DNA of 64,000 nucleotides from positions 868,001 to 932,000 of the forward strand of contig NZ_CP091036.1 of the NCBI RefSeq assembly GCF_021535135.1. Reading direction: 5' to 3'. This stretch comes from Antarcticibacterium sp. 1MA-6-2 (GTDB lineage: Bacteria; Bacteroidota; Bacteroidia; Flavobacteriales; Flavobacteriaceae). The notes under the pieces are model-generated. The model was not told the origin of the DNA and ran no database searches. It worked only from the letters and a program-made list of their open reading frames with translations. Positions 1-64,000 of this stretch are shown piece by piece. Every line of letters starts with the position of its first letter. The stretch's first letter is position 1. Position numbers and translations under genes: made by a program.

Positions 1-1076
1 CTACCGAAGCCATTGTGGGCAGCGTAAAAACAACGGTGGGAATTGCGGTGTAATCTGGTTTCTTAGTGTTGCCTTTTAAAATATTGGATGCTACAATATG
101 TGCTTCCATAACGGCAACTAAGTGTAAGGGGAATACCATCTGTATCTGCTGCATCCCCGGCAGCATAGACATTTGGATTGGTGGTGCTTTGCAAATATTC
201 ATTCACTTCAACTCCTTTTTTACCAAAGGCGATATTTGCTTTCTTGAGGTCCAAATCAAAAATGGCAGGAGGCCTTCCGGCAGAATTGATCACCTGCGCA
301 GCCTCCCATATTTTTTCCCCACTTTCACCTTTTCCGGTTACGCGAAAAGCCCCATTCGCCTCTTCAATCGCCGTAACATTGGTGTTCAGAATTAATTGTA
401 TGTCTAACTTTTTGGTAGCTTCAGTTAATTGATCTACTATAAAAGGATCAAAATTCTCCAGTGGCCTTTTCCCCCTGTGAATTATTGTCACTTTACTGCC
501 AAAACGGGCAGCCATATGTGCAAACTCAAAAGCGATGTACCCACCGCCAATAAACAGCAAAGAGGATGGCAGGGTTTTGAAATTAAGAAAATCTGTACTA
601 CTAATAGTATACTCCTCACCCGGGAGATCCAGCTTTCTCGGTTTTGCACCCGTAGCTATTATGATCTTCCCGGCTTCTATAGTTTCTTTTCCTACCTGCA
701 ATTGAGTTTCAGAAATAAATTTTGCTGATTCATGAAAGGTATCAATTTCGTTTTTTTCGTAAGCTTTTTCAATTTTAGACGGCATAGCATCCACAAAATC
801 CTGTTTGAATTTCATTGCTTCCTGCCAGAAAATAGCTGGTACTTCAGAAATTTGCTTCTCGTATAAATTATCAGCCAAGTGTTTTGCTTCAGTAGGGCCG
901 AGTATGATCTTTTTTGGGTCACATCCACGAAGGGCACAGGTACCACCATAGGGTAATTCATCTGTTATTCCTACCCTCAGACCTCTAGAAGCACATTTAT
1001 TGGCAATAGTCATTCCTGCCATTCCGGAACCTATTACAAATACATCATACTTTTTCATGTGTTTATATTTTGGCAC
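1..1076 (-). pseudogene. FAD-dependent pyridine nucleotide-disulfide oxidoreductase, mercuric-reductase/glutathione-reductase-like (frameshifted, runs off window)
   Basis: The N-terminal dinucleotide fold (VIGSGMAGM), the redox-active pair in GGTCALRGCDPKK, a second Rossmann motif (IGGGYIAFEFA) and the late FAD-binding motif (AAGDAAD) identify a class I flavoprotein disulfide reductase. The start used is ATG at 1076 or the internal MKKYDVFVIG, which fits the family better. Near position 120 the frame breaks just after the conserved LT; in the next frame the expected PVAVMEAH-like sequence continues to the window edge, so the gene is really longer. The observed CTTAG stands where CCGG would encode the conserved PV. 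Next to merTP and an ArsR gene it may act as a mercuric reductase, but no N-terminal HMA domain is present, so the substrate is uncertain. Confidence 0.75.
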
Positions 1077-1171
1077 AAACCTAGGGAATTCAGCACAGGT
1101 TTTTAATCATTCCTCTGAATGTTGACTTTTTTGCGCCCAGCATCATGCTGGTTTCATCTCACTTTTTTAGG

Positions 1172-1780
1172 TCACTTATCTACTACCTTATAATAAGTAC
1201 TGCTTATGGCAGTAATAATTGCAGCCCTATTTACTTTTGTTTTGTCATATTCAACTACCGTATTGGCATTTTCATAACTGGCATTGACCGAAATAATGCC
1301 ATTGAGTTTACTTACCTTACCTTCCACAGGTGCTTCACATCCTGCGCAGGTCATTCCTTCTACAACAAATACCTCCTTAACAATATTTGATTGTGAGACA
1401 TAGACTATTTCTTTTTTGGGTTGGCTGTAAAATACCTCGGAGTAATTTGGAAAAGCCAGCATGAGGCCTGCAAATAATGTTACACCTAATAAAAACTTCT
1501 TTGTCTGCAAAAAAGATTGTTTTTCATCTTCTGCACATCCGCAGTCGCTTTCAGCTTCTTTTCGGGACCTCAACTTTCGATACCAGGCCAGGCCCAGGAT
1601 TAAAACCGTGAGAGCAATTAAATAAGGCCGGAAAGGTTCCATCCACGAGAAGGTAGTTGCCATGCCACTTGTACCTGCTACGAGGGCAAGAACTGGTGCA
1701 ATACAGCATAAAGAAGCCGCTATAGCTGCTACTACTCCGCCAAAAGCAGCTTTATTGTATTTATTTTGGGATGTATCCAT
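1172..1780 (-). CDS. merTP: Mercuric transport protein MerTP (MerT-MerP fusion)
   Basis: Residues 1-75 hold two hydrophobic segments with the vicinal cysteine pair of MerT (AASLCCIAPVLALV). A cysteine pair follows in a loop (SDCGCAED), then a third membrane segment near residue 100. Residues 135-202 form a MerP-like HMA domain with the metal site GMTCAGCE. In the family, MerT brings Hg(II) across the inner membrane and the HMA domain passes it between cysteine pairs; the fusion is common in Bacteroidota. The start codon lies 1 nt after the stop of the ArsR-type gene upstream, implying one operon and control by that repressor. The downstream flavoenzyme on the same strand may be the reductase partner. 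Confidence 0.85.
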   Translation of the reverse strand: MDTSQNKYNKAAFGGVVAAIAASLCCIAPVLALVAGTSGMATTFSWMEPFRPYLIALTVLILGLAWYRKLRSRKEAESDCGCAEDEKQSFLQTKKFLLGVTLFAGLMLAFPNYSEVFYSQPKKEIVYVSQSNIVKEVFVVEGMTCAGCEAPVEGKVSKLNGIISVNASYENANTVVEYDKTKVNRAAIITAISSTYYKVVDK

Positions 1781-1781
1781 T

Positions 1782-2153
1782 TTAAGCGGATTTTTTTAAT
1801 GATTTAATTGAAGTGAAGATGTTATTCAAAATCTGAGTTTCAGATTTTACCAGCGAATAATACAAAGTTTGTCCCTCCCTTCTGGAAGCAATAAAGCCCG
1901 CATCCTTCATTTTCCGGATATGTTGTGAAATCGCTAAGCATACTCATTTTCAAAATGTCTGCTATATCACAGGGGCATAATTCATTCTCCATATTTAAAA
2001 GGAAGAGAATCTTCAAACGCACATCATTACCACAATAGACAAGAGTTTAGTCATTTGCCGGAAACCGTTGTCCAAATTTCCAATTGTGGCTTGACAATTT
2101 AAAAGCTGTGCATGGTTAGCTTCAGCACGTGTACAGGTAATTTCAAGTTTCAT
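1782..2153 (-). pseudogene. ArsR/SmtB-family metal-responsive repressor (two frame breaks)
   Basis: Read across two frame breaks (near 2040 and 1935), the protein begins MKLEITCTRAEANHAQ and continues LKILFLLNMENELCPCDIADILKMS, then ISQHIRKMKDAGFI and REGQTLYYSL. This is a winged-helix ArsR repressor with the recognition helix ISQHIRKM and the wing REGQTLYY. Cysteines near the N-terminus and in ELCPCD are likely metal ligands. It directly precedes merTP (1-nt gap), so it probably represses this operon and is released by Hg(II) or a similar ion. At the second break CTTAGC replaces the CCGGC expected for the conserved residues before AIS. About 123 residues, normal family length once repaired. 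Confidence 0.75.
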
Positions 2154-2413
2154 AAGTTGTTTTAAGGCTGTTAATATAAAATTTATTTCTTATTTAAGCA
2201 AATTATTAAATATGGATGAAAAGAATACTTAATACATTTACCTTTGTCCAATAAATTTTTTCCGGGACACTGTTTCGGGAAAACTACTCATAAGTCCTGC
2301 CTATTTAAATTCTTAGAAATTCATCAAAAGAAAACCGCAAAGTCTCTCTCTTTTTTTGAAGTTCATTTTTTGCAATCCAATTGCAAGTTTTTTTTTATTA
2401 CTTTTGTGCCCAT
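2154..2413. promoter_or_regulatory. Divergent promoter region between the mer operon and the RND efflux operon
   Basis: A 7-3-7 palindrome TTGCAAT-CCA-ATTGCAA lies at 2370-2386, and a Bacteroidota -7 box (TActTTTG, 2399-2406) follows 12 bp later. Its -33 region would fall inside the palindrome, so a bound regulator would block RNA polymerase. The predicted start of transcription is within a few bases of the ATG at 2414, giving a very short leader. A second TAccTTTG box is at 2239-2246 without an obvious partner. The near-identical palindrome at 9614-9628 before a P1B ATPase points to one shared regulator, most simply the Fur-family protein at 9198. Confidence 0.6.
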
Positions 2414-2806
2414 ATGAAAATATTAGCAACCACTTTTTTGTCCTTCATTTTCTTGTTCCAATCTTCGGGACCAGTAATGGATTGGTGTTGTGAGTTACTA
2501 AAAATACCAAATCTTGTTGAGCACTATAATGAACAAACAGCAGGTAGCGGTATTGGCTTTATTGAATTTCTAGACTACCACTACGGAGATCAGAAAAATT
2601 TGAATAGACACCAGGACGATGGACATGACGGCGAACTCCCCTTACAGGGCCATCATGTATGTTCTCATGGATTTTCGTTTGTTAACTCAGATACTTTTGA
2701 GCTAGCTGTAATTGAACCTTTAGAGGATCAAAGTATAAGTGTTTTTTACCAGCCCCCGTTTTCTTCTGCCGCCCTAGGCGGAATTTTTCAACCTCCCCAA
2801 GTTTAA
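2414..2806 (+). CDS. Small secreted histidine-rich protein heading the metal RND operon
   Basis: The 130-residue product starts MKILATTFLSFIFLFQSSG, a short hydrophobic segment that fits a signal peptide. The centre carries DYHYGD, HQDDGHDGE and GHHVCSHGF, rich in His, Asp and Cys, so periplasmic metal binding is plausible. An in-frame ATG 33 nt upstream would put the start inside the regulatory palindrome, so the second ATG was chosen. The gene lies 91 bp before the RND pump on the same strand and behind the shared metal operator. I do not recognise a named family. By position it could be a metal-sensing or chaperoning accessory of the pump; that is inference. Confidence 0.6.
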   Translation: MKILATTFLSFIFLFQSSGPVMDWCCELLKIPNLVEHYNEQTAGSGIGFIEFLDYHYGDQKNLNRHQDDGHDGELPLQGHHVCSHGFSFVNSDTFELAVIEPLEDQSISVFYQPPFSSAALGGIFQPPQV

Positions 2807-2897
2807 TTTCCTTTATTTATAGGATACTTATATCCTAATGTCATTGATCACTTCAATGGCTTACCCTCTTTTTTATAACTGAATTAAACTTTTTTAC

Positions 2898-5800
2898 ATG
2901 ATTAATAAGATCATTGGATTTTCTATAAACAACAAGTTTATAGTGGGTCTACTTACATTGGCTCTAATTGGAGCCGGAATCTGGTCTATGATGACCGTGA
3001 ACCTAGGTTCGGTTCCTGATATTACAAATAACCAGGTACAGGTTATTACCCAATCTCCCAGCTTAGGTACTGAAGATATTGAACAATTTGTCACCTATCC
3101 CGTCGAGTTGGCTATGGGAAACCTTCCCGGGGTAATAGAATTAAGGTCCGTTTCCCGCTTCGGACTCTCCGTTGTAACCATTGTTTTTGAAGATGACATG
3201 GGCACCTATTTGCCCCGGCAACTGGTTCAGGAAAAATTGACCGAGCTGCAGGAAACCATTCCGGAAAATTTTGGCAGCCCCACTATGGGACCAATTTCTA
3301 CTAGTTTGGGACAGATATATGAATATACCGTTCAGCCGCTACCAGATTATGAAGAGGAGTATACTCCTACGGAGCTTCGAAGCATTCAGGATTGGATAAT
3401 CAAGAGACAGTTAACCTTGCTGGAAGGTGTCGTGGAAGTGAATTCATTTGGTGGATACATCAAGCAGTACGAAGTAGCTATTAGCCCTGAGAAATTAAAT
3501 GCGCTGGATGTAAGCATCTCCCAGGTATATGAGGCCCTGGCCCGGAATAATGTAAATACTTACGGAGCCTATATAGAAAAAAACAAAATGTCCAACTTCA
3601 TTCGTGGAGAAGGCCTTATCCAGTCTTTAGATGACATCAGGAAAATAGTTGTCACCAATGAAAATGGCACTCCTGTTACCATTGGGGATATAGCCGAAGA
3701 AGTGGGTTTTGGAAGTCAGGTGCGTTATGGTGCTTTTACCCAGGATGGAGAAGAAGCCGTAGGAGGTATTATTATGATGTTGAAAGGTTCCAATCCTAAT
3801 GCAGTGATACAGAGGGTCCAGGAAAGGATGGCGGAGGTAGAAAGCTCCTTGCCGGAAGGTCTTGAAATAAGACCTATCATTGACCAAAGTGCCCTTATTG
3901 GCAGAACTACTGATACTGTAACTAAAAACCTGCTGGAAGGTGCTTTGATCGTAATCTTTGCATTGGTATTCCTGTTGGGGAGTTTGCGTGGAGGTTTAAT
4001 TACTGCAACCACCATTCCTCTTTCTTTACTGTTTGCATTTATCCTAATGAAACAGTTTGGGGTTTGGGCAAACTTAATGAGTTTGGGTGCCATTGACTTC
4101 GGGATAATCATTGACGGTGCGGTTATTATCATAGAAGGTGCCGTTTATGAAATCCATAAAAGGGTTAAAGCCGGAAAAGTTAAATTTAATCAGGCTGTCA
4201 TGGACGAGGTAGCTTACGACTCTGGAAGCACTATGATGGGCTCGGCCTTTTTCGGCCAGGTTATCATTCTTATTGTGTTTGCGCCCATCCTGTTCCTAAC
4301 AGGAGTGGAAGGAAAAATGTTCAAGCCCATGGCCTACACCTTCGGGTTTGCAATGATAGGTGCCATCATCTTGTGCCTCACCTACGTACCTATGATGACT
4401 GCATTGTTTATGAAGCCAATTCAAAACAAGAAAAACTGGTATGGCAAGTTAGAACGCTGGCTGGAAAAAGTTAGTGATAAAATTATTGGTGGTATCCATC
4501 GGGCCTACCTTCCGCTCTTAAAAGCGTCCCTTCGCCTCAAAGCTGCGGTTATCATAGGATCTATCGTTTTATTGGGGGCTGCAGGTTACATTTTTTCCAC
4601 GATGGGGGGAGAATTTATTCCGCAGCTTGATGAAGGGGACATTGCCATGCAAGCTTTAATTCGTCCAGGTAGTTCATTAAATGAATCTATTGAAGTCTCT
4701 AAAAAAATTGAGACCTTACTGTTGGACAACTTCCCGGAAATAGAAACAGCAACAGCCCGAATTGGGGTGGCCGATATTCCTACCGATCCCATGCCGATGG
4801 ATATAGCAGATATGTACATAATTCTCGAAAAAGACAGGGACAAATGGGTATCTGCTGATAGCAAAGAAGAACTTATTGAACAAATCAGGGACCTGCTGGA
4901 CAAGCATCTCACAGGTGTCAATCTGGTTTTTACCCAGCCTATAGAGCTTAGATTTAATGAGCTTTTGGAAGGGGTAAGAGAAGATATTGCGGTAAAACTC
5001 TATGGGGAGGATTTAGAAGTTCTTTCTACTAAAGTCCAGGAAATGGCAGAGATTATTCAAACCGTACCCGGAACAGGAGATGTAAATGCAGAGAGAACTT
5101 CTGGTCTCCCACAAATGACGGTACGCTATAATCGGGACAAGTTAGCACAGTATGGACTGGAAATCGAAAAAATAAATGAATATATAAATACCGCTTTTGC
5201 AGGTGGAGTAGCCGGGGTTGTTTTTGAAGGAGAAAGGCGTTTCGATTTGGTAGTGCGCTTTGATGAAGAGCACCGACAGAGTATTGAAGATATACGGACC
5301 TTATACATTGATCTGCCTAATGGTACCCAGGTTCCAATTAATGAAGTAGCCGATATAAGTTATATACCAGGACCGATGCAAATTTCCAGGGACGACACCT
5401 ATCGAAGAACATACGTTGGGGTAAATGTGAGGGGCCGTGACGTAGAGTCGGTGGTCAATGACATCCAGGCAAAACTGGATGCCGAACTGGATTTACCCCC
5501 GGGATACTACATTGAATACGGGGGGGAATTTGAGAACCTTCAAAGTGCCAAAGACCGCCTGGTTATAGTGGTGCCAATCGCCTTATTCCTGATTTTTGTA
5601 CTACTTTATTTTGCACTTGGATCTTTTTCGCAATCTATCATGATCTATATGGCCATTCCATTAGCGGCCATTGGGGGTATTTTCGCCCTCTGGCTCCGGG
5701 ACATGCCGTTCAGTATTTCGGCAGGTGTAGGCTTTATCGTGCTCTTTGGAGTGGCAGTTCTTAATGGGCTGGTGCTGGTGAACCGTTTCAATTCCTTGAA

Positions 5801-7367
5801 AGAAGAAGGCGTAACCAGTATCAAAGACCGGATTTTTATGGGTACCAAGGAACGAATTAGGCCGATTATGCTTACAGCGGTAACAGATATTTTAGGGTTC
5901 ATGCCTATGGCATTTTCCACATCAGCAGGAGCAGAGGTACAGCAGCCATTAGCTACAGTAGTAATTGGAGGAATGCTTACAGCTACCCTTCTCACCCTTG
6001 TGGTGTTGCCAGTCCTTTATACTTTAATAGAAAATATGAAAAATAAAAGAAATAATGATAATGGGTTTGCTCCGGTTCCAGCTATTTTAGTGGTCTTGCT
6101 TTCCATTGGAGGCTTAATTGGTTTTAGCACCCCTGCACAGGCACAGGAAAACAATTCTTTACAGGAAAATTTTCCGGCTCAGACTGAGACAATTGTCCAA
6201 CAGGATTCTTTGTCAAGCCTCTCGTTAGAAGAGGCCAAAAAACTTGCTATAGAAGCTTTTCCGAGAATAAGAGCCGCTGCCCTGGAGATAGAAAGCCAGC
6301 AGGCTTTAAAGAAAACAGCCTGGGACCTGGGAAATACGCAAATATTTACCGGGGCGGAAGAAATTAACAACGGTTCGGGTAATGCTGACCTTGGGGTTTA
6401 TACACAAATCGGGGTTCAGCAGCAGAATATCGACATCTTCGGGATTGCCCCTCGCCTGAGGTTGCAGAAAGAAAGAGTGGCCCTTGCTAAAGAAGCCCTT
6501 GATCTTTCCATTCTTGAAGTAGAGCTGGAGGTAAGTCAGGCCTGGGCTTCGGTGTATGCTGCTAAAAATGAATATGAAACATTGAGGAGTCTGGATTCAG
6601 CCTTTACCGATATTGAAAGGGCTGCACAGATCAGGCTGGAAACCGAGACTATTTCCAGGCTAGAATACCTGGCTACAGTAAACCAGGGCAATGAGGTTGA
6701 AATACAAAAAGAGCAGGCATATCGGGATTATTTAAGTGCCCTGCAGCGATTCAACCTGTGGTTTGCCAGTGACACACTTTATACGGTACCTAATGTTCCT
6801 GCCGATCAGTTTGATGAGCCCATAAGTGAATTACTGCAACCCCTTGGGAATCATCCCCTGCTCAATGTGTATGAGCAACGGGTAGAGGTGGCTGATGCAA
6901 CTATAAGGGAAAGGCGATCGCAGTTTCTTCCGAAATTTCAGGCGCAGTACGGTAGACAAAAAATCGACGGGCAGACAGGCTTCTACCAGTATCAGGTTGG
7001 CATCAGCATTCCTTTGTTCTTTGGACCCGAGCTGGGGAGGACACAATCTGCCAGGATAGACAGGGAAATAGCTGAGGCAAATTTACAGCAAACGCAGTTT
7101 GAGCTAAAGACAGCTTATGCTGAGGCACGCGAAGAATACCTGAAGTGGCTTAATTCCTGGACATATTATCAGGAAGAAGCGCTCCCATTAGCCATAGAGC
7201 AACGGACAGGAGCCATTATCGCTTATCGGGAGGGAGCTATTGACTATGTGACTTTCCTGCAAAACATCCGGGATGCTGTACGGATAGAAGTAAATGCCTG
7301 GGACGCATTGGGCAATTATCTCGACAGCCGCTCTCAACTCGAATATTATATAAATACTTCGGAATAA
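2898..7367 (+). CDS. czcA: CzcA/CusA-type heavy-metal RND efflux pump fused to a CzcC/TolC-type outer-membrane channel
   Basis: Residues 1-1040 are an RND pump: N-terminal membrane segment, two periplasmic porter repeats, and the heavy-metal signature in TM4 (AIDFGIIIDGAVIIIEG, about residue 400), whose acidic residues relay protons. The second half repeats the layout (SFSQSIMIYMAIPLAAIGG; GVAVLNGLVLVNRF). After about residue 1060 comes a signal-like hydrophobic stretch ending in TPAQAQE, then a coiled-coil domain to residue 1489 with two similar halves typical of TolC/CzcC (LSLEEAKKLAIEAFP). This pump-channel fusion (about 1450 residues) is known in Bacteroidota. The adaptor gene follows 30 bp downstream. 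The pump expels divalent or monovalent metal (Zn, Cd, Co, Cu or Ag); the ion cannot be fixed from sequence alone. Confidence 0.92.
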   Translation: MINKIIGFSINNKFIVGLLTLALIGAGIWSMMTVNLGSVPDITNNQVQVITQSPSLGTEDIEQFVTYPVELAMGNLPGVIELRSVSRFGLSVVTIVFEDDMGTYLPRQLVQEKLTELQETIPENFGSPTMGPISTSLGQIYEYTVQPLPDYEEEYTPTELRSIQDWIIKRQLTLLEGVVEVNSFGGYIKQYEVAISPEKLNALDVSISQVYEALARNNVNTYGAYIEKNKMSNFIRGEGLIQSLDDIRKIVVTNENGTPVTIGDIAEEVGFGSQVRYGAFTQDGEEAVGGIIMMLKGSNPNAVIQRVQERMAEVESSLPEGLEIRPIIDQSALIGRTTDTVTKNLLEGALIVIFALVFLLGSLRGGLITATTIPLSLLFAFILMKQFGVWANLMSLGAIDFGIIIDGAVIIIEGAVYEIHKRVKAGKVKFNQAVMDEVAYDSGSTMMGSAFFGQVIILIVFAPILFLTGVEGKMFKPMAYTFGFAMIGAIILCLTYVPMMTALFMKPIQNKKNWYGKLERWLEKVSDKIIGGIHRAYLPLLKASLRLKAAVIIGSIVLLGAAGYIFSTMGGEFIPQLDEGDIAMQALIRPGSSLNESIEVSKKIETLLLDNFPEIETATARIGVADIPTDPMPMDIADMYIILEKDRDKWVSADSKEELIEQIRDLLDKHLTGVNLVFTQPIELRFNELLEGVREDIAVKLYGEDLEVLSTKVQEMAEIIQTVPGTGDVNAERTSGLPQMTVRYNRDKLAQYGLEIEKINEYINTAFAGGVAGVVFEGERRFDLVVRFDEEHRQSIEDIRTLYIDLPNGTQVPINEVADISYIPGPMQISRDDTYRRTYVGVNVRGRDVESVVNDIQAKLDAELDLPPGYYIEYGGEFENLQSAKDRLVIVVPIALFLIFVLLYFALGSFSQSIMIYMAIPLAAIGGIFALWLRDMPFSISAGVGFIVLFGVAVLNGLVLVNRFNSLKEEGVTSIKDRIFMGTKERIRPIMLTAVTDILGFMPMAFSTSAGAEVQQPLATVVIGGMLTATLLTLVVLPVLYTLIENMKNKRNNDNGFAPVPAILVVLLSIGGLIGFSTPAQAQENNSLQENFPAQTETIVQQDSLSSLSLEEAKKLAIEAFPRIRAAALEIESQQALKKTAWDLGNTQIFTGAEEINNGSGNADLGVYTQIGVQQQNIDIFGIAPRLRLQKERVALAKEALDLSILEVELEVSQAWASVYAAKNEYETLRSLDSAFTDIERAAQIRLETETISRLEYLATVNQGNEVEIQKEQAYRDYLSALQRFNLWFASDTLYTVPNVPADQFDEPISELLQPLGNHPLLNVYEQRVEVADATIRERRSQFLPKFQAQYGRQKIDGQTGFYQYQVGISIPLFFGPELGRTQSARIDREIAEANLQQTQFELKTAYAEAREEYLKWLNSWTYYQEEALPLAIEQRTGAIIAYREGAIDYVTFLQNIRDAVRIEVNAWDALGNYLDSRSQLEYYINTSE

Positions 7368-7397
7368 AACAATTAATTAATAGACAAAGATATAAAA

Positions 7398-8645
7398 ATG
7401 AAAAAGCACATTTTAAAACTGTTCACACTGCTCATTACGGTAACCTTCCTTTCTGCCTGCAACGGCGGAGAAGGCGAAGAAGCTGCCGGATCAGGCGAAG
7501 GTAATACTACCGAAGAAGCCGGTCATATGCCGGAGAAGAAGCGGGGCACGAAGAAGGAGAAGAAGGCGGGATGGGGGAAGTGCATCTCTCCGAGCTCAAG
7601 TTCAACAGCCTGGACATAAAAGTGGACACTTTGCCCACCCGGCCACTTTCCGAGGTAGTGGAAGCTACAGGGCAACTGGAAGTACCGCCACAGTACGAGG
7701 CTACCGTAACCGCTACTTTAGGCGCCAACGTGACTTCTATTGAAGTTATTGAGGGGGATGAAGTTAGAAAAGGCCAAACCCTGGCGTATCTTTCCCACCC
7801 TAACCTCACCAGGTTACAGACTGATTATATGACAGCTTATAGTCGTATGCAGAACCTGGAACAAGAATTTAATCGCCAGCAAAGGCTGTACGAACAGGAA
7901 GTTGGTTCGGGTAAAATGTTTCAACAGGCACAGGCTGATTATCGGGTGGTACAGGCAGAAGTAAAAGGCCTGGAGTCACAGCTAAGACGGTTAAACCTAA
8001 ATGTTGCGTCCATACGAGAAGGAAATATTAATGAGAATATACCTGTGGTAAGTCCAATCCAGGGGAACATTGAAGATGTTAGTGTGCAGATAGGACAATA
8101 TGTTGATCCTCAAACCGAGCTATTCGAAGTGATTAATACCGAACATGTACATGCCGATTTAATGGTATTTGCCAAAGATGTATACAAGATTAAAGAAGGG
8201 CAAAAGGTTTTACTTCAAATGGAATCCATACCAGGAAGATCTTATACTGCTGAGATCTATTCCGTCGGTAAAAAGTTCGAGCAAAATCCCAAAGCTGTTC
8301 ACGTTCATGCAGAGATACAGGAGGAAACAGGAAACCTTGTTCCAGGTATGTATATCAACGGAAGGATTATTACAGGCGCTCAGTACGGAGGTGACGGCTT
8401 TGCCCGAAGGGGCGGTAGTGGAGGAAGAAGGGAAATCCTACATCTTCATTGCTGAAAAGCACGAGGAAGATGGGGAAACCGAGTGGTCGTTTAAGTAGGT
8501 GGAAGTAGTGACAGGAGAAGAAAATGAAGGCTGGGTTGAAATTAAACTCCTGGAGCCACTACCGGAAGGGGCTAAAGTGGCCTGGAACAATGCATATTAC
8601 CTAATAGCAGAGATGAAGAAGAGCCAGACTTCTCATGGGCATTAA
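7398..8645 (+). pseudogene. czcB: RND periplasmic adaptor (CzcB/CusB type), lipoprotein; three lesions
   Basis: The product starts with a lipoprotein signal (LLITVTFLSACNGG, lipobox Cys near residue 21) and an acidic/His linker, then barrel-sandwich and hairpin domains (TGQLEVPPQYEATV; ANVTSIEVIEGDEVRKGQTL; the matching VVSPIQGNIEDVSVQIGQYV) and a beta-barrel domain ending in LVPGMYINGRI. Membrane fusion proteins of this kind bridge the pump and its outer-membrane channel. Lesions: a single-base loss near 7527 (GGAGGAAG to GGAGAAG), a frame change near 8382, and an in-frame TAG at 8496-8498 exactly where FKPVEV would need CCG. The frame then runs open to TAA at 8643-8645. Most likely a normal gene of about 415 residues with consensus errors. 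Confidence 0.82.
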
Positions 8646-8746
8646 AATAAGTTATTTTTTGGAACCTGGCTTGTCCGCAACTGTTTGTCTTAATACAGGG
8701 CAGGCCGGGTTTAAAAAAAGAGTTAAAATAATAAAATTATTACAAA

Positions 8747-9081
8747 ATGAAAGAAATAAAAGCATTTATAAAACCAAAAAGAGTTCAAAAAGTAGTTGAA
8801 GCCCTTAGTGATAATGGATTTAAAAGCATGACCCTTTCACAGGGGGAAGGAACCGTGCATTTAAGACGAAAGGAGCCAGTCCTTCACTGGATTTTCGCAT
8901 TACAGATAGTCCTGTGATAAAATTGGAGCTGGTATGCCAGAATGAAGAAGCTCAGAAAGCTATAGACATCATAGTCGAAAATGGAAAGACAACGGACCCG
9001 GGCGACGGGATCATCTACGTTTCTGATATCGAAGATGCCTTCCAGATAAAAACCGGAAAATCCATAAAGAGATTTGATTGA
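8747..9081 (+). pseudogene. PII-like signalling protein associated with metal efflux (frameshifted)
   Basis: The N-terminal half MKEIKAFIKPKRVQKVVEAL is typical of the PII/GlnB ferredoxin-like fold. After one missing G in a GGG run near 8869, the next frame reads RKGASPSLDF, then VIKLELVCQNEEAQKAIDII and GKTTDPGDGIIYVSDIEDAF, the second PII repeat. The canonical T-loop uridylylation tyrosine is not seen. PII-like proteins next to RND metal pumps are common in Bacteroidota; a role in sensing or binding metals is inferred from context, not shown. It sits between the adaptor and the Fur-family gene and probably shares their transcript. Confidence 0.72.
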
Positions 9082-9144
9082 CGGAGAGCAACAACAATAA
9101 AATAAGTCCTGTAAAGGAAGTTCTAACTGTTTGTCTTACTAATC

Positions 9145-9168
9145 GGATTTCCTTTTCAGGCACAATTT
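9145..9168 (+). repeat. Short repeat shared with 15853-15876 (upstream of Fur-family gene)
   Basis: GGATTTCCTTTTCAGGCACA and the next bases match GGGTTTCCTTTCCAGGCACA at 15853, about 23 positions with two differences. It lies about 30 bp before the Fur-family start codon. Just upstream (9124-9137) AACTGTTTGTCTTA also occurs at 8679-8692. These may be shared regulatory elements or remnants of a duplicated leader; the sequence alone does not decide. Confidence 0.45.
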
Positions 9169-9197
9169 ACGGTATTGATGTGAAATATAAATCCAAA

Positions 9198-9608
9198 ATG
9201 AAGGAGCTTGAAAAATTACTGACTGAAAAAAAAGTAAGGGCAACGGCCATGCGGTTGTTGGTCCTTAAAACACTGCAAAAACAAAAATTCACGGTGAGTT
9301 TACAGGATTTAGAATCGGTTTTTGAAAAGGCCGACAGAATAACCCTGTACCGTACGCTAAAAACTTTTGAGAGAAAAGGTTTGATACACAGTATAGTGGA
9401 CGGGACCGGAACAACCAAATATGCATTATGCGAAGAAGGTTGTGAATGCGCCCCCGAAAATATGCACGTACATTTTTATTGTCAAAACTGCCGGGAAACC
9501 TTTTGCCTGCCCAAATCAAAAGTCCCCGAAGTGCCCTTGCCGGAGCATTTTGTATCAAAGGAGGCAGAGTTGTTGGTAAAAGGGGTTTGCGGCAAATGTT
9601 CAGGCTAA
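9198..9608 (+). CDS. Fur-family transcriptional regulator (Zur/Fur-like)
   Basis: The 136-residue product has the Fur winged helix: RATAMRLLVLKTL, the recognition helix ADRITLYRTLKTFERKGLIH and the wing with GTTKYAL. The C-terminal metal and dimer part reads MHVHFYCQNCRETFCLP and GVCGKC, giving the H-x-H site and two CxxC pairs of the structural zinc site. The start at 9198 was chosen over an ATG-less extension (9078) because it begins the canonical first helix. It lies between the metal pump genes and a P1B ATPase. Two TGCAAT-N3-ATTGCA palindromes before those operons are its likely operators (inference), which would make it the common zinc/cadmium sensor. Confidence 0.85.
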   Translation: MKELEKLLTEKKVRATAMRLLVLKTLQKQKFTVSLQDLESVFEKADRITLYRTLKTFERKGLIHSIVDGTGTTKYALCEEGCECAPENMHVHFYCQNCRETFCLPKSKVPEVPLPEHFVSKEAELLVKGVCGKCSG

Positions 9609-9613
9609 AAAAA

Positions 9614-9648
9614 TGCAATTTCATTGCAGGTTTTTAAATGTACCTTTG
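9614..9648 (+). promoter_or_regulatory. Palindromic operator and -7 box before the P1B ATPase
   Basis: TGCAAT-TTC-ATTGCA (9614-9628) is a perfect 6-3-6 palindrome matching the core of the one at 2370-2386. A consensus Bacteroidota -7 box TAccTTTG follows at 9641-9648, again 12 bp after the palindrome. The same geometry at both sites argues for a common repressor overlapping the -33 region. Confidence 0.65.
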
Positions 9649-9685
9649 GAATAAGCTGTTTTTGAGGATTTAAAAGAAAAATATT

Positions 9686-11716
9686 ATGGGCGATTGTTGC
9701 GGTAGCGGTGCATGTTCAACAGGGGGGGTAGCCCCCAATAAAACTAAAAGTGGTTTTTTCCAAAAGTATGGGGAATACGGTTTGGCAATTACCGCTTTTC
9801 TTCTTTTGGCCGTAGGTATTGTCTTAAAAGAAGTTGTGGCCCCTAACTGGTTTACGGCACCTCTTCAACTATTGTTTTTTGGCCTGGCCTATCTGCCTGT
9901 GGGCGGGCCTGTATTGTGGAAAGCCATCACGCAAATAGGGAAAGGAAATATCTTTAACGAATTTTTCCTGATGGGAATTGCCACCATAGGTGCTTTTTTG
10001 TTGGGCGAGTATGCCGAGGGCGTTGCGGTAATGCTGTTTTATTCCGTGGGCGAATTGTTCCAGGGGGCCGCGGTAAACAAGGCAAAAAAATCCATTGAAA
10101 GTTTGTTGAAAATCCAGGCCGAGGAGGTGGCTGTCGTGGAAGCAGACGGAACTATAAAAATCGTGCACCCGTCCACGGTGGCGATTGGTAGTATTATCCA
10201 GGTAAAACCGGGAGAGAAGGTAGCCATTGACGGAATCTTGATTTCTGAAAAGGCCACTTTCAACACCGCGGCACTTACTGGCGAACCCGCACCAGATCGT
10301 AAATACGAGGGCGAAAAGGTTTTGGCCGGAATGGTCAATTTGGAAAACTTGAGCGCCATAAAAGTCACCAGCCGTTTTGAGGACAGCAAACTCTCAAAAA
10401 TTTTGGAAATGGTACGGGAAGCGGCTTCCCGAAAGGCAAAAACCCAACGTTTTATTACCCGTTTTGCTAAAATTTATACCCCCATTGTGTTTTTGCTGGC
10501 CACTGCGATCACTTTGCTACCGTACTTTTTTATGGAAACCTATGTTTTTGGGGAATGGCTTTACCGGGCCCTGGTATTTTTGGTGGTATCATGCCCCTGT
10601 GCCCTGATGATCTCCATTCCTTTGGGATATTTTGGCGGTATTGGCGCGGCTTCCCGCAACGGCATTCTTTTTAAAGGTTCCAATTACCTGGACCAGATGC
10701 GGAAGGTGGACACCGTGGTGATGGACAAAACCGGCACCCTTACCAAAGGGGTTTTTGAAGTGCAGCACATCAAGACCGTGGAATTTGACCGGGAGTTCAT
10801 ATTGAACCTGGTGACAAGCCTCGAAAGCAGCTCCAATCATCCCGTAGCCAGGGCGGTGACCGCTTATTGTGCTGGTTTGGGCTACAAAGCAGTTCGGGTG
10901 GAGCAGGCAGAAGAGATTTCCGGGATGGGGATGAAAGGACAGGTAGAAGGATTTAACATATTGGCTGGAAACACTAAGCTATTAAAAAAATATGGTATCC
11001 CCTATGATACGGAAATAGACGATTTTGCGGAAACAACGGTAGTGATAGCCATCAACGAAAAGTATTGTGGCTTTATTACCATTGCAGATGAAATAAAAGA
11101 AGATGCGAAATTGGCCGTGGATGAATTGCGCCAGCTTGGGGTAAAAAACCTGGTCATGCTCTCCGGCGATAAAGAGAAGGTAGTGCAGGCACTCGCCCGG
11201 GAGCTGGGGCTGGACCTGGCTATTGGTGGTTTGCTGCCCGAAGGAAAGATCAAGGAAGCCGAAAAGTTAAAAAAAAGATCGGCTATGTTGGCTTTTATCG
11301 GTGACGGGATCAATGACGCACCCGTTATCACACTTGCCGACATTGGCGTGGCCATGGGCGGTTTGGGCTCCGATGCCGCTATCGAAACTGCGGATGTGGT
11401 GATACAAAATGACCAGCCCTCCAAAACCGCTACCGCTATTAGAATAAGCAAAGCAACAAACCGGATTGTTTGGCAAAACATAGGCCTGGCCTTTGGGGTA
11501 AAATTTTTGGTGTTGTCCCTGGGGGCTTTTGGAATGGCAAACATGTGGGAAGCGGTATTTGCCGATGTGGGCGTTACCCTGCTGGCCATATTAAATGCCG
11601 TGCGGATCCAGAAAATGGATTTCCCTGCAAAGAAAATTTCTGAAACAAAAGTTCTAGATAAAACTGTAGCGCATTCCCCTAAAAGGAAAACAAACACGGA
11701 AAAGGAGTTTGCCTAA
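9686..11716 (+). CDS. zntA: Heavy-metal-translocating P1B-type ATPase (ZntA/CadA-like)
   Basis: The 676-residue protein starts with a Cys-rich tag (MGDCCGSGACS) rather than a full HMA domain. Landmarks in order: the actuator motif TGEPA near residue 198, the ion-binding membrane motif VSCPCALMIS near 306, the phosphorylation site DKTGTLT near 348, the HP motif in SSNHPVARA near 384 and the hinge GDGINDAP near 542. CPC with this context marks P1B-1/P1B-2 pumps; similarity to ZntA/CadA (Zn, Cd, Pb) is the better guess because it follows a Fur-like regulator. It exports cytosolic metal into the periplasm, complementing the RND pump. Control by the palindrome at 9614 is likely. Confidence 0.9.
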   Translation: MGDCCGSGACSTGGVAPNKTKSGFFQKYGEYGLAITAFLLLAVGIVLKEVVAPNWFTAPLQLLFFGLAYLPVGGPVLWKAITQIGKGNIFNEFFLMGIATIGAFLLGEYAEGVAVMLFYSVGELFQGAAVNKAKKSIESLLKIQAEEVAVVEADGTIKIVHPSTVAIGSIIQVKPGEKVAIDGILISEKATFNTAALTGEPAPDRKYEGEKVLAGMVNLENLSAIKVTSRFEDSKLSKILEMVREAASRKAKTQRFITRFAKIYTPIVFLLATAITLLPYFFMETYVFGEWLYRALVFLVVSCPCALMISIPLGYFGGIGAASRNGILFKGSNYLDQMRKVDTVVMDKTGTLTKGVFEVQHIKTVEFDREFILNLVTSLESSSNHPVARAVTAYCAGLGYKAVRVEQAEEISGMGMKGQVEGFNILAGNTKLLKKYGIPYDTEIDDFAETTVVIAINEKYCGFITIADEIKEDAKLAVDELRQLGVKNLVMLSGDKEKVVQALARELGLDLAIGGLLPEGKIKEAEKLKKRSAMLAFIGDGINDAPVITLADIGVAMGGLGSDAAIETADVVIQNDQPSKTATAIRISKATNRIVWQNIGLAFGVKFLVLSLGAFGMANMWEAVFADVGVTLLAILNAVRIQKMDFPAKKISETKVLDKTVAHSPKRKTNTEKEFA

Positions 11717-11893
11717 ATTGGAAGCCAAAAGTGTAAGGAGACAAGGTTGTAATCAACAAATACTGAATCATAATTTGATAAAACACAATCATGTAACAGT
11801 TGATTAAAGGGAGCAAAAATTACTGAAGATGAGGCACAAAAAAATAGTATAGGTCCAATACCATTGAATATGATGTAATAAAATAATTGTCTG

Positions 11894-12661
11894 ATGAACA
11901 ACAAGGGGTTTTTCTTTACTGTTATTGTAGGTATCGTGATGGGGGTATTTATCATTCATCCCCTTGGGCTTTTTTTGTATGACAATCAGGGCGACCAGGG
12001 CAGTTGGTGGTATATCCTGGAAATTGTTTTTGAACAAATTGCTGTAGCTTTGGGGATTTTGACCAGATTTTGAAGAACCTCCTTTTTGGTTGTTTGGGCA
12101 TCAGCCTGGCATTGATGTTTTATACCAGGAAAAAAATCTTCCAACTTGGCAAATTGAAGAATGAAATGGATATTGTAGAAGCGCTTATAACCGAAGGTGA
12201 AAATCAGGGAGTAGAATTTAAATCAACCTTGCGTTGGGACTTACGACAACTAAAACCAAATAAGGCTTTAGAAAACGTAGTTGCCAAAACCATAGTAAGC
12301 TTTATGAACTGCAAAGGTGGCAACCTGTTGATTGGTATTGATGATGAAGGCCTGGTTTTAGGGCTTAAAGAAGATTACCAAACCGTGAAGAAGCCCGGCA
12401 GGGATGGTTTTGAACAATATATCATGCAACTGGTCTCCGTTACTTTGGGCACCAGGTTTTGTTCTTTGGTAAAAGTAACTTTTTACAAATTTGAAAGAAG
12501 GGACATTTGTCATTTAAATATAAAATCCTCAAAAACACAGGTATTCCTCAATGTCGGGGACTTAGTCCCATTTTTTTATCCGTACCGGAAACGGCAAACG
12601 CGAACTGGATATTCCTGAGGCATTGGCCTATATAGGAAAAGGAAAGGCATTGTACAATTAG
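11894..12661 (+). pseudogene. Membrane-anchored AlbA_2-domain protein (two frame breaks)
   Basis: The first part (MNNKGFFFTVIVGIVMGVF) is a membrane segment, followed by WWYILEIVFEQIAVALGIL. After a frame break near 12060 a second hydrophobic stretch (LLFGCLGISLALMF) and an AlbA_2/Schlafen-type domain follow (GENQGVEFKSTLRWD; SFMNCKGGNLLIGIDDEG). A second break in a T7 run near 12573 restores IRTGNGKRELDIPEAL, the usual end of this domain, with stop at 12659-12661. AlbA_2 domains often bind nucleic acid or nucleotides; this membrane-tethered type has no assigned function that I know. It sits between two metal ATPases on the same strand. Confidence 0.65.
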
Positions 12662-12688
12662 AGAGAGCGAGAATTTAAAATTTTGACC

Positions 12689-15169
12689 ATGAAAAAATTG
12701 CAAATCAAAATCCCGGTGGTGCTCCCACAGGTGCACGATGAAAAAGATGCCTGTGTCAACAGGCTTATTCAACAACTGGAAAACAGGGAAGGTATTGAAA
12801 AGGTGCATATTTCTTCTGAAAAAGATGTTGATACCCCTCTGCTTTGCTTTCATTATGACCCGGATATTATTTCCATTGACCGCATTCAAAAAATGGCCAA
12901 ACAGGCAGGGGCATCATTGACCAATGAGTTTGGGCATAGCCTGCTGGAGGTAGAGGGAATAAGACATGCAAGACATGCAAGAAAAATTGAAAAAGGGTTA
13001 ATAGGTTTGGAGGAGGTTATGGAAGTTTCGGTATCTGCATCGGGAATCGTAAGGCTGGAATTCATAAAGGCTAAAACCAACGAAGAAGATTTTCGTCACA
13101 TCCTGAAAAACGAAGGCCTGAAAATCAAGACTGCCAGAAAGAATGAAAAAGCGCCTCCTGAAACGGCTGAAACCCCTGAACATTCTCACGAGGAGGTAGA
13201 GCTTAAAGATGAAGGCCACGCCCATGACCACGGGGGTATTTTAGGAAAAAATACCGAGATGTACTTTTCCATTTTTTGCGGGGTTTTGTTGGGCAAGTTT
13301 TGGTCTTTCCTACCTGGAAACTGTGCCTGAATGGGCAAGTTTGGCCTTATATATTGGCGCCTATTTCTTTGGAGGCTATTACACGGCAAAAGAAGCCATT
13401 GAAACGGTTGCCAAAGGAGGTTTCGAAATTGATTTCCTTATGCTGGTTGCGGCCATCGGGGCGGCCATTTTGGGAGAATGGGCAGAAGGGGCTTTGCTCC
13501 TCTTCCTCTTTAGCCTGGGCCATGCACTGGAAAATTACGCCATGAACAAGGCCCGAAAATCTATTGCAGCTTTAGCAGACCTTGCACCTAAAATTGCTCT
13601 GATAAAACGAAATGGAAAGACCCGGGAAGTAAAAATAGAAGAACTTCAGGTAGGTGATATTGTTGTAGTGAGATCCAACACCAAAATTTCTGCCGATGGG
13701 GTTGTAGTCAATGGTAATAGTAGTGTAAACCAGGCACCCATCACTTAAGCGAGAGCGTCCCTGTGGATAAGTCTCCTGTACCAGACCCTGACAGGGATTA
13801 TTCAAAAGAAAGTGAAATAAAAGAAGAACACCGTGTATTTGCGGGAACCATTAACGGCAATAGTACCCTGGAAGTAAAGGTAATTAAAACCTCTCAGGAT
13901 TCTACGCTGTCAAGGTTGGTGAAACTGGTGAATGAAGCCCAGACGCAGAAATCGCCTACCCAATTATTGACCGATAAATTTGAGAAATATTTTGTACCAT
14001 CGGTTTTGGCCCTGGTGGTTTTGCTGAATTTCGCCTTCCTTGTCCTCGATGAACCTTTTAGTGAAAGTTTCTACAGGGCAATGGCTGTTTTAGTTGCTGC
14101 CAGTCCCTGTGCACTTGCCATTTCAACACCCAGTGCCGTACTTAGCGGAGTGGCCCGCGCAGCCAGGGGTGGTGTTCTGGTAAAGGGCGGGCGGCCACTG
14201 GAAGACCTGGGTGTGCTCACCGCTATCGCTTTTGACAAAACCGGTACCCTTACCGAAGGTAAACCAAAGCTCACCAAAGTTATTACCTTAACAGACTTAA
14301 GTGAAGAGGAACTGCTAAAATCGGCGGTAGCGGTCGAGGCCCTGAGTGACCACCCCCTGGCAAAAGCAGTGGTACGGGACGGAAAAGAACGCCTGGGAGA
14401 TACACACATTCCGGAAGCAAAAGACCTGGAAGCTGTTTTGGGAAAAGGTATAAAAGCAAGCCTTGGCGAAGACAAGGTGTACATAGGCAATCTTGATCTT
14501 TTTGATGCACTCGATGATCAAAAACCTTCAGAAGAAATCGTAGAAAAAGTAAGGGAACAGGAAGCTGAAGGAAACACTACAATGTTGATACGCAGTAATG
14601 CGGAATATATAGGTATTATTTCCCTTATGGACACACCACGGAAAGAAGCCAAAGCCACCCTGGTGGAACTGAAAAAGATTGGTATTAAACGTATGATCAT
14701 GCTCACCGGGGACAACCAAAAAGTAGCTGATGCAGTGGCCAGTGAAATTGGCCTGACCGATGCCTGGGGAAGCCTGCTTCCCGAGGAAAAGGTAGATGCT
14801 ATTAAAAAATTAAAGAAACAGGAGGACAAAGTAGCCATGGTAGGCGATGGAGTGAACGATGCCCCGGCTATGGCACACAGTACAGTGGGTATTGCAATGG
14901 GAGCAGCAGGATCTGACGTGGCACTTGAAACCGCCGATATCGCACTGATGGCCGATAAGCTGGAGACCCTGCCCTTTGCAATAGGTTTGAGCAGGAAAGC
15001 CAAAAGCATCATCAAACAAAACCTTTGGGTAAGCTTGGGTATTGTGGCTTTACTAATTCCGGCCACTATTTTCGGGTTTGCCAACATTGGTATAGCAGTA
15101 CTTGTTCACGAAGGTTCTACATTATTGGTGGTGGGCAATGCTTTGAGATTATTGGCGTATAAGAAATAA
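12689..15169 (+). pseudogene. P1B-type metal ATPase with tandem N-terminal metal-binding-like domains and SPC motif (two frame breaks)
   Basis: Residues 1-150 form two ferredoxin-like halves without CxxC, followed by a His/Asp/Glu linker (HSHEEVE; HAHDHGG). The core is a P1B ATPase: membrane motif ASPCALAIS, phosphorylation site DKTGTLTEG, SDHPLAKA and the hinge GDGVNDAP. SPC instead of CPC is typical of P1B-4 pumps (Co, Fe, Zn export). One break near 13295 lies in a T run. The second (13744) is in the invariant TGES loop: ACTTAAGCGAG stands where ACC GGC GAG is required. Repaired length is about 825 residues. ATG at 12689 is preferred over an upstream TTG. Confidence 0.82.
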
Positions 15170-15300
15170 AAGATGGCTTAATAAAGAAATTCTTGAGTAT
15201 TATCCGCCCTTATCGGCGTAGCAAGTGGGAATTGGGAGCATTTGATTTGGTCTCAAAAATGAAAAATAATACTGAAAAAGGATAAATATTATAAACCTTG

Positions 15301-15316
15301 GTAGAAATAGTTCTAC
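15301..15316 (+). promoter_or_regulatory. Inverted repeat before the copper-storage-like gene
   Basis: GTAGAA-ATAG-TTCTAC is a perfect 6-4-6 inverted repeat 24 bp before the ATG at 15340. Its place suggests an operator for a metal-responsive regulator. No regulator of this type is adjacent, so the binding protein is unknown. Confidence 0.4.
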
Positions 15317-15339
15317 ATATAATTTAAATCTATTTAATT

Positions 15340-15678
15340 ATGAAAAATGAAAATCATGAACAACTCGTTCAAACATTGCTAAACTGTGCTTTAGCTTGTG
15401 AAAACTGTGCTGCTCAAAGCTTAGCAGAAGGAGAAACCAGAATGATGCAAAGATGCATTCCGTTGGACATTGACTGTGCTGACATTTGTATACAAGCAGC
15501 TAGGTTGCTACAGAGAAATTCTGCCCTTGCGCATGAATATCTTTTGATCTGTGAAAAAGCTTGCAGGATGTGTGCTGAAGAATGTGCAAAACACGATCAT
15601 GAGCATTGTAAGAAATGTGCTCAAGCCTGTAATGAATGTGCGGAACATGCCATAATCATCACGGTGATGTGCAGTTAA
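15340..15678 (+). CDS. Cysteine-rich four-helix-bundle copper-binding protein (Csp/DUF326-like)
   Basis: The 112-residue protein has repeated Cys-x2/3-Cys helices: LNCALACENCAAQ, DIDCADICIQA, CEKACRMCAEECAKH and CKKCAQACNECAEH, more than a dozen cysteines on amphipathic helices with few aromatic residues. This is the pattern of the Csp copper-storage family, in which the bundle core is lined by thiolates that hold many Cu(I) ions. There is no signal peptide, so it resembles the cytosolic Csp3 type. The setting in a metal-resistance island supports storage or buffering of copper. A terminator follows. Confidence 0.8.
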   Translation: MKNENHEQLVQTLLNCALACENCAAQSLAEGETRMMQRCIPLDIDCADICIQAARLLQRNSALAHEYLLICEKACRMCAEECAKHDHEHCKKCAQACNECAEHAIIITVMCS

Positions 15679-15695
15679 GCTAATGTAATGAAAGG

Positions 15696-15720
15696 TATGC
15701 GGTGTTTATAGCATCGCATA
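15696..15720 (+). terminator. Rho-independent terminator after the Csp-like gene
   Basis: TATGCG and CGCATA pair around a 13-nt loop and are followed by ATTTTCC. It lies 18 bp after the stop codon. The rest of 15721-15946 shows no gene; it holds the short repeat at 15853-15876. Confidence 0.5.
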
Positions 15721-15852
15721 TTTTCCTTAAAGTAAAAAAACAAAAAAAGAAGTGTTACAAGAGAAATAGAGGGCGAACCAAATTTAAAACTAGAAATATA
15801 ATATGAGGAAGTTCTCTAAAGAAAATTAAGAATTTTTTGTATTAGTTAACCC

Positions 15853-15876
15853 GGGTTTCCTTTCCAGGCACAATTA
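15853..15876 (+). repeat. Second copy of the short repeat seen at 9145
   Basis: GGGTTTCCTTTCCAGGCACA matches the stretch before the Fur-family gene, 70 bp upstream of the OsmC-family gene. The two copies flank different genes, so the shared piece may be a regulatory element or a recombination scar. Confidence 0.45.
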
Positions 15877-15946
15877 TTTAAAATCAATAAATATAACTAA
15901 TAGAACAAAAGACTATCTAAAGTAGATTTTAATTTAAAACAAGAAA

Positions 15947-16402
15947 ATGATGTCAGAATTTAAAGTTAAACTAGAATGGAAATCCGATTCCGAAGATTTT
16001 TCCTATAAGAAGTATACCCGTACCCATCAATGGATTTTTGGAGGAGGCTCGCAAATTACTGCATCTGCAGCTCCCGAATATCTGGGAAAAGCTGAATTTG
16101 TAAATCCTGAAGAAGCTTTCGCTGCTTCCCTCTCCAGCTGCCACTTATTGACTTTTCTGGCTATTGCCTCCTTTAAAAAGTATATTATAAAAAATTATAA
16201 AGATGAAACCGTTGCAGTGGTTGAGAAAAACAAGGACGGTAAACAGGCGGTGACCAGGGTTTTTTTACGGCCCCAAGTAGAATTCTCCGGTGAACATATA
16301 CCTGATGAAGAAGAAATGAAAAAAATGCACCATAAAGCACATGCTGAATGTTTTATCTCCAACTCTGTACTAACAGAGGTTATAGTGGAACCTTTTTTAT
16401 AA
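15947..16402 (+). CDS. OsmC/Ohr-family protein
   Basis: The product (151 residues) shows the OsmC fold: beta-rich N-terminus, NPEEAFAASLSSCHLLTFLAIA with the reactive cysteine in SSCH, and the late MHHKAHAECFISNS with the second cysteine. OsmC and Ohr proteins reduce organic peroxides with this cysteine pair. The surrounding EAF/SSCHLLTFL is typical of the OsmC branch. A second ATG one codon downstream is an equally good start. It belongs to a group of stress genes placed between metal-resistance modules. Confidence 0.85.
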   Translation: MMSEFKVKLEWKSDSEDFSYKKYTRTHQWIFGGGSQITASAAPEYLGKAEFVNPEEAFAASLSSCHLLTFLAIASFKKYIIKNYKDETVAVVEKNKDGKQAVTRVFLRPQVEFSGEHIPDEEEMKKMHHKAHAECFISNSVLTEVIVEPFL

Positions 16403-16473
16403 TTTCCTTCAGGAAGATTCAGGGTTCAAAGGTTTTAGTTTAAATTTTGAACCAGCGTTAAAACCTAACTTAT

Positions 16474-17130
16474 ATGAAAAATCTCATGGTTGCCCCTTCC
16501 ATTCTCTCGACAGATTTTGCGTACCTGGGCAAAACCCTCGAGATTATTAACAGGAGCGGAGCAGATTGGCTGCATGTGGATATTATGGACGGGATGTTTG
16601 TTCCCAATATTTCCTTTGGCACACCAATTTTAAAAGCTATTGCGGAGCACAATAAGAAACCGGTGGAACTGCATTTAATGATTGCTCAGCCTGAAAGATA
16701 TCTGGAAGTTTTTTCTAAGTATGGAGTGGAGCAAATTACAGTGCACGCCGAGGCTTGTCTCCATTTGCACAGCGTGGTGCAACAAATAAAAAGCCTGGGT
16801 TGTAAAGCAGGGGTAGCTTTAAATCCGCATACTTCTCTGGAAAGCCTGGAATACGTGATCAGGGATTTGGATACAGTTTGCGTGATGGCTGTAAATCCGG
16901 GTTTTGGCGGACAAGGTTTTATTCCTCAAACGCTGGAGAAAATAAAGGAATTAAAGCAATTGATAAAAAGAAAGGATGCAAAGGCCTTTATTGAAGTAGA
17001 TGGAGGAGTGACCAGGAATAACGTTAAGGAAATTTGGAATTCAGGTGCTGATGCTGTTATAGCAGGAAGTAGTATTTTCAATTCCGAAGATCCCGTAAAG
17101 GCAATTCAGGAGCTTAAAAAACACCCATAA
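16474..17130 (+). CDS. rpe: Ribulose-phosphate 3-epimerase
   Basis: The TIM-barrel enzyme interconverts D-ribulose 5-phosphate and D-xylulose 5-phosphate. Signatures: APSILSTDFAYLG at the start, the metal-binding HVDIMDGMFVPNISFG, ELHLMIAQPERY, MAVNPGFGGQGFIPQTLEKI and the phosphate site VDGGVTRNN with AGSSIF. Length (218) is normal and the frame is intact. It is a housekeeping-type gene in an accessory region, perhaps a second copy supporting pentose-phosphate flux and NADPH supply during stress; that link is inference. Confidence 0.95.
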   Translation: MKNLMVAPSILSTDFAYLGKTLEIINRSGADWLHVDIMDGMFVPNISFGTPILKAIAEHNKKPVELHLMIAQPERYLEVFSKYGVEQITVHAEACLHLHSVVQQIKSLGCKAGVALNPHTSLESLEYVIRDLDTVCVMAVNPGFGGQGFIPQTLEKIKELKQLIKRKDAKAFIEVDGGVTRNNVKEIWNSGADAVIAGSSIFNSEDPVKAIQELKKHP

Positions 17131-17233
17131 TGCAACAAATTTTATAAAAAGGAATAAATCAAATAAAAAATCAAGAACCTTGGGGGAAAGCTTATGAGGT
17201 TTGAATTGCAAATACTTTTAAAAATTCGAGGCA

Positions 17234-17251
17234 TCCCGATAGCTATCGGGA
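17234..17251. repeat. Perfect 18-bp palindrome (TCCCGATAGCTATCGGGA)
   Basis: Perfect dyad 41 bp before the SpoIIAA-like gene. Short palindromes of this CCCGATAG/CTATCGGG type are scattered through flavobacterial intergenic regions and can act as terminator or attenuator stems; only one copy is in this window. Confidence 0.45.
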
Positions 17252-17291
17252 CGGGGAATCAAACCCTCAATAAGGGACTAAAAAAGGAGTT

Positions 17292-17648
17292 ATGCTACAA
17301 ATATTAGAACAAACGGGAGGCAACATAGTTGCCACCAAAGCAACAGGAAATTTAACCAAAGCCGATTATGATATGCTTTTGCCTCTGCTAAACAACATTG
17401 TTGGGAAAAATCAGAAGATCCGTTGGTATTTTGAAATGGAGGGATTTGAAGGATGGAAACTAAAAGCCTTTTGGGAAGATCTGAAATTCGATGTCCAGCA
17501 TGTAAACGACTTTGAAAAAGTGGCCATGGTGGGGGATAAAAAATGGGAAGAATGGATGACGGATATAATGAAGCCCTTTACTTCTGCCGAAATAAAATTT
17601 TTTGAAATAAATCATGGTACCGAAGCACAAATATGGATAGAAAAGTAA
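17292..17648 (+). CDS. SpoIIAA-like (STAS-related) protein, first copy
   Basis: The 118-residue product resembles the SpoIIAA-like/DUF3478 family: GNIVATKATGNLTKADYDMLLPLL, then IRWYFEMEGFEGW and the motif KVAMVGDKKWEEW, with a terminal beta strand and IWIEK. These are stand-alone STAS-fold proteins; their partners are unknown. It overlaps the NhaA start by 16 bp, so translation is coupled. A second member lies at 19239-19604 with the same VGDKKW core, flanking nhaA on the other side. Confidence 0.75.
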   Translation: MLQILEQTGGNIVATKATGNLTKADYDMLLPLLNNIVGKNQKIRWYFEMEGFEGWKLKAFWEDLKFDVQHVNDFEKVAMVGDKKWEEWMTDIMKPFTSAEIKFFEINHGTEAQIWIEK

Positions 17649-18997
17649 CAAAGAAATCTACCCCTGTAGACTACATGAAGGAAACTGCCCGGAAGTTTCT
17701 TGACCGGGAAACCGCAGGCGGTCTTCTGCTTATTGTTGCTACTTTGGTGGCTCTGGTGCTGGCCAATACTGGGGCGGCCGACATATATCACCATTACCTG
17801 ACTGACGAAATATCAATAGGAGCACCGGAGCACCTGGAAATTTCCCTTTCTGTGGAAGAATGGATTAACGATGGCCTGATGGTGATCTTCTTTCTGGTGG
17901 CCGGGCTCGAATTGAAAAGAGAAGTAATGGTAGGAGAACTGTCTAATTTCAGAAAAGCTTCCATGCCTATATTCGCTGCCCTGGGTGGCATGCTGGTACT
18001 TGCTTTGCTTTTTTTCCTGATAAACCTCAATTCGCCCACCTCCAGCGGCTGGGGTATTCCCATGGCTACAGATATTGCCTATTCTCTTGGAATCCTTGGA
18101 CTTTTAGGAAAACGGGTGCCTGTACAGTTAAAAATATTTCTGGTAGCTTTAGCCATTGCCGATGATATTGGCGCAATTCTGGTCATTGCCTTTTTTTACA
18201 GCAGCCAAATAGCCTGGATGAACCTGCTGATTGCTGGAGGGACTCTACTTGTTTTAGCAATACTTAACAGGGCAGGAATAAAACACCTGTCTTTGTATAT
18301 TTTGCTGGGCCTTGTTTTATGGCTGGCTTTCCTTGACTCCGGAATTCATCCCACCCTGGCCGGAGTGCTGTTTTCCCTTACCATTCCCGTTAAACCGAGA
18401 TTAGAAAGTGAGGATTTTCAGCAACGGACCCAAACCCATGTGCATGAGCTGGAAAAAACAGATCTTGTAAATTCTTATCTGCTTACCAATAAGAAGCAGC
18501 AAAGTATTCTGGAAACAATACGAAGGGACACCAAGCATACCCACCCTCCCCTACTGCGGCTGGAAAATGCGCTTACTGGTTTCAATGCCTTTTTTATCAT
18601 TCCTGTCTTTGCGTTAGCCAATGCAGGTGTAAAGCTCGATCTTGGAATTTCGGAAGTCCTGGCAAATCCGCTGGGTCTCGGAATTTTAGCAGGCCTGGTG
18701 CTGGGGAAAGTCTGCGGCATTACTGCCTTCTCCTACCTGGGCGTCAAAATGGGCTTTGCCCGGCTACCGGATGGCCTCCGCTGGAAACATATTGTAGGAG
18801 TAGGGCTAATAGCCGGTATTGGATTTACCATGTCCCTTTTTATCACGAACCTGGCGTTTGCAGATGAAAACCTGGTTCAGATAGCAAAAATAAGTGTACT
18901 GCTCGCTTCACTTATAGCAGCCATAGCGGGTGTGCTTGTGCTTAGCCTGGGGAAGATTCGGAGTGTTAAGCAACAGGAGCCGGGAGAAGTTGTTTAA
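17633..18997 (+). CDS. nhaA: Na+/H+ antiporter NhaA
   Basis: The 454-residue membrane protein has the NhaA signatures: NDGLMVIFFLVAGLELKREV, then GWGIPMATDIAYSLGIL, LKIFLVALAIADDIGAI with the transport-site DD, and FFIIPVFALANAGV with GIGFTMSLFI near the C-terminus. It exchanges internal Na+ or Li+ for external protons across the inner membrane. It is longer than E. coli NhaA because of an insert in the middle (about residues 260-310). It starts inside the end of the preceding SpoIIAA-like gene. Confidence 0.95.
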   Translation: MDRKVTKKSTPVDYMKETARKFLDRETAGGLLLIVATLVALVLANTGAADIYHHYLTDEISIGAPEHLEISLSVEEWINDGLMVIFFLVAGLELKREVMVGELSNFRKASMPIFAALGGMLVLALLFFLINLNSPTSSGWGIPMATDIAYSLGILGLLGKRVPVQLKIFLVALAIADDIGAILVIAFFYSSQIAWMNLLIAGGTLLVLAILNRAGIKHLSLYILLGLVLWLAFLDSGIHPTLAGVLFSLTIPVKPRLESEDFQQRTQTHVHELEKTDLVNSYLLTNKKQQSILETIRRDTKHTHPPLLRLENALTGFNAFFIIPVFALANAGVKLDLGISEVLANPLGLGILAGLVLGKVCGITAFSYLGVKMGFARLPDGLRWKHIVGVGLIAGIGFTMSLFITNLAFADENLVQIAKISVLLASLIAAIAGVLVLSLGKIRSVKQQEPGEVV

Positions 18998-19159
18998 GGT
19001 ATTCTGTGAAAGCCGGAGGATAGTCAAACCAAAAACAGGAAGGAGTTGGATACTTAGGAACTTCAAAATGAATTAATAAATGCAACAACGGCAACATTGA
19101 GTGATATGGGAATTGCTATAGCTGGAGAGGGCCGAGGTATAAATCAAAATAAACAAAAA

Positions 19160-19184
19160 CGTCTCGACTGCGCTCGACGTGACA
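19160..19184. repeat. Short flavobacterial intergenic repeat (CTCGACTGCGCTCGA core)
   Basis: CGTCTCGACTGCGCTCGACG followed by TGACA contains the inverted TCGA...TCGA core seen repeatedly in flavobacterial intergenic DNA. It sits before the second SpoIIAA-like gene and makes an upstream in-frame start (19179) unlikely. The rest of 18998-19238 shows no gene. Confidence 0.4.
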
Positions 19185-19238
19185 ATTATAATTCAATTTT
19201 GCTTATTAGGTTTTTTACCTGACAAGCATATAAAGTAT

Positions 19239-19604
19239 ATGATAAACCTTTTAAATTCAAATAGGGACAACCTCATTGCCGTGGAAGTGAGCGGTAAGCT
19301 TTCAAAAGAGGAGGTGGAAAATTTGCATCCGCTTATCGATGAAATTATTGCTAAAAATAATAAAGTGGATTTTTATTTTGAACTGCACGATTTCTACGGA
19401 TACGATTTGGAAGGATTGTGGGTAGATCTAAAAATAGATGCTGCACATATTTCCGACTACGGAAATATGGCTATTGTTGGGGATAAAAAATGGCAGGAAA
19501 AAACTACAAAGGTTTTAAATTTCTTTTCAGGCTCTCAAATAAAATACTTTGACATAAATGAAAAGGATACGGCCAAAGCCCGGATTGGTTTAATAAAGGA
19601 GTAG
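19239..19604 (+). CDS. SpoIIAA-like (STAS-related) protein, second copy
   Basis: The product (121 residues from the second ATG) reads LIAVEVSGKLSKEEVENLHPLI, VDFYFELHDFYGYDLEGLW and MAIVGDKKWQEKTTK, collinear with the protein at 17292 and clearly the same family but divergent. The longer frame from 19179 starts inside a repeat and was rejected. It may act in membrane-associated stress signalling, but no experimental role is known to me for this family. Confidence 0.72.
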   Translation: MINLLNSNRDNLIAVEVSGKLSKEEVENLHPLIDEIIAKNNKVDFYFELHDFYGYDLEGLWVDLKIDAAHISDYGNMAIVGDKKWQEKTTKVLNFFSGSQIKYFDINEKDTAKARIGLIKE

Positions 19605-19682
19605 CTTACAGCAAAAAATGCCCTCTTAAGATGGGAAACTGTCAATAAACAGGAAAAAATTGTTTAACAAAAAGAAGTAACT

Positions 19683-19859
19683 ATGGACTGGACATTTGAA
19701 GATTTTAAGACAGACTTGGATTCCCTAAACCCGGCAGTGAGGGAGAAAGCTCTTGAAATAGCCAACGATCTTATGAAAGAGGAAAAGTATACAACAAAAG
19801 AAGCGATAACCAAAGCCATTAAACAGGCGGAAGAATGGTTTTATGATCTGGAAGGATGA
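19683..19859 (+). CDS. Small soluble protein resembling the DUF2188/YdaT-like group
   Basis: This 58-residue frame reads FEDFKTDLDSLNPAVREKAL, then EIANDLMKEEKYTTKEAITK and AIKQAEEWF. The pattern of a short aromatic start, a REKALEIANxL helix and an acidic-aromatic AIxxAIxxAxxW end recalls small stress-associated proteins of other bacteria often annotated as hypothetical. The ATG is preceded by AAGAAGTAACT. It follows the SpoIIAA-like gene by 78 bp. The family assignment is from memory and tentative; coding potential is good. Confidence 0.55.
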   Translation: MDWTFEDFKTDLDSLNPAVREKALEIANDLMKEEKYTTKEAITKAIKQAEEWFYDLEG

Positions 19860-20004
19860 GACCTAAGGCATAAACCAATAACTTTCCTGTAAAACTTATC
19901 AGAAAGTATTGGTCAAAGTGGAATGTAATCGCTCTTTCTTAAAAAGTAGACCTAATATTTGGGTTGTTGTGAACAATATTAATTTAAAACTTTAATTTCA
20001 AGAT

Positions 20005-21410
20005 ATGGAAAAATTTGATGTAACTATTATAGGATCTGGACCGGGTGGGTATGTAAGCGCTATACGTTGCGCCCAATTAGGGCTAAAAACAGCCATTGTT
20101 GAAAGGTACAGCACGCTTGGCGGCACCTGTCTTAACGTGGGCTGTATCCCTTCAAAAGCCTGGCTGGAAGCCTCGGAGCATTATTACAAACTGAAACATC
20201 AATTTGAAAACTTTGGGATTGATGTAAAAGAGGCCAATGTCGATATTCTAAAAATGAACCAAAGGGTTCAGGATGTGGTAAAGGAAATCATCAATGGCGT
20301 TGGTTACCTGATGAAAAAGAACAAGGTAACCGTTTTTGAAGGCCACGGCACTATTAAGGACAAAAATACGATTGAGATTAAGGGCGAGGACAAAACGGAA
20401 ACCATAGAAACCAATAAAATCATCATTGCCACAGGGTCCAAACCCGCTTCACTGCCCAATATTGAAATCGATAAAAAAAGGATCATCTCTTCCACCGAAG
20501 CCCTTGCCCTACAGGAAATACCAAAGCATTTAATGGTCGTTGGCGGCGGTGTTGTCGGGGTAGAGATAGGTTCTATTTTCGCCCGCCTGGGTTCAAAGGT
20601 ATCGATTGTAGAATATTTTGATAGCCTCATTGCCACTATGGATGGCGCACTGGGACATCAATTGCACCGTTCCCTAAGAAAACAGGGAATTGAATTTTAT
20701 TTGGAACATAAGGTGACAAATGCAACAGCAACTGAAGGCAAAGTGGCGTTGAAAGCGGAAAACCTATCCGATAAAAAAGAAATGAGTTTAGAAGGCGATT
20801 ATTGCCTTATGGCCATTGGCAGAAAACCATACACCGCTAATTTAGGCCTTGAAAATATTGGAGTGGAAACCAACGAAAAAGGACAGATAACAGTAGATGA
20901 GAACCTCGAAACCAATGTCAAAGGCGTTTATGCTATAGGGGACGTAATCCGTGGGGCAATGCTTGCCCATAAGGCCAGTGAAGAGGGCGTTTTTGTAGCC
21001 GAACGGATTGTTGGCCAAAAACCACATATCAATTATTCGCTCATTCCAAATATCGTGTACACTCAACCAGAGGTTGCTTAAGCGTAGGATCAACTGAAGA
21101 AGAACTAAAAAAAGCAGGAAGAAGTATCAAAACAGGCTCTTTTCCCTTTAAAGCTAATGCAAGGGCAAAAATAAGTATGGACACAGACGGTTTTATAAAA
21201 GTAATTGCAGATAAGGAAACCGATGAGATATTGGGGGTACATATGATAGGCCCACGCATCGCGGACAGTTATACAGAAGCGGTAGTGGCAATGGAATTCA
21301 GGGCATCTGCCGAAGATATTGCAAGGATGTCCCACGGGCACCCCACCTTCTCCGAGACCTTTAAAGAAGCCTGTCTGGCAGCTACAGATGACAGGGCTTT
21401 GCATATTTAA
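20005..21410 (+). pseudogene. lpdA: Dihydrolipoyl dehydrogenase-like flavoprotein (one frame break)
   Basis: FAD-binding GSGPGGYVSAIRCAQLG, the redox pair in LGGTCLNVGCIPSK, the NAD fold VVGGGVVGVEIGSIFARLG, the FAD motif YAIGDVIRGAMLAHKA and the C-terminal catalytic HxH-E-type stretch SHGHPTFSETFKEA identify lipoamide dehydrogenase (about 468 residues after repair). The frame breaks at 21077-21083: GCTTAAGC stands where PEVAGVG would need GCC GGC. No E2/lipoyl gene is adjacent, so it may serve a stress or metal-related redox role rather than a 2-oxoacid complex (inference). Confidence 0.85.
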
Positions 21411-21599
21411 TCCAAAATTCCCGATTGATCATCAGCCTTATAACTGTTGGCGTCGTGCTACAGGAGGTTGAAAACCCCAAAGAAACAAGAGATGCCCACA
21501 GAGGAGCTAAAGTAACAGTCAAAGATGTGTAGTACTTTCAATAAAGGATCTTCCTTTAAAGTGGCCTCTCTTGTTCGGGTCGTATAACAAATATTAACA
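21411..21599. other. Intergenic region before the CDF gene
   Basis: An open frame from about 21424 (TTG start) reads LITVGVVLQEVENPKETRDA and ends at TAG 21529. It has no good start and I recognise no family, so it may be the tail of a lost gene. No clear promoter or palindrome is visible. Confidence 0.25.
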
Positions 21600-22391
21600 A
21601 TGAATAAAAGCACATTTACCATTCAAAAAATGGATTGCCCTTCGGAAGAGCAGATGATCCGAATGAAGTTGCAGTCTGTTGCACAGGTTCAACATTTGGC
21701 TTTTGATATTTCTAATCGAAAATTGGAAGTTTATCATACCGGAGACAGCACGGAAGTACATCAGGAAATCCGTCAGCTGGATTTAAATGATAAATTGGAA
21801 GAGACCACAGAAGCTGCGTTGCCTTTACCTTCAGATGATTCCCACCAACGAAAAATCCTTTGGTGGGTACTTGGAATAAACTTTGGTTTCTTTCTCATAG
21901 AAATGACCACCGGATGGATATCAGCCTCCATGGGTCTTATTGCTGATTCCCTGGATATGCTTGCCGATGCTATTGTTTATGCCCTTAGCTTGTTTGCCGT
22001 TGGGACATCCATTTCAAGAAAAAAGAAGGTTGCGGGAATTAGCGGTTACCTTCAGATGGGGCTTGCTTTACTGGGATTTGTAGAAGTTATAAGACGCTTT
22101 TTCTTAAGTAGTGAAACGCCATTATTTCAATGGATGATCATCGTTTCGGTTTTCGCCCTGGCGGGAAATTTGATTTCGCTTTGGCTAATCAATAAGGCTA
22201 AAAGCGATGAGGCGCATATGCAGGCCAGTGCCATTTTCACTTCCAACGATATTATAGTGAATGGTGGTGTTATAGTGGCAGGGGTACTGGTCTATTTTCT
22301 AAACAGCAAATGGCCGGATTTAGTAATTGGTGGGATTGTGTTCACTTTCGTAATGCGCGGTGCCCTTAGAATATTAAAATTATCCAAGTGA
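21600..22391 (+). CDS. CDF-family cation efflux transporter with N-terminal HMA-like domain
   Basis: Residues 1-75 form a ferredoxin-like domain (STFTIQKMDCPSEEQMIRMK) with a single Cys plus Asp rather than the CxxC site. Residues 85-263 hold five or six membrane segments with the CDF metal-site motifs SMGLIADSLDMLADAIVYAL and SNDIIVNGGVIVAG. The Asp pairs there bind Zn, Cd, Co or similar ions and export them in exchange for protons. The usual cytosolic C-terminal CDF domain is missing; the N-terminal domain may replace it. Such HMA-CDF proteins are common in Bacteroidota metal islands. Confidence 0.82.
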   Translation: MNKSTFTIQKMDCPSEEQMIRMKLQSVAQVQHLAFDISNRKLEVYHTGDSTEVHQEIRQLDLNDKLEETTEAALPLPSDDSHQRKILWWVLGINFGFFLIEMTTGWISASMGLIADSLDMLADAIVYALSLFAVGTSISRKKKVAGISGYLQMGLALLGFVEVIRRFFLSSETPLFQWMIIVSVFALAGNLISLWLINKAKSDEAHMQASAIFTSNDIIVNGGVIVAGVLVYFLNSKWPDLVIGGIVFTFVMRGALRILKLSK

Positions 22392-22630
22392 CGGGGCAAG
22401 TTGTATTTGAGAATACAAGAGGAGAATTAACATACCATTTGAACATGTTAGGCTATCTGCCAAACAATATACAATAAAAATAAAGATAAAAATCTATGCT
22501 AGAATAGGTACTATAGAAAAGAATTTCCAAAGAACGCACATTGTAAAGAAACCATGAATTGGAACTAAAGCAATTCTCTATTTTCCGAAGAATATTTCAA
22601 AAGAGCCAGTTTTAAGAAAAAGAAAGCCAA

Positions 22631-22801
22631 ATGACTGTAGATCCAAAAGCCAGAAGGAAAACAAAAAAAATAAAGTATAAAAAATCCCCGAAAAGTAAAA
22701 TTACCAGAAAGGACAGAATAAATGGAATTTTAATGCTTATAGGCGTATTTGTATTAGCATTTTTATTTTTTTGGTTTGTTTTGAAAAACTTACATGGCTA
22801 A
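22631..22801 (+). CDS. Small single-pass membrane protein
   Basis: A 56-residue frame: a strongly basic N-terminus (DPKARRKTKKIKYKKSPKSK) followed by one hydrophobic helix (GILMLIGVFVLAFLFFWFVL). By the positive-inside rule the basic part is cytosolic. No family recognised. The composition is coherent enough to be a real gene, but there is no strong ribosome-binding site. The 22392-22630 and 22802-23027 spacers around it show nothing recognisable. Confidence 0.45.
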   Translation: MTVDPKARRKTKKIKYKKSPKSKITRKDRINGILMLIGVFVLAFLFFWFVLKNLHG

Positions 22802-23027
22802 TTTTTCTTGGAATTTGTTTTTAAGGTTTGGAAGAAGAAAAATAAAAAAGGTTCTAACAGAAGTTTAGGAGAAAGTTCCTTTATCTTTTTTTAAATTGAG
22901 ATAATTCTCTATTCGGTTTTAATTAAGACTAAGTTAAGTCTGAGAAACTATTTCGCAAGAAAGGATGTTCATCAGCTAGAAAAACGAAATTTATTTTGAG
23001 AACTTAAAAAAATCTTTAGAAGCAGAT

Positions 23028-23219
23028 ATGAGTACATGGATCTGGGCATTGGTGTTGCTTGCTGCCGTATGGCTGGCACATTGGGGCGCGGAACATTTAG
23101 CAACACCTTTAAAAAAACTAAGGAAGCAGTGGGGTTTTTCTGTGGCTGCCGGAGGAGCCCTCGTAGGGATAGCTGCGGCAAGCCCTGAAATTTTGTCGTT
23201 GTTTGCTACAGGCAATTAG
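23028..23219 (+). pseudogene. Truncated N-terminus of a sodium/calcium exchanger-like membrane protein
   Basis: The 63-residue frame has a first membrane helix (WIWALVLLAAVWLAHWGAEHL) followed by KKLRKQWGFSVAAGGALVGI and AAASPEI. Na+/Ca2+ exchanger-type permeases have GGALVG(I/L)AAASPEI in their first ion-binding repeat, normally followed by several hundred more residues. Here the frame ends after LSLFATGN and no continuation is visible in 23220-23570, so this is a remnant cut by deletion or insertion. It marks the right edge of the metal-cargo block, where the dCas12f module begins. Confidence 0.5.
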
Positions 23220-23572
23220 TATTTACTACAGTGTAAGTATCTTATCTTTAGTACGTAAAATCCCAAATCTTACAACTTTGATTAGAGATTTTCTGGAATA
23301 GGCAAATTTATCATTTACATTTAGCATAGAAAAAGCCCGGACAACGACAATTTTATCTACGAAACGTTTTTTTGTGTAAGGAGATTATTTTTTCTTATTA
23401 AAGGAAAGAAAGAATCTTAAACTTATATTCATGTAAAGTTCAAGGTTTTAAAAATATCCGGAAGAATACAACTGCTTTTGTAAAAATTATCATTGGCAAC
23501 ATACATTTACCTAAATTATCCTATAAAAGAAAAATTCAAGTAAATGATCCTAACCACTTATCATGTTTAAAT
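23220..23572. other. AT-rich spacer between cargo remnant and the guide-RNA locus
   Basis: No open frame of interest, no inverted repeat longer than a few bases and no clear promoter was seen. It lies downstream of the putative guide RNA on the reverse strand. Confidence 0.4.
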
Positions 23573-23664
23573 AAAAAAGCCCACGCCGTTGTATATGCTG
23601 TTTGCATTTAGTGAGTGTGATAATCACCTCACCTTACGGGTGTACAAGCACCCTCGAGACTAAT
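23573..23664 (-). ncRNA. Putative guide RNA of the dCas12f-like protein
   Basis: Reading the reverse strand right after the dCas12f-like stop codon: a 16-nt hairpin GGGTG-CTTGTA-CACCC (23653-23638), then a longer hairpin GTGAG-GTGA-TTA-TCAC-A-CTCAC (23632-23611), then TAAATGCAAAC, about 22 nt of unique sequence beginning CAGCATATACAACGG (23600-23579) and a T6 run (23578-23573). Hairpins followed by a 3' unstructured segment and a T-run fit a Cas12f/TnpB-type scaffold with a 3' guide. No second repeat unit is seen, so it is a single-guide locus, not a CRISPR array. The scaffold/guide boundary is inferred. Confidence 0.6.
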
Positions 23665-24759
23665 TCAATCTATAATAATTTCGATCCCTGCTTTCTCTGC
23701 CTTGTACTTTATCTTGGTCATTAACTTGTAATAACTCCAGTTTCTTAGTACAAATTCCTCTTCTTTGGCTATCCCTATCTTATCCTGTTGATTCAATAAA
23801 ATCAGCGTTCCCGCCTGGTGTTTAATGCAAAAGTCGATCAACTTCCGGCTGTAGAGATGTAACCTGCTGTCCACAAAATTACCTTCCTTATTTTCAAACT
23901 TATCAAGCGCTTTGGTTTTTCGTTTTCGGCCTTTGCCCGATCTGGCATAGGTTACCCCTGCCAGCGCCCGTTTCCTGGCTGCCTGTATTGCAAGCCTTCT
24001 GTACAAAAACTCTTCCCGGGTGCCAATGGTGAGCCTGGTTTTACCAACTTTGACTATAACGGGGTATTCAAGTGACAGCGAAGCCTCTGCAATCACTTCC
24101 GGTTTCAGGACGTGCTTGTCTTTTTCAATTTCAAAAACTGCAAGCAAAAAGGTTTTGCCGTCTTTCAACTGAATATGTGAGGAACAAAGCTTGGTTTCTC
24201 CAGTTACTACACGCTCCAACAGCCTGTGTTTATCAGTATCTTTACCTAAGTACGTCTTAAGAGGAATTGAAAATAATCGAAAACAAAAGGCTTTCTTCTC
24301 TTCAATATAGCATAATCCCTTAACACCATCCATATCAAACGGAATAGGGATGTCTCTCCTGAAATTCATGAGCGAGCGTTCACCACTCCCGTATTCCTTC
24401 CTGTTTTTGAGGAAGGTTCTAATTAATGTTTGATTCAGGTTACCCAGGATATTGGTAGGGATCTCTCCTTTGAAATGATTTGATACAACTCGGTAGGTCG
24501 TATTCATTCGGGAGCGTTGCAGCATACCGCTTTCATCCTTCTTTTCATCGGCCAGTTTATACTTTATCCCTTCAGAAAAATAGAAGAAGTCCTTGATCAT
24601 TTCCTGTACATAGAGATGGGAGACGATCATATTAGCTGCCCTAAAGCACCTGTTCTGCCACTGGTAAAGCTTCCCAATAGCCTCCTTTCTTTCCTCCGGG
24701 GTAGGCAGATCAACCAATAGCTGGATCTTTCGGGTTAGTTTTAGCGTAGACTTTTCCAT
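23665..24759 (-). CDS. Nuclease-dead TnpB/Cas12f-like RNA-guided DNA-binding protein (dCas12f)
   Basis: 364 residues. The first ~200 form an all-helical/wedge-like part. The C-terminal third aligns with TnpB/Cas12f: RuvC-I region PVIVKVGKTRLTIG (231-246), the basic helix RRLAIQAARKRAL, RSGKGRKRKTKAL, LHLYSRKLIDFCI, RuvC-II AGTLILLNQQDKIG (316-329), and the end WSYYKLMTKIKYKAEKAGIE. In active enzymes RuvC-I has GIDLG and RuvC-II a Glu; here Lys237 and Asn323 sit at those places, and the protein stops before the zinc finger and RuvC-III Asp. No cysteine-rich remnant follows in other frames, so truncation is natural. It should bind but not cut DNA. It starts 1 nt after the sigma gene, as in known dCas12f-sigmaE pairs. 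Confidence 0.82.
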   Translation of the reverse strand: MEKSTLKLTRKIQLLVDLPTPEERKEAIGKLYQWQNRCFRAANMIVSHLYVQEMIKDFFYFSEGIKYKLADEKKDESGMLQRSRMNTTYRVVSNHFKGEIPTNILGNLNQTLIRTFLKNRKEYGSGERSLMNFRRDIPIPFDMDGVKGLCYIEEKKAFCFRLFSIPLKTYLGKDTDKHRLLERVVTGETKLCSSHIQLKDGKTFLLAVFEIEKDKHVLKPEVIAEASLSLEYPVIVKVGKTRLTIGTREEFLYRRLAIQAARKRALAGVTYARSGKGRKRKTKALDKFENKEGNFVDSRLHLYSRKLIDFCIKHQAGTLILLNQQDKIGIAKEEEFVLRNWSYYKLMTKIKYKAEKAGIEIIID

Positions 24760-24760
24760 C

Positions 24761-25546
24761 TTAAGCTATTTGCTGTTGCTGCTCGTGTTTCTCCTGCATG
24801 ATCTTATAAGCGATCATAAATTCTTTATGAACTTCCTTTTGGGAAAGCTTAAGCTCAGCAGCTATACTTGCAAAAGAAAATTTCTTTTCATTGCGGAGGC
24901 GGAATACTTCTTCCTGCTCCGGGGTCATGTTAGCCTGCACCTTAATTACCATGGCTGGTTTTTGTTTAGTTTGAGCTACGGAATCCGGATTAATGATATT
25001 TTTAAGATCTGAAATAGCCAGTTGCACCTCGTTAAAAGTTTCCGGAATGCTCGTGCCCATAACTTTGGAAATTTCTTTGTAACGGAAGCCATATTTAAGA
25101 CAGAGATCAATAAGGTGCCTTCTCTCGGCCGTTAGTAAGGGTAAGACATTTATAATTTTTTCAAAGGCTTTTTGTTCCCGTTCCTGGTCTCTAAAATTTT
25201 CTAAATCACTTATTGGATCATAGCCCCCTAAGTACTCCTGGAAGTTTTCATAACTGTCCAGGGAATTGACTTTGCTGAAAAATTTGGTTCTGGGCAATGT
25301 GTAATAGGAATAACATTCCCTTTGCATGACCATTCGCAGGAAAAAGTAAATATGTTTAGGGGTTTCTATACGATCCCGGTGAACCCATAATTTTAGAAAG
25401 CTATCCTGAACCAGGGATGATACAACAAAATCATCATCAAGAATTCCCCTGCCTACCCAGAATATACTCCGGTGGTATCTGGCATGTATATGCTCCAAAG
25501 CCGTCGGATCGCCATTTTTTAATAAATTGAAATTATGCTGTGACAT
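24761..25546 (-). CDS. ECF-type sigma factor (sigmaE/RpoE-like) partnered with dCas12f
   Basis: 261 residues, longer than usual ECF sigmas (160-200). Region 2 spans about 11-80 (ALEHIHARYHRSIFW; SSLVQDSFLKLWVHRD, the core-binding helix). Region 4 spans about 128-183 (LPLLTAERRHLIDLCLKYGF; RYKEISKVMGTSIPETFNEV), with weakened HTH consensus. An extra C-terminal HTH-like domain follows (205-250: MTPEQEEVFRLR, FSFASIAAELKLSQKEVHKE). No anti-sigma gene is adjacent. The stop codon is 1 nt from the dCas12f start, so the two are co-translated. An RNA-guided partner would replace promoter recognition; the extra domain may be the contact site (inference). Confidence 0.82.
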   Translation of the reverse strand: MSQHNFNLLKNGDPTALEHIHARYHRSIFWVGRGILDDDFVVSSLVQDSFLKLWVHRDRIETPKHIYFFLRMVMQRECYSYYTLPRTKFFSKVNSLDSYENFQEYLGGYDPISDLENFRDQEREQKAFEKIINVLPLLTAERRHLIDLCLKYGFRYKEISKVMGTSIPETFNEVQLAISDLKNIINPDSVAQTKQKPAMVIKVQANMTPEQEEVFRLRNEKKFSFASIAAELKLSQKEVHKEFMIAYKIMQEKHEQQQQIA

Positions 25547-25634
25547 AATACCCTACTATTACTCTTGATTTAAAGGAAAAAATTCCCTTTCAGGTCTACA
25601 AGTACTCCAATTTTAATTTTCGGAAATAATACAT

Positions 25635-25814
25635 TCATATATCTGAATTTAATGCCCTTTCTACCTGATCCAGTTTTTTGTAATACTCTGCAATTAATTC
25701 ATCTGCGTATATTGGTGTTCTATCACCATTCAGACAATATCGTATGTAACGAGGAGTCACCTTATATTTACATGCCAAGGCTTTTACCACCTCAGTGTTA
25801 TAAGTTTTCTGCAT
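25635..25814 (-). CDS. Small HTH-like protein upstream of the sigma-dCas12f operon
   Basis: 59 residues: MQKTYNTEVVKALACKYKVT, PRYIRYCLNGDRTPIYADEL and IAEYYKKLDQVERAL. The layout helix-turn-helix (VVKALACKYKVTPRYIRYCLNG) resembles small repressor-like DNA-binding proteins. It is on the same strand as the sigma gene, 88 bp upstream, and faces the CI-like gene at 25938. It may regulate the operon or be part of the module. Too short for most gene finders; the frame is clean and the composition protein-like. Confidence 0.6.
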   Translation of the reverse strand: MQKTYNTEVVKALACKYKVTPRYIRYCLNGDRTPIYADELIAEYYKKLDQVERALNSDI

Positions 25815-25842
25815 AAATTACGTAAGTTTGCCTGTTCATTGA

Positions 25843-25931
25843 TTTGTTCCTTTAATCGGAACAAAATCAAATATATAAACATTTTGTTTACAAAACAACT
25901 GTTTTTTTACTTTTTATAAACATTTCGTTTA
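25843..25931. promoter_or_regulatory. Divergent control region with three palindromes
   Basis: Between the small HTH gene (reverse) and the CI-like gene (forward): TTTGTTCC-N7-GGAACAAA (25843-25865, perfect arms), TAAACA-TTT-TGTTTA (25876-25890, perfect) and TAAACA-TTT-CGTTTA (25917-25931, one mismatch). The two TAAACA dyads are 41 bp apart, about four helical turns, and the second ends 6 bp before the CI-like ATG, typical of autorepression with cooperative binding. The TTTGTTCC palindrome may serve the other regulator. Confidence 0.65.
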
Positions 25932-25937
25932 CATAAT

Positions 25938-26327
25938 ATGAATAAATCTAAAATGCTTGATGAGATAAAGATTCATTATGGATTTAAAAGGGATGCAGAA
26001 TTAGCGGATTTTTTAGAAATTACCAGACAGACTTTATCGAATTGGAAATCAAGAAATTCTTTTGATGCTGAATTACTATATTCAAAATGCCCAGAACTAA
26101 GTCCCGCATGGTTACTAACGGGTAAAGGTCCAATGCTCCAAAAAGATTCAACAGACTCAATAATTAATGAAACTGATCCAGAAGTTCTGCGCGAAAAATT
26201 ACTTCATCTTCAAAGGCAACTAGATGCGTTAGAAAAAGCCAATAACGCTTTAGAAGATGCCAATGACTCATTAAAGGAAACAAAAATGTTACTTAGGAAA
26301 CGAATTACAGAGCTTGAAGGCAAATAA
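25938..26327 (+). CDS. CI-like phage-repressor-type HTH protein with C-terminal coiled coil
   Basis: Residues 1-70 match the Phage_CI_repr HTH domain: DEIKIHYGFKRDAELADFLE, ITRQTLSNWKSRNSFDAELL and LSPAWLLTGKGPM. From about residue 80 it forms a long coiled coil (LREKLLHLQRQLDALEKANN; ALEDANDSLKE) rather than a LexA-like peptidase, so it is not cleaved by RecA. Two matching dyads lie just upstream, implying autorepression. It is transcribed divergently from the sigma-dCas12f operon and probably sets the expression of both directions. Confidence 0.75.
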   Translation: MNKSKMLDEIKIHYGFKRDAELADFLEITRQTLSNWKSRNSFDAELLYSKCPELSPAWLLTGKGPMLQKDSTDSIINETDPEVLREKLLHLQRQLDALEKANNALEDANDSLKETKMLLRKRITELEGK

Positions 26328-26935
26328 ATAGTTAAAGGCTTGATGGCCACTCTCCAAAATAATTTGATTTTAATTTTCTCAGTAGAAACTAGAAAAATGC
26401 CTAATACCATATTTTAATTACTAATCTCTGTCTATGCGATTTCCAGTAATCTCCTTTTCTTTCATTTTTTTATATTAAGCAGCAGTAGTTTTAGCTTGAT
26501 TATTTCTTATTAAAAAAATAATCGTCTGGAAATAAAGAATTAGTGGTTGAAAATTAGCTAGAAAACCGCCTTAAATTTCAGCCACCAACCCTGGGTTTAC
26601 CTCTATTATGCTTCTTTCATGGATCCTTCTTTTTCAGATTTAAAGAGAAACAGCGGAAAATTCTTCTTTTCGTAGTTACGAGTTTCTACGAAATCTGGGT
26701 TACTACCTGCCTCAATGCCAAATAACAGTTTATAATTCCTTGCCACATCTTCAAATAGCAGCAAAATAATCCTAATTCTATCACTTGTTAAATTCTTTCG
26801 TAGTACGAAGAATATAGGGAAAAATATTTGGTAAAGTATATCAAATTAGTAGAACGAAAGTCAAACCTTGATAGGGGCTATCAATTAAAAAGATTTAATC
26901 GATTGGTAGCCCCTTTCTTTAAAAACCGTTCTATT
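26328..26935. promoter_or_regulatory. 608-bp non-coding region with TTCGTAG palindromes
   Basis: Two related dyads: TTCGTAG-N10-CTACGAA (26669-26692) and the 13-bp palindrome TTCGTAGTACGAA (26797-26809), 128 bp apart. On the reverse strand an open frame without ATG lies between them (DRIRIILLLFEDVARNYKLL and onward, ending near 26610) and could be a gene remnant. The dyads resemble binding sites for one dimeric regulator of the replication/transfer genes to the right, possibly the HTH protein at 26936. Confidence 0.4.
26875..26920 (+). terminator. Terminator/attenuator hairpin before the HTH gene
   Basis: GGGGCTATCAAT pairs with ATTGGTAGCCCC (one G-T pair) around a 15-nt loop and is followed by TTTCTTT. 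It lies in the leader of the gene at 26936, so it may end upstream transcripts or act as an attenuator. A reading frame that would extend the downstream gene through it was rejected for this reason. Confidence 0.55.
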
Positions 26936-27217
26936 ATGCCAACAAGTATTATTACCACCGACGATCTTCGGGAGTTCAAATTAGAACTACTTGAGGAAAT
27001 TAAAAGTTTAATCACCAAACAATCATTAGGAACTTTAAAGAAATATTTAAAATCTTCTGATGTTATGGATCTGCTCCAGGTAAGTCCGGGAACTCTTCAA
27101 AACTTAAGAATTAACGGCACCCTACCTTACACCAAAGTTGGAGGAATTATTTACTATGATGCCGAGGAAATCCAAAACTTGATGACCGCCAATCGGGTAA
27201 ATCACAAATTTGAATAA
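26936..27217 (+). CDS. Helix-turn-helix (excisionase/MerR-like fold) DNA-binding protein of the ICE
   Basis: 93 residues starting MPTSIITTDDLREFKLELLE, with the winged-helix-like HTH YLKSSDVMDLLQVSPGTLQN and PYTKVGGIIYYDAEEIQ. This is the Bacteroidota HTH_17/excisionase-type protein usually found at the head of mobile-element replication or excision genes. A longer frame from 26828 crosses the hairpin at 26875 and was rejected. It lies 5 bp before the next gene and probably regulates excision/replication or transfer. Confidence 0.7.
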   Translation: MPTSIITTDDLREFKLELLEEIKSLITKQSLGTLKKYLKSSDVMDLLQVSPGTLQNLRINGTLPYTKVGGIIYYDAEEIQNLMTANRVNHKFE

Positions 27218-27222
27218 CTACT

Positions 27223-28007
27223 ATGAACTACATTAAGCAACTGAACGCGGCTTTTGAAAAGTTCTTTTTTGATGACCGCTTGAACCCAACCCACATCAGC
27301 CTTTATATGGCTTTATTCCAGGAATGGAACAGCAGCCGCTTTGCAGATGAATTTTTTGTAAACCGTCGCGAACTGATGCGTGTGGCCAAAATTGGTTCAA
27401 AATCGACGTACCATCGGTGTATTGTCGACTTGGATAAGTGGGATTATCTCTCATATTTTCCGTCCAACAATCCGTACAAAGGCAGTAAAATCAAGATGTT
27501 CATTATCAAGACATCTGATCAATCTTTCACGGGAGATGACGATCCTCTATTGGAACAGCTTTCGGAACAGTACCATCCCATTAATGAACAAGCTGTGTAC
27601 CAGCACTGTCCCAATGATGAACAAGCTGTGTACCCACACCATCCCACCAATGGACAAGTTGTGTACCAACACCGTCCCGTGAGTGGACAAGCATTGGTAT
27701 CTAATATAAACAATACTAAACAAGTAAACATTAATAAACAGCCAAAGGACAGGCAGGCTGTTTTATTTTTTTTAAAGAAAAAAGATTTCCTGCCGATGAA
27801 GGGAAAAAATTTTTTGAGCACTACCAGGAAAGAGATTGGAAAACTAGGGATGAAAATGAGGTGAGGGATTGGCGGGCCTTAGCTATAAACTGGATGAATC
27901 GAACCGAATTATTCGACAAGAAAAACAAACAAAACAAAAAGGGAGCGTCCCAAAATCGGGACAACCTCAGAACCACTAAAGCAAAAGATTATGGACAACC
28001 CCTCTAA
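27223..28007 (+). pseudogene. Replication/regulatory protein of the ICE with 13-residue tandem repeats (one frame break)
   Basis: The N-terminal domain (LNPTHISLYMALFQEWNSSR; NRRELMRVAKIGSKSTYHRC) is a winged helix as in mobile-element transcriptional regulators and replication initiators. Residues 120-160 are about three and a half copies of a 13-residue repeat around EQAVYQHCP, encoded by a 39-bp tandem repeat (27590-27700). A one-base change in the T8/A6 run near 27775 shifts the frame; in the next frame the DnaD-like end reads FFEHYQERDWKTRDENEVRD and RALAINWMNRTE to TAA at 28007. This overlaps the next gene by 17 bp, as in a coupled initiator-loader pair. Confidence 0.65.
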
Positions 28008-28653
28008 AATTATCGAAGGTGGTATAGAATATTCCCTGGGAAAGTTTGATGGGAAAACCGTTGTTTACGATTTTCCAAAAATGCTCATCTACCTAAATGC
28101 CAAAGGAAAACTTCTATTCGGACAAAAATTCCGGATCTATGAGGACGACCGTGATATTTTACTGAAGCTGTGCTCATATTTCATAAAGGAAAAAGAGAAC
28201 TGCCAGAAATTTGGGATAGATCTTGAAAAAGGTATTTTGCTGTCCGGCCCGGTCGGATGCGGCAAAACAAGTTTGATGAAGTTATTACACCATCTGGCTT
28301 CTTTGCAGCGGCCCTACGAAATGATTCCCTGCCGGAATGTGACCTTCAGCTTCAACCATTTAGGCTATAAAACGATTGAAGATTACGGAAACAATAAATT
28401 ATTTTGCTTTGATGATTTAGGGGTAGAACCTCCCGGGAGGTTCTACGGAAAAGATTGTAATGTTATGGGGGAAGTTCTTTTATCGCGTCATGAACTTTTT
28501 CTTCAGACAAATCAAAAGATTAAAACCCACGCCACAACAAACCTGAACGCTGAGGAACTGGAGGATCGTTACGGAAACCGGGTGCGCAGCCGAATGCGGG
28601 AATTATTCAATCTTGTTGCTTTTGATGAAACCGCAGGGGATAAGCGGAAATAG
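27991..28653 (+). CDS. DnaC/IstB-like AAA+ ATPase
   Basis: 220 residues with Walker A GPVGCGKTS (about residue 88), Walker B LFCFDDLGVEPPG (about 137), sensor region KTHATTNLNAEELEDRYG and the arginine-containing NRVRSRMRELFNLV. The layout is that of helicase loaders (DnaC) and IstB-type ATPases. Together with the preceding winged-helix protein it probably loads a host helicase at the element's origin. Confidence 0.8.
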   Translation: MDNPSKIIEGGIEYSLGKFDGKTVVYDFPKMLIYLNAKGKLLFGQKFRIYEDDRDILLKLCSYFIKEKENCQKFGIDLEKGILLSGPVGCGKTSLMKLLHHLASLQRPYEMIPCRNVTFSFNHLGYKTIEDYGNNKLFCFDDLGVEPPGRFYGKDCNVMGEVLLSRHELFLQTNQKIKTHATTNLNAEELEDRYGNRVRSRMRELFNLVAFDETAGDKRK

Positions 28654-28713
28654 AAATGGGCATCTATGATATAAATTTGAAGAGATAATAACAACTTATC
28701 ATCAAGCCATTGT

Positions 28714-28812
28714 TTATTTTTTTAAGTCTGAAAGTTGCTTTAAAGTTTCTGAAACGAAAGCTTTTACAACATCCCCAATACTTTTAATAATTTCTAAAAA
28801 TGCTTCTTTCAT
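28714..28812 (-). CDS. 32-residue peptide translationally coupled to the amidase
   Basis: The ATG overlaps the amidase stop as TAATG. The peptide reads MKEAFLEIIKSIGDVVKAFV and SETLKQLSDLKK, a continuous amphipathic helix with hydrophobic residues every three or four positions. The coupling and helical pattern suggest a real small protein, perhaps membrane-surface bound, but no family is recognised and it could be incidental. Confidence 0.4.
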   Translation of the reverse strand: MKEAFLEIIKSIGDVVKAFVSETLKQLSDLKK

Positions 28813-29468
28813 TATTTCAATTTTAAATGATTATTTATTCCTGACAAAATAGCCAATGCTATTGCTCTTATCCCTGATGGTCTCGAATAATGCACTGCCT
28901 CAACCGGATTATTTAGAAAACCTACTTCAATTAGAATAGCGGGACAAAACTTAATCATTCCCCTCAGCACCTGAAAATTGGCAAACTTCATCCCCCTGTT
29001 TTCAATGTTTATATTAAGAGTAGACTCTCTCAGAATTTCATCACCAAGAGCGATTGAAGTCCTGGTGTTATAGCCATTTTTTCTGGATTCAGAATTAAAT
29101 GTAAAAATTTCCATTCCCCTGGCATCGCTATAAAATGAATTGCAATGCAAGGAAATAAATACATCTCCCCTTAATGATTTTGCTAAGTTGATTCTTTCTG
29201 AAAGGGTGAAAAAACCGTCATCATATCTTGTAAGATAAATATCATACTCATCTCCAAATATTGATTTATTGAGCCTGATCATTTCTGTTCCTATGGCCAG
29301 AACAACATCTTTTTCCCGGATTCCATTAATTCCGATCGCACCAGGGTCTTTTCCTCCATGACCAACATCTACAATAATTCTTTTTTGATGTTCTTTTTCC
29401 TGCCCAAAAATGACCCACACTTTCAGGAGCAAAATCAGAAAAATGACGTTTTTCAGCCTCATGAGCAT
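28812..29468 (-). CDS. N-acetylmuramoyl-L-alanine amidase (Amidase_3)
   Basis: A signal peptide (LKNVIFLILLLKVWVIFGQ) precedes a zinc amidase domain: RIIVDVGHGGKDPGAIG with the first His, ISLHCNSFYS with the second, and the late ILIEVGFLNNPVEA with the catalytic Glu. These periplasmic enzymes cut the lactoyl-alanine bond of peptidoglycan. In Bacteroidota ICEs such enzymes open the wall for the mating channel. It is divergent from the tra operon, with 188 bp between them. Confidence 0.88.
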   Translation of the reverse strand: MLMRLKNVIFLILLLKVWVIFGQEKEHQKRIIVDVGHGGKDPGAIGINGIREKDVVLAIGTEMIRLNKSIFGDEYDIYLTRYDDGFFTLSERINLAKSLRGDVFISLHCNSFYSDARGMEIFTFNSESRKNGYNTRTSIALGDEILRESTLNINIENRGMKFANFQVLRGMIKFCPAILIEVGFLNNPVEAVHYSRPSGIRAIALAILSGINNHLKLK

Positions 29469-29656
29469 TAAAATTTTTCAGGTTATTACCAGTTCTCCTG
29501 GTGATTTTAATTCAATTTGACATCAAATAATATCAAACTAACCTATTGAAAATCAAATATTATTTTTTATTTATTACATTGATTCCCAATGTTTTATATT
29601 GAAATATATGTATTTTTTCTATAACAAAAACAACACAAAATTTAAAACTGTGCGTT

Positions 29657-29944
29657 ATGAAAAAATCAATCTATCCAACACTTTTTTTGTCCCTGATTTC
29701 TTTCCCGCTTTTTGCACAAATCGGGGGAATTGAAAATTCGGTTAATGATATTGCCGATACTATCCGGACTATCTTCCCCATCCTCCTTGGAGTGATTTTC
29801 CTTGTCGGTTTCCTGTTTAACGCAGGCCACTTCTTTGGTGAAAATGCAGATCTAAAAAAAGGAATTACCCGGGTGCTCGTCTTTGTTCTAATTGCAGGAG
29901 CGGTAGTGGGAATCTTCACCTATTTGATTTCAATAGTGGTCTGA
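29657..29944 (+). CDS. Small conjugal-transfer membrane protein (TraE-position, VirB2/pilin-like)
   Basis: 95 residues: a signal peptide (KKSIYPTLFLSLISFPLFAQ), a short linker and two hydrophobic helices (IFPILLGVIFLVGFLFNAGH; ITRVLVFVLIAGAVVGIFTY). This is the pattern of VirB2/TrbC-like pilins and of the TraE (DUF4134) protein that opens Bacteroidota tra operons. It is immediately followed by the TraF/VirB3-like gene (1-bp overlap). Pilin identity is inferred from size, topology and place. Confidence 0.7.
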   Translation: MKKSIYPTLFLSLISFPLFAQIGGIENSVNDIADTIRTIFPILLGVIFLVGFLFNAGHFFGENADLKKGITRVLVFVLIAGAVVGIFTYLISIVV

Positions 29945-30228
29945 TGAAACAGTTTGAAGTCTATAGAAACATTAGGAAAGGGGCTGTCATTTTTGGGCTT
30001 CCCATCTCCTCCTTTGCTTTAATGATGATTTGCGTAATAGCTTCATTATTGGTCATCATTTTCTCTTTCAGCTTCTGGATCATCATTGGTGCTTTGATCT
30101 TCAATTGTATCCTTTATTTAGTACTAATCAGAATAACCAGAACATCACAGCTCTTTCAGGTGTCGGTAAAATTTCCAGAAATCATCAGCAACAGAAGAAA
30201 TTCAAATTTAAATTATGAACAAGATTAA
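29944..30228 (+). CDS. traF: TraF-like (DUF4133/VirB3-like) conjugal-transfer membrane protein
   Basis: 94 residues: N-terminal FEVYRNIRKGAVIFGLP, two adjacent membrane helices (FALMMICVIASLLVIIFSFS; WIIIGALIFNCILYLVLI) and a charged tail. VirB3-like proteins sit in the inner membrane beside the VirB4 ATPase. It overlaps the previous gene by 1 bp and the VirB4-like gene by 14 bp, a tightly coupled operon. Confidence 0.75.
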   Translation: MKQFEVYRNIRKGAVIFGLPISSFALMMICVIASLLVIIFSFSFWIIIGALIFNCILYLVLIRITRTSQLFQVSVKFPEIISNRRNSNLNYEQD

Positions 30229-32627
30229 TCTATCAGATTTTACGCCCATAATGGATATTCAGGACAATATCATTTTTGCCAATAACGGGAACGTAGTTCT
30301 TTGTTATGAGGGGAAGTTACCTGAAATCTACTCATTATCTGAAAAGGATTTAGAAGATATCCATGGGGTTTGGTTCCAGGCCCTAAAATCTTTGCCCACT
30401 GGAAGTGTGGTACACAAACAGGACATTTATTTAAAGAAATCATATGCTGCCGATTTGTTGCCGAATACCACCTTTTTGGAAAAGGCCACTCACGATCATT
30501 TCAAAGGCAGGGAATTTATGGAACATCGCTGCTACCTGTTTTTTATCCTCACCAAAAACAAAGCATTAAATAACCCGAAGTATGTCAATCCATTTCGAAA
30601 GGTTTCTAAAGGGATGTGCCAGGAACTGGATGATAATCTCAAAAGTTTTATCAGCTCTGTCAGCGATTCCGTTTCCTTTATCAATAATAGCCGAAAGATG
30701 TCTTTTCTACCCCTTGGTGAAGTGGAAATTCAGGCTTTGACCAATAGCTTCTTTAATGGTTTTCATGAAGGTTTTGATACCGATATGCTGCTGAATAAAT
30801 CTAATGTTCAGGTTGGCGACCAATATTTTGATGCCCTGGCTATCAACAGCGAGCTTTGTTTTGGCGATACTGTTCAGAGCAGCAAGATCAATGAAAAGTT
30901 TACTTCTGATGATTTCACATTCCACCAGGGTTTTATTGACGGCCTCGGCTTGACCCTTAATGAAAATCATATGGTGAATCAGATTCTCTACCTGGATGAC
31001 AAACAAAAATGGCGGAAGCTCCTTGATAACAAAATTGAAGAACTCCATAAAAGTTCAAATTTTGGATCCCAGAATAAGGTTGTGCTGGGTAAAATTCAGC
31101 ACATCCTTGACCAGATAAACGCCGATGACACTTCAAGAATTATTCGAGGCCACTTGAATGTCATCTATTGGGCTAAGGAAGCCGGAGAACTAACACAGAT
31201 AGCTTCAAAAATAAAAACTGAATTTAAGGAACTGGATATTACGCCCTACTACCCCCGCGGCGAAGAACGTAAAAATTATGTGCTGAATAGCTACTGTTGT
31301 TTTTCTTCTAATTTTTCCAATTCAGATGTATATGTTACAGATTTAAAACATGCGCTGTGCCTGCTGATCAATAATACGAATTACAAATCTGATCCTACAG
31401 GAATCATCTTCAATGATCGGGAGCACAACATTCCGGTGCTAAAGGATGTATGGGACGAGGGAAAGAAACGGATTAAAGCCCGAAACTTTGCCATTTTTGC
31501 CCCTACAGGGGAAGGAAAATCCTTTCTGGCCAATAATATTCTGCGGCAGTACTTTGAGAGCGGAGTGCGCCTTGTAATCATTGATCTTGGTGGATCCTAT
31601 ACAAAATTCGCAAAATTATATCCTGAGAAATATACAGTTCTGAGATATGAAAGCGGAAAAAATTTGGGTATCAATCCGTTTTACATCAGTAATTCAGAGG
31701 ATATAACGCCTGGAAGATTTGTCAATGTTCCTGTTTGAATTGTTCGGTTCCGATTTAAAAGTGACCAAGGCCCAGTCTGTTTCGATCAAAAAAATATTGC
31801 TCCACTACTATTCCAACGTTCCTAAAAAACATTCCCTGGATAGTTTTTATCGGTTTATAGAAACCAATCAAAAAGATCTACTTCCAAAACTCAAGATCCA
31901 TCCCGATTATTTCAACATAGTCAACTTCCTACACGTGATGTCCGAATATGTTGGGCATGGCCTGTACAGCTTCCTTTTTGAAATTAGCGAGGACCAGACC
32001 TATAAAATTGAGGATAAACGATTGATTGTTTTTGAGCTTGATGAAGTAAAGGACAATAAGGAAGTCCTTTCGGTAATGCTTAAGCTGATTAAATCTGCTA
32101 TCCAACGAACCATTTGGAAAAACCGTACCGAGAAAGGCATCATCCTCTTCGATGAATTTGCCAAGCAACTGAAATTTGACAACGTACTGGAAAGTGTGGA
32201 ATTCTACTATCAGGCCATTCGGAAACAGAACGGGGCGATTGGTATCATCCTGCAATCCATTAACCAATTGCCAAAAAATGCCACCTCGGCCAGTATCCTG
32301 GAGAACACACAGGTCATTTACAGCCTCCATAACGAAAAAGGGTATAACGAGCTGGCAAAACGGTTAAACCTTTCCAGTCATGATCTTAACCAGTTAAAAT
32401 CCATCAGGAACAATCTTTCCGGGGAACGGAAGTACACTGAAATGTTTATCAAGATTGGAAAGGAAAGTAATGTCTTCCGTCTTGAAGTGCCCAAAGAAGT
32501 TTATGCAGCTTATTTAACCGATGGATTCGAAAATGAAGAAATAATGAGGCTCTACCGGGAACATCAGGATATGGAAAAGGCCATTATGCTATATACAACA
32601 GAAAGTCGGCTAACTATAAAAATTTAA
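30215..32627 (+). pseudogene. traG: TraG-family conjugation ATPase (VirB4-like), one frame break
   Basis: About 800 residues after repair. The N-terminal domain reads FTPIMDIQDNIIFANNGNVV; Walker A is FAPTGEGKSFLANNIL (about residue 430); after the break near 31715 the frame continues EDLSMFLFELFGSDLKVTKA; Walker B is KGIILFDEFAKQLKF and the tail RKQNGAIGIILQSINQL includes the sensor. VirB4 ATPases energise pilus assembly and substrate transfer at the inner membrane. Two bases appear lost between CCTG and GAAG. If the lesion were real the element could not transfer. Confidence 0.88.
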
Positions 32628-32631
32628 AATC

Positions 32632-33200
32632 ATGAAGAATTTACTTTTAACCTTAAGTCTGATACTATTTGTGAATGCCAGTTCCGCTGTCAGGGAATGC
32701 CCGTGTACGATAACACGAACTTTATAAGTCTTGTAAAGTCGCTGGTCGAATCTGCCAAGCAAACCTCACAACTTTTAAAAACTGCTGAATTCCTGAAACA
32801 GCAGAAAGAAAATCTTGAGAAGGTGAATACGGTCGTGAAGCAACTGAAGGCAGTCCGCGAAATAGGCCGAAACAATCAACGTCTTATCGGGATAATGCAA
32901 AACGATCTAAGAGAAATCCTAAACTCGCCCTATATCAAACCGGAAGAAGTTACGCGGGTATCGGAATCTTTTAATGCCATTGTAGATAATTCTTTGGAAA
33001 CAATGGATTTCATAGATGAAATCTTGTCCAGCGATTATCTAAAAATGAGTGACGGGGAGCGTACAGAAATGCTTCAGGAAAAGGAAATGCAGTCCAGGGA
33101 AATGGTTATGGAGATCAATATGAAAACCAAACGCTATCGGAATATCATTTCTTTCAGAAAGATGCAGGATAAGATCAACAATCGTGAAACAAATTTTTAG
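32632..33200 (+). pseudogene. traI: TraI/VirB5-like conjugal-transfer protein (frame break after the signal peptide)
   Basis: A signal peptide MKNLLLTLSLILFVNASSA is followed, after a two-base excess near 32690, by GMPVYDNTNFISLVKSLVES and long helices (LKTAEFLKQQKENLEKVNTV; DFIDEILSSDYLKMSDGERT; ETMDFID). Secreted coiled-coil proteins of this kind at this position correspond to TrbJ/VirB5 minor pilus components. The product is about 188 residues. It lies 4 bp after traG and 2 bp before traJ. Confidence 0.75.
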
Positions 33201-33202
33201 AG

Positions 33203-34045
33203 ATGAGTGCTAACATCATTTTAGGAATTGGACTGGAATATGTCGATACGGTTTTCCAGACCATCCAGAACAGTGAATTTTCACAGTACACCATAGTGGG
33301 AATGAAAACGCTCGCTGTGCTCTTTTTCCTTGTGAACATCCTTAAGAAATACAATGAAGGTATTGCCGATAAGGACGGTTATACATGGGGATTGAGTCCC
33401 GGGGAACTTGCAAAGAATTTTGCAGTAGTGCTACTGGTAATTTTCTCCACACAAATTTTGGGATTTTTTGATGGAATTCTAGTGGCCATTGAAGATCGTT
33501 ATCGGGATACGGCTCCTGCTTTGCTTCCCTTGCAGATGCAGGACATCCCCATTGAAGAAGATGTAAGCATCGTGGATGCGGCAAGAAAAGCTATGGCATT
33601 ACTTTACGAAGCATTAGTAACTCCACTTTATGGATTTAAATTCTTTGCATTTATAATTAGCTTGTTTCTCTGGTTATTGGACCTGTTCATTTACCCCTTA
33701 TTTTTGGCTGAACGTTACTTTCTACTAGGATTAATGCAGGCTTTTTTTCCACTGGTCATAAGTCTGGCCGTGTTTGAGAAGTTTCGCTCCCTGGCATATA
33801 ACTTCTTCAAGTTATATGCCGCAGTCTATATGCTTGTACCTGCATTTTTCCTGGTAAACGTTTTTATCAATGCAATATACACAGAAATTAATACCAACTT
33901 CTGGACAAACTTGTTCGGTACTGACGTGGGTAGTGGATTTTTTGCCCCGGTAGTGGAACTGGGATCTATCGGGTTTATCGTTTTTCTCAAGTTTAAACTC
34001 TACAGGCGGGCAACTTCTTTCACTCTAAGACTTTTTACATCATGA
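33203..34045 (+). CDS. traJ: Conjugal-transfer protein TraJ (VirB6/TrbL-like)
   Basis: 280 residues with about five or six membrane helices (MKTLAVLFFLVNILKKY; FAVVLLVIFSTQILGFF; FFAFIISLFLWLLDLFIYPL; LMQAFFPLVISLAVFEKF; AVYMLVPAFFLVNVFI) and a central acidic loop (QMQDIPIEEDVS). VirB6-type proteins form the inner-membrane channel of the mating pore. It overlaps traK by 4 bp. Confidence 0.85.
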   Translation: MSANIILGIGLEYVDTVFQTIQNSEFSQYTIVGMKTLAVLFFLVNILKKYNEGIADKDGYTWGLSPGELAKNFAVVLLVIFSTQILGFFDGILVAIEDRYRDTAPALLPLQMQDIPIEEDVSIVDAARKAMALLYEALVTPLYGFKFFAFIISLFLWLLDLFIYPLFLAERYFLLGLMQAFFPLVISLAVFEKFRSLAYNFFKLYAAVYMLVPAFFLVNVFINAIYTEINTNFWTNLFGTDVGSGFFAPVVELGSIGFIVFLKFKLYRRATSFTLRLFTS

Positions 34046-34658
34046 AAACATCTTATCAAAATATATATTCCGTATTAAAGCTAAATAGGCTTGTAGTTAT
34101 TGCTGTAGTTATTTGCGCATTCTCTTCGAGCATCTTTTCGGGATGGATAGCATTTTCAATTCATAAAAGAGCACTGAACAGTGCCTTTGCAGTTAATACA
34201 AACGGAGAGGTAATCCCGTTAAAACTGGTTTCCCAAAAAGAAAACTTCAAAGTGGAAGCATTGGCACATTTGGAGTTATTTCACAATTATTTCTATAACA
34301 TCGATGCCAGCAATTATGAAAAAAACCTGGAAAAAGCGCTTTGGCTGGGAAACAGCTCTGTCGACAACCTATACCTAAGCAGAAGAAAGCTGATGGTGTT
34401 TACAACAGGTTGATTCAATATTCCCTGGTGCAAAAGGTACTTAGTATGAATTCTGAGGTAGCCGAACAAGAAGGAACGTACAGCTTTAAAACCACTACCA
34501 TTTTTAAAATCAACCGCGGATCTGTAATCGATACTTATGAGCTGGTTTCCACAGGAAACTTGATCACTGTAGATCGAAATTTTCCCAACAACCCTCACGG
34601 ATTGCTTATCACTAATTACTTTGAAAACACTTTAAAGAAACTAAATAATGAAAATTGA
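34042..34658 (+). pseudogene. traK: Conjugal-transfer protein TraK (VirB8-like), one frame break
   Basis: A short cytosolic N-terminus, one membrane helix (LVVIAVVICAFSSSIFSGWI) and a periplasmic domain (EALAHLELFHNYFYNIDA; KALWLG), then after a one-base loss near 34377 QKKADGVYNRLIQYSLVQKV and TYELVSTGNLITVDRNFPNN. This is the NTF2-like periplasmic domain of TraK/VirB8, a scaffold of the mating pore. Repaired length is about 205 residues. It overlaps traM by 11 bp. Confidence 0.85.
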
Positions 34659-35577
34659 AAAGAATAAAATAGTGTTTGGGGCTGTAATCGCAGTAATACT
34701 CCTATTTCTAATTTCCTATTCGCTAATGATTATGGGCGATGACGAAAGTGAGATCCAAAATTTGAAACAAACTTTGGTCCCTGAACTGGAACAGGAATCG
34801 AAGGAATACGATTCCAAACTTGATGCTATAAATGATTTGAGGGAAGTACGGGAAACCAATGCTCCCAGTATTTACGATGAGAAGCTGATAGATTCCCTGG
34901 GTTTCTATGACACAGAATTAACCGAAAAGGAAAAGGAAAGGATTGTTGACAGTATCTATGAATCCGGACGTATAAAATATTCAGAAGGAATAGACCAGGA
35001 ATTCACGCCAGAACAAAAGATTACCACTCCCACTCCTCAATTAGAAATTGAGGAGATACAGCAGGAACATAAAATTGAAGCTAAGGAAATGGGACTGGAG
35101 CACCAACTGTTCTTTGCCTCCTCCCCTACTTCAGACAATAGGCTTGTTGCAGCGGATACCCATTCGGTTGTATATGCTGTGGTCGATGGGAACCAGGTCG
35201 TAAAGACCAATTCTCGCCTCCGAATGCGCCTGACATCGACAGCTAAGATCAATGATCAATGGATTCCTAAAAATACTATTATCTATGGCTTTATCAACTT
35301 TAAGCCTAACAGGACATTGGTCGAAGTTAAAAATATAGACCATCATCCGGTAAACCTGAAGGCTTTCGACCTCCAGGATGGTAGCGAAGGTATTTATGTA
35401 GTAAACAGTTTCCGGGCTGAGGCAACCAGTGAGGTTCTGGATGATATCATACAGGATATAAACATTCCAAGTGTGCCACAAATTAGTGGAATAACCAAGG
35501 TTCTTAGGCGCAATAACCGGAACGTCAAAGTAACCGTACTTAATGATTACAAACTAATTTTAAAATCTGAACTATGA
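34648..35577 (+). CDS. traM: Conjugal-transfer protein TraM (VirB10-like)
   Basis: 309 residues: one N-terminal membrane helix (GAVIAVILLFLISYSLMI), a charged linker rich in Glu (34800-35050) and a C-terminal beta domain (SVVYAVVDGNQVVKTNSRLR; PKNTIIYGFINFKPNRTLVE; DDIIQDINIPSVPQISGITK). VirB10 homologues span the periplasm and link inner and outer membrane parts. The segment 35167-35180 shares 14 bases with the putative guide at 23588-23601. Confidence 0.88.
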   Translation: MKIEKNKIVFGAVIAVILLFLISYSLMIMGDDESEIQNLKQTLVPELEQESKEYDSKLDAINDLREVRETNAPSIYDEKLIDSLGFYDTELTEKEKERIVDSIYESGRIKYSEGIDQEFTPEQKITTPTPQLEIEEIQQEHKIEAKEMGLEHQLFFASSPTSDNRLVAADTHSVVYAVVDGNQVVKTNSRLRMRLTSTAKINDQWIPKNTIIYGFINFKPNRTLVEVKNIDHHPVNLKAFDLQDGSEGIYVVNSFRAEATSEVLDDIIQDINIPSVPQISGITKVLRRNNRNVKVTVLNDYKLILKSEL

Positions 35578-36413
35578 AAACTAATATCTTATTCCTCCTG
35601 TTTTTCACCTCTTTTGCATTTCGTCCTTGTTTGGCTCAAGAAAGAAAAATCCTCGACACCATTTTTGCAAATGACCAAAAAAATGTGGCCCTATTCTTTC
35701 CGAAACCTATACGGCAGGGAATAACAGGTTCTGACAATTTTGTTTTTACTTATAACCGAGAAGCGGAACAATATTTCGGACTCTTACAGGCCACACCTGG
35801 AAAAGAAAGCAATCTACTGGTAATCAGTTCAAATGGTTCGGTTTTTTCGTATATTGTAAAGTATAAGGAACAGCTTGATCAGCTGAACTATTTTGTTCCA
35901 AAATCTGACACCATAGGCAACGAAAAGCCTGTGATCAGTGATGAACCGGAGATAAATAAGACAGGAATAAAAGAAAGGGACAAGACCTACTATTACGGCA
36001 AATTTTGTTCCTTTCTGGTTGAACGCAAACAAAAAATAGGGCGGTTAAAAAAACGGGATCAGGATATTGTCTTAAGTGTTGAAAATATTGTGTTTGATAA
36101 AGAAGAACTCTATTTCGTTATCCAGATAGAAAACAAATCATCTCTGGATTATGACTTGAATTTCCTGAATTTTGGAATTGAGACCAGGCAAAAAGGAAAA
36201 AGGAAATCCTCCCAGACCATTTATCAAAAACCTGCTTTCCAATATAGTATGCCCTCTGAAATTAAAGAAGGTGAAGCAGAAAAATTGGTTTATGTGCTCC
36301 CAAAATTTTCTTTGGGAGATGACCGCAGAGTCATACTGGAACTGAATGAAAAAAACGGTGGGAGAAATATTAAATTAAAAGTACCGCATAAATATATCAA
36401 TAACCCTAACTAG
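35574..36413 (+). CDS. traN: Conjugal-transfer protein TraN (VirB9-like, DUF4138)
   Basis: 279 residues with a signal peptide (ILFLLFFTSFAFRPCLAQ) and a beta-rich domain: ILDTIFANDQKNVALFFPKP, GSDNFVFTYNREAEQYFGLL, SVENIVFDKEELYFVIQIEN and FSLGDDRRVILELNEKNGG. This matches the DUF4138/TraN outer-membrane component equivalent to VirB9. It overlaps traM by 4 bp and closes the pore operon. Confidence 0.85.
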   Translation: MKTNILFLLFFTSFAFRPCLAQERKILDTIFANDQKNVALFFPKPIRQGITGSDNFVFTYNREAEQYFGLLQATPGKESNLLVISSNGSVFSYIVKYKEQLDQLNYFVPKSDTIGNEKPVISDEPEINKTGIKERDKTYYYGKFCSFLVERKQKIGRLKKRDQDIVLSVENIVFDKEELYFVIQIENKSSLDYDLNFLNFGIETRQKGKRKSSQTIYQKPAFQYSMPSEIKEGEAEKLVYVLPKFSLGDDRRVILELNEKNGGRNIKLKVPHKYINNPN

Positions 36414-36420
36414 AAACGTC

Positions 36421-36783
36421 ATGAAAAGAATCCTCCTGTATTCTGTTATTATAGCCCTGGTAGCTTGTAATGAAAAACAAATGACCCACACCGAAACGGC
36501 TAAAATTGTTGCGGAAAGTTTTTACAACAACGACACTGCTACCCTGGAAAAACACACAACCACCGAAAGTTATGCTATTTTATCAAGCCTTCAGGATTTA
36601 TTTGCTGAAGATAAAAATTCCGAAATCAATTTTGAAGTCATTGAGGATACCATTGATGGTGATGTTGCCTGGGTTCGCTATTCCACTTCGTTTGAAGAAA
36701 AACCGAGCGTATTCAAGTTGGTTAAAGAAGATGGGCAGTGGAAGGTAACAGAGCAGAAACCGCGGGAAAAGGTTGCTTTTTAA
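36421..36783 (+). CDS. Small lipoprotein with NTF2/DUF4878-like fold
   Basis: 120 residues: lipoprotein signal LLYSVIIALVACNEKQ with Cys16, then AKIVAESFYNNDTATLEKHT, SEINFEVIEDTIDGDVAWVR and FKLVKEDGQWKVTEQKP. The alternation of helices and a four-strand sheet with the final GQWKVTE strand is typical of DUF4878-like lipoproteins. It is 7 bp after traN. It could be an exclusion or pore-stability lipoprotein; unproven. Confidence 0.7.
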   Translation: MKRILLYSVIIALVACNEKQMTHTETAKIVAESFYNNDTATLEKHTTTESYAILSSLQDLFAEDKNSEINFEVIEDTIDGDVAWVRYSTSFEEKPSVFKLVKEDGQWKVTEQKPREKVAF

Positions 36784-36961
36784 ATTTATCTAAAATCTAA
36801 AAAAGGAATTTTTACGATTGATGTAGCCCCTATATAAAAATAAGGGAAATTTGATCCCAGATTTTGACTGTGAATATCCCCTCAATCAATAACAACAATG
36901 TACATGCCTATTAAGCAGAAAATAAATCAAAAGACCGTCGGTTATTGACAGAACCTTTATA

Positions 36962-36996
36962 GGTCTGTAAATTGAAAAGAGTTTGATTTACAGACC
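36962..36996. terminator. Bidirectional terminator between the tra and defence operons
   Basis: GGTCTGTAAAT and ATTTACAGACC are perfect 11-bp arms around a 13-nt loop, placed between two converging operons. Flanking A/T tracts are weak but the position supports termination of both. Confidence 0.6.
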
Positions 36997-37013
36997 CGAT
37001 CATCATTTTAATC

Positions 37014-38291
37014 TCACAATTTTTCTTCTTCCGCAGAATTTAATATCCAGTTTCTAGCAAATGCAATTATAAACAATATTATTAATCCGATAATTAATGT
37101 GATTTTTTTTGGAATACCTATATAGAACAAAATAAAAGAAACCAGTAATGTGTTAATAATGTTCAGTATCCAGAAATAGGATTCGCAAATTATTTTTAAA
37201 TTTTCAATTCTCGAAGAGATCCGCTGTTTAATACTTTGAAATGTATTTAATTCTTCTGGATATTTTATGAAAAATTTATTCCTTTTTAATTCGTCATAAT
37301 CCTTATCAGACAAGATACTTACATACTTGAGGTCTTTAAAATTTATTCGAAGAAGAACCGTTAAATATGCAGATGTAATAACGATGATGATAAGTAACAC
37401 TATCAAAAAAGCATCATTAGCTTTAATCCTATCCATAGCAAATAATGTAGATGCCACAACCAATGGAAGTCCAATTATTTTTTGAGTTACATTTTTCAAA
37501 ATTTCAGATACCTCTTTAAAATATTTTGATTTGAATTCATCGTAGTCCCTTCGGATGTGATCGATAGATAGATTATTGAGATAGATCTCAAAATTTAAAT
37601 ACGCTGTTTCAATAACATTATCTAAATTCAGAAATAATTTGACAATTCTTTCATCCTTAGAGGTGCGTGATGCTTGTTCAATTAAAGCACTTTTTAAAAA
37701 TTTGGGAAGATGTCCTAATTGATCTAAAAAACAATACTCGAATTTTTGTAGAGTTTTGTTATAATCTATGGTCGTATTTAGCGGGGGTATCTTGTTGTTA
37801 TATTCTATAACTACCCTACCTTTTTCAGTAGGACTGGTAAAGACCATTCTTCTACTTGCTGTATTAACAGAATCAACAAAATGAAAAGCAGCTTCCTGAT
37901 CTTGATCTTGGTCTTCCAGAAAATCAATAAATTTTGAGAACGTTATAGCATTAGAAAAGAAATAATTATCATTTTCTTGTTGAAAATTTATATAAGTCTG
38001 ATTCTGTATTAATGATAAAGGAAGATTTGGTGAATTAATGATAAGAGTATCTTTTTTTAAGTCAACTACACTCCGTTTAAGATAGTCATTGGAATTTAAA
38101 AATACGTTAAATGGCAAGCTAATTATATCAAGTCGTATCTCCTTATCACGAACGGTTTCTGATTTTCCTCCAATTTTTTCTATAGATTGAGTTATTTTTC
38201 CATTGACTTCAAAAATCATCGTGCTATCGGAAAATTCTAGACCGAAGTCTTTCCATAGACTATATATGATCTTTTGACTAATTAGAGTCAT
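37014..38291 (-). CDS. Membrane protein of the defence operon (unknown family)
   Basis: 425 residues. The N-terminal ~250 residues look soluble. Two membrane helices follow near 275-320 (GLPLVVASTLFAMDR; AFLIVLLIIIVITSAYLTVL), then a charged loop (KDYDELKRNKFFIKYPEELN), and two more near 370-415 (YFWILNIINTLLVSFILFYI; ITLIIGLIILFIIAFARNWI). I recognise no family. It overlaps the NdpA-like gene by 14 bp, so the pair is made together. A soluble nucleic-acid-binding partner plus a multi-pass membrane effector is a common abortive-infection arrangement (inference). Confidence 0.7.
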   Translation of the reverse strand: MTLISQKIIYSLWKDFGLEFSDSTMIFEVNGKITQSIEKIGGKSETVRDKEIRLDIISLPFNVFLNSNDYLKRSVVDLKKDTLIINSPNLPLSLIQNQTYINFQQENDNYFFSNAITFSKFIDFLEDQDQDQEAAFHFVDSVNTASRRMVFTSPTEKGRVVIEYNNKIPPLNTTIDYNKTLQKFEYCFLDQLGHLPKFLKSALIEQASRTSKDERIVKLFLNLDNVIETAYLNFEIYLNNLSIDHIRRDYDEFKSKYFKEVSEILKNVTQKIIGLPLVVASTLFAMDRIKANDAFLIVLLIIIVITSAYLTVLLRINFKDLKYVSILSDKDYDELKRNKFFIKYPEELNTFQSIKQRISSRIENLKIICESYFWILNIINTLLVSFILFYIGIPKKITLIIGLIILFIIAFARNWILNSAEEEKL

Positions 38292-39300
38292 TTCTTTCCA
38301 TTTCTTGTCTTAAGGCTTCTGCAAACTTATGGGAATCTATAATCACCAAGTTTTTATCTTTCTTATCTACTCTAACCTTTTCTCTATATTCCCCTCGTGG
38401 AAATTTTAAACTAACACCATCCCTCTCAATTTCCAAAGTTGTAAACTGACGAAGTTTCTTTTGATTGTATTTGAACTCTGTATCAATAATCAAATTGTTG
38501 TTTTGAGCATATTCGCTAATAATTTCGGGATCACCATAATATTTTTCACTAAGATTACTAATGTTAATGGTTTTATTTGGGCTTGCCTTTATGTCGCTGT
38601 ATATCTTATCCCTAAATACCTGAAGATCATATTCTCTACCAGTATTATCATCAATAGGCCGCTCTAATTGAGTAATAATGTCGTATAACGTTTGAGTATA
38701 TTCCGAACTACTTTCCAACTTATCAATAGAAATCCAGTTCTTAAAATAATCAGAAACATTATTCTGTTTAAAACGGGTAAATGAAAGATAGTTTTTATCT
38801 TCCTCATTTAGCCTGTTTTCATTTATACGACAGGCCATTGCAAGATTTCGAGTATCTACGTATTCTACTAGTTTTATTTCAAAAGATTTTTTGGTTTTAG
38901 TAAGAATTTCCCCTTCTACATCACGTATTAGAAAAACACCTAAATAATTTATTTGTCTATCAATATATTCGGAAAAAACCAAGTAACCTCCTGTAGCCAT
39001 AGTTTTGTTCTTAATCAACTGCTCAAGATTACCCGTAACCTGCTTGGTAAAATTTATAAACTGATTAGATTTTCTTTCGGATCTACTGTATTCTAAATAT
39101 TTTTCTGGGAAGGTTTTACCCTCACTTTTATCAAAAATTGCGTGTGCTATTCCTGCTTTTGTATAATTTTTATTTAAAGCAGATATAAGCTTGAATGAGC
39201 GATCATTATTCTTTGTTAACTCATCAGAATAAATGGTTTTTGCCTCTTTGCTTTTGGCCTCCTTAAGAAGTTCGTGAATAATTATTTTTGATAATTCCAT
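38278..39300 (-). CDS. NdpA/NA37-like nucleoid-associated protein
   Basis: 340 residues. Features recalling the 37-kDa nucleoid-associated family: AGIAHAIFDKSEGKTFPEKY, KKSFEIKLVEYVDTRNLAMA, GGYLVFSEYID and NYLGVFLIRDVEGE near the middle, and a C-terminal domain (FKYNQKKLRQFTTLEIERDG; VRVDKKDKNLVIIDSHKFAE). NdpA proteins bind DNA and are found in several defence loci. Here it is followed by the membrane protein with a 14-bp overlap. The family call is moderate; the pairing is seen directly. Confidence 0.6.
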   Translation of the reverse strand: MELSKIIIHELLKEAKSKEAKTIYSDELTKNNDRSFKLISALNKNYTKAGIAHAIFDKSEGKTFPEKYLEYSRSERKSNQFINFTKQVTGNLEQLIKNKTMATGGYLVFSEYIDRQINYLGVFLIRDVEGEILTKTKKSFEIKLVEYVDTRNLAMACRINENRLNEEDKNYLSFTRFKQNNVSDYFKNWISIDKLESSSEYTQTLYDIITQLERPIDDNTGREYDLQVFRDKIYSDIKASPNKTINISNLSEKYYGDPEIISEYAQNNNLIIDTEFKYNQKKLRQFTTLEIERDGVSLKFPRGEYREKVRVDKKDKNLVIIDSHKFAEALRQEMERNDSN

Positions 39301-39356
39301 ATATGACTCGTGTTAATATCTGTTTCTGTGGAGTATTGTGAATTTTGTTTGATTTT

Positions 39357-42300
39357 TTATCCTGCTCTATTCCTCTTAAAATTCTCCGCTTGTTCAAAGA
39401 TTTCTTCATAAACCTCATCCCGTTCTACGGGGGATAACCATGTTCGTCGAGCAATAATATAAGCCCAACTTTTAGGGCAGATTTAATGTCATTTCTTTTG
39501 CTCCAGTCCGGGAATTTTGCTTGTTCATCTACTAAATCTTTAATTGATTTTGAAAGATCGATGAGCTTGTTTTCAGGATATTGAAAGTCATATTTTATAC
39601 AAAGTTCTTTTAAAATATCATAGAAAGCTTTTTCCTCAAAATCAATCCCTAATTTTTCCCCGGCCGAAAATTCTTTCTGCACCTGCCAAATAAGATCTGT
39701 GAGCTGTTCAGCCATTTCTTCATACACCTCCCCCCGTAGCACATCTCCTTTTCGTTCATTGTATCGGGAGACTAGTCCTTCCATCTTTCTTGAAAAATCA
39801 ACCCCTTTTACCTTATTTACTTTTTTAATCTCCCCAATAGCCTTGGCCAGTAATTGCTGTAAAAGTTTGATTTTCGTATTGGGCAATTTAATCTTATCAA
39901 TTTTGGCCAAATAATCTTCATCAAAAATATCTTGCTGGCTGTTGGTTTCATCACCCATTTTAAAAATTTCTTCTACACCTTCGCTTGCCAGAGCATTTTT
40001 AATCATTTCCCTTACTTTGGCATTCATCTGTGCGGTATCGGGTGCATTTCCCTTGGTAAGCTTAAAAACTATAGACTTAACAGCTAAATAAAAATGAGTG
40101 TAATCCCGTTCTTCCTGTGTTAAATTTTCACTTCCCGCACAAATATCATAGGCAGCCTTCAAACGTTTCACCAAATCCATAAAACGGGTCTCCAGCTCCT
40201 TGGTTTGTTGTACGTATTCAACAGCTTGATTAAGGTTATTTAATTGGCTCAAAGGATTTCCCCGGAAATAATCTTCGCTATCAAATTTGTGAAATATCTT
40301 AGCCAGTAAATCCAGGTGATCTCTAACTATTTTCAGGGACTCTTTGATATCCTCAAAGTTTTGCCGCTCTCCCTTATTATACTTGGCAAGTGCTAAGTTC
40401 ATTTGTTTCTTAATGCCAATATAATCTACCACCAATCCCTTGTTTTTACCCTGAAATTTCCGGTTTACCCGGGAAATAGTCTGTATAAGGTTATGCTGCT
40501 GAATAGGCTTATCAATATAAATACTGTCTAAAAATGGAACATCGAAACCTATATGAGCCACATATCGACTACAATGGCAATTTTAAAATTTGACTTCTCG
40601 TTTTTAAATTGACGATCCAATTCTTTACGGTACTCTTTTGTCCCTAATAAGTTATACATTACTTTAGGATCGTCTTTCCCCCTTGTCATTATCATCTTTA
40701 TACGCTCAATAGGCTTGAGTTGCTTTTTATCTTTTTCCGTTAATTCGGCACCTTTCTCTGCCATTCTAACCTCCGCCCATCCAGGTCTTAATTCTATGAT
40801 GTTCTTATAAAGCGTATAAGCTATTTCGCGATTGCTACAGACAAAAATTGCTTTTCCTTTTACGGTAGCACCTTCCTTCAGCCTTTTCTCATAATGTTGG
40901 ACAAAATCTTCTGCAATAGCTTGTAAACGATCTGGATCACCTAAAATGGCGTTCATATTGGCCGATTGCTTTTTACTCTCTTCTACCTGGTACTCATTTG
41001 CACCTTCTTCCTCAGCGACCTGGTAATATTCTTCAATTTTCTTTAATTCCCTGTTTTCAAGGGCCACTTTGGCTGCTCTTCCTTCATATACAATTCGTAC
41101 TGTGATTTCATCTTTTACTGATTCTGTCATTGTGTATTCATCTACCACTTGTCCAAATACATCTAAAGTAGCATCGATGGGCGTACTTATGAAACCTACA
41201 AACGTAGCATTAGGCAAAGAATCGTGAAGGTATTTGGCAAAGCCAAAAGTTTTCTGCACCCCCTTTTCAGTGATTTTAATTTTTTGGTCAAGGTTCGTCT
41301 GGCTCCGGTGTGCTTCATCAGATATGCAAATAACATTGCTCCTATTGGTAAGCAATTCGGTATCTTCTGTAAATTTATGTATAGTGGTTAAGAACACGCC
41401 ACCACTTTCCCTGCCTCTTATTCGTTCCCTTAAATCTGCCCGGCTCTCTACGCTGGCAATAGCATCATCTCCAATAAAGGCTTTGGCATTGGTAAATTGC
41501 CCTGTAAGCTGGTCATCCAAATCGGTTCGATCAGTAATCAGGATAATGGTGGGGCTTTCAAAATGATCACTTTTCATTAAAAGCCGGGTCAAGAAAAGCA
41601 TTGTGAAACTTTTACCTGAGCCAGTTGCTCCAAAATAGGTTCCTCCTTTTCCATTTCCGCTTGGTTTTTGAGCTTTCTGGATATTTTCAAATAAAGCCCG
41701 CGCCGCATAATATTGAGGATAGCGGCACACAATCTTTTCATCTTTTTTGGAACTGTCCGGTAAATAAATAAAGTTTTTAATGACATCGCGAATGTGATCT
41801 TGCTGAAGCATTCCCTGAATAAGCGTAAACATACTATCAAAACCATCAACGTCTTTTGCCAATCCTGCGATTCTGCGCCAGGCATAGAAGAATTCGTAAG
41901 GCGCAAAAAAAGAACCTGATTTGGTATTTACGCCATCGCTGATCACACAAAATGCATTATACTTAAAAAGTTCCGGTATGTCCCTTTGGTAACGCACGGT
42001 CAACTGAATATAGGCGTCATGAATTGTGGTGTTTTCCTGAATCGCAGTTTTAAATTCAAAAACAACCACAGGAATGCCATTAATATATAAAATCCCATCA
42101 GGAATACGGTTTTGGGTTCCGGTGATTTCAAGCTGATTAACAAATTTATAGGTGTTCTGGTTTTCTTTTGAATAATCAATTAAATAAATCCAGATATCTT
42201 TTTGGGAACGGTCTTCCCGCTTTAAAGAAAAACCATCGGAGAGCATTCGCATAAACTCTTTATTGCTTTCATAAAGATCTGAAGCCGGAAGAGTTTTGAG

Positions 42301-42498
42301 TTTAAGAATAATGGATTCCACTTCATTTTTGGTGATACAGTTCTTCCGATACCTTGCCAACAGAAATTCCCGAAGGTCACTTTCAATGAGCACTTCATCT
42401 TCCTTTCGTGATATGCTACCTCCTAATTGATGCTTATAACCTTCTTGTTCCAACTGTGTGGCAAAAACGGCTTCCAATTGTGCTTCGGTAAATTTCAT
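39357..42498 (-). pseudogene. hsdR: Type I restriction endonuclease subunit R (two frame breaks)
   Basis: About 1045 residues after repair. N-terminal nuclease domain with GIPVVVFEFKTA (PD-ExK: E and K visible); Walker A GATGSGKSFTMLFLTRLL; SF2 helicase motif II CISDEAHRSQTN; motif III FVGFISTPID; motif VI HNLIQTISRVNRKFQG. Breaks: at about 40555 CTCATATAGGT replaces CTCACCGGT of the conserved WLTGFDVP, and at the end a C-run loss near 39432 hides the tail VERDEVYEEIFEQAENFKRN. HsdR cuts unmodified DNA after ATP-driven translocation with HsdM and HsdS. Its ATG overlaps the stop of the AlbA_2 gene (ATGA). Confidence 0.9.
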
Positions 42499-43864
42499 TC
42501 CTGTTTTGCTTTTCTTCCTTTCTCAGTTAGTCTATACTTCTGTTTACTGCTTTTTGGCTTATCAGCTATTGTTAGCTCTACAAAACCATTTTCTATAGCT
42601 AGGTACTAAATAATTGATTCTAAAATTTTCCCTATCCGAAAGTCCTAAGTGGTTTTGCAACACGGTTCTACTGTGTTCCCCCCTAAAAATATTTAAAAGG
42701 TCCTGTACTTGCGGGGTGACTTGCGGGGTGACTTGCGGGGTGACTTGCGGGGTGACTTGCGGGGTGACTTGCGGGGTATCAGATTGGACAGCTTCTGCCG
42801 AAGGCAGAACCATCCTTAAAAAATTCTCAGAAAAATTAAAGCTATTTGTTTCATAATATTCCAATATTCTTGGAATGCCTGAACCTAATTGCTCCACCAG
42901 GTCCAAATCTTTATAAATACGCATAAGCTCCTTGTTCCTGGGGATGGAAAAACCTTCAAAAAATTCGCTTTTACTTAAACCGTCCGGCAGGGAACCTGCG
43001 GATGTAATCTCTATTCGATCATTGAAAATCTCAAATTTTGGGGCTATTTCGCGCGTATAGTCATTATGTACAAAGGCATTAATAATTGCTTCCCGAAGCG
43101 CAATGGCATTCCAAAGACGATGTTCTTTTCGTTCTTTGTGAGTAATTTGTGTGATCGTCCGGTTTTCCAGGTTCATTTTATCCAATACACTTTTTGTAGC
43201 TTTTACAAGCGAACAATAGCCATATTCGTTACTTTCCATTAAGTCAACACGTGTTTCGCCTTTATATTTAGCAACCTTTACAGAAACATTATTATCATCG
43301 GCCAACAAATAAGCTGCGTAATTCAAATCACCTGCCGTGGTAGTAAGCTCTAAATTTTTCCTGAACTGTTTGTTAAGGGGTTTTTGTTTTTCCTGATAGT
43401 AAATGTGAAGCTGCTCGAACCGTAAGTCCTGACGGTGTGACTTTATTTTTCCAATGGAATTTCGAGTACGCGAGGCAAAAAGTTCTTCAATGAGTTTTTG
43501 CGACATTGGTTCTGCTGCAGAACCCAGACGTATAAAACAGCCTTTTTCACTCATCCCATACTTTTTGAGATGGTACGGTTTCTCAGAACCGCTGGCCACA
43601 ATAATCTTTAGAATTTCCTTTCCATTTCTTTCTTCGCTTACAATATCAAAAAGACCGAGGGCAGAAGGGCGAATATTGTTTTTTAACTAGGTCTTTTATT
43701 TTTAACTGGTCGCCATCGGCATCCTGAACACCAACTATTTTGCCTTCTTTATCTATGCCTATATAGATTATGCCGCCTTCTCTGTAATTCAAAAAAGCTA
43801 CAACTTCCTTCTCCAGGCCTTCGGAAAGTTCCCGTTTATATTCTATGCGATTGGTTTCGGGCAT
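42495..43864 (-). pseudogene. AlbA_2-domain (Schlafen-like) HTH/ATP-binding protein in the hsd operon (two frame breaks)
   Basis: The N-terminus (TNRIEYKRELSEGLEKEVVA; LNYREGGIIYIGIDKEGKIV) is an AlbA_2 domain. After a one-base loss in an A run near 43685 come NIRPSALGLFDIVSEERNG, ALREAIINAFVHNDYTREI (HATPase-like AAA_4/HTH region), and RNKELMRIYKDLDLVEQLG. Six TPQV repeats follow, then a winged helix. The last break (CCTAGCT for CCGGCT near 42602) hides IENGFVELTIADKPKSSKQK and the stop overlapping hsdR. AlbA_2 proteins occur inside many type I loci and are thought to modulate restriction or sense stress. About 455 residues repaired. Confidence 0.75.
42707..42778 (-). repeat. 12-bp tandem repeat coding six TPQV units
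   Basis: Six copies of a 12-bp unit (forward strand ACTTGCGGGGTG) encode TPQV repeats. In-frame 12-bp units can vary in number by slippage and change linker length without breaking the frame. Confidence 0.85.
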
Positions 43865-43898
43865 TATCTAATTCTCGTAATATTTTAGTTTTCTTTTA

Positions 43899-46800
43899 TT
43901 AAATGCTAAGCATTGTACCCTCTAAGACTTTTACAATGCTTTCATTGATAGCAGGATTTTCTATAGCTCCTGATTTAAAACTAAAGGTGTTATTATTTTC
44001 TTTGTCTAATTCAACATAAATAACCTGTTCCGCATCAGCTACTACTGCTAGGTTTGGATTATGGGTAACTAAAATTATTTGTCGCCTGCATTTTGCTTTT
44101 TTAATGAATGGAACTAAAATATTAGCCACACTATTATTATCTAAATTGTCCTCTGGTTGGTCAATAATTAGAGGTATATCATTATTGTCTAATAGTAAGT
44201 AGAAAATTAAAAGTAATGCTCCTTTTTCTCCAGGAGACAATAGTTCTAACCTTTTTTCTCCCTGTCTTAACTCATAGTTGTAATCTAAAAAATCTAAAGA
44301 AAATAGATAATCATAGAATTCGGTTACTTCTGTAACCTGATTCTCTATAAAAGCTTGTTGTGTAGGCTCTTGCCTTAAATCTTCAAATAGAGCCTTAACA
44401 ATATCCTTTAGGAATTCTTTTAATGAATTAAATTCATTAAAATCTCTATTTTCTAAAATTTTTTGTATTTGAATGTCCGCATTCTCTTTACCATAAAAAG
44501 TTCCAACTTTATTAAGTGAAATGTAATTCAAGAACTTACTAACAAAGTTGGCTTTTACGCCAAAAGAGGCTTCAATATTAATCCTGTACTGATCTAATAA
44601 ATCACCATTCTCTGAAATAATATCGTCAATTTTCGTTTTCACCTCGATATATACATCCAAGACAACTTTCATTTTATCAAAAATCAACTTTGAGATTTCT
44701 AATCTTTGAGTTCTTAGAACGTCTATATCACTTTTTAGAGTTTCATCAACATACTTTAGTTCCTTTTCGAAATATTTTAAAGTATTTGGTGTATTTTCAT
44801 TTCCTATTATATTATCTTTTTTCCCTTGCCAGTTCTTTGTATCAATCAAATACTGCTGGTACTTCTTTTCCTCTTCACCAAGACCTTTTTGGATTGTATT
44901 AAGGGCCTCTTTTTTTGTTTCAATAGATTATTAAATGAAATAAAATTAGGTGTTGTCGGTGCTTCTTCACCCAATTTTATCTTTACCTCTTTTAAAGTTG
45001 ATTCTTTGTTAGAAATAACTAGGTCAAGAGTGGAGTAATTAAATCGATATTTAACAACTTCATCTATCTCTATATTATACTTTGATAAAGGTTCTTTATT
45101 AGTTTCTTTAAAAAAGTCTAAGTCTTCTTCTTTTCCTTTTATTAATTGCTTAATTCTTTTTAAATCATTAATTTCAGTTAACAATAATTGCTTTTTTTGA
45201 GTTTCGTTAGATATATCTTGTTCTAACTTCTCAATACTATTTTTAATTTCAGCTATTTTGTTATTTACCTCCTCATTTTTCTTAGCAATTTCTAGGTCTT
45301 CATTGGGATTGGGAACAGCAATAGGTTCTACCAAAGCAGTCAATTCCTCCTTTTTCTTTGCTATTTGGGCAATTATGTTATTTTTATACGAAGTGTTAAG
45401 CTTTTTCTCCTTTTCGAAAATTGTAGAATTAATTGGTTGCAATCTATCTTTCAGATTGTTTATCTCGTGGTTTATTAATTCCTTTTTGCTATTAATTAAT
45501 TCTTCAAAAGAAGTATAACCAACTTTGTCATCTTCACTTAGATGAGTAAATACAACATTTTCGATTTCTTTTCGAAATTCTTCAATTGAGCTTATTTCAT
45601 TGGTTAACCTCTCAAAATAACCTTGTGGTAAATATTTAACGAGTTCTAATTCTCCATTAACCGATGAATCTCCTAGATTTTTATGATTTGAACTTTCACT
45701 TTCCCAGGTTATGGTTGCTTCAAAATTTTTAGCGTGTTTTCCATCTCTAAATTTATTCTTATGTAAGAATGAAAAATCATCTTGATTTTTATAATTCCCA
45801 CAAAGAGCAATAATATCTGCCAATGCACTTTTTCCACTGCCTTTATTACCTATGATAGCGACCAATTCTGGATTAAGGGGTATTTCCAAATCTTGAAACA
45901 ATTACCATATTGTCCAGTATAGCTGGATATTTGATTAATCTTTACCTTTTTTAAATATTTGGTTCTGTTTAATTTTACTCTATCTAATATTTCTGGTTCT
46001 TTACCAGTTCTTACTCTATCAATTGGTTCAATATAAAGGTGCTTTAAACCTTTAATTGAGGGGTCGCCTTTTATGTAACTAAACTTGCTGCCGATTTTTT
46101 CAAGAGACTCTGAGTCAGATGTATTAATAACTGCAATACATTTATCTCCCCAACTAGAGTGATTGCCACTGCATATTCTTTTTAAGTCCTGATTTTTTGA
46201 GATTAATGAAATATCTACAATCCCAAAGTTATCATTAGAGTAAATTTCTTTTTTGTTACTATCCTGTAGTTCCTTCCAGAGTCCATCTGAATTTTCAATA
46301 TGGGGAAAAACAGGTATAAAATCCCAATCTTTCGACTTAGAAATTATATCCTTAGCGCCTAAAGAACTTGAATTTACTCTAGTTGTCCATTATTAAATCT
46401 TGTTGACGGAATATTAATAGCATCAAGAAACCTATCAATATATTCTTTCCAAGACAACTCACGTTTAATAGTTCTTCCATCTTCCTGAAACTCAAACTTC
46501 CTATTATTATTGGTTTCAGGATTGAAAACAATAATAATATGGCATCTATCATTTCCTCCTATTTCAATTCCTGGGAAAATAAATTTATCTGTATAAATTG
46601 AGTCTTGGTTCTCTGCTTTTCTCAATTTTAGATGAGATAAAATTTCTTCTATTCCCTCACCTGTATTATGATTGGCTAAAGAGATTACATCTGTATCATT
46701 ATAGTGTATAAAATGTTCAACAAATAATTTTGCATAATCATCATTACTTAAATCTTTATGATTTCCATTTATTTGTTGTTCGTTTAAACTTGTTAAGTCA

Positions 46801-46910
46801 CAAAGATTTGACAACTTTTCCCCAGAAAATTGCACTCCCGTATACCTTGTGTAATCTTTAGTACCTACTTGTAAGTCCCATTTACGCCATATTGAACCTT
46901 TATTTGTCAT
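43899..46910 (-). pseudogene. TrlF-like PHP/AAA ATPase within the type I locus (three frame breaks)
   Basis: About 1003 residues after repair. N-terminal PHP-like domain: WRKWDLQVGTKDY, where active PHP proteins have HxH, then ISLANHNTGEGIEEIL and FPGIEIGGNDRCHIIIVF. An AAA/SMC-type ATPase follows: Walker A IGNKGSGKSALADII, long coiled coil (LEIAKKNEEVNNKIAEIKNS and beyond), signature LLSPGEKGALLLIFYLLL, Walker B IPLIIDQPEDNLDN and ILVTHNPNLAVVAD. Breaks near 46380, 45905 (T run) and 44850 (A7 run) look like base losses. The PHP metal ligands seem partly lost, so its nuclease activity may be altered. It starts 3 bp after hsdS. Confidence 0.75.
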
Positions 46911-46913
46911 ATT

Positions 46914-48176
46914 TTAAATTTCTACTGATTCAGGTTTGATAATCTCTTCTACCGTACTCATTTTACTCAACAATATTAATTGTAGTTTCGCGAGGAGTTG
47001 AGATTTACGCATTATTTTTTCTTTGCGATTCATTATTTTAATAAACGGATGCTTTAAAATAGTTTCTTCACTTGGGACAACCATTTTCAGGTTTTCGATA
47101 ATATCTTTACTTAAATTTGGTTGCGCTCCACCAATCGCTACACTTACAATCTCATCTCTATTTACTCTGAGATAATAATAAATAAATGTGGATTTATATT
47201 CATTGTCACAGATAATGGCACAACAAGCTTGATTGGTTGTAGCAGGTATTTTTAAATATCCAACTTGACCTTTAGTATTACCTTGTCCATACATTGCCAC
47301 CAATACAGTATTTATTGGTAAAAGAGTTACGGAACAGTCCCCTAAAGCTAAATCTGAAATATATTCCTCTACTTCAATTAACACACTGTTATTAAGTTCC
47401 CCCGTTTTAATCCAAGGATGATCATTTGATGACCAGTATTCTTCCCTACCACGATTAGGAGTACTTCCACTCTTCATTTTTAATGCAAAGTCACCAATTG
47501 TTTTAACTTCCCACCCCTCCGGAATTTCATTATCCAGTTCCACATTATAACCCATTTTCCCACCGGAAGATTTATAAGGTTCACCTTCTTCATTAGGAAA
47601 CTCAAAATCTACAAACCAATGCCTATAAAGCGCCTGCGCAGTTTCTTCCAGTTTTTTGTTGAGTTGCTGATTTAGGGCGATGCGATTTTTTATTACATTA
47701 TATTCCCTTACAATTTCCCGCTGTTGTTCGATGGATGGTACGGGAAGTTCAAAAGCTAAAAAATCCTCCCATTCCAGGCTTCCTCTTACACCCCCAACAG
47801 CGTGAAAAGTCGCTTGCCTGTCAAATTCTGAGCGTGTAAACCACATCATCAAATATTGAGGTAATAAAACTTCAGTATCTATAATTTCAAATACTGGATA
47901 AGCTTGGGAAATAATAGCTTCTTCAATATCTTCAAGTAATGCCACTGGCATTTTACCATCTCTCCTCACCTGCATAATACTACAAGCAAATTGATTCTTA
48001 CGAATGATCTTATAGTTGCGCATATTTGTTCCAACCGTATTTGCAACCGAAGGAATAAAATCTTTCGATATGCTTAACCCTAGAAGCGTAGAAATTTCTA
48101 ACTCCTTGTTACGTTCATCAACCAGCTGTATGTAATTTCCAATAGGCCTATAGTTTGATCGCATAGCCCAGCTCAT
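46914..48176 (-). CDS. hsdS: Type I restriction-modification specificity subunit S
   Basis: 420 residues with two target-recognition domains and two conserved helices: FELPVPSIEQQREIVREYNV (first conserved region) followed by LNKKLEETAQALYRHWFVDF, and the second TRD from GWEVKTIGDFALKMKSGSTP to MVVPSEETILKHPFIKIMNR and a terminal helix. HsdS sets the recognition sequence for the HsdM/HsdR complex. The overlapping start at 48164 (MRSNYRPIG) is possible. It overlaps hsdM by 29 bp and the TrlF-like gene follows 3 bp later. Confidence 0.9.
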   Translation of the reverse strand: MSWAMRSNYRPIGNYIQLVDERNKELEISTLLGLSISKDFIPSVANTVGTNMRNYKIIRKNQFACSIMQVRRDGKMPVALLEDIEEAIISQAYPVFEIIDTEVLLPQYLMMWFTRSEFDRQATFHAVGGVRGSLEWEDFLAFELPVPSIEQQREIVREYNVIKNRIALNQQLNKKLEETAQALYRHWFVDFEFPNEEGEPYKSSGGKMGYNVELDNEIPEGWEVKTIGDFALKMKSGSTPNRGREEYWSSNDHPWIKTGELNNSVLIEVEEYISDLALGDCSVTLLPINTVLVAMYGQGNTKGQVGYLKIPATTNQACCAIICDNEYKSTFIYYYLRVNRDEIVSVAIGGAQPNLSKDIIENLKMVVPSEETILKHPFIKIMNRKEKIMRKSQLLAKLQLILLSKMSTVEEIIKPESVEI

Positions 48177-49713
48177 TAAAAACGTCTAACAATTCCTTTT
48201 TAGATTGCTCTTCCTGTTGTAGTAAATCGGACAGTTCGCTTTGTAAACCCGCCATTTTGGAGTCAAAATCAACATTCTCATCCCGGTTTACAAATTCAAT
48301 ATATTTACTGGGCACCAGGGAGAAGTCTTTCTTTTCAATATCAACTTTGGTGGCACTGTAACAATATTCCGGAATATCTTTATAATCTGTATTTTCCTGT
48401 TGCCAATCGTGGTAGGTTTTAGCAATATCCTGAATATGTTTTGGGCTAAACTGAATGAATTTTTTCTCAAATGGTTCACCAATCTGCCGTAAATCCAGAA
48501 ACAAAACCTCCTCCTCCCTATCCCGGTAATGGCGTTCCTCATCACCAATAGAACGTGAATGTGCTGTTTTATTCCTATTTAGGATCCAAACGGTTACACT
48601 TATGTTAGTGGTATAAAACATATTTTGTGGTAAAATCACTATAGCTTCCACAAGATTGTTCTCCACCAATTTTCTCCGGATTTTATATTCTTCGCCACCC
48701 CCGGAAAGGGCACCATTTGCTAAGATAAATCCGGCAACACCTTCGTTTGATAGTTTGGAAACCATATTCAGGATCCAACCATAATTTGCATTGCTTTTGG
48801 GAGGTACTTCATAACCCTGCCATCGCGGATCATCAATTAATTCCTGCGGCCCCCGCCAATCTTTTTGATTAAAGGGCGGGTTAGCCATAATATAATCTGC
48901 TTTTAAATCCTTATGCTGGTCGTTGCTAAAGGTATCGGCTGCTTTTTCACCCAGGTTCGCAGATATTCCCCGAATTGCAAGATTCATTTTTGCCAGTTTA
49001 TAAGTAGTATTGGTATATTCCTGACCGTAAATTGAAATCTCCTGTTTGCTCCCGTGGTGGCTTTCGATAAACTTGATGGATTGCACAAACATTCCACCCG
49101 AACCACAAGCCGGGTCATAAATAATCCCTTTATAGGGTTCGATCATTTCAGCAATAAGGTTTACAATACTTTTTGGAGTATAAAATTCCCCCTTTCCTTT
49201 CCCTTCCGCCAAAGCGAATTTAGATAAAAAGTACTCATACACGCGCCCCACAATATCCTGTGATTTGTCCTTTTGGGTGTCTATTTTATTGATGGTATCT
49301 AAAAGCGAAGATAATTTACTTTTGTCCAGACCTAACCGTGAAAAATAATTATCCGGCAATGCACCTTTTAGAGAGGGATTGTTTTTTTCGATCTGGTTCA
49401 AGGCAGTATCAATCTTTAAGGCAATATCGTCTTGTTTTGCATTTTTGATCAGGTAGTTCCAGCGGGAAGTTTCTGCTAAAAAAAAGACGTTCTTCATATT
49501 GTAGAAGTCTTTCATTTCGAGGTATTTTTCTTTCCCTTCGGTTATAAGCTCCTCACGACGTACTTCAAATTTATCACTGGCAAATTTTAAGAAAATAAGC
49601 CCTAGAACCACGTGTTTATATTCTGAAGGTTCGATGGAGCCACGCAATTTATTGGCAGCATCCCACAGGCTTTCTTCAATAGATTTTTCCTTTTTGATTT
49701 TGTCTTTAGCCAT
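48148..49713 (-). CDS. hsdM: Type I restriction-modification DNA methyltransferase subunit M
   Basis: 521 residues: HsdM N-terminal domain (SIEESLWDAANKLRGSIEPS; KHVVLGLIFLKFASDKFE), SAM-binding DPACGSGGMFVQSIKF, catalytic NPPF in YIMANPPFNQKDW, and VILPQNMFYTTNISVTVWIL. It methylates adenine in the site chosen by HsdS. The ATG directly follows the XRE gene's TAA, so translation is coupled. The frame is intact. Confidence 0.95.
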   Translation of the reverse strand: MAKDKIKKEKSIEESLWDAANKLRGSIEPSEYKHVVLGLIFLKFASDKFEVRREELITEGKEKYLEMKDFYNMKNVFFLAETSRWNYLIKNAKQDDIALKIDTALNQIEKNNPSLKGALPDNYFSRLGLDKSKLSSLLDTINKIDTQKDKSQDIVGRVYEYFLSKFALAEGKGKGEFYTPKSIVNLIAEMIEPYKGIIYDPACGSGGMFVQSIKFIESHHGSKQEISIYGQEYTNTTYKLAKMNLAIRGISANLGEKAADTFSNDQHKDLKADYIMANPPFNQKDWRGPQELIDDPRWQGYEVPPKSNANYGWILNMVSKLSNEGVAGFILANGALSGGGEEYKIRRKLVENNLVEAIVILPQNMFYTTNISVTVWILNRNKTAHSRSIGDEERHYRDREEEVLFLDLRQIGEPFEKKFIQFSPKHIQDIAKTYHDWQQENTDYKDIPEYCYSATKVDIEKKDFSLVPSKYIEFVNRDENVDFDSKMAGLQSELSDLLQQEEQSKKELLDVFNELGYAIKL

Positions 49714-49917
49714 TTATGTTTTTAAATCTTTATGTTCCAATAAAAGTTCTTTAGCTTCCACTCCCAGTATTTTCGAAATTCGGTATAAATCTTCCACACT
49801 GGGTTGACGTCTGTTCTGGGCATAGGAATTCACCATATTATAGCTCTTCCCCAATTTTTCCGCCAACCATTTTTGATTGTGATTTTTTTCCTGCAAAACG
49901 GCTTTAATCCGGTTCAT
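49714..49917 (-). CDS. XRE-family HTH regulator of the type I defence operon
   Basis: 67 residues forming a five-helix XRE domain: LQEKNHNQKWLAEKLGKSYN, MVNSYAQNRRQPSVEDLYRI and SKILGVEAKELL. It is the first gene of the operon and abuts hsdM without a gap. Small controller-type proteins like this delay restriction until methylation is complete. The palindrome at 49967-49979 lies 50 bp before its start and is a likely operator. Confidence 0.85.
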   Translation of the reverse strand: MNRIKAVLQEKNHNQKWLAEKLGKSYNMVNSYAQNRRQPSVEDLYRISKILGVEAKELLLEHKDLKT

Positions 49918-50251
49918 CTTATCAGAAGTTTACGAAAGTCCTAATTTATAAAATTTTCTTAAATATCTCATTGAATGAGTATATCGAATATCGTCAAATA
50001 ACCTCCACGACTTTTGAATGGTAAGAAAATGGAGCAGATTATTTTTGGAAAATTTAATAAACCGGAACACACCGAGTCCCGGATCTCATTTCCAAAAGAG
50101 GTTTGTCGAATTTGAAAGCAAATTATTGGGTACAGTTATCACACACAGCACCTTTTGCAAAAGTAATTCTTGATTCCCCAGAGATTCAGGTATTATAAGA
50201 TGTACGCTTGAGGAATTTGATATTTTTTTTTACAGAAGATACAGCGCACAC
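49918..50251. promoter_or_regulatory. Leader of the defence operon with a 13-bp palindrome
   Basis: CTCATT-G-AATGAG (49967-49979) is a perfect palindrome 50 bp upstream of the XRE gene. A 28-residue forward frame (MEQIIFGKFNKPEHTESRIS, 50030) could be a gene remnant but lacks support. Nothing else recognised here. Confidence 0.45.
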
Positions 50252-51073
50252 TTAAAAAAGAGATGTCTGAATTTCAATATCGGGGGTGAAGGTCCCTATA
50301 ATCATAAACGGATTTTTTGACCGATAATGAAACGCCTTGGTAGTGCCCAAGTAGAGATGTAGATCTTTCTTGAGAGCGAAATAATCAAAATATTTTTCTT
50401 TTACTTTTTCAACTGCTATTGCTTCATTTCCTTCTGCGGCTGCCAATGTATTTCTGTAAAGCTGGCCTATCTCCCAATCTTCTATCATCATAGTACTGGA
50501 AACACCATTTACATCTTCAATTACATAAGAAAATTTATAAGGAAGTTTCTCTACAATTTCAAAGGGCAATTCTTCCATGTCAAAGAGATTACCCTGATCA
50601 TTCAGGGCTTTTAACTGGGCAACTTTTTTCTTATCCCAATTTGAAGCAACTTTTTCAATTTTAAAATCGGTTACTTTTGTTGGCTTGAAAACAGCCAATG
50701 AAGTACAAACATTTTTATCATGAGCTTCCGCTATTAGTTTCTTAATATCTGTATGGATATTATTGAATACAATTTGCTTTCTTTTAAACCAATTACCTTT
50801 TGTGTCAATTGTATTCAAGAGCGTAATAGGCGTATCAATAGTGGCAGGACGAAAACTTTCTGGTCTAAAATCCTTATCATTCTTTACAATCTCCAATTCT
50901 ATCCATTGATACTTTTTATATTTTTCTTCATTTTTAAGTTTCCTGAAGGGTATTGGATATAATCTTATCCAAGTTCCATCTTCCAGAAATCCGGCAGTAC
51001 AAACGAGTTCTCCATATGTAGCAGAAAGGGAAGGATAAGTCTTTACAGTGATAAGTATTTTGGTAAGGGCCAT
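50252..51073 (-). CDS. Hypothetical protein paired with the DUF488 protein
   Basis: 273 residues: KILITVKTYPSLSATYGELV, CTAGFLEDGTWIRLYPIPFR, KYKKYQWIELEIVKNDKDFR and a C-terminal part with DLHLYLGTTKAFHYRSKNPF. The beta-rich start with WIRLYP recalls small-molecule or nucleic-acid binding domains, but I recognise no family. It lies 4 bp after the DUF488 gene and likely works with it. The pair sits beside the type I defence operon, so a defence role is possible (inference). Confidence 0.6.
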   Translation of the reverse strand: MALTKILITVKTYPSLSATYGELVCTAGFLEDGTWIRLYPIPFRKLKNEEKYKKYQWIELEIVKNDKDFRPESFRPATIDTPITLLNTIDTKGNWFKRKQIVFNNIHTDIKKLIAEAHDKNVCTSLAVFKPTKVTDFKIEKVASNWDKKKVAQLKALNDQGNLFDMEELPFEIVEKLPYKFSYVIEDVNGVSSTMMIEDWEIGQLYRNTLAAAEGNEAIAVEKVKEKYFDYFALKKDLHLYLGTTKAFHYRSKNPFMIIGTFTPDIEIQTSLF

Positions 51074-51077
51074 TAAT

Positions 51078-51962
51078 CTATATATGCAATAGTTCGTACT
51101 TAAAGTTTGGAGAAAGCTTTATTTTTTCTGCAAGATGAGTTCTGTGACATTGACAATGATCTGCTTCAAAACAGGTAAGGGCAATACGTCCATGTTTTTC
51201 CAGAAGTGACAAAATCTGTTCCTGATTCTCAACCGTTTCAGTTAGAACCGTCGCTTTATACTCTTCGAATAACATATCATAATCAGATTGAATTTTTAAT
51301 TCTCGCCTTTTACTTGAATCAATTCCAACTTCAGGAATATGAATATAACCTATACCTAATCTATGACAGAAACCGCTTAATAATTTTTTACTAAAACCAT
51401 ATTTTTGGCTTAAGGGATTACGTCTAACATCAACTAATAGATGAACATTATTCCTTATTAATCTGTTCAAGTATTCTTCAAGCGATATACCCTGATAACC
51501 GATTGTAAATAAAACTGTACTTTCCTCAGTAGCACGCGCTGACAAAACTTTTTCAAAAAATTTCTCAGGAAGAATTTTTTCGGCTATTACACTCTTAGTG
51601 GCATAGTAAGGAAAATTGAGGTAAGTATGTTTTGTAATCACCTCTGTATTCATTTTACCGTAAAGTTCAAAAGTTTCATTGACAAGTTCTTGGTCGCTTG
51701 CTTTCAACTCCTTATAGTAATTCTTTTTGATATTAAGAGTATAACTTTTTTCGGCTGTAACCAACCAGTTATGCTTAACCATTGCAACAAGATCTGCTTT
51801 TAAAGAATAAGAATAACATCCAAATCTATAAGGCACAAATTCGTAGTCGGGTTCTTTTTTCATCTGAGTCAACAAAAACATAAGTTTCTGAAGGCGTGTA
51901 CTTTCCAATCCTTCTTTGAACTTCTCCAACAACGCAAAAACTATTTTTCTTCTATAAAACAT
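51078..51962 (-). CDS. DUF488-domain protein with N-terminal SocA/DUF4065-like domain
   Basis: 294 residues. The N-terminal third (FKEGLESTRLQKLMFLLTQM; YGMN-like YELYGKM region; PYRFGCYSYSLKADL) resembles the SocA/Panacea (DUF4065) fold. From about residue 150 the DUF488 domain follows: LFTIGYQGISLEEYLNRLI, HLLVDVRRNPLSQKYGFSKK, LGIGYIHIPEVGI and CFEADHCQCHRTHLAEKI, with the conserved Cys/His set. DUF488 proteins are found in defence and DNA-modification contexts without a settled activity. Coupled to the next gene. Confidence 0.7.
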   Translation of the reverse strand: MFYRRKIVFALLEKFKEGLESTRLQKLMFLLTQMKKEPDYEFVPYRFGCYSYSLKADLVAMVKHNWLVTAEKSYTLNIKKNYYKELKASDQELVNETFELYGKMNTEVITKHTYLNFPYYATKSVIAEKILPEKFFEKVLSARATEESTVLFTIGYQGISLEEYLNRLIRNNVHLLVDVRRNPLSQKYGFSKKLLSGFCHRLGIGYIHIPEVGIDSSKRRELKIQSDYDMLFEEYKATVLTETVENQEQILSLLEKHGRIALTCFEADHCQCHRTHLAEKIKLSPNFKYELLHI

Positions 51963-52075
51963 CTTGTAAAATTACCGAATATAAAAACCTTGTAATAATT
52001 TTTTCGCACTTATCCACAATACAATCATCAAATCTACTGTCTTCTTATTAAGCTGGATAATTTTGGGTTATTTTT

Positions 52076-53660
52076 TTAATCAAAAATAGATCTTGCTTCA
52101 CCATAGATCCTGTCAAAGTTAGCTTCTAAATCAGCTTTAATAAACATCTTTGTCTCTTGTGGAAGCTCCCTTTCAATTTCTGACAACTTAAACTGTACCT
52201 TTTTATCCTCCCCATCCGCATAGGTAATAAATTCACCCTGCCTTAATCGGAAAAAGGCATCTGCCCTTATTTTCGGGATTTCACGTTCCCCGGTAGTAAT
52301 GCGAGTATCAAAATCAAGACTGTAACCACGGTTGATACTGGTTGTTTCCTTTTTGACGATCTCAAAAAAGCGTTCATAATATTTAGCGGTGTCCGGGTCA
52401 TTGACCTTCCCAAAGAACTGATATGAAAGGTTACTTAAAATAGCTTTACTGGCCTTATCACCATACATCATATCGTTCTGGATCTTGTCCTGCATGACGT
52501 AAACAGTTGCTATATCATAACTTCTTAAAGTAGCCGGAATGCGGTGCATATTCAATAACCGAATGGTTGGTGCTTCTTCCATTAAAAGAAAGGAAGAATT
52601 TGAATTACGCACACTCATTTGCTTTGTAATCGTATGGATTATGGTGGCAATCATTAAGCGAATAAGAGGTCTCAAATTTAGGATTGTTCACTACTGAAAT
52701 CACAGCAGGATTTTCTGGACTATTAATGTTTAATGGCACTTCATCTGCAGAAAGGGCCATAAAAATATTTTGTGTGCTTATGCGTTTCAGAACATTGGCC
52801 AGGGTACTTTTCACTCCTGCGGTCTGTCTTTCGGAATCTTTGCCGCTAATGAAAGCATCTGCCATGGCTCTGGAGGTGGTATTGGTCTCTAAAAACTTTA
52901 TGAGACTATCCGTGTCCAAATATTGATAGATGGCGATTAGATGGGGTAAGGTGCAGAATTTAGGATAGGATGTTTTCAGTTTCCAAATCAATCCGCCTAT
53001 CAAACCTTCAGCTGCATCGTTAAAAAATTTCGAGGTTCCCGTGGTTCCCGATTCCCGCTGTTCCAGAAGATTTTCAATAAGTACCCGGGAAATTTCATTT
53101 ACACTTTCTTCGTTTTCGAGATACCGGGGTGCAATGGGGTTTACCCTATGAATAATTTTGTCAAAGGAGATTATACGAAAAGGAATATCCGAATTTTTAA
53201 ATAACGGGTACGCCATTTCGGTAAGTTCAAAATCCTTATAATCGTGAATAACCCCACAGAAATCATGTTCCTGGAAATGTTTTAAAAATCCGTAAACGAC
53301 GCTTTCGGTTTTTCCACTTCCGGCAGACCCAATAATGGATGCACCACGTTTGATGTTTTCAATTTTAAAACTTTTCTTGTCTGTTTTAAAAGTTACCCGA
53401 TATTTTTCAGAGGTATTTTGCTTTAAATCCGGTTTATGCAGAAAAACGTAAAATACCGTATTGACCAACAATAAAGGACAACCTAAATAAAGTAGTGCTT
53501 TTATCGTATTATGCGGATAATACAAATAGGCTATCAGTCCCAAAAGCAGCACAGTATTTATGAAAAAGGCATATTTGGAAATCCGATATAGTCCATAAAA
53601 TACTGAAGCTGTCAAAACGATAATTAAGAGTATATGTAGGGGATTGGTTAGTTGCATCAT
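52076..53660 (-). pseudogene. Type IV coupling protein (VirD4/MobC-like), one frame break
   Basis: About 525 residues. Three N-terminal membrane segments (LHILLIIVLTASVFYGLYRI; INTVLLLGLIAYLYY; LLYLGCPLLLVNTVFYVFL), Walker A GASIIGSAGSGKTESVVYGF, Walker B FLLMEEAPTIRLLNMHRIPA, and an end rich in charged residues. The frame breaks near 52650. Coupling proteins bind the relaxosome and feed DNA into the mating channel. It is 10 bp downstream of the relaxase gene on the reverse strand, opposite to the tra operon. Confidence 0.82.
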
Positions 53661-53670
53661 TGTTTTTCCT

Positions 53671-54725
53671 TTAGATACCTATTGAACTTGATTTAATAGC
53701 CACTTCCACACCACGGCGCAGGCGGTTGAATATTTTCATTGCCAGTTGTGCCTGTGTAACCGGAATACTTGGTAGCATTGGAACACCACTTTCCTTCATA
53801 ATTTTAAAAGCAATCGCCCTTTCATTGGTGGGCAATTTCATCAGCGATGCAAAATATATTTTAGGATTTTTGATGAAATCCTTTCGGGCCTTATAGGTCT
53901 CGGCAAAGTTTCTTTGATAGACAAAAGTCCTGTCAAAGGTCTTTTCTGCCCGGTCAAAAAATTGATCACGGTCAAAGCCCCGTTTTACATTCTTACCATG
54001 CATCTGGACTTCCGAGGCCTTATGCTTGCTCCCAGGAGAAAGACTGAAAGTATTGGATGCATCCTTTCTGCTTACGATGATATGGATATGGCTTTGATTT
54101 CCTGCCTTTGGCATCCCCTGGACAATTCGCTTCCCGTCCTGTTGGTGCGGAGCTTCCTTTTCCAATCGGTCAATTTTATTCTGCAATAGTTTGATATTGC
54201 CTTCAGCTCGCCCCTCTTTAATGTTTCTGATTTCTGTTTTGAGCTGCAATATTTTGGTAGCAAAGGGTTGGTTTTCCCTAATCTGCCAGTCCGTTCCCTT
54301 AAAAGTTCGTTGGTGTTCTATTTTGGCGTAATATTTAATATCATCGATGCTAATCGGTCTTCCGTTGATTTCCCGATTGAAGGAAGCCACGTAGTCCTTC
54401 ATCAGTTCTCGGGTGTATCTTTTTAGATCCTCGCTGTTGTTCTGTAATAAGTTCAGTTCGTATTTGGAAGGGCTGACCGTAATCGAATAGAATTTCGGTT
54501 CTGTCTTTTTGAGTTTGGCACCATTTCCATCAATTTCCTTTACAACTTCATCCGCTGATATTTCAACATCATATTGATTGAAAAAATGTTCCATACCTGC
54601 CTTGCTTAAGCAGGCAGGGCTCCCTGTTCCAGATCCTGGTTTTCCTTCTCCAGGTAGCCCACAAAATCCGCTGAACTTTGCGAGTAATTGTTCCCTAATT
54701 TTTGAGGTGTGATGGTAATGTACAT
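53671..54725 (-). pseudogene. mobB: Relaxase (MobB, DUF5712-like), frame break in a palindromic insert
   Basis: Reading from ATG 54725 gives MYITITPQKLGNNYSQSSAD and FVGYLEKENQDLEQG, the standard start of this relaxase family. Then an imperfect palindrome (54597-54619, CCTGCCTT-GCTTAAGC-AGGCAGG) shifts the frame, after which MEHFFNQYDVEISADEVVKE continues normally. The histidine motif is HIHIIVSRKDASN (about residue 240). The enzyme nicks oriT and pilots the strand. The palindrome with GCTTAAGC matches the CCGG-linked lesions seen elsewhere. An ORF starting at 54795 in the wrong frame was rejected. Confidence 0.8.
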
Positions 54726-54736
54726 AGCTCAAAAAT

Positions 54737-55117
54737 TTACAGTTCATTCTTATTATTTTGCTTTTCCTGAAAACGTACCTCCTTCTTCTCTTCAATAATT
54801 TTCTTTTCCAAAATCAACGGTTTCTTTTTAGGTTCTTCGGTTTGAAAAAGGGATTCCAACATTGCGACGGTGGGTTTGGTCTGGCTCTTTTCCATATCCC
54901 TCATAATGGCAATCACCGCATTTATACGTTTCTTTAAAGAAGCTTCGATTGTCCTTCCCGTAGGCCCCAATTTTTCCTTTGGGGAAATTTCGTTGTAGAA
55001 GAAAAAATCGAGCATTGTTGCCATTGCCTCGGTGTGGGATTTGAAGTGTGTCCTTGAAAATTCCTGAAAACGTTTTGCCGTTTCCTTTTTGAACCTGATG
55101 CCGATAAATGAGTCCAT
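54737..55117 (-). CDS. bfmA: BfmA/BtgA-family mobilization protein
   Basis: 126 residues: FIGIRFKKETAKRFQEFSRT, FKSHTEAMATMLDFFFYNEI (ribbon-helix-helix-like) and a C-terminal charged tail (EEPKKKPLILEKKIIEEKKE). These accessory proteins bind oriT and help the relaxase. It starts 11 bp upstream of the relaxase start, and a candidate oriT lies just upstream. Confidence 0.8.
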   Translation of the reverse strand: MDSFIGIRFKKETAKRFQEFSRTHFKSHTEAMATMLDFFFYNEISPKEKLGPTGRTIEASLKKRINAVIAIMRDMEKSQTKPTVAMLESLFQTEEPKKKPLILEKKIIEEKKEVRFQEKQNNKNEL

Positions 55118-55240
55118 AATTGGCCGATTTGTCGCAAATCCTCCCCTAAAAATGGGCGTTCACAGGGCATTTGTCGCAAATTGTGAAAGGTCGGGAATTT
55201 TTTATTTTTTCAAGTTGCTGAATATCAGCATTTTGAAAAT

Positions 55241-55310
55241 GAAAAGGAGTGCTTAACATCGCATCGCGTGTTACCCTCTTGCTACTCCTTTTCGTTCGCC
55301 ACAGGCGAAC
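55241..55310. other. Candidate origin of transfer (oriT)
   Basis: Upstream of bfmA: a 10-bp perfect inverted repeat GAAAAGGAGT (55241-55250) / ACTCCTTTTC (55284-55293) separated by 33 bp, followed at once by the hairpin GTTCGCC-ACA-GGCGAAC (55294-55310). Long inverted repeats with a GC-rich intervening segment next to relaxosome genes are typical of oriT. The nick site cannot be placed. The rest of 55118-55503 shows no convincing gene. Confidence 0.5.
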
Positions 55311-55503
55311 AAAAATTCCGTACAATTTAGTCAAAAGCCAATTGCCAGTTTCAGGGAAATAATTTCCTGTTATGTATTTTTTTGATGGGTACGGTTATCA
55401 GCGAAAGTCAAAAAATGGATAACCCTACGTAAAATTAAATGCTGGAATTCAGCATAATAAAGATAATGATTTTTATTGAACTGAAGACAATTGAACAGAA
55501 AAA

Positions 55504-55525
55504 CACCTCCAAAAATTTGGAGGTG
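55504..55525. terminator. Strong hairpin terminator (CACCTCCAAA-AA-TTTGGAGGTG)
   Basis: Ten-base-pair perfect arms with a 2-nt loop, between the oriT region and the small hypothetical gene at 55548; it can end transcription in either direction. Confidence 0.65.
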
Positions 55526-55547
55526 CTGGACTATAAAGTTTAGATAA

Positions 55548-55745
55548 TCAGATGTTGAATATGAAAGTATAGGAATATAAATTTCGCAATGCTTCTTCCT
55601 CTACCATCGTCTCAAAGCAGGTATAATTTTCTCTTACGTACGTGCGGATATCATTCCCAAATTTTCGTTCCACATCCTTTTTGGAATTCTCCAAAAGTCG
55701 GTTTTGGGCTTCTTCGGTCAGGTCTGAAAAATTAAGATAAATCAT
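55548..55745 (-). CDS. Small conserved hypothetical protein of the mobilization region
   Basis: 65 residues: MIYLNFSDLTEEAQNRLLEN, SKKDVERKFGNDIRTYVREN and TMVEEEALRNLYSYTF. Mostly helical and acidic. It lies downstream of the RadC-like gene (11-bp gap). Proteins starting with this IYLNFSDLTEEAQNRL pattern are common beside ssb and radC in Bacteroidota ICEs (from memory); no function known. Confidence 0.6.
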   Translation of the reverse strand: MIYLNFSDLTEEAQNRLLENSKKDVERKFGNDIRTYVRENYTCFETMVEEEALRNLYSYTFIFNI

Positions 55746-55756
55746 AAGCTTTCCAT

Positions 55757-56204
55757 TTAAAGGATTCCTTCATCTGCAAAACTGAAATAATTTCCATCAG
55801 GTATCAGGATCAAATGGTCCAATACCTTAATATCAAATAATTCCCCTGCCTTTTTAATTTTTTGGGTCAGCCGTTTATCGGGTTCACTCGGTATCAAGGT
55901 TCCGCTCGGATGGTTATGAGCAAGGATTACTGCCGTGGTAAGGCTTTTGAGTACTACGGCAAAGAGTATCCTTAAGTCTACCAGGTGCTATAATGCCGCC
56001 TGTGGATACTTCATAAATACCTTTTACTTTATTGGCATTGTTCAGTAGCATCACTTTAAAGGTTTCGTGCAGTTCGATATTGTTTTTGTTCCATTGTCCG
56101 TAAAGGAGTTCGGCTGCATTTTGTGAGGAAGTTATTTTGGGAAGCTGATTTGTTTTAAGGTTTCCACTATAACTTATTGCGATTTCATTAACTTGTGCTT
56201 TCAT
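55757..56204 (-). pseudogene. RadC/JAB-domain protein (frame break)
   Basis: The start (SAAELLYGQWNKNNIELHET; FKVMLLNNANKVKGIYEVST) and, after a break near 55985, LRILFAVVLKSLTTAVILAH and NHPSGTLIPSEPDKRLTQKI with the JAB metal motif HxHPSG, then ELFDIKVLDHLILIPDGNYF. This is the RadC-type JAB domain found on many ICEs and plasmids. About 150 residues repaired. The break lies at ATTATAGCACC, where the GG-I-x-G consensus would require a CCGG-containing codon pair. Confidence 0.78.
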
Positions 56205-56277
56205 TTTGATTTCTTTTAAGGAATTGATAATGAAAAGAGGGCGGTACTTTCCACAGAGACGCCCTCTTTGTTTTAAT

Positions 56278-56634
56278 TTACTCGGCTGAAGTATTGCCGT
56301 TCTTTACGCCTAACAAAAGGATTTCATTGGCTTCCACTTCGGTAACATAGCGTTTAATGCCATCGTTATCCTCGTAACTACGGGATTTCAATTTTCCGCT
56401 AACTCCAATTTCCTTACCCTTTCCTGCATACTTCTCGATGATTTCTGCAGTTTTTCCCCAGGCGACTACGGTATGCCATTCCGTATTTTGCACTTTTTCG
56501 CCCTTCTCGTTTTTGTAATACTCGTTGGTGGCAAGTGAAAAACGGGCTACTTTTTTACCGTTTTCAAGGTTGGTAATGGTTGGTTCCTGACCAACGTTTC
56601 CAATTAGCTGTACGTGATTTTTGATAGTACTCAT
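56278..56634 (-). CDS. ssb: Single-stranded DNA-binding protein
   Basis: 118 residues: the OB-fold start NHVQLIGNVGQEPTITNLEN, GKKVARFSLATNEYYKNEKG, QNTEWHTVVAWGKTAEIIEK and KEIGVSGKLKSRSYEDNDGI. It lacks the usual acidic C-terminal DDDIPF tail, as many element-borne SSBs do. It coats transferred single-stranded DNA after conjugation. Confidence 0.92.
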   Translation of the reverse strand: MSTIKNHVQLIGNVGQEPTITNLENGKKVARFSLATNEYYKNEKGEKVQNTEWHTVVAWGKTAEIIEKYAGKGKEIGVSGKLKSRSYEDNDGIKRYVTEVEANEILLLGVKNGNTSAE

Positions 56635-56885
56635 AATAAAAGAATTAAAGATTAATTAATAGACTACCTGAACCTTTCAGGCAGTTTTCGTTTATATTTT
56701 TTTGAAGCGATTTACTTATTGTATCCTGAGCGTTTTCCCTTTTTTGTTTTTTTGGCCCCACTTCCTTTCTGATGTTTTTGTACGATTTCATAATGTTCAT
56801 TTTTGATTTACTTCCCGTAGTGCCGTCGCTGTTACCTCGTACGTTTGTAATTCATTAAGGTTCTTTTAGTTTCTTTGGAGAAAAA

Positions 56886-57068
56886 GGCAGTGGGAATAGG
56901 AGATATAGCTGTTACCAGGTAGTCCGTGAGATATACCGTAAAAAAGACACATACCCTGTTCCCATTCGTTTCTCAGAATCTGGGCAGTACTTAGGGAGCT
57001 TTTATGCATCCCGCGTAAAGACGAGAATAGATCATAAGAAGCTTCCTGCCTCATTAAATCCTAGTATT
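56886..57068 (+). ncRNA. Probable IS110 bridge RNA (two bulged stem-loops)
   Basis: Upstream of the IS110 transposase: stem-loop 1 pairs TGGGAA (56891-56896) with TTCCCA (56959-56964) around an internal-loop region. Stem-loop 2 pairs GGCAG (56983-56987) with CTGCC (57046-57050), and GGAGCTTTTATG with CATAAGAAGCTTCC inside it. Two consecutive stems with internal loops before the CDS match the bridge-RNA architecture of IS110-type recombinases (target-binding and donor-binding loops). Loop guides and exact ends are not resolved. 56635-56885 holds no gene. Confidence 0.55.
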
Positions 57069-58076
57069 ATGAATACAGTACAATTTTGTGTGGGAATTGA
57101 TGTATCAAAAGATTCCCTTGAATGCTCCTATGGTTTGTATTCCGAATTCGGTGAATTACAATTTTCTAAGGTGCAGAAGTTTACAAATGACCTTAAAGGT
57201 TTTAAAAAACTACTGGAATGGTTGAAGAAGAAAAAAGATCCTGCAGAAATTTTTTTTGTGATGGAAGCCACTGGTGTCTATTATGAAAATTTGGCTTATT
57301 GGCTTCAAGAGAGGGATTTTTACTTATCGGTAGTACTTCCCAACAAAGTAAACTACTTTGCCAAGAGCCATAACATAAAGACAAAGACCGATAGTGTGGA
57401 TGCTAAGCTTTTGTGCAGGATGGGCTTGGAAAGGAAATTGGATCATTGGGAAATTCCCTCCCTTCAAATGAGAACTTTAAAGATCCTAACAAGGGATTAC
57501 CGTAGCCTTAAGGCCAAACTTACTATGACCAAAAATCAACTGCATGCAAAGGACAATTCTCATAAATGTCCCCCCACAGTTGGTAAGAGACTTAAACAAC
57601 AAATCCAATTACTGGAAAAGCAGATTTCACAGGTGGAATCTGAGATCAAGCTAGTTGTTAGAAAAGATAGCATTCTGGACGAACGGATCAGAAAGATGGA
57701 GACCATACCAGGAGTAGGGTTCATGACCATCGCTTGTATTTTGGGCGAGACGAATGCTTTTGCGCTCGTACGCAATTCCAAACAATTGGTAAGCTATTGT
57801 GGATTTGACATACAGCATCGGCAGTCAGGTCTTTACGCTGGAAAGACGACCATAAGTAAAAAGGGGAACAGTTTTATAAGATCTGCACTCTATATGCCCG
57901 CATTATCTTCCCTACAACATAATCCAAACCTGAAAATATTCTATAATCGCTTGTCAGAGAAGAAATCCATAAAAAAGATTGCAGTGACTGCAGTGGCAAG
58001 AAAACTACTAGTGCTTATCTATACGATTTGGAAAAATGGATCAGAGTATAATCCAGATTATTTATTTTCAGATTAG
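57069..58076 (+). mobile_element. IS110-family transposase and element
   Basis: 335 residues: DEDD-type RuvC-like N-terminal domain (FCVGIDVSKDSLECSYGLYS; FFVMEATGVYYENLAYWL; SVVLPNKVNYFAKSHNIKTK; KTDSVDAKLLCRMGLE), a coiled coil, and the C-terminal serine domain (IPGVGFMTIACILGETN; LVSYCGFDIQHRQSGLYAGK; SFIRSALYMPALSSLQHN with the candidate nucleophile Ser). IS110 elements have no terminal inverted repeats; their boundaries cannot be fixed here. It is complete and inserted between ssb and the repeat region without breaking a visible gene. Confidence 0.88.
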
Positions 58077-58112
58077 AAATAATGATTTTGGTGTTGTGCT
58101 TGTTGGATTGGA

Positions 58113-58136
58113 AACAACTCCTTTTTAAGAGTTGTT
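58113..58136 (+). terminator. Hairpin after the IS110 transposase
   Basis: AACAACTC-CTTTTTAA-GAGTTGTT (8-bp arms) 37 bp after the stop codon; a terminator or part of the IS right end. Confidence 0.4.
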
Positions 58137-58514
58137 CCATTTCAACAATGCCACGTACTCCATGTAAAAAAACAAAAAAAAGATTGTTTTTTATCGCAGT
58201 ACCTTTTTTTGTTGCTTATACATTTTCAATATTTGGAATTGATAAAGACTTATAAAAGGGAGGCACGAGCGGTTATGCAGTCTGTTCAACTTCCAAATGT
58301 TGGTATTTTGCTTACAAAAAAAGGGAAGGGACAGTGACGGCACGGAAGTGGGTCTAAAGTCTTTATGTGAAGTACAAAAACATTGGAAGCGGGGCCAAAA
58401 GCAAGGATGGAAATCCGATTAAGCGGACTCCATTCCCGATTTGGAATTGGAATGAAGTGCGCTTCCCAGCATAGCGGGAAGCGCTAACGAAATGGAAAGG
58501 AGAAATTGGGGATG

Positions 58515-59033
58515 GTGTCCAAGACTTTTATAGTGAAGCTCTTTCCCCGCAATGGAGCTTTTTCTGCGGAATGAAGTGGGAATGTGCTTACTACTTATGA
58601 AAATGGATTATCCTCTTGAAGTAGGATTTAAAGCGGACTTGATTTCAAAGATGTAGATGGGAATGGAGTTTGGCCGCTTCCCGGCTTTTCCCGGGAATGA
58701 GCGGGCAAGTGGAATGGTCAGCGGAATCTTTGGAGTTGTGTCCAAGATTTTTGAATGAAACGCTTTCCCCGCAATGGAGCTTTTTTCTGCGGAATGAAGG
58801 GGAATGGGCTGAGTGGGTTATGGAACCGAAATTCCATTCTTAGCAGGATTTAAAGCGGACTTAATTTTAAAGATGGAGATTGGGAATGTAGCATTCCTGC
58901 CTTTTTTGGCAGGGGTAGCGAAATGGAAATCGGAAGCTTTGAAGTTGTGTCCAAGATTTTTGAATGAAGCGTATTTCCCGGAATGAAGCTTTTTCTGCGG
59001 AATGGAGGGGAATGGGCTGAGTGGGATTGCAAC
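58515..59033. repeat. Three imperfect ~215-bp tandem repeats, non-coding
   Basis: The unit GTGTCCAAGATTTTTGAATG...CCCCGCAATGGAGCTTTTTC-TGCGGAATG recurs at 58515, 58736 and 58945. A second shared block (GGATTTAAAGCGGACTTGAT and onward) recurs at 58627 and 58849. Each unit contains a CCGCA/TGCGG hairpin and many GGAATGG words. No convincing frame spans them (reverse-strand frames at 58818-59134 are repeat shadows). A related GGAATGGAGTGGGAATGGGC word lies at 60240. 58137-58514 also shows no gene. Function unknown; possibly ncRNA genes or incompatibility/partition-like repeats. Confidence 0.6.
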
Positions 59034-59111
59034 TCCCATTTCCCATATAAATCCTTTCGTTGAGAATAGGAAAAAATCCAGTTTAAGGTACTGGATAAAC
59101 CTTTAATGACA

Positions 59112-59949
59112 TTAAGCCATTTCATAGACAGCATTGAACAGTTTTTTGTCCAGGTGTTCCTGTTGTGAAAAGCTTTTCTTCAATGTATTGTGAAGCATTT
59201 GATTAAAAGCATTATAGCCTATCCATAAATTGGGGGTTTCATTAAGCAGCAGAGCTTCATTATCCAGAATTTCAAGGACTTCACGGGATTTCTTTGAAGG
59301 ATCATTGTTTTTGTCACTACATTCATACCGGAACAATTTTGTTTTGTCCAAAATTACCTTCACGAATTCTTTGGTGTCGATGATTTTAAATTCCTTCATT
59401 CTATCGAACTTCTGGGTAATGGTGTAAAATTCATTGTCCAAGAACTTATCGAATAAATTGATCAACCTCGGCATTATCAGGTCGGTATTGTTCTTACTGT
59501 GCTTGATAGCAAACTCAATTTCCGATTGTGAAACGTGCAGGCCATTGGAGCATACTTCCCGGTAAAAGCCAAAATGTCCTGAAGTTTTTTCGCTCCCATC
59601 ATAGGAATTCTTGAACCGCAGCATCGGCAGTATCAGGTCTTTTTCGTTCTTGACCGAAAATTGGCTGTTGTCATCGATTATAAAGTCGGTAATGAACGAC
59701 CTATCGTTCCTGTTGATTGTTCGTTTCTGATAGTTCAGTCCAGCACCAAGTCAACATTTCTTCGGCTTTCTTGAAGAAAAGTTCATTGGGTACGTGGCCG
59801 TAGCTGTTGGACACCACGTTGACAATTTTGCCATTTGAGATAATGACATTTTCAAGTCCCCTTCGGGATTCCATTTGTGTCAGGCTTCTTAAAGACTTCA
59901 TTTCTGATGGAACAAAGATTTGATCCTGCTGTAAATTTGATAAATACAT
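59112..59949 (-). pseudogene. DUF932-family protein (frame break)
   Basis: N-terminal part MYLSNLQQDQIFVPSEMKSL, VIISNGKIVNVVSNSYGHVP and NELFFKKAEEML; after a break near 59750 LNYQKRTINRNDRSFITDFI, LILPMLRFKNSYDGSEKTSG, HFGFYREVCSNGLHVSQSEI and LLLNETPNLWIGYNAFNQML. These are DUF932 features (plasmid/phage-type protein of unknown function near ssb genes). About 275 residues repaired. Confidence 0.75.
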
Positions 59950-60361
59950 AACATTTGATTTTAGTTAAACAATTAATATTTAAGCTAGAACCAAACGGAA
60001 GATAAAATTTCGGCTCAAAAGGAAACGGAATAAATAGCGAGTGCGGGAGCGGCTTTATGCCGTAGTCTTTTGATGGGAATATTTTACGAGTTTAACTTTG
60101 CGCCGATATTGATTGAATACTATATACTTCTCTTTTTCAATTTGAAAAAGAAAACCTACTCTTGCGGAGTAGGTTTTCACGAAATGGAATAGGAATGCCA
60201 ACTGGATTAGAACTTAAAATATTTTTTAAACCGGGCCAGTGGAATGGAGTGGGAATGGGCTAAGTGGAATTATGAAATGAAATTGTCTTCATTCTTGGAA
60301 TTTCTGCTATTCAAAAAGAAAAAAGGAAGTTCGCAAATGTAAATTTCGGACTTCCTCAAAA
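59950..60361. other. Non-coding region before the DUF932 gene and after the integrase
   Basis: Contains the 19-bp palindrome CTTTTTCAA-T-TTGAAAAAG (60132-60150), a terminator (60153-60175) and a GGAATGGAGTGGGAATGGGC stretch (60240) related to the repeats at 58.5-59.0 kb. No gene seen. Confidence 0.45.
60153..60175. terminator. Hairpin terminator AACCTACTC-TTGCG-GAGTAGGTT
   Basis: Nine-base-pair perfect arms with TTTTC after it on the forward strand and a preceding A-run, giving a U-run on the reverse strand; likely ends the integrase transcript. Confidence 0.7.
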
Positions 60362-61693
60362 CTAAAAATTAATGACACTATCCAAGGCATCATCAGCATC
60401 TCGATGAATGAAGTTAGCCTGATAAATTAAAGTAGTTTTCAAATTACTATGTCGATAGAGCTTTTGCAGCATTAAGGGGTGTATTTTATCACCTGCAATA
60501 TTCCCAAAGCTGTGTCTTGCAATGTGATTGGATAAATTTTTTTCTATACCACATTCCTCTGCAATTCGTTTTAGATATTTATTGAGAAGCTTGGTAGCAT
60601 TTTTTGTTTTAATATAAATTTTTTCAGCATCTTTAGGATGGACATTTTTCAGAAATGGAAATACATGTCCATTATAATGTGTCTTGTCCTTTCTATAATA
60701 GCTTAATATTTTCTCAGCTTTATGGGGGATTTTCAGGCTCAATGGTTTTTCGTTCTTATTCATTACATAATAAAGACGATTATCTTTAAAATCAGACCAT
60801 TTCAGTTTAACCACATCGGAAATACGTATGCCTGCAAAATAGAAGGCGAACAGCCAGACATTATGTGTATGCCAAATTGAAGCACCTTCTTTCAATTTTA
60901 GAGCTTCAATTTTTTCAACCTCTTCTATAGTCAGACCAATTTTGTTACCAGAACCAATTCGAATTTTCTCTTTTTCCCCTGCAAAAGGATAATATTTTTG
61001 ATCAATAATACCTTCTTTTATTGCTAAGTTAAAAAGTGTTCTAATAAAAATAAGCTGATTTGTAACAGTTCTTGTTTTTTGATTTAGATAAGAAAGACAA
61101 AAAGTTTTATATTTATTTAGAAATGCCTCATCAATATCCTGAAATCGTAAAGCTGTACTTTTTTGGAAATAGTTCACTCCATCCATCCACAGATATTCGG
61201 ATTTTTTAGCCCTACTTATACGCTCTGTACGCCTTTCTTTGATCTCCTTAATAACTGTAGCTTTGTTCTTAGTTCTTTTTAGGTTTAAAAATTCTTGTAA
61301 ATTATAGAGGATTGACAATTCGGATTTGGCTACAGAGAATGTCCCCCTTTCATATTTTTCCTTTATGCGTTCAGCTGCTAATGCAAAAAAAGATTTTAAT
61401 CCATCAGGACCTTTTAATTTTTCTTTGGCTTGTTTGGGAGTAATACGAACTTTGGAATCAAAATAAATATCGTTGACCTCGGTCAACTTTTTCATCAAAA
61501 AATTGTTCAACTTTTTAGAATTGGGATGAGTCCGCTTAACTTTTCCAGCAGTATTATCCCAATCCTTTTCGAACACATATTGTCCAAGCCAATGATAATT
61601 TGTTTTATAATTTTCACTAATCCTCAATGCAAGGGGAATTGTACCATCCTTTCTTATCATATTCTTTCGTAAAACAATCTTTACATTAGCCAT
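60362..61693 (-). CDS. int: Tyrosine-type site-specific integrase
   Basis: 443 residues from MANVKIVLRKN (the upstream ATG adds two). N-terminal Arm DNA-binding domain (DGTIPLALRISENYKTNYHW), core-binding domain (FQDIDEAFLNKYKTFCLSYL) and catalytic domain with Arg in AGIRISDVVKLKWSDF, HxxR in SNHIARHSFGNIAGD, His in QKLYRHSNLKTT and Tyr in TLIYQANF. It recombines attP with the tRNA-Met 3' end; the att core lies 177 bp away at 61870-61910, and directional control by an excisionase is expected. Confidence 0.92.
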   Translation of the reverse strand: MANVKIVLRKNMIRKDGTIPLALRISENYKTNYHWLGQYVFEKDWDNTAGKVKRTHPNSKKLNNFLMKKLTEVNDIYFDSKVRITPKQAKEKLKGPDGLKSFFALAAERIKEKYERGTFSVAKSELSILYNLQEFLNLKRTKNKATVIKEIKERRTERISRAKKSEYLWMDGVNYFQKSTALRFQDIDEAFLNKYKTFCLSYLNQKTRTVTNQLIFIRTLFNLAIKEGIIDQKYYPFAGEKEKIRIGSGNKIGLTIEEVEKIEALKLKEGASIWHTHNVWLFAFYFAGIRISDVVKLKWSDFKDNRLYYVMNKNEKPLSLKIPHKAEKILSYYRKDKTHYNGHVFPFLKNVHPKDAEKIYIKTKNATKLLNKYLKRIAEECGIEKNLSNHIARHSFGNIAGDKIHPLMLQKLYRHSNLKTTLIYQANFIHRDADDALDSVINF

Positions 61694-61869
61694 AACCATG
61701 TAATTTACAATTAAGTAAAGATAATGAAATGTTTAATAGTTAGTACAGAATAAGTACAGAATAATTTGATTTTAACGCGTTACAATTAAAATCAAGTATT
61801 ATATAAATACCTGTAAATCATTGGTTTTATGGGGTTTTAGTTGAAATTGTATAGGTAAAACATCAAGTT

Positions 61870-61910
61870 CATAACCCGGAGGTCACGAGTTCAAATCTCG
61901 TTCTCGCTAC
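61870..61910 (+). other. ICE attachment site: 3' fragment of tRNA-Met (initiator type)
   Basis: CATAACCCGGAGGTCACGAG then TTCAAATCTCGTTCTCGCTAC reproduces the anticodon (CAT) to acceptor end of a flavobacterial initiator tRNA-Met, including the T arm ACGAG-TTCAAAT-CTCGT (61886-61902). The upstream half of a tRNA is absent. It is followed by a natural terminator, so this is the original downstream part of the gene: the distal junction. The intact tRNA, rebuilt by the element's own copy, should lie at the other end outside the window. Confidence 0.8.
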
Positions 61911-61920
61911 AGTAATAAAG

Positions 61921-61949
61921 GGCTTCTGAGAAATTGGAAGCCTTTTTTA
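61921..61949 (+). terminator. Terminator of the tRNA-Met gene
   Basis: GGCTTC-N10-GAAGCC followed by TTTTTTATTTT, a classical rho-independent terminator 10 bp after the tRNA fragment. A weak look-alike (TGAGAAATTGGATGTCC) recurs near 63020. Confidence 0.7.
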
Positions 61950-62022
61950 TTTTCTACAAGTACAGAATAGGTGCAGAATCATCTATAATCTTTATCCTCA
62001 TTTCCTTTGTAAATCTATGATC

Positions 62023-62941
62023 TCAGGAAAGTGGTTCAGGCGGGGGAGCATTCTTCTTTTTAAAGGGATCTTCGGGAAGTGGAATGAATTCTTTATCATC
62101 TGTAGGAGGCAGAAGGATCTTTCCCTGTTTCCAATCTTCCTTAGCCTGTTCTATTCTCTCTTTTCTTGAAGAAACAAAATTCCACCAAATAAATCTTTCT
62201 CCTAACGGCTCCCCTCCAAGAACCATTAGATCACAGTACTCGTTAGCAACTATAATGGGATCGCTACCTTCTTCAAATACCAGCATTTGCCCTTCGGTAT
62301 AGTTAATGCTGTTTATTGCTAATGTTCCTTTTGCAATATAAATAGCTCTTTCTGGGTGTTTTTCCGGTAAGCCAAAATGCGCGCCCTTTTCCAGTTTTAC
62401 ATGTAGATAAAAGAGAGAGGAATGTGTTTTAACATCATTTTGAAGACCAAAAGCCTCGCTTAAGCAATTAATCGCATCCATACAGCTTTATCTGTAAAAA
62501 CAGGAAGTTTTTCCGGTTTGTAATTATGGAAACTGGGAGCATCTTCTTCATTCTTTTCCGGCAGTGCTACCCAGGTTTGGATTAATTCCAGAGAATTTGT
62601 TGCTAATATTCCTGGATCTTCAAAACGTTCAGAATGTGATATTCCACTGCTTAAGCAGTCATCCAGTTAACTTCTCCCGGACGTATTACCTGATTAACAC
62701 CTAAACTGTCTCTGTGAACAAGCTCTCCACTAAAGAGATAGCTTACGGTTGAAAGTCCAATATGAGGATGAGGCAAAACATCCAGCGAACTCTTTGTTTT
62801 AGGATTAAGAGCCACAGGTCCGCCGTGATCCATAAATATAAAGGGACCAACCATCCTTTTTTGACGAAACGGTAAAATTCTTTTTACTTTCATCCCCTCA
62901 CCAAGAGAAGCTTTTCTTGATTCAATTACGAGTTTCACCAT
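62023..62941 (-). pseudogene. Pirin-family protein (two frame breaks), chromosomal
   Basis: N-terminal cupin: [60 protein letters not shown] (iron-binding His), [16 protein letters not shown]; then SERFEDPGILA and LPEKNEEDAPSFHNYKPEKL; then EAFGLQNDVKTHSSLFYLHV, ERAIYIAKGTLAINSINYTE and LGGEPLGERFIWWNFVSSRK. Pirins are Fe(II) cupins, some with quercetinase activity. Both breaks are GCTTAAGC (62649-62656 and 62458-62465) exactly where TAGSG and IAGEAFG need GCC GGC. About 300 residues repaired. Confidence 0.85.
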
Positions 62942-63236
62942 TTAATTTTGATTATTTGTGGTAATGCAGTTTATATTCAATATCATTTAATCCTGTGGAA
63001 TAAATATATAAAGAGCTTATGAGAAATTGGATGTCCTTTATAAATTTAAACGATAAACGAATAAAATAGACCGGGATATCCATACAAGGGTAGCTCCCAC
63101 CTACTTCAGCTTTAAAATATTTTTTTGAAAATTAGAGTAGGAATAAAAAAAACTTAAAAAAGTGTGAATTATCTTTTTAATTGAAAAAGAATTTAGATCT
63201 TTGCCTAACGCTGTTAAATAGATTAATAGATTTAAA
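62942..63236. promoter_or_regulatory. Region between pirin and TetR genes with TetR operator
   Basis: Holds the dyad TAAC-GCT-GTTA (63206-63216), 20 bp before the TetR gene. The same dyad TAAC-ACT-GTTA occurs at 63852-63862 before the next gene. No gene seen in the rest. Confidence 0.55.
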
Positions 63237-63830
63237 ATGGGAAGTAAGGAACGTATTTTACGATTGAAGAAAGAGACGAAGGAGAAGATACTGGAAGCTG
63301 CTTACCTTATTGTAAAAGAAGAAGGATGGAATGGCCTTAGCATGCGAAAAATAGCGGACAGGATTGAATATACTGCTCCAATTATCTATGAATACTATTC
63401 TAACAAAGAGGCTATCCTGAAAGCTTTGACTGTAAAAGGATTTATTTGCCTGGACGGACAATTAGCAATGGTTCAGGAAAAAATTGAAGATCCTACTGAA
63501 CAACTAGAAACCCTTTGGATGGAATTCTGGAGATTTGCTTTTGAAAATAAAGAATTGTACCAGGTTATGTTTGGTGTAGAAATATCTTGTTGTCGTCACG
63601 GGCTTTCAGAAGCAGAATCCCCACGAAACAGATTTATTAATGCCATAATGAAAGTAATGGAAGATAAAAATCCATCTGAAGATTTAGTCCGGGAAAAGTA
63701 TTTTACCTTTTTTTCAGTGATTCATGGTTTAATTTCAGTTAATCTCGTTGGAGCTGGACTTCCGTCTTCTTTAAATGATCAAATATTAAAAGATGCTATT
63801 AACGGAATAATTAAATCAATAAGCGATTAA
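63237..63830 (+). CDS. TetR/AcrR-family transcriptional regulator
   Basis: 197 residues: N-terminal HTH (TKEKILEAAYLIVKEEGWNG; LSMRKIADRIEYTAPIIYEY; YSNKEAILKALTVKGF) and a ligand-binding C-terminal domain (LETLWMEFWRFAFENKELYQ; VMFGVEISCCRHGLSEAESP). TAAC-N3-GTTA dyads lie in its own promoter and in that of the next gene, so it probably represses both. The C-terminal part resembles the WHG/TetR_C_13 type. Confidence 0.88.
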   Translation: MGSKERILRLKKETKEKILEAAYLIVKEEGWNGLSMRKIADRIEYTAPIIYEYYSNKEAILKALTVKGFICLDGQLAMVQEKIEDPTEQLETLWMEFWRFAFENKELYQVMFGVEISCCRHGLSEAESPRNRFINAIMKVMEDKNPSEDLVREKYFTFFSVIHGLISVNLVGAGLPSSLNDQILKDAINGIIKSISD

Positions 63831-63851
63831 ACTTTTTTTTGCCCATTTACT

Positions 63852-63862
63852 TAACACTGTTA
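63852..63862. promoter_or_regulatory. Second TetR-type operator TAAC-ACT-GTTA
   Basis: Matches the 11-bp dyad at 63206-63216 with one base changed in the spacer. It lies 40 bp before the ATG at 63902, placing the next gene under control of the TetR protein. Confidence 0.55.
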
Positions 63863-63901
63863 GATATATAAACACGCATAGAAATATCAAAATATGGAAT
63901 T

Positions 63902-64000
63902 ATGAATTTACTTAGAAAACCCATAAGAAGAAGAAACAGGATTAATTCGAAATTTTACGAACCAAAAGTTTATAAGGGTACTCTACTCATACCAGACATA
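63902..64000 (+). CDS. Start of a gene running off the window
   Basis: Open frame MNLLRKPIRRRNRINSKFYE and onward to the window end (33 residues, no stop). It follows the TetR operator and is probably the regulated target gene. Too short to assign. Confidence 0.4.
   Translation, partial: MNLLRKPIRRRNRINSKFYEPKVYKGTLLIPDI

What the first reader, a model, noticed from the sequence alone, without database searches (positions are those of the whole stretch)
23573..25546. dCas12f-sigmaE module: candidate RNA-guided transcription system on an ICE
Seen directly: an ECF-like sigma gene with an extra C-terminal HTH-like domain, followed after 1 nt by a 364-residue TnpB/Cas12f-like protein whose RuvC-I Asp is Lys237 and RuvC-II Glu is Asn323, and which ends before the zinc finger and RuvC-III. 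A structured segment abuts its stop codon. Established: nuclease-dead Cas12f homologues linked to sigmaE in Bacteroidota have been reported to recruit RNA polymerase by guide RNA. Inference: this operon lets the ICE switch on a target gene in the host or on itself with the guide deciding the promoter. I know of no report of it as ICE cargo; if new, the element carries a portable regulator.
Basis: partly seen in the sequence, partly recalled or inferred. Interest (0 to 1): 0.95.

Follow-up and report, generated by a model that had tools for sequence, protein, structure and literature searches.

The report
Mobile RNA-guided gene switch, dCas12f-sigma
This mobile element carries a close relative of a known cutting-dead CRISPR-like protein together with its own sigma factor and guide RNA; in related bacteria the guide matches a structured leader in front of nutrient-uptake genes, which the system would likely switch on, but no convincing target was found in this bacterium's own genome.

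Summary
The effector (23665-24759, -) is 73.9% identical (269 of 364 aligned positions) to PDB 9n9c, 'Nuclease-deactivated Cas12f', itself identical to the Allomuricauda (Flagellimonas) taeanensis protein in L024; the sigma matches 9n9q chain C, 'RpoE'. So this is a new member of the dCas12f-sigmaE kind, not a new kind. The structured segment is a guide RNA: scaffold 23588-23655 (R1 95.9 bits), guide 23569-23587 (GGCGTGGGCTTTTTTATTT). ICE carriage is not unique: L032 has the same tra genes, and the founder L024 lies near a relaxase. New here: 62 of 82 loci share this guide type, and in 16 relatives' genomes all 22 non-gRNA matches lie in one ~180-nt leader family without an Rfam match. It shows two mutually exclusive covarying folds (one terminator-like), a promoter-like box, and mostly precedes SusC genes (24 of 33); 54 loci carry it before sigmaE-dCas12f itself. 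The guide is the strand shared by both folds. In the window's genome neither leader nor convincing target was found, and a CI/Cro-like cassette precedes sigma. Function and start site are inferred.

The parts
24761..25546 (-). ECF sigma factor (sigmaE, 261 aa) with an additional C-terminal region-4-like HTH (residues ~206-241)
   Evidence: Pfam r4_2 34.3 bits with two stretches, r2 20.3 bits just under its cut-off; TIGR02937 61 bits; 9n9q_C 'RpoE' E 1.2e-92 over residues 4-259
23665..24759 (-). dCas12f, 364 aa, Ser227 in the RuvC-I Asp column, Leu322 in the RuvC-II Glu column, no zinc finger/RuvC-III
   Evidence: 9n9c_A E 5.5e-180, 73.9% identity
23588..23655 (-). guide-RNA scaffold GAGGGTG...GCATATACAAC, three helices
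   Evidence: R1 match 23588-23673, 95.9 bits; 40 aligned copies; only clear copy in the genome (next E 0.29)
23569..23587 (-). guide segment GGCGTGGGCTTTTTTATTT (its 3' end is inferred; matches in relatives run over about 14-16 nt)
   Evidence: position after the scaffold; same guide type in 62 of 82 loci with a gRNA, the window counted
25635..25814 (-). small 59-aa HTH/Cro-like gene in front of sigma (HTH and Cro-like by eye, no family match sought)
   Evidence: 84-90% identical copies in L009, L010, L042, L044, L046
25868..25932 (-). TATATTTG promoter box (25868-25875) preceded by two near-identical repeats GTAAAC(A/G)AAATGTTTA (25876-25891 and 25917-25932)
   Evidence: sequence; promoter and operator role inferred
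25938..26327 (+). divergent CI-type repressor (129 aa)
   Evidence: Phage_CI_repr 44.6 bits; homologues divergent to the small HTH in L009, L010, L042, L044, L046
30215..32627 (+). TraG conjugation ATPase in two overlapping frames (30215-31738, 31719-32627)
   Evidence: PF19044 above cut-off in both pieces, TIGR03783 217.7 bits below cut-off, frames
34042..36413 (+). TraK, TraM, TraN of a Bacteroidota conjugative element
   Evidence: TraM PF12508 139.7 bits; TraK and TraN below the NCBIfam cut-offs
53671..54795 (-). MobB family relaxase
   Evidence: NF041495 353 bits, DUF5712
60362..61699 (-). tyrosine integrase
   Evidence: PF00589

Best explanation
This is a dCas12f-sigmaE operon with its own guide RNA that is predicted to bring RNA polymerase to DNA matching the guide and so switch on the gene downstream. 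Shown: the two proteins are homologues, over full length, of a solved dCas12f and of the RpoE chain solved with it; the gRNA scaffold directly follows the effector gene; in relatives the guide matches, after a G, a conserved leader mostly found in front of SusC-type uptake genes and often in front of sigmaE-dCas12f itself. Inferred: dCas12f opens an R-loop at the switching strand of that leader, sigmaE starts transcription a short distance downstream, and the new transcript lacks the 5' arm of the leader's terminator-like helix, so it escapes attenuation. In this genome the target class was not found and a CI/Cro-like cassette stands where most relatives have the leader, so here the module most likely travels with the ICE as a guide waiting for a host that has the leaders.
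For: Effector and sigma homology to 9n9c/9n9q. gRNA scaffold with covarying helices right after the stop, one clear copy in the genome. Same guide type in 62 of 82 loci with a gRNA; 20 differ; 15 loci hold 2-4 gRNA copies. In 16 relatives' genomes the guide pattern (<=2 mismatches) gave 41 matches against 3 for the reversed pattern: 19 are gRNA copies and the other 22 all lie in the leader family (7 in front of sigmaE-dCas12f; of the 15 others two hold only the 3' part beside an IS110). A G precedes GCGTGGGC in 67 of 68 leaders scored, of 69 held. First gene after 33 strong leaders outside dCas12f loci: 24 SusC/RagA, 2 ECF sigma, 7 neither. A second guide family (TTGTGGGATACACG; L018 second copy, L032, L035) has three exact G-preceded 14-nt matches, two in L018's and one in L035's genome, all in such leader regions 259-289 nt further down and about 260 nt before a SusC-like start (SusC by family for L254, by a 62-aa end of contig only for L252 and L256).
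Against: No transcription, binding or RNA data. No convincing target in the window's own genome. The leaders also occur in 26 of 141 family genomes without a detected effector, so they have a life of their own and the match could come from the leader's own constraint; by eye, guide and leader do not covary within a locus (L016, L017, L023, L036). The TTGTGGG pattern at <=1 mismatch gave 30 matches (4 of them gRNAs) against 11 in controls; nothing comparable was seen in L032's genome, and the F. taeanensis guide itself fits its own site over 10 nt and then has two mismatches. Where the best match of the window's guide starts with GGCG, the base before it is G in only 35 of 62 leaders. The window's guide can also fold back on the 5' end of the gRNA. 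The initiation distance is recalled, not measured here.
Confidence: 0.72

Rival explanations
1. The gRNA 3' end works on RNA, not DNA: it copies the switching strand of the leader and would pair in trans with the nascent leader (its CCACGCC arm or its GCTCACG arm), changing termination.
For: The guide equals the strand shared by two mutually exclusive, covarying leader folds; the CCACGCC arm is followed by a T-rich stretch in 52 of 69 leaders.
Against: Does not explain the sigma partner, the G before the site, or the second guide family hitting another site in the same leader regions.
Confidence: 0.12
2. The conserved 3' stretch is not a guide but the 3' boundary or terminator of the gRNA, similar to the leader by common descent.
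For: It ends in a T-run in many loci, and in four multi-gRNA loci (L010, L012, L034, L072) it or a near form is the last copy; in the window it can close a stem with the 5' end.
Against: The 5' partner is not conserved; 20 of 82 loci have other sequences there; the unrelated TTGTGGG form also finds sites in SusC leader regions.
Confidence: 0.12
3. In this particular ICE the module is a decaying passenger: the guide has drifted and acts on nothing.
For: No convincing target in a single-contig, 97% complete genome; the guide's T-run departs from most leaders after base 10-12; TraG is frameshifted.
Against: Both proteins are full length with no stops, the scaffold scores 95.9 bits and the control cassette is conserved in five relatives.
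Confidence: 0.3

Closest known systems
dCas12f-sigmaE RNA-guided transcription system, Flagellimonas/Allomuricauda taeanensis (PDB 9n9c, 9n9m, 9n9o, 9n9q; its function is recalled from a preprint, not held here)
   Same: operon order sigma-dCas12f-gRNA, lost RuvC residues, protein length, sigma with extra HTH, gRNA scaffold; L024 itself lies near a MobB relaxase and a distant integrase homologue
   Different: 74% identity; another guide type; a CI/Cro-like cassette instead of the leader in front of sigma; target class not found in the host
Cas12f / TnpB nucleases (9nzo, 7wju, 8hr5)
   Same: sequence similarity over residues ~84-362; RNA after the gene (recalled for TnpB)
   Different: catalytic residues lost, zinc finger and RuvC-III missing, sigma partner
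TldR (nuclease-dead TnpB repressors; recalled)
   Same: dead TnpB-like protein used for gene control by guide
   Different: repression by occupancy, no sigma partner
Bacterial transcription attenuators / leader riboregulators (recalled as a class)
   Same: the target leader has two exclusive folds, one terminator-like with a T-rich tail
   Different: no Rfam family reached its gathering score over the leader

Membership tests
dCas12f-sigmaE system | Cas12f-like effector with lost RuvC catalytic residues | tested here: met
   9n9c_A E 5.5e-180; Ser227 and Leu322 at the Asp and Glu columns of 9nzo
dCas12f-sigmaE system | adjacent ECF sigma of the 9n9q RpoE type | tested here: met
   E 1.2e-92 over residues 4-259
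dCas12f-sigmaE system | gRNA encoded next to the effector, conserved scaffold plus guide | tested here: met
dCas12f-sigmaE system | guide-dependent RNAP recruitment and transcription | not testable with these tools
   needs RIP-seq, ChIP-seq, RNA-seq or a reporter
dCas12f-sigmaE system active in this host (stronger claim than membership) | guide-matched target after a 5'-G (G rule recalled) in the same genome | tested here: not met
   seen in relatives but no convincing target in the window's genome
Cas12f/TnpB nuclease | RuvC-I Asp, RuvC-II Glu, RuvC-III Asp, zinc finger | tested here: not met
   (RuvC-III and zinc finger: the alignments end at residue ~362)
ICE (Bacteroidota conjugative element) | integrase, relaxase and T4SS genes around the module | tested here: met
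   TraG in two frames
ICE (Bacteroidota conjugative element) | defined ends (att sites) and transfer | not tested
   ends were not mapped
Known Rfam RNA family (target leader) | match at or above a gathering score | tested here: not met
   leader of L013: three matches far below gathering, best E 0.39; 30 further loci: one whalefall-1 and one group II intron, both outside the leader

The most novel reading that the evidence does not exclude
dCas12f-sigmaE is an attenuator bypass: the guide is the switching strand of a new bistable leader in front of SusC operons, so RNA-guided initiation starts past the strand that the terminator needs, and ICEs carry this near-universal guide from host to host as a portable switch for nutrient uptake.
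Probability: 0.3. Interest if true: 0.85.

Novelty: new member of a known kind. Interest (0 to 1): 0.6.

Why it matters
It ties a recently solved RNA-guided transcription machine to a likely natural target class, a leader with two exclusive folds in front of SusC uptake operons in relatives. It also shows that these modules ride on conjugative elements, perhaps the founder's included. That makes the natural purpose directly testable and suggests how one mobile guide could serve many hosts.

Tried and rejected
Rejected: guide targets in the own genome. The 19-mer with <=3 mismatches gave five places, one the gRNA itself, against four in the control. The best-looking site, C1:1525597, is an ordinary terminator-like hairpin, and a site upstream of a TonB-receptor-like start (L092) has seed mismatches (both read by eye). 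The weak leader hit in the genome (E 0.19) lies inside a 629-aa ORF and does not look like the leader; the best one in the window has 16.5 bits.

Rejected: guide-leader covariation as proof of self-targeting; by eye they do not covary within loci. Phage, plasmid or viral carriage: no dCas12f match in the phage and plasmid collections at E 1e-20, and one pattern match but no relative in viral contigs. Literature: searches listed no paper recognisable as one on dCas12f-sigmaE; no paper was opened, only listings and starts of abstracts were seen, and bioRxiv is not held. What is in print about native targets is therefore unknown to me; the description of the founder system, its 5'-G rule and its start site about 46 bp away are recalled. 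A weaker leader group (17 of 57 fetched of 61 listed places, L226-L242) lies 8-200 nt before varied ORFs in 15 of 17 cases; those ORFs were aligned but not classified. One search used an out-of-frame small-HTH query, replaced; one search used too long a spacing, replaced. A structure prediction was not run, because a 74% identical solved structure exists.

Full report
What is there. On the minus strand lie an ECF sigma gene (24761-25546), one base, and a 364-aa effector (23665-24759). The effector matches PDB 9n9c 'Nuclease-deactivated Cas12f' over its whole length (E 5.5e-180; 269 of 364 aligned positions identical). The 9n9c sequence as printed (364 residues) is 100% identical to the protein encoded in L024, whose record is titled Allomuricauda taeanensis JCM 17757. 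The sigma factor matches 9n9q chain C, 'RpoE' (E 1.2e-92), over its extra C-terminal HTH as well. The RuvC-I Asp column of 9nzo holds Ser227 and its RuvC-II Glu column Leu322; the protein ends where the zinc finger and RuvC-III would follow. The genome has one copy.

The guide RNA. Downstream of the effector stop of relatives lies a conserved scaffold, GAGGGTGCTTGTACACCCGTAAGGTGAGGT...ACACTCACTAAATGC..GCATATACAAC. Of 87 loci (L001 is the window's own; loci were not thinned for redundancy), 82 carry it by my pattern; L005, L007, L008, L046 and L073 do not, and a contig end or divergence may be the cause. Its three helices hold in 99.5% of cells, with four pairs changed on both sides. Model R1 finds it in the window with 95.9 bits and nowhere else in the genome with confidence (next E 0.29). 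In 62 of the 82 loci the first twelve following bases hold GCGTGG(G/A)(C/T)T, as in the window; in 20 they do not; 15 loci have two to four gRNA copies, mostly with different guides.

What the guide matches in relatives. In 16 relatives' genomes GCGTGGGCTCTCTTATTT with up to two mismatches gave 41 matches against 3 for the reversed pattern. Nineteen are gRNAs. The other 22 all lie in one leader family: 7 in front of sigmaE-dCas12f itself and 15 elsewhere, of which two (L150, L151) keep only the 3' part beside an IS110 element (IS110 by Pfam for L150). In one search, 54 of the 82 loci have this leader upstream of sigma. Model R2 of the leader hits 33 of 149 genomes of the family sample (61 places listed; strict filters); the effector is in 8 of the same 149. 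Of these 8, 7 have the leader (5 away from the effector locus) and only the window's genome has none; 26 of the other 141 have it too (Fisher p 1e-4, and 0.01 for leaders away from the locus). One of the seven, G503, has contigs of the same lengths as the Sinomicrobium records already. I fetched 57 of the 61 places. Forty are strong (125 bits or more): six stand before dCas12f, one (L195) had no downstream gene because the contig ends, and of the first genes of the other 33, 24 are SusC/RagA, 2 ECF sigma and 7 neither.

The leader. No Rfam family reached its gathering score over it. It has two mutually exclusive folds. A long hairpin has 28 pairs, 97.5% of cells paired and 13 pairs changed on both sides, no one of 500 shuffles reaching these. 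A terminator-like helix has 16 pairs, 98.9% and 5 such pairs, with a T-rich tail in 52 of 69. The structures were read from this alignment, which favours them over slid controls. The strand GGCGTGGGCTC.CTTAT takes part in both folds, and it is the guide. A TAnnTTTGC box (Bacteroidota -7 element, recalled) sits at the 5' end of 53 of 69 leaders against 7 of 1380 random windows. If sigmaE starts some 46 bp past the G (recalled), the transcript would lack that strand and could not form the terminator-like helix; this is inference.

A second guide family. L018 (second gRNA), L032 and L035 carry TTGTGGGATACACG, L024 TTGTGGGATATACG. The 14-nt form has three exact G-preceded matches, two in L018's genome (G398) and one in L035's (G397), each 259-289 nt below the leader's own guide site and about 260 nt before a SusC-like start. 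F. taeanensis has a site at the same place (261 and 262 nt), but its own guide fits it over 10 nt and then has two mismatches. SusC is by family for the G397 and F. taeanensis cases; in the G397 case the chosen start is one of several Met codons. In G398 only 62 residues of each gene are on the contig. The other matches of that search (30 in all, 4 of them gRNAs, against 11 in controls) do not show this pattern where I looked, and L032's genome has no such exact site.

The window's own case. Neither the guide nor the leader has a convincing match in the genome. Among 69 leaders held, the best fit to the window's guide is 16 of 19 bases, or a 12-base perfect start in Salegentibacter L012. In place of the leader, sigma is preceded by a 59-aa HTH-like gene, two operator-like repeats and a divergent CI-type repressor; the two genes are shared with L009, L010, L042, L044 and L046, like a phage immunity switch (inference).

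ICE. The window holds an integrase, a MobB relaxase and tra genes. Of 86 relatives' loci, 6 have a relaxase homologue (L018, L024, L028, L030, L032, L035) and 19 an integrase homologue at E 1e-6 (24-29% identity in the five of those six that have one) in the fetched flanks; L032 has the tra operon. Flanks are at most 10 kb, so these are lower bounds. Carriage on conjugative elements is therefore a recurring trait and may include the founder, which has a relaxase about 2.8 kb from its dCas12f gene.

Verdict. A new member of the dCas12f-sigmaE kind. The added value is the likely native target class and the leader, which make its purpose testable.

Noticed in passing
30215-32627: TraG is split into two frames overlapping by 20 bases; in L032 the two homologous stretches start in the same frame (coordinates). 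Sequencing error, programmed shift or damage cannot be told apart.
   Followed up: partly
L150 about 1331 and L151 (- strand) about 1332: An IS110-family element sits directly at the guide-like hairpin of the leader, ahead of GCGTGGGC, suggesting this hairpin is an IS110 insertion site (Pfam run for L150 only).
   Followed up: partly
2898-22391: Metal-efflux-like cargo: RND pump fused to an outer-membrane efflux domain (1489 aa), two P-type ATPases (one short), a cation efflux protein and a Na+/H+ antiporter.
   Followed up: no
39425-49713: Type I restriction-modification genes with HsdR in two overlapping reading frames.
   Followed up: no
L226-L242: Weaker leader relatives, 15 of 17 lying 8-200 nt before varied ORFs: a possible wider RNA family around GGCGTGGGC.
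   Followed up: partly
L050, L051, L059: Loci with three to four gRNAs in a row and near-repeated guides (CCTTCCCC.., TTAATTCAATTAGCC), as if gRNA units were duplicated and retargeted.
   Followed up: no
L189 1942-1994: A whalefall-1 RNA match (RF01762) between a leader and its SusC gene.
   Followed up: no
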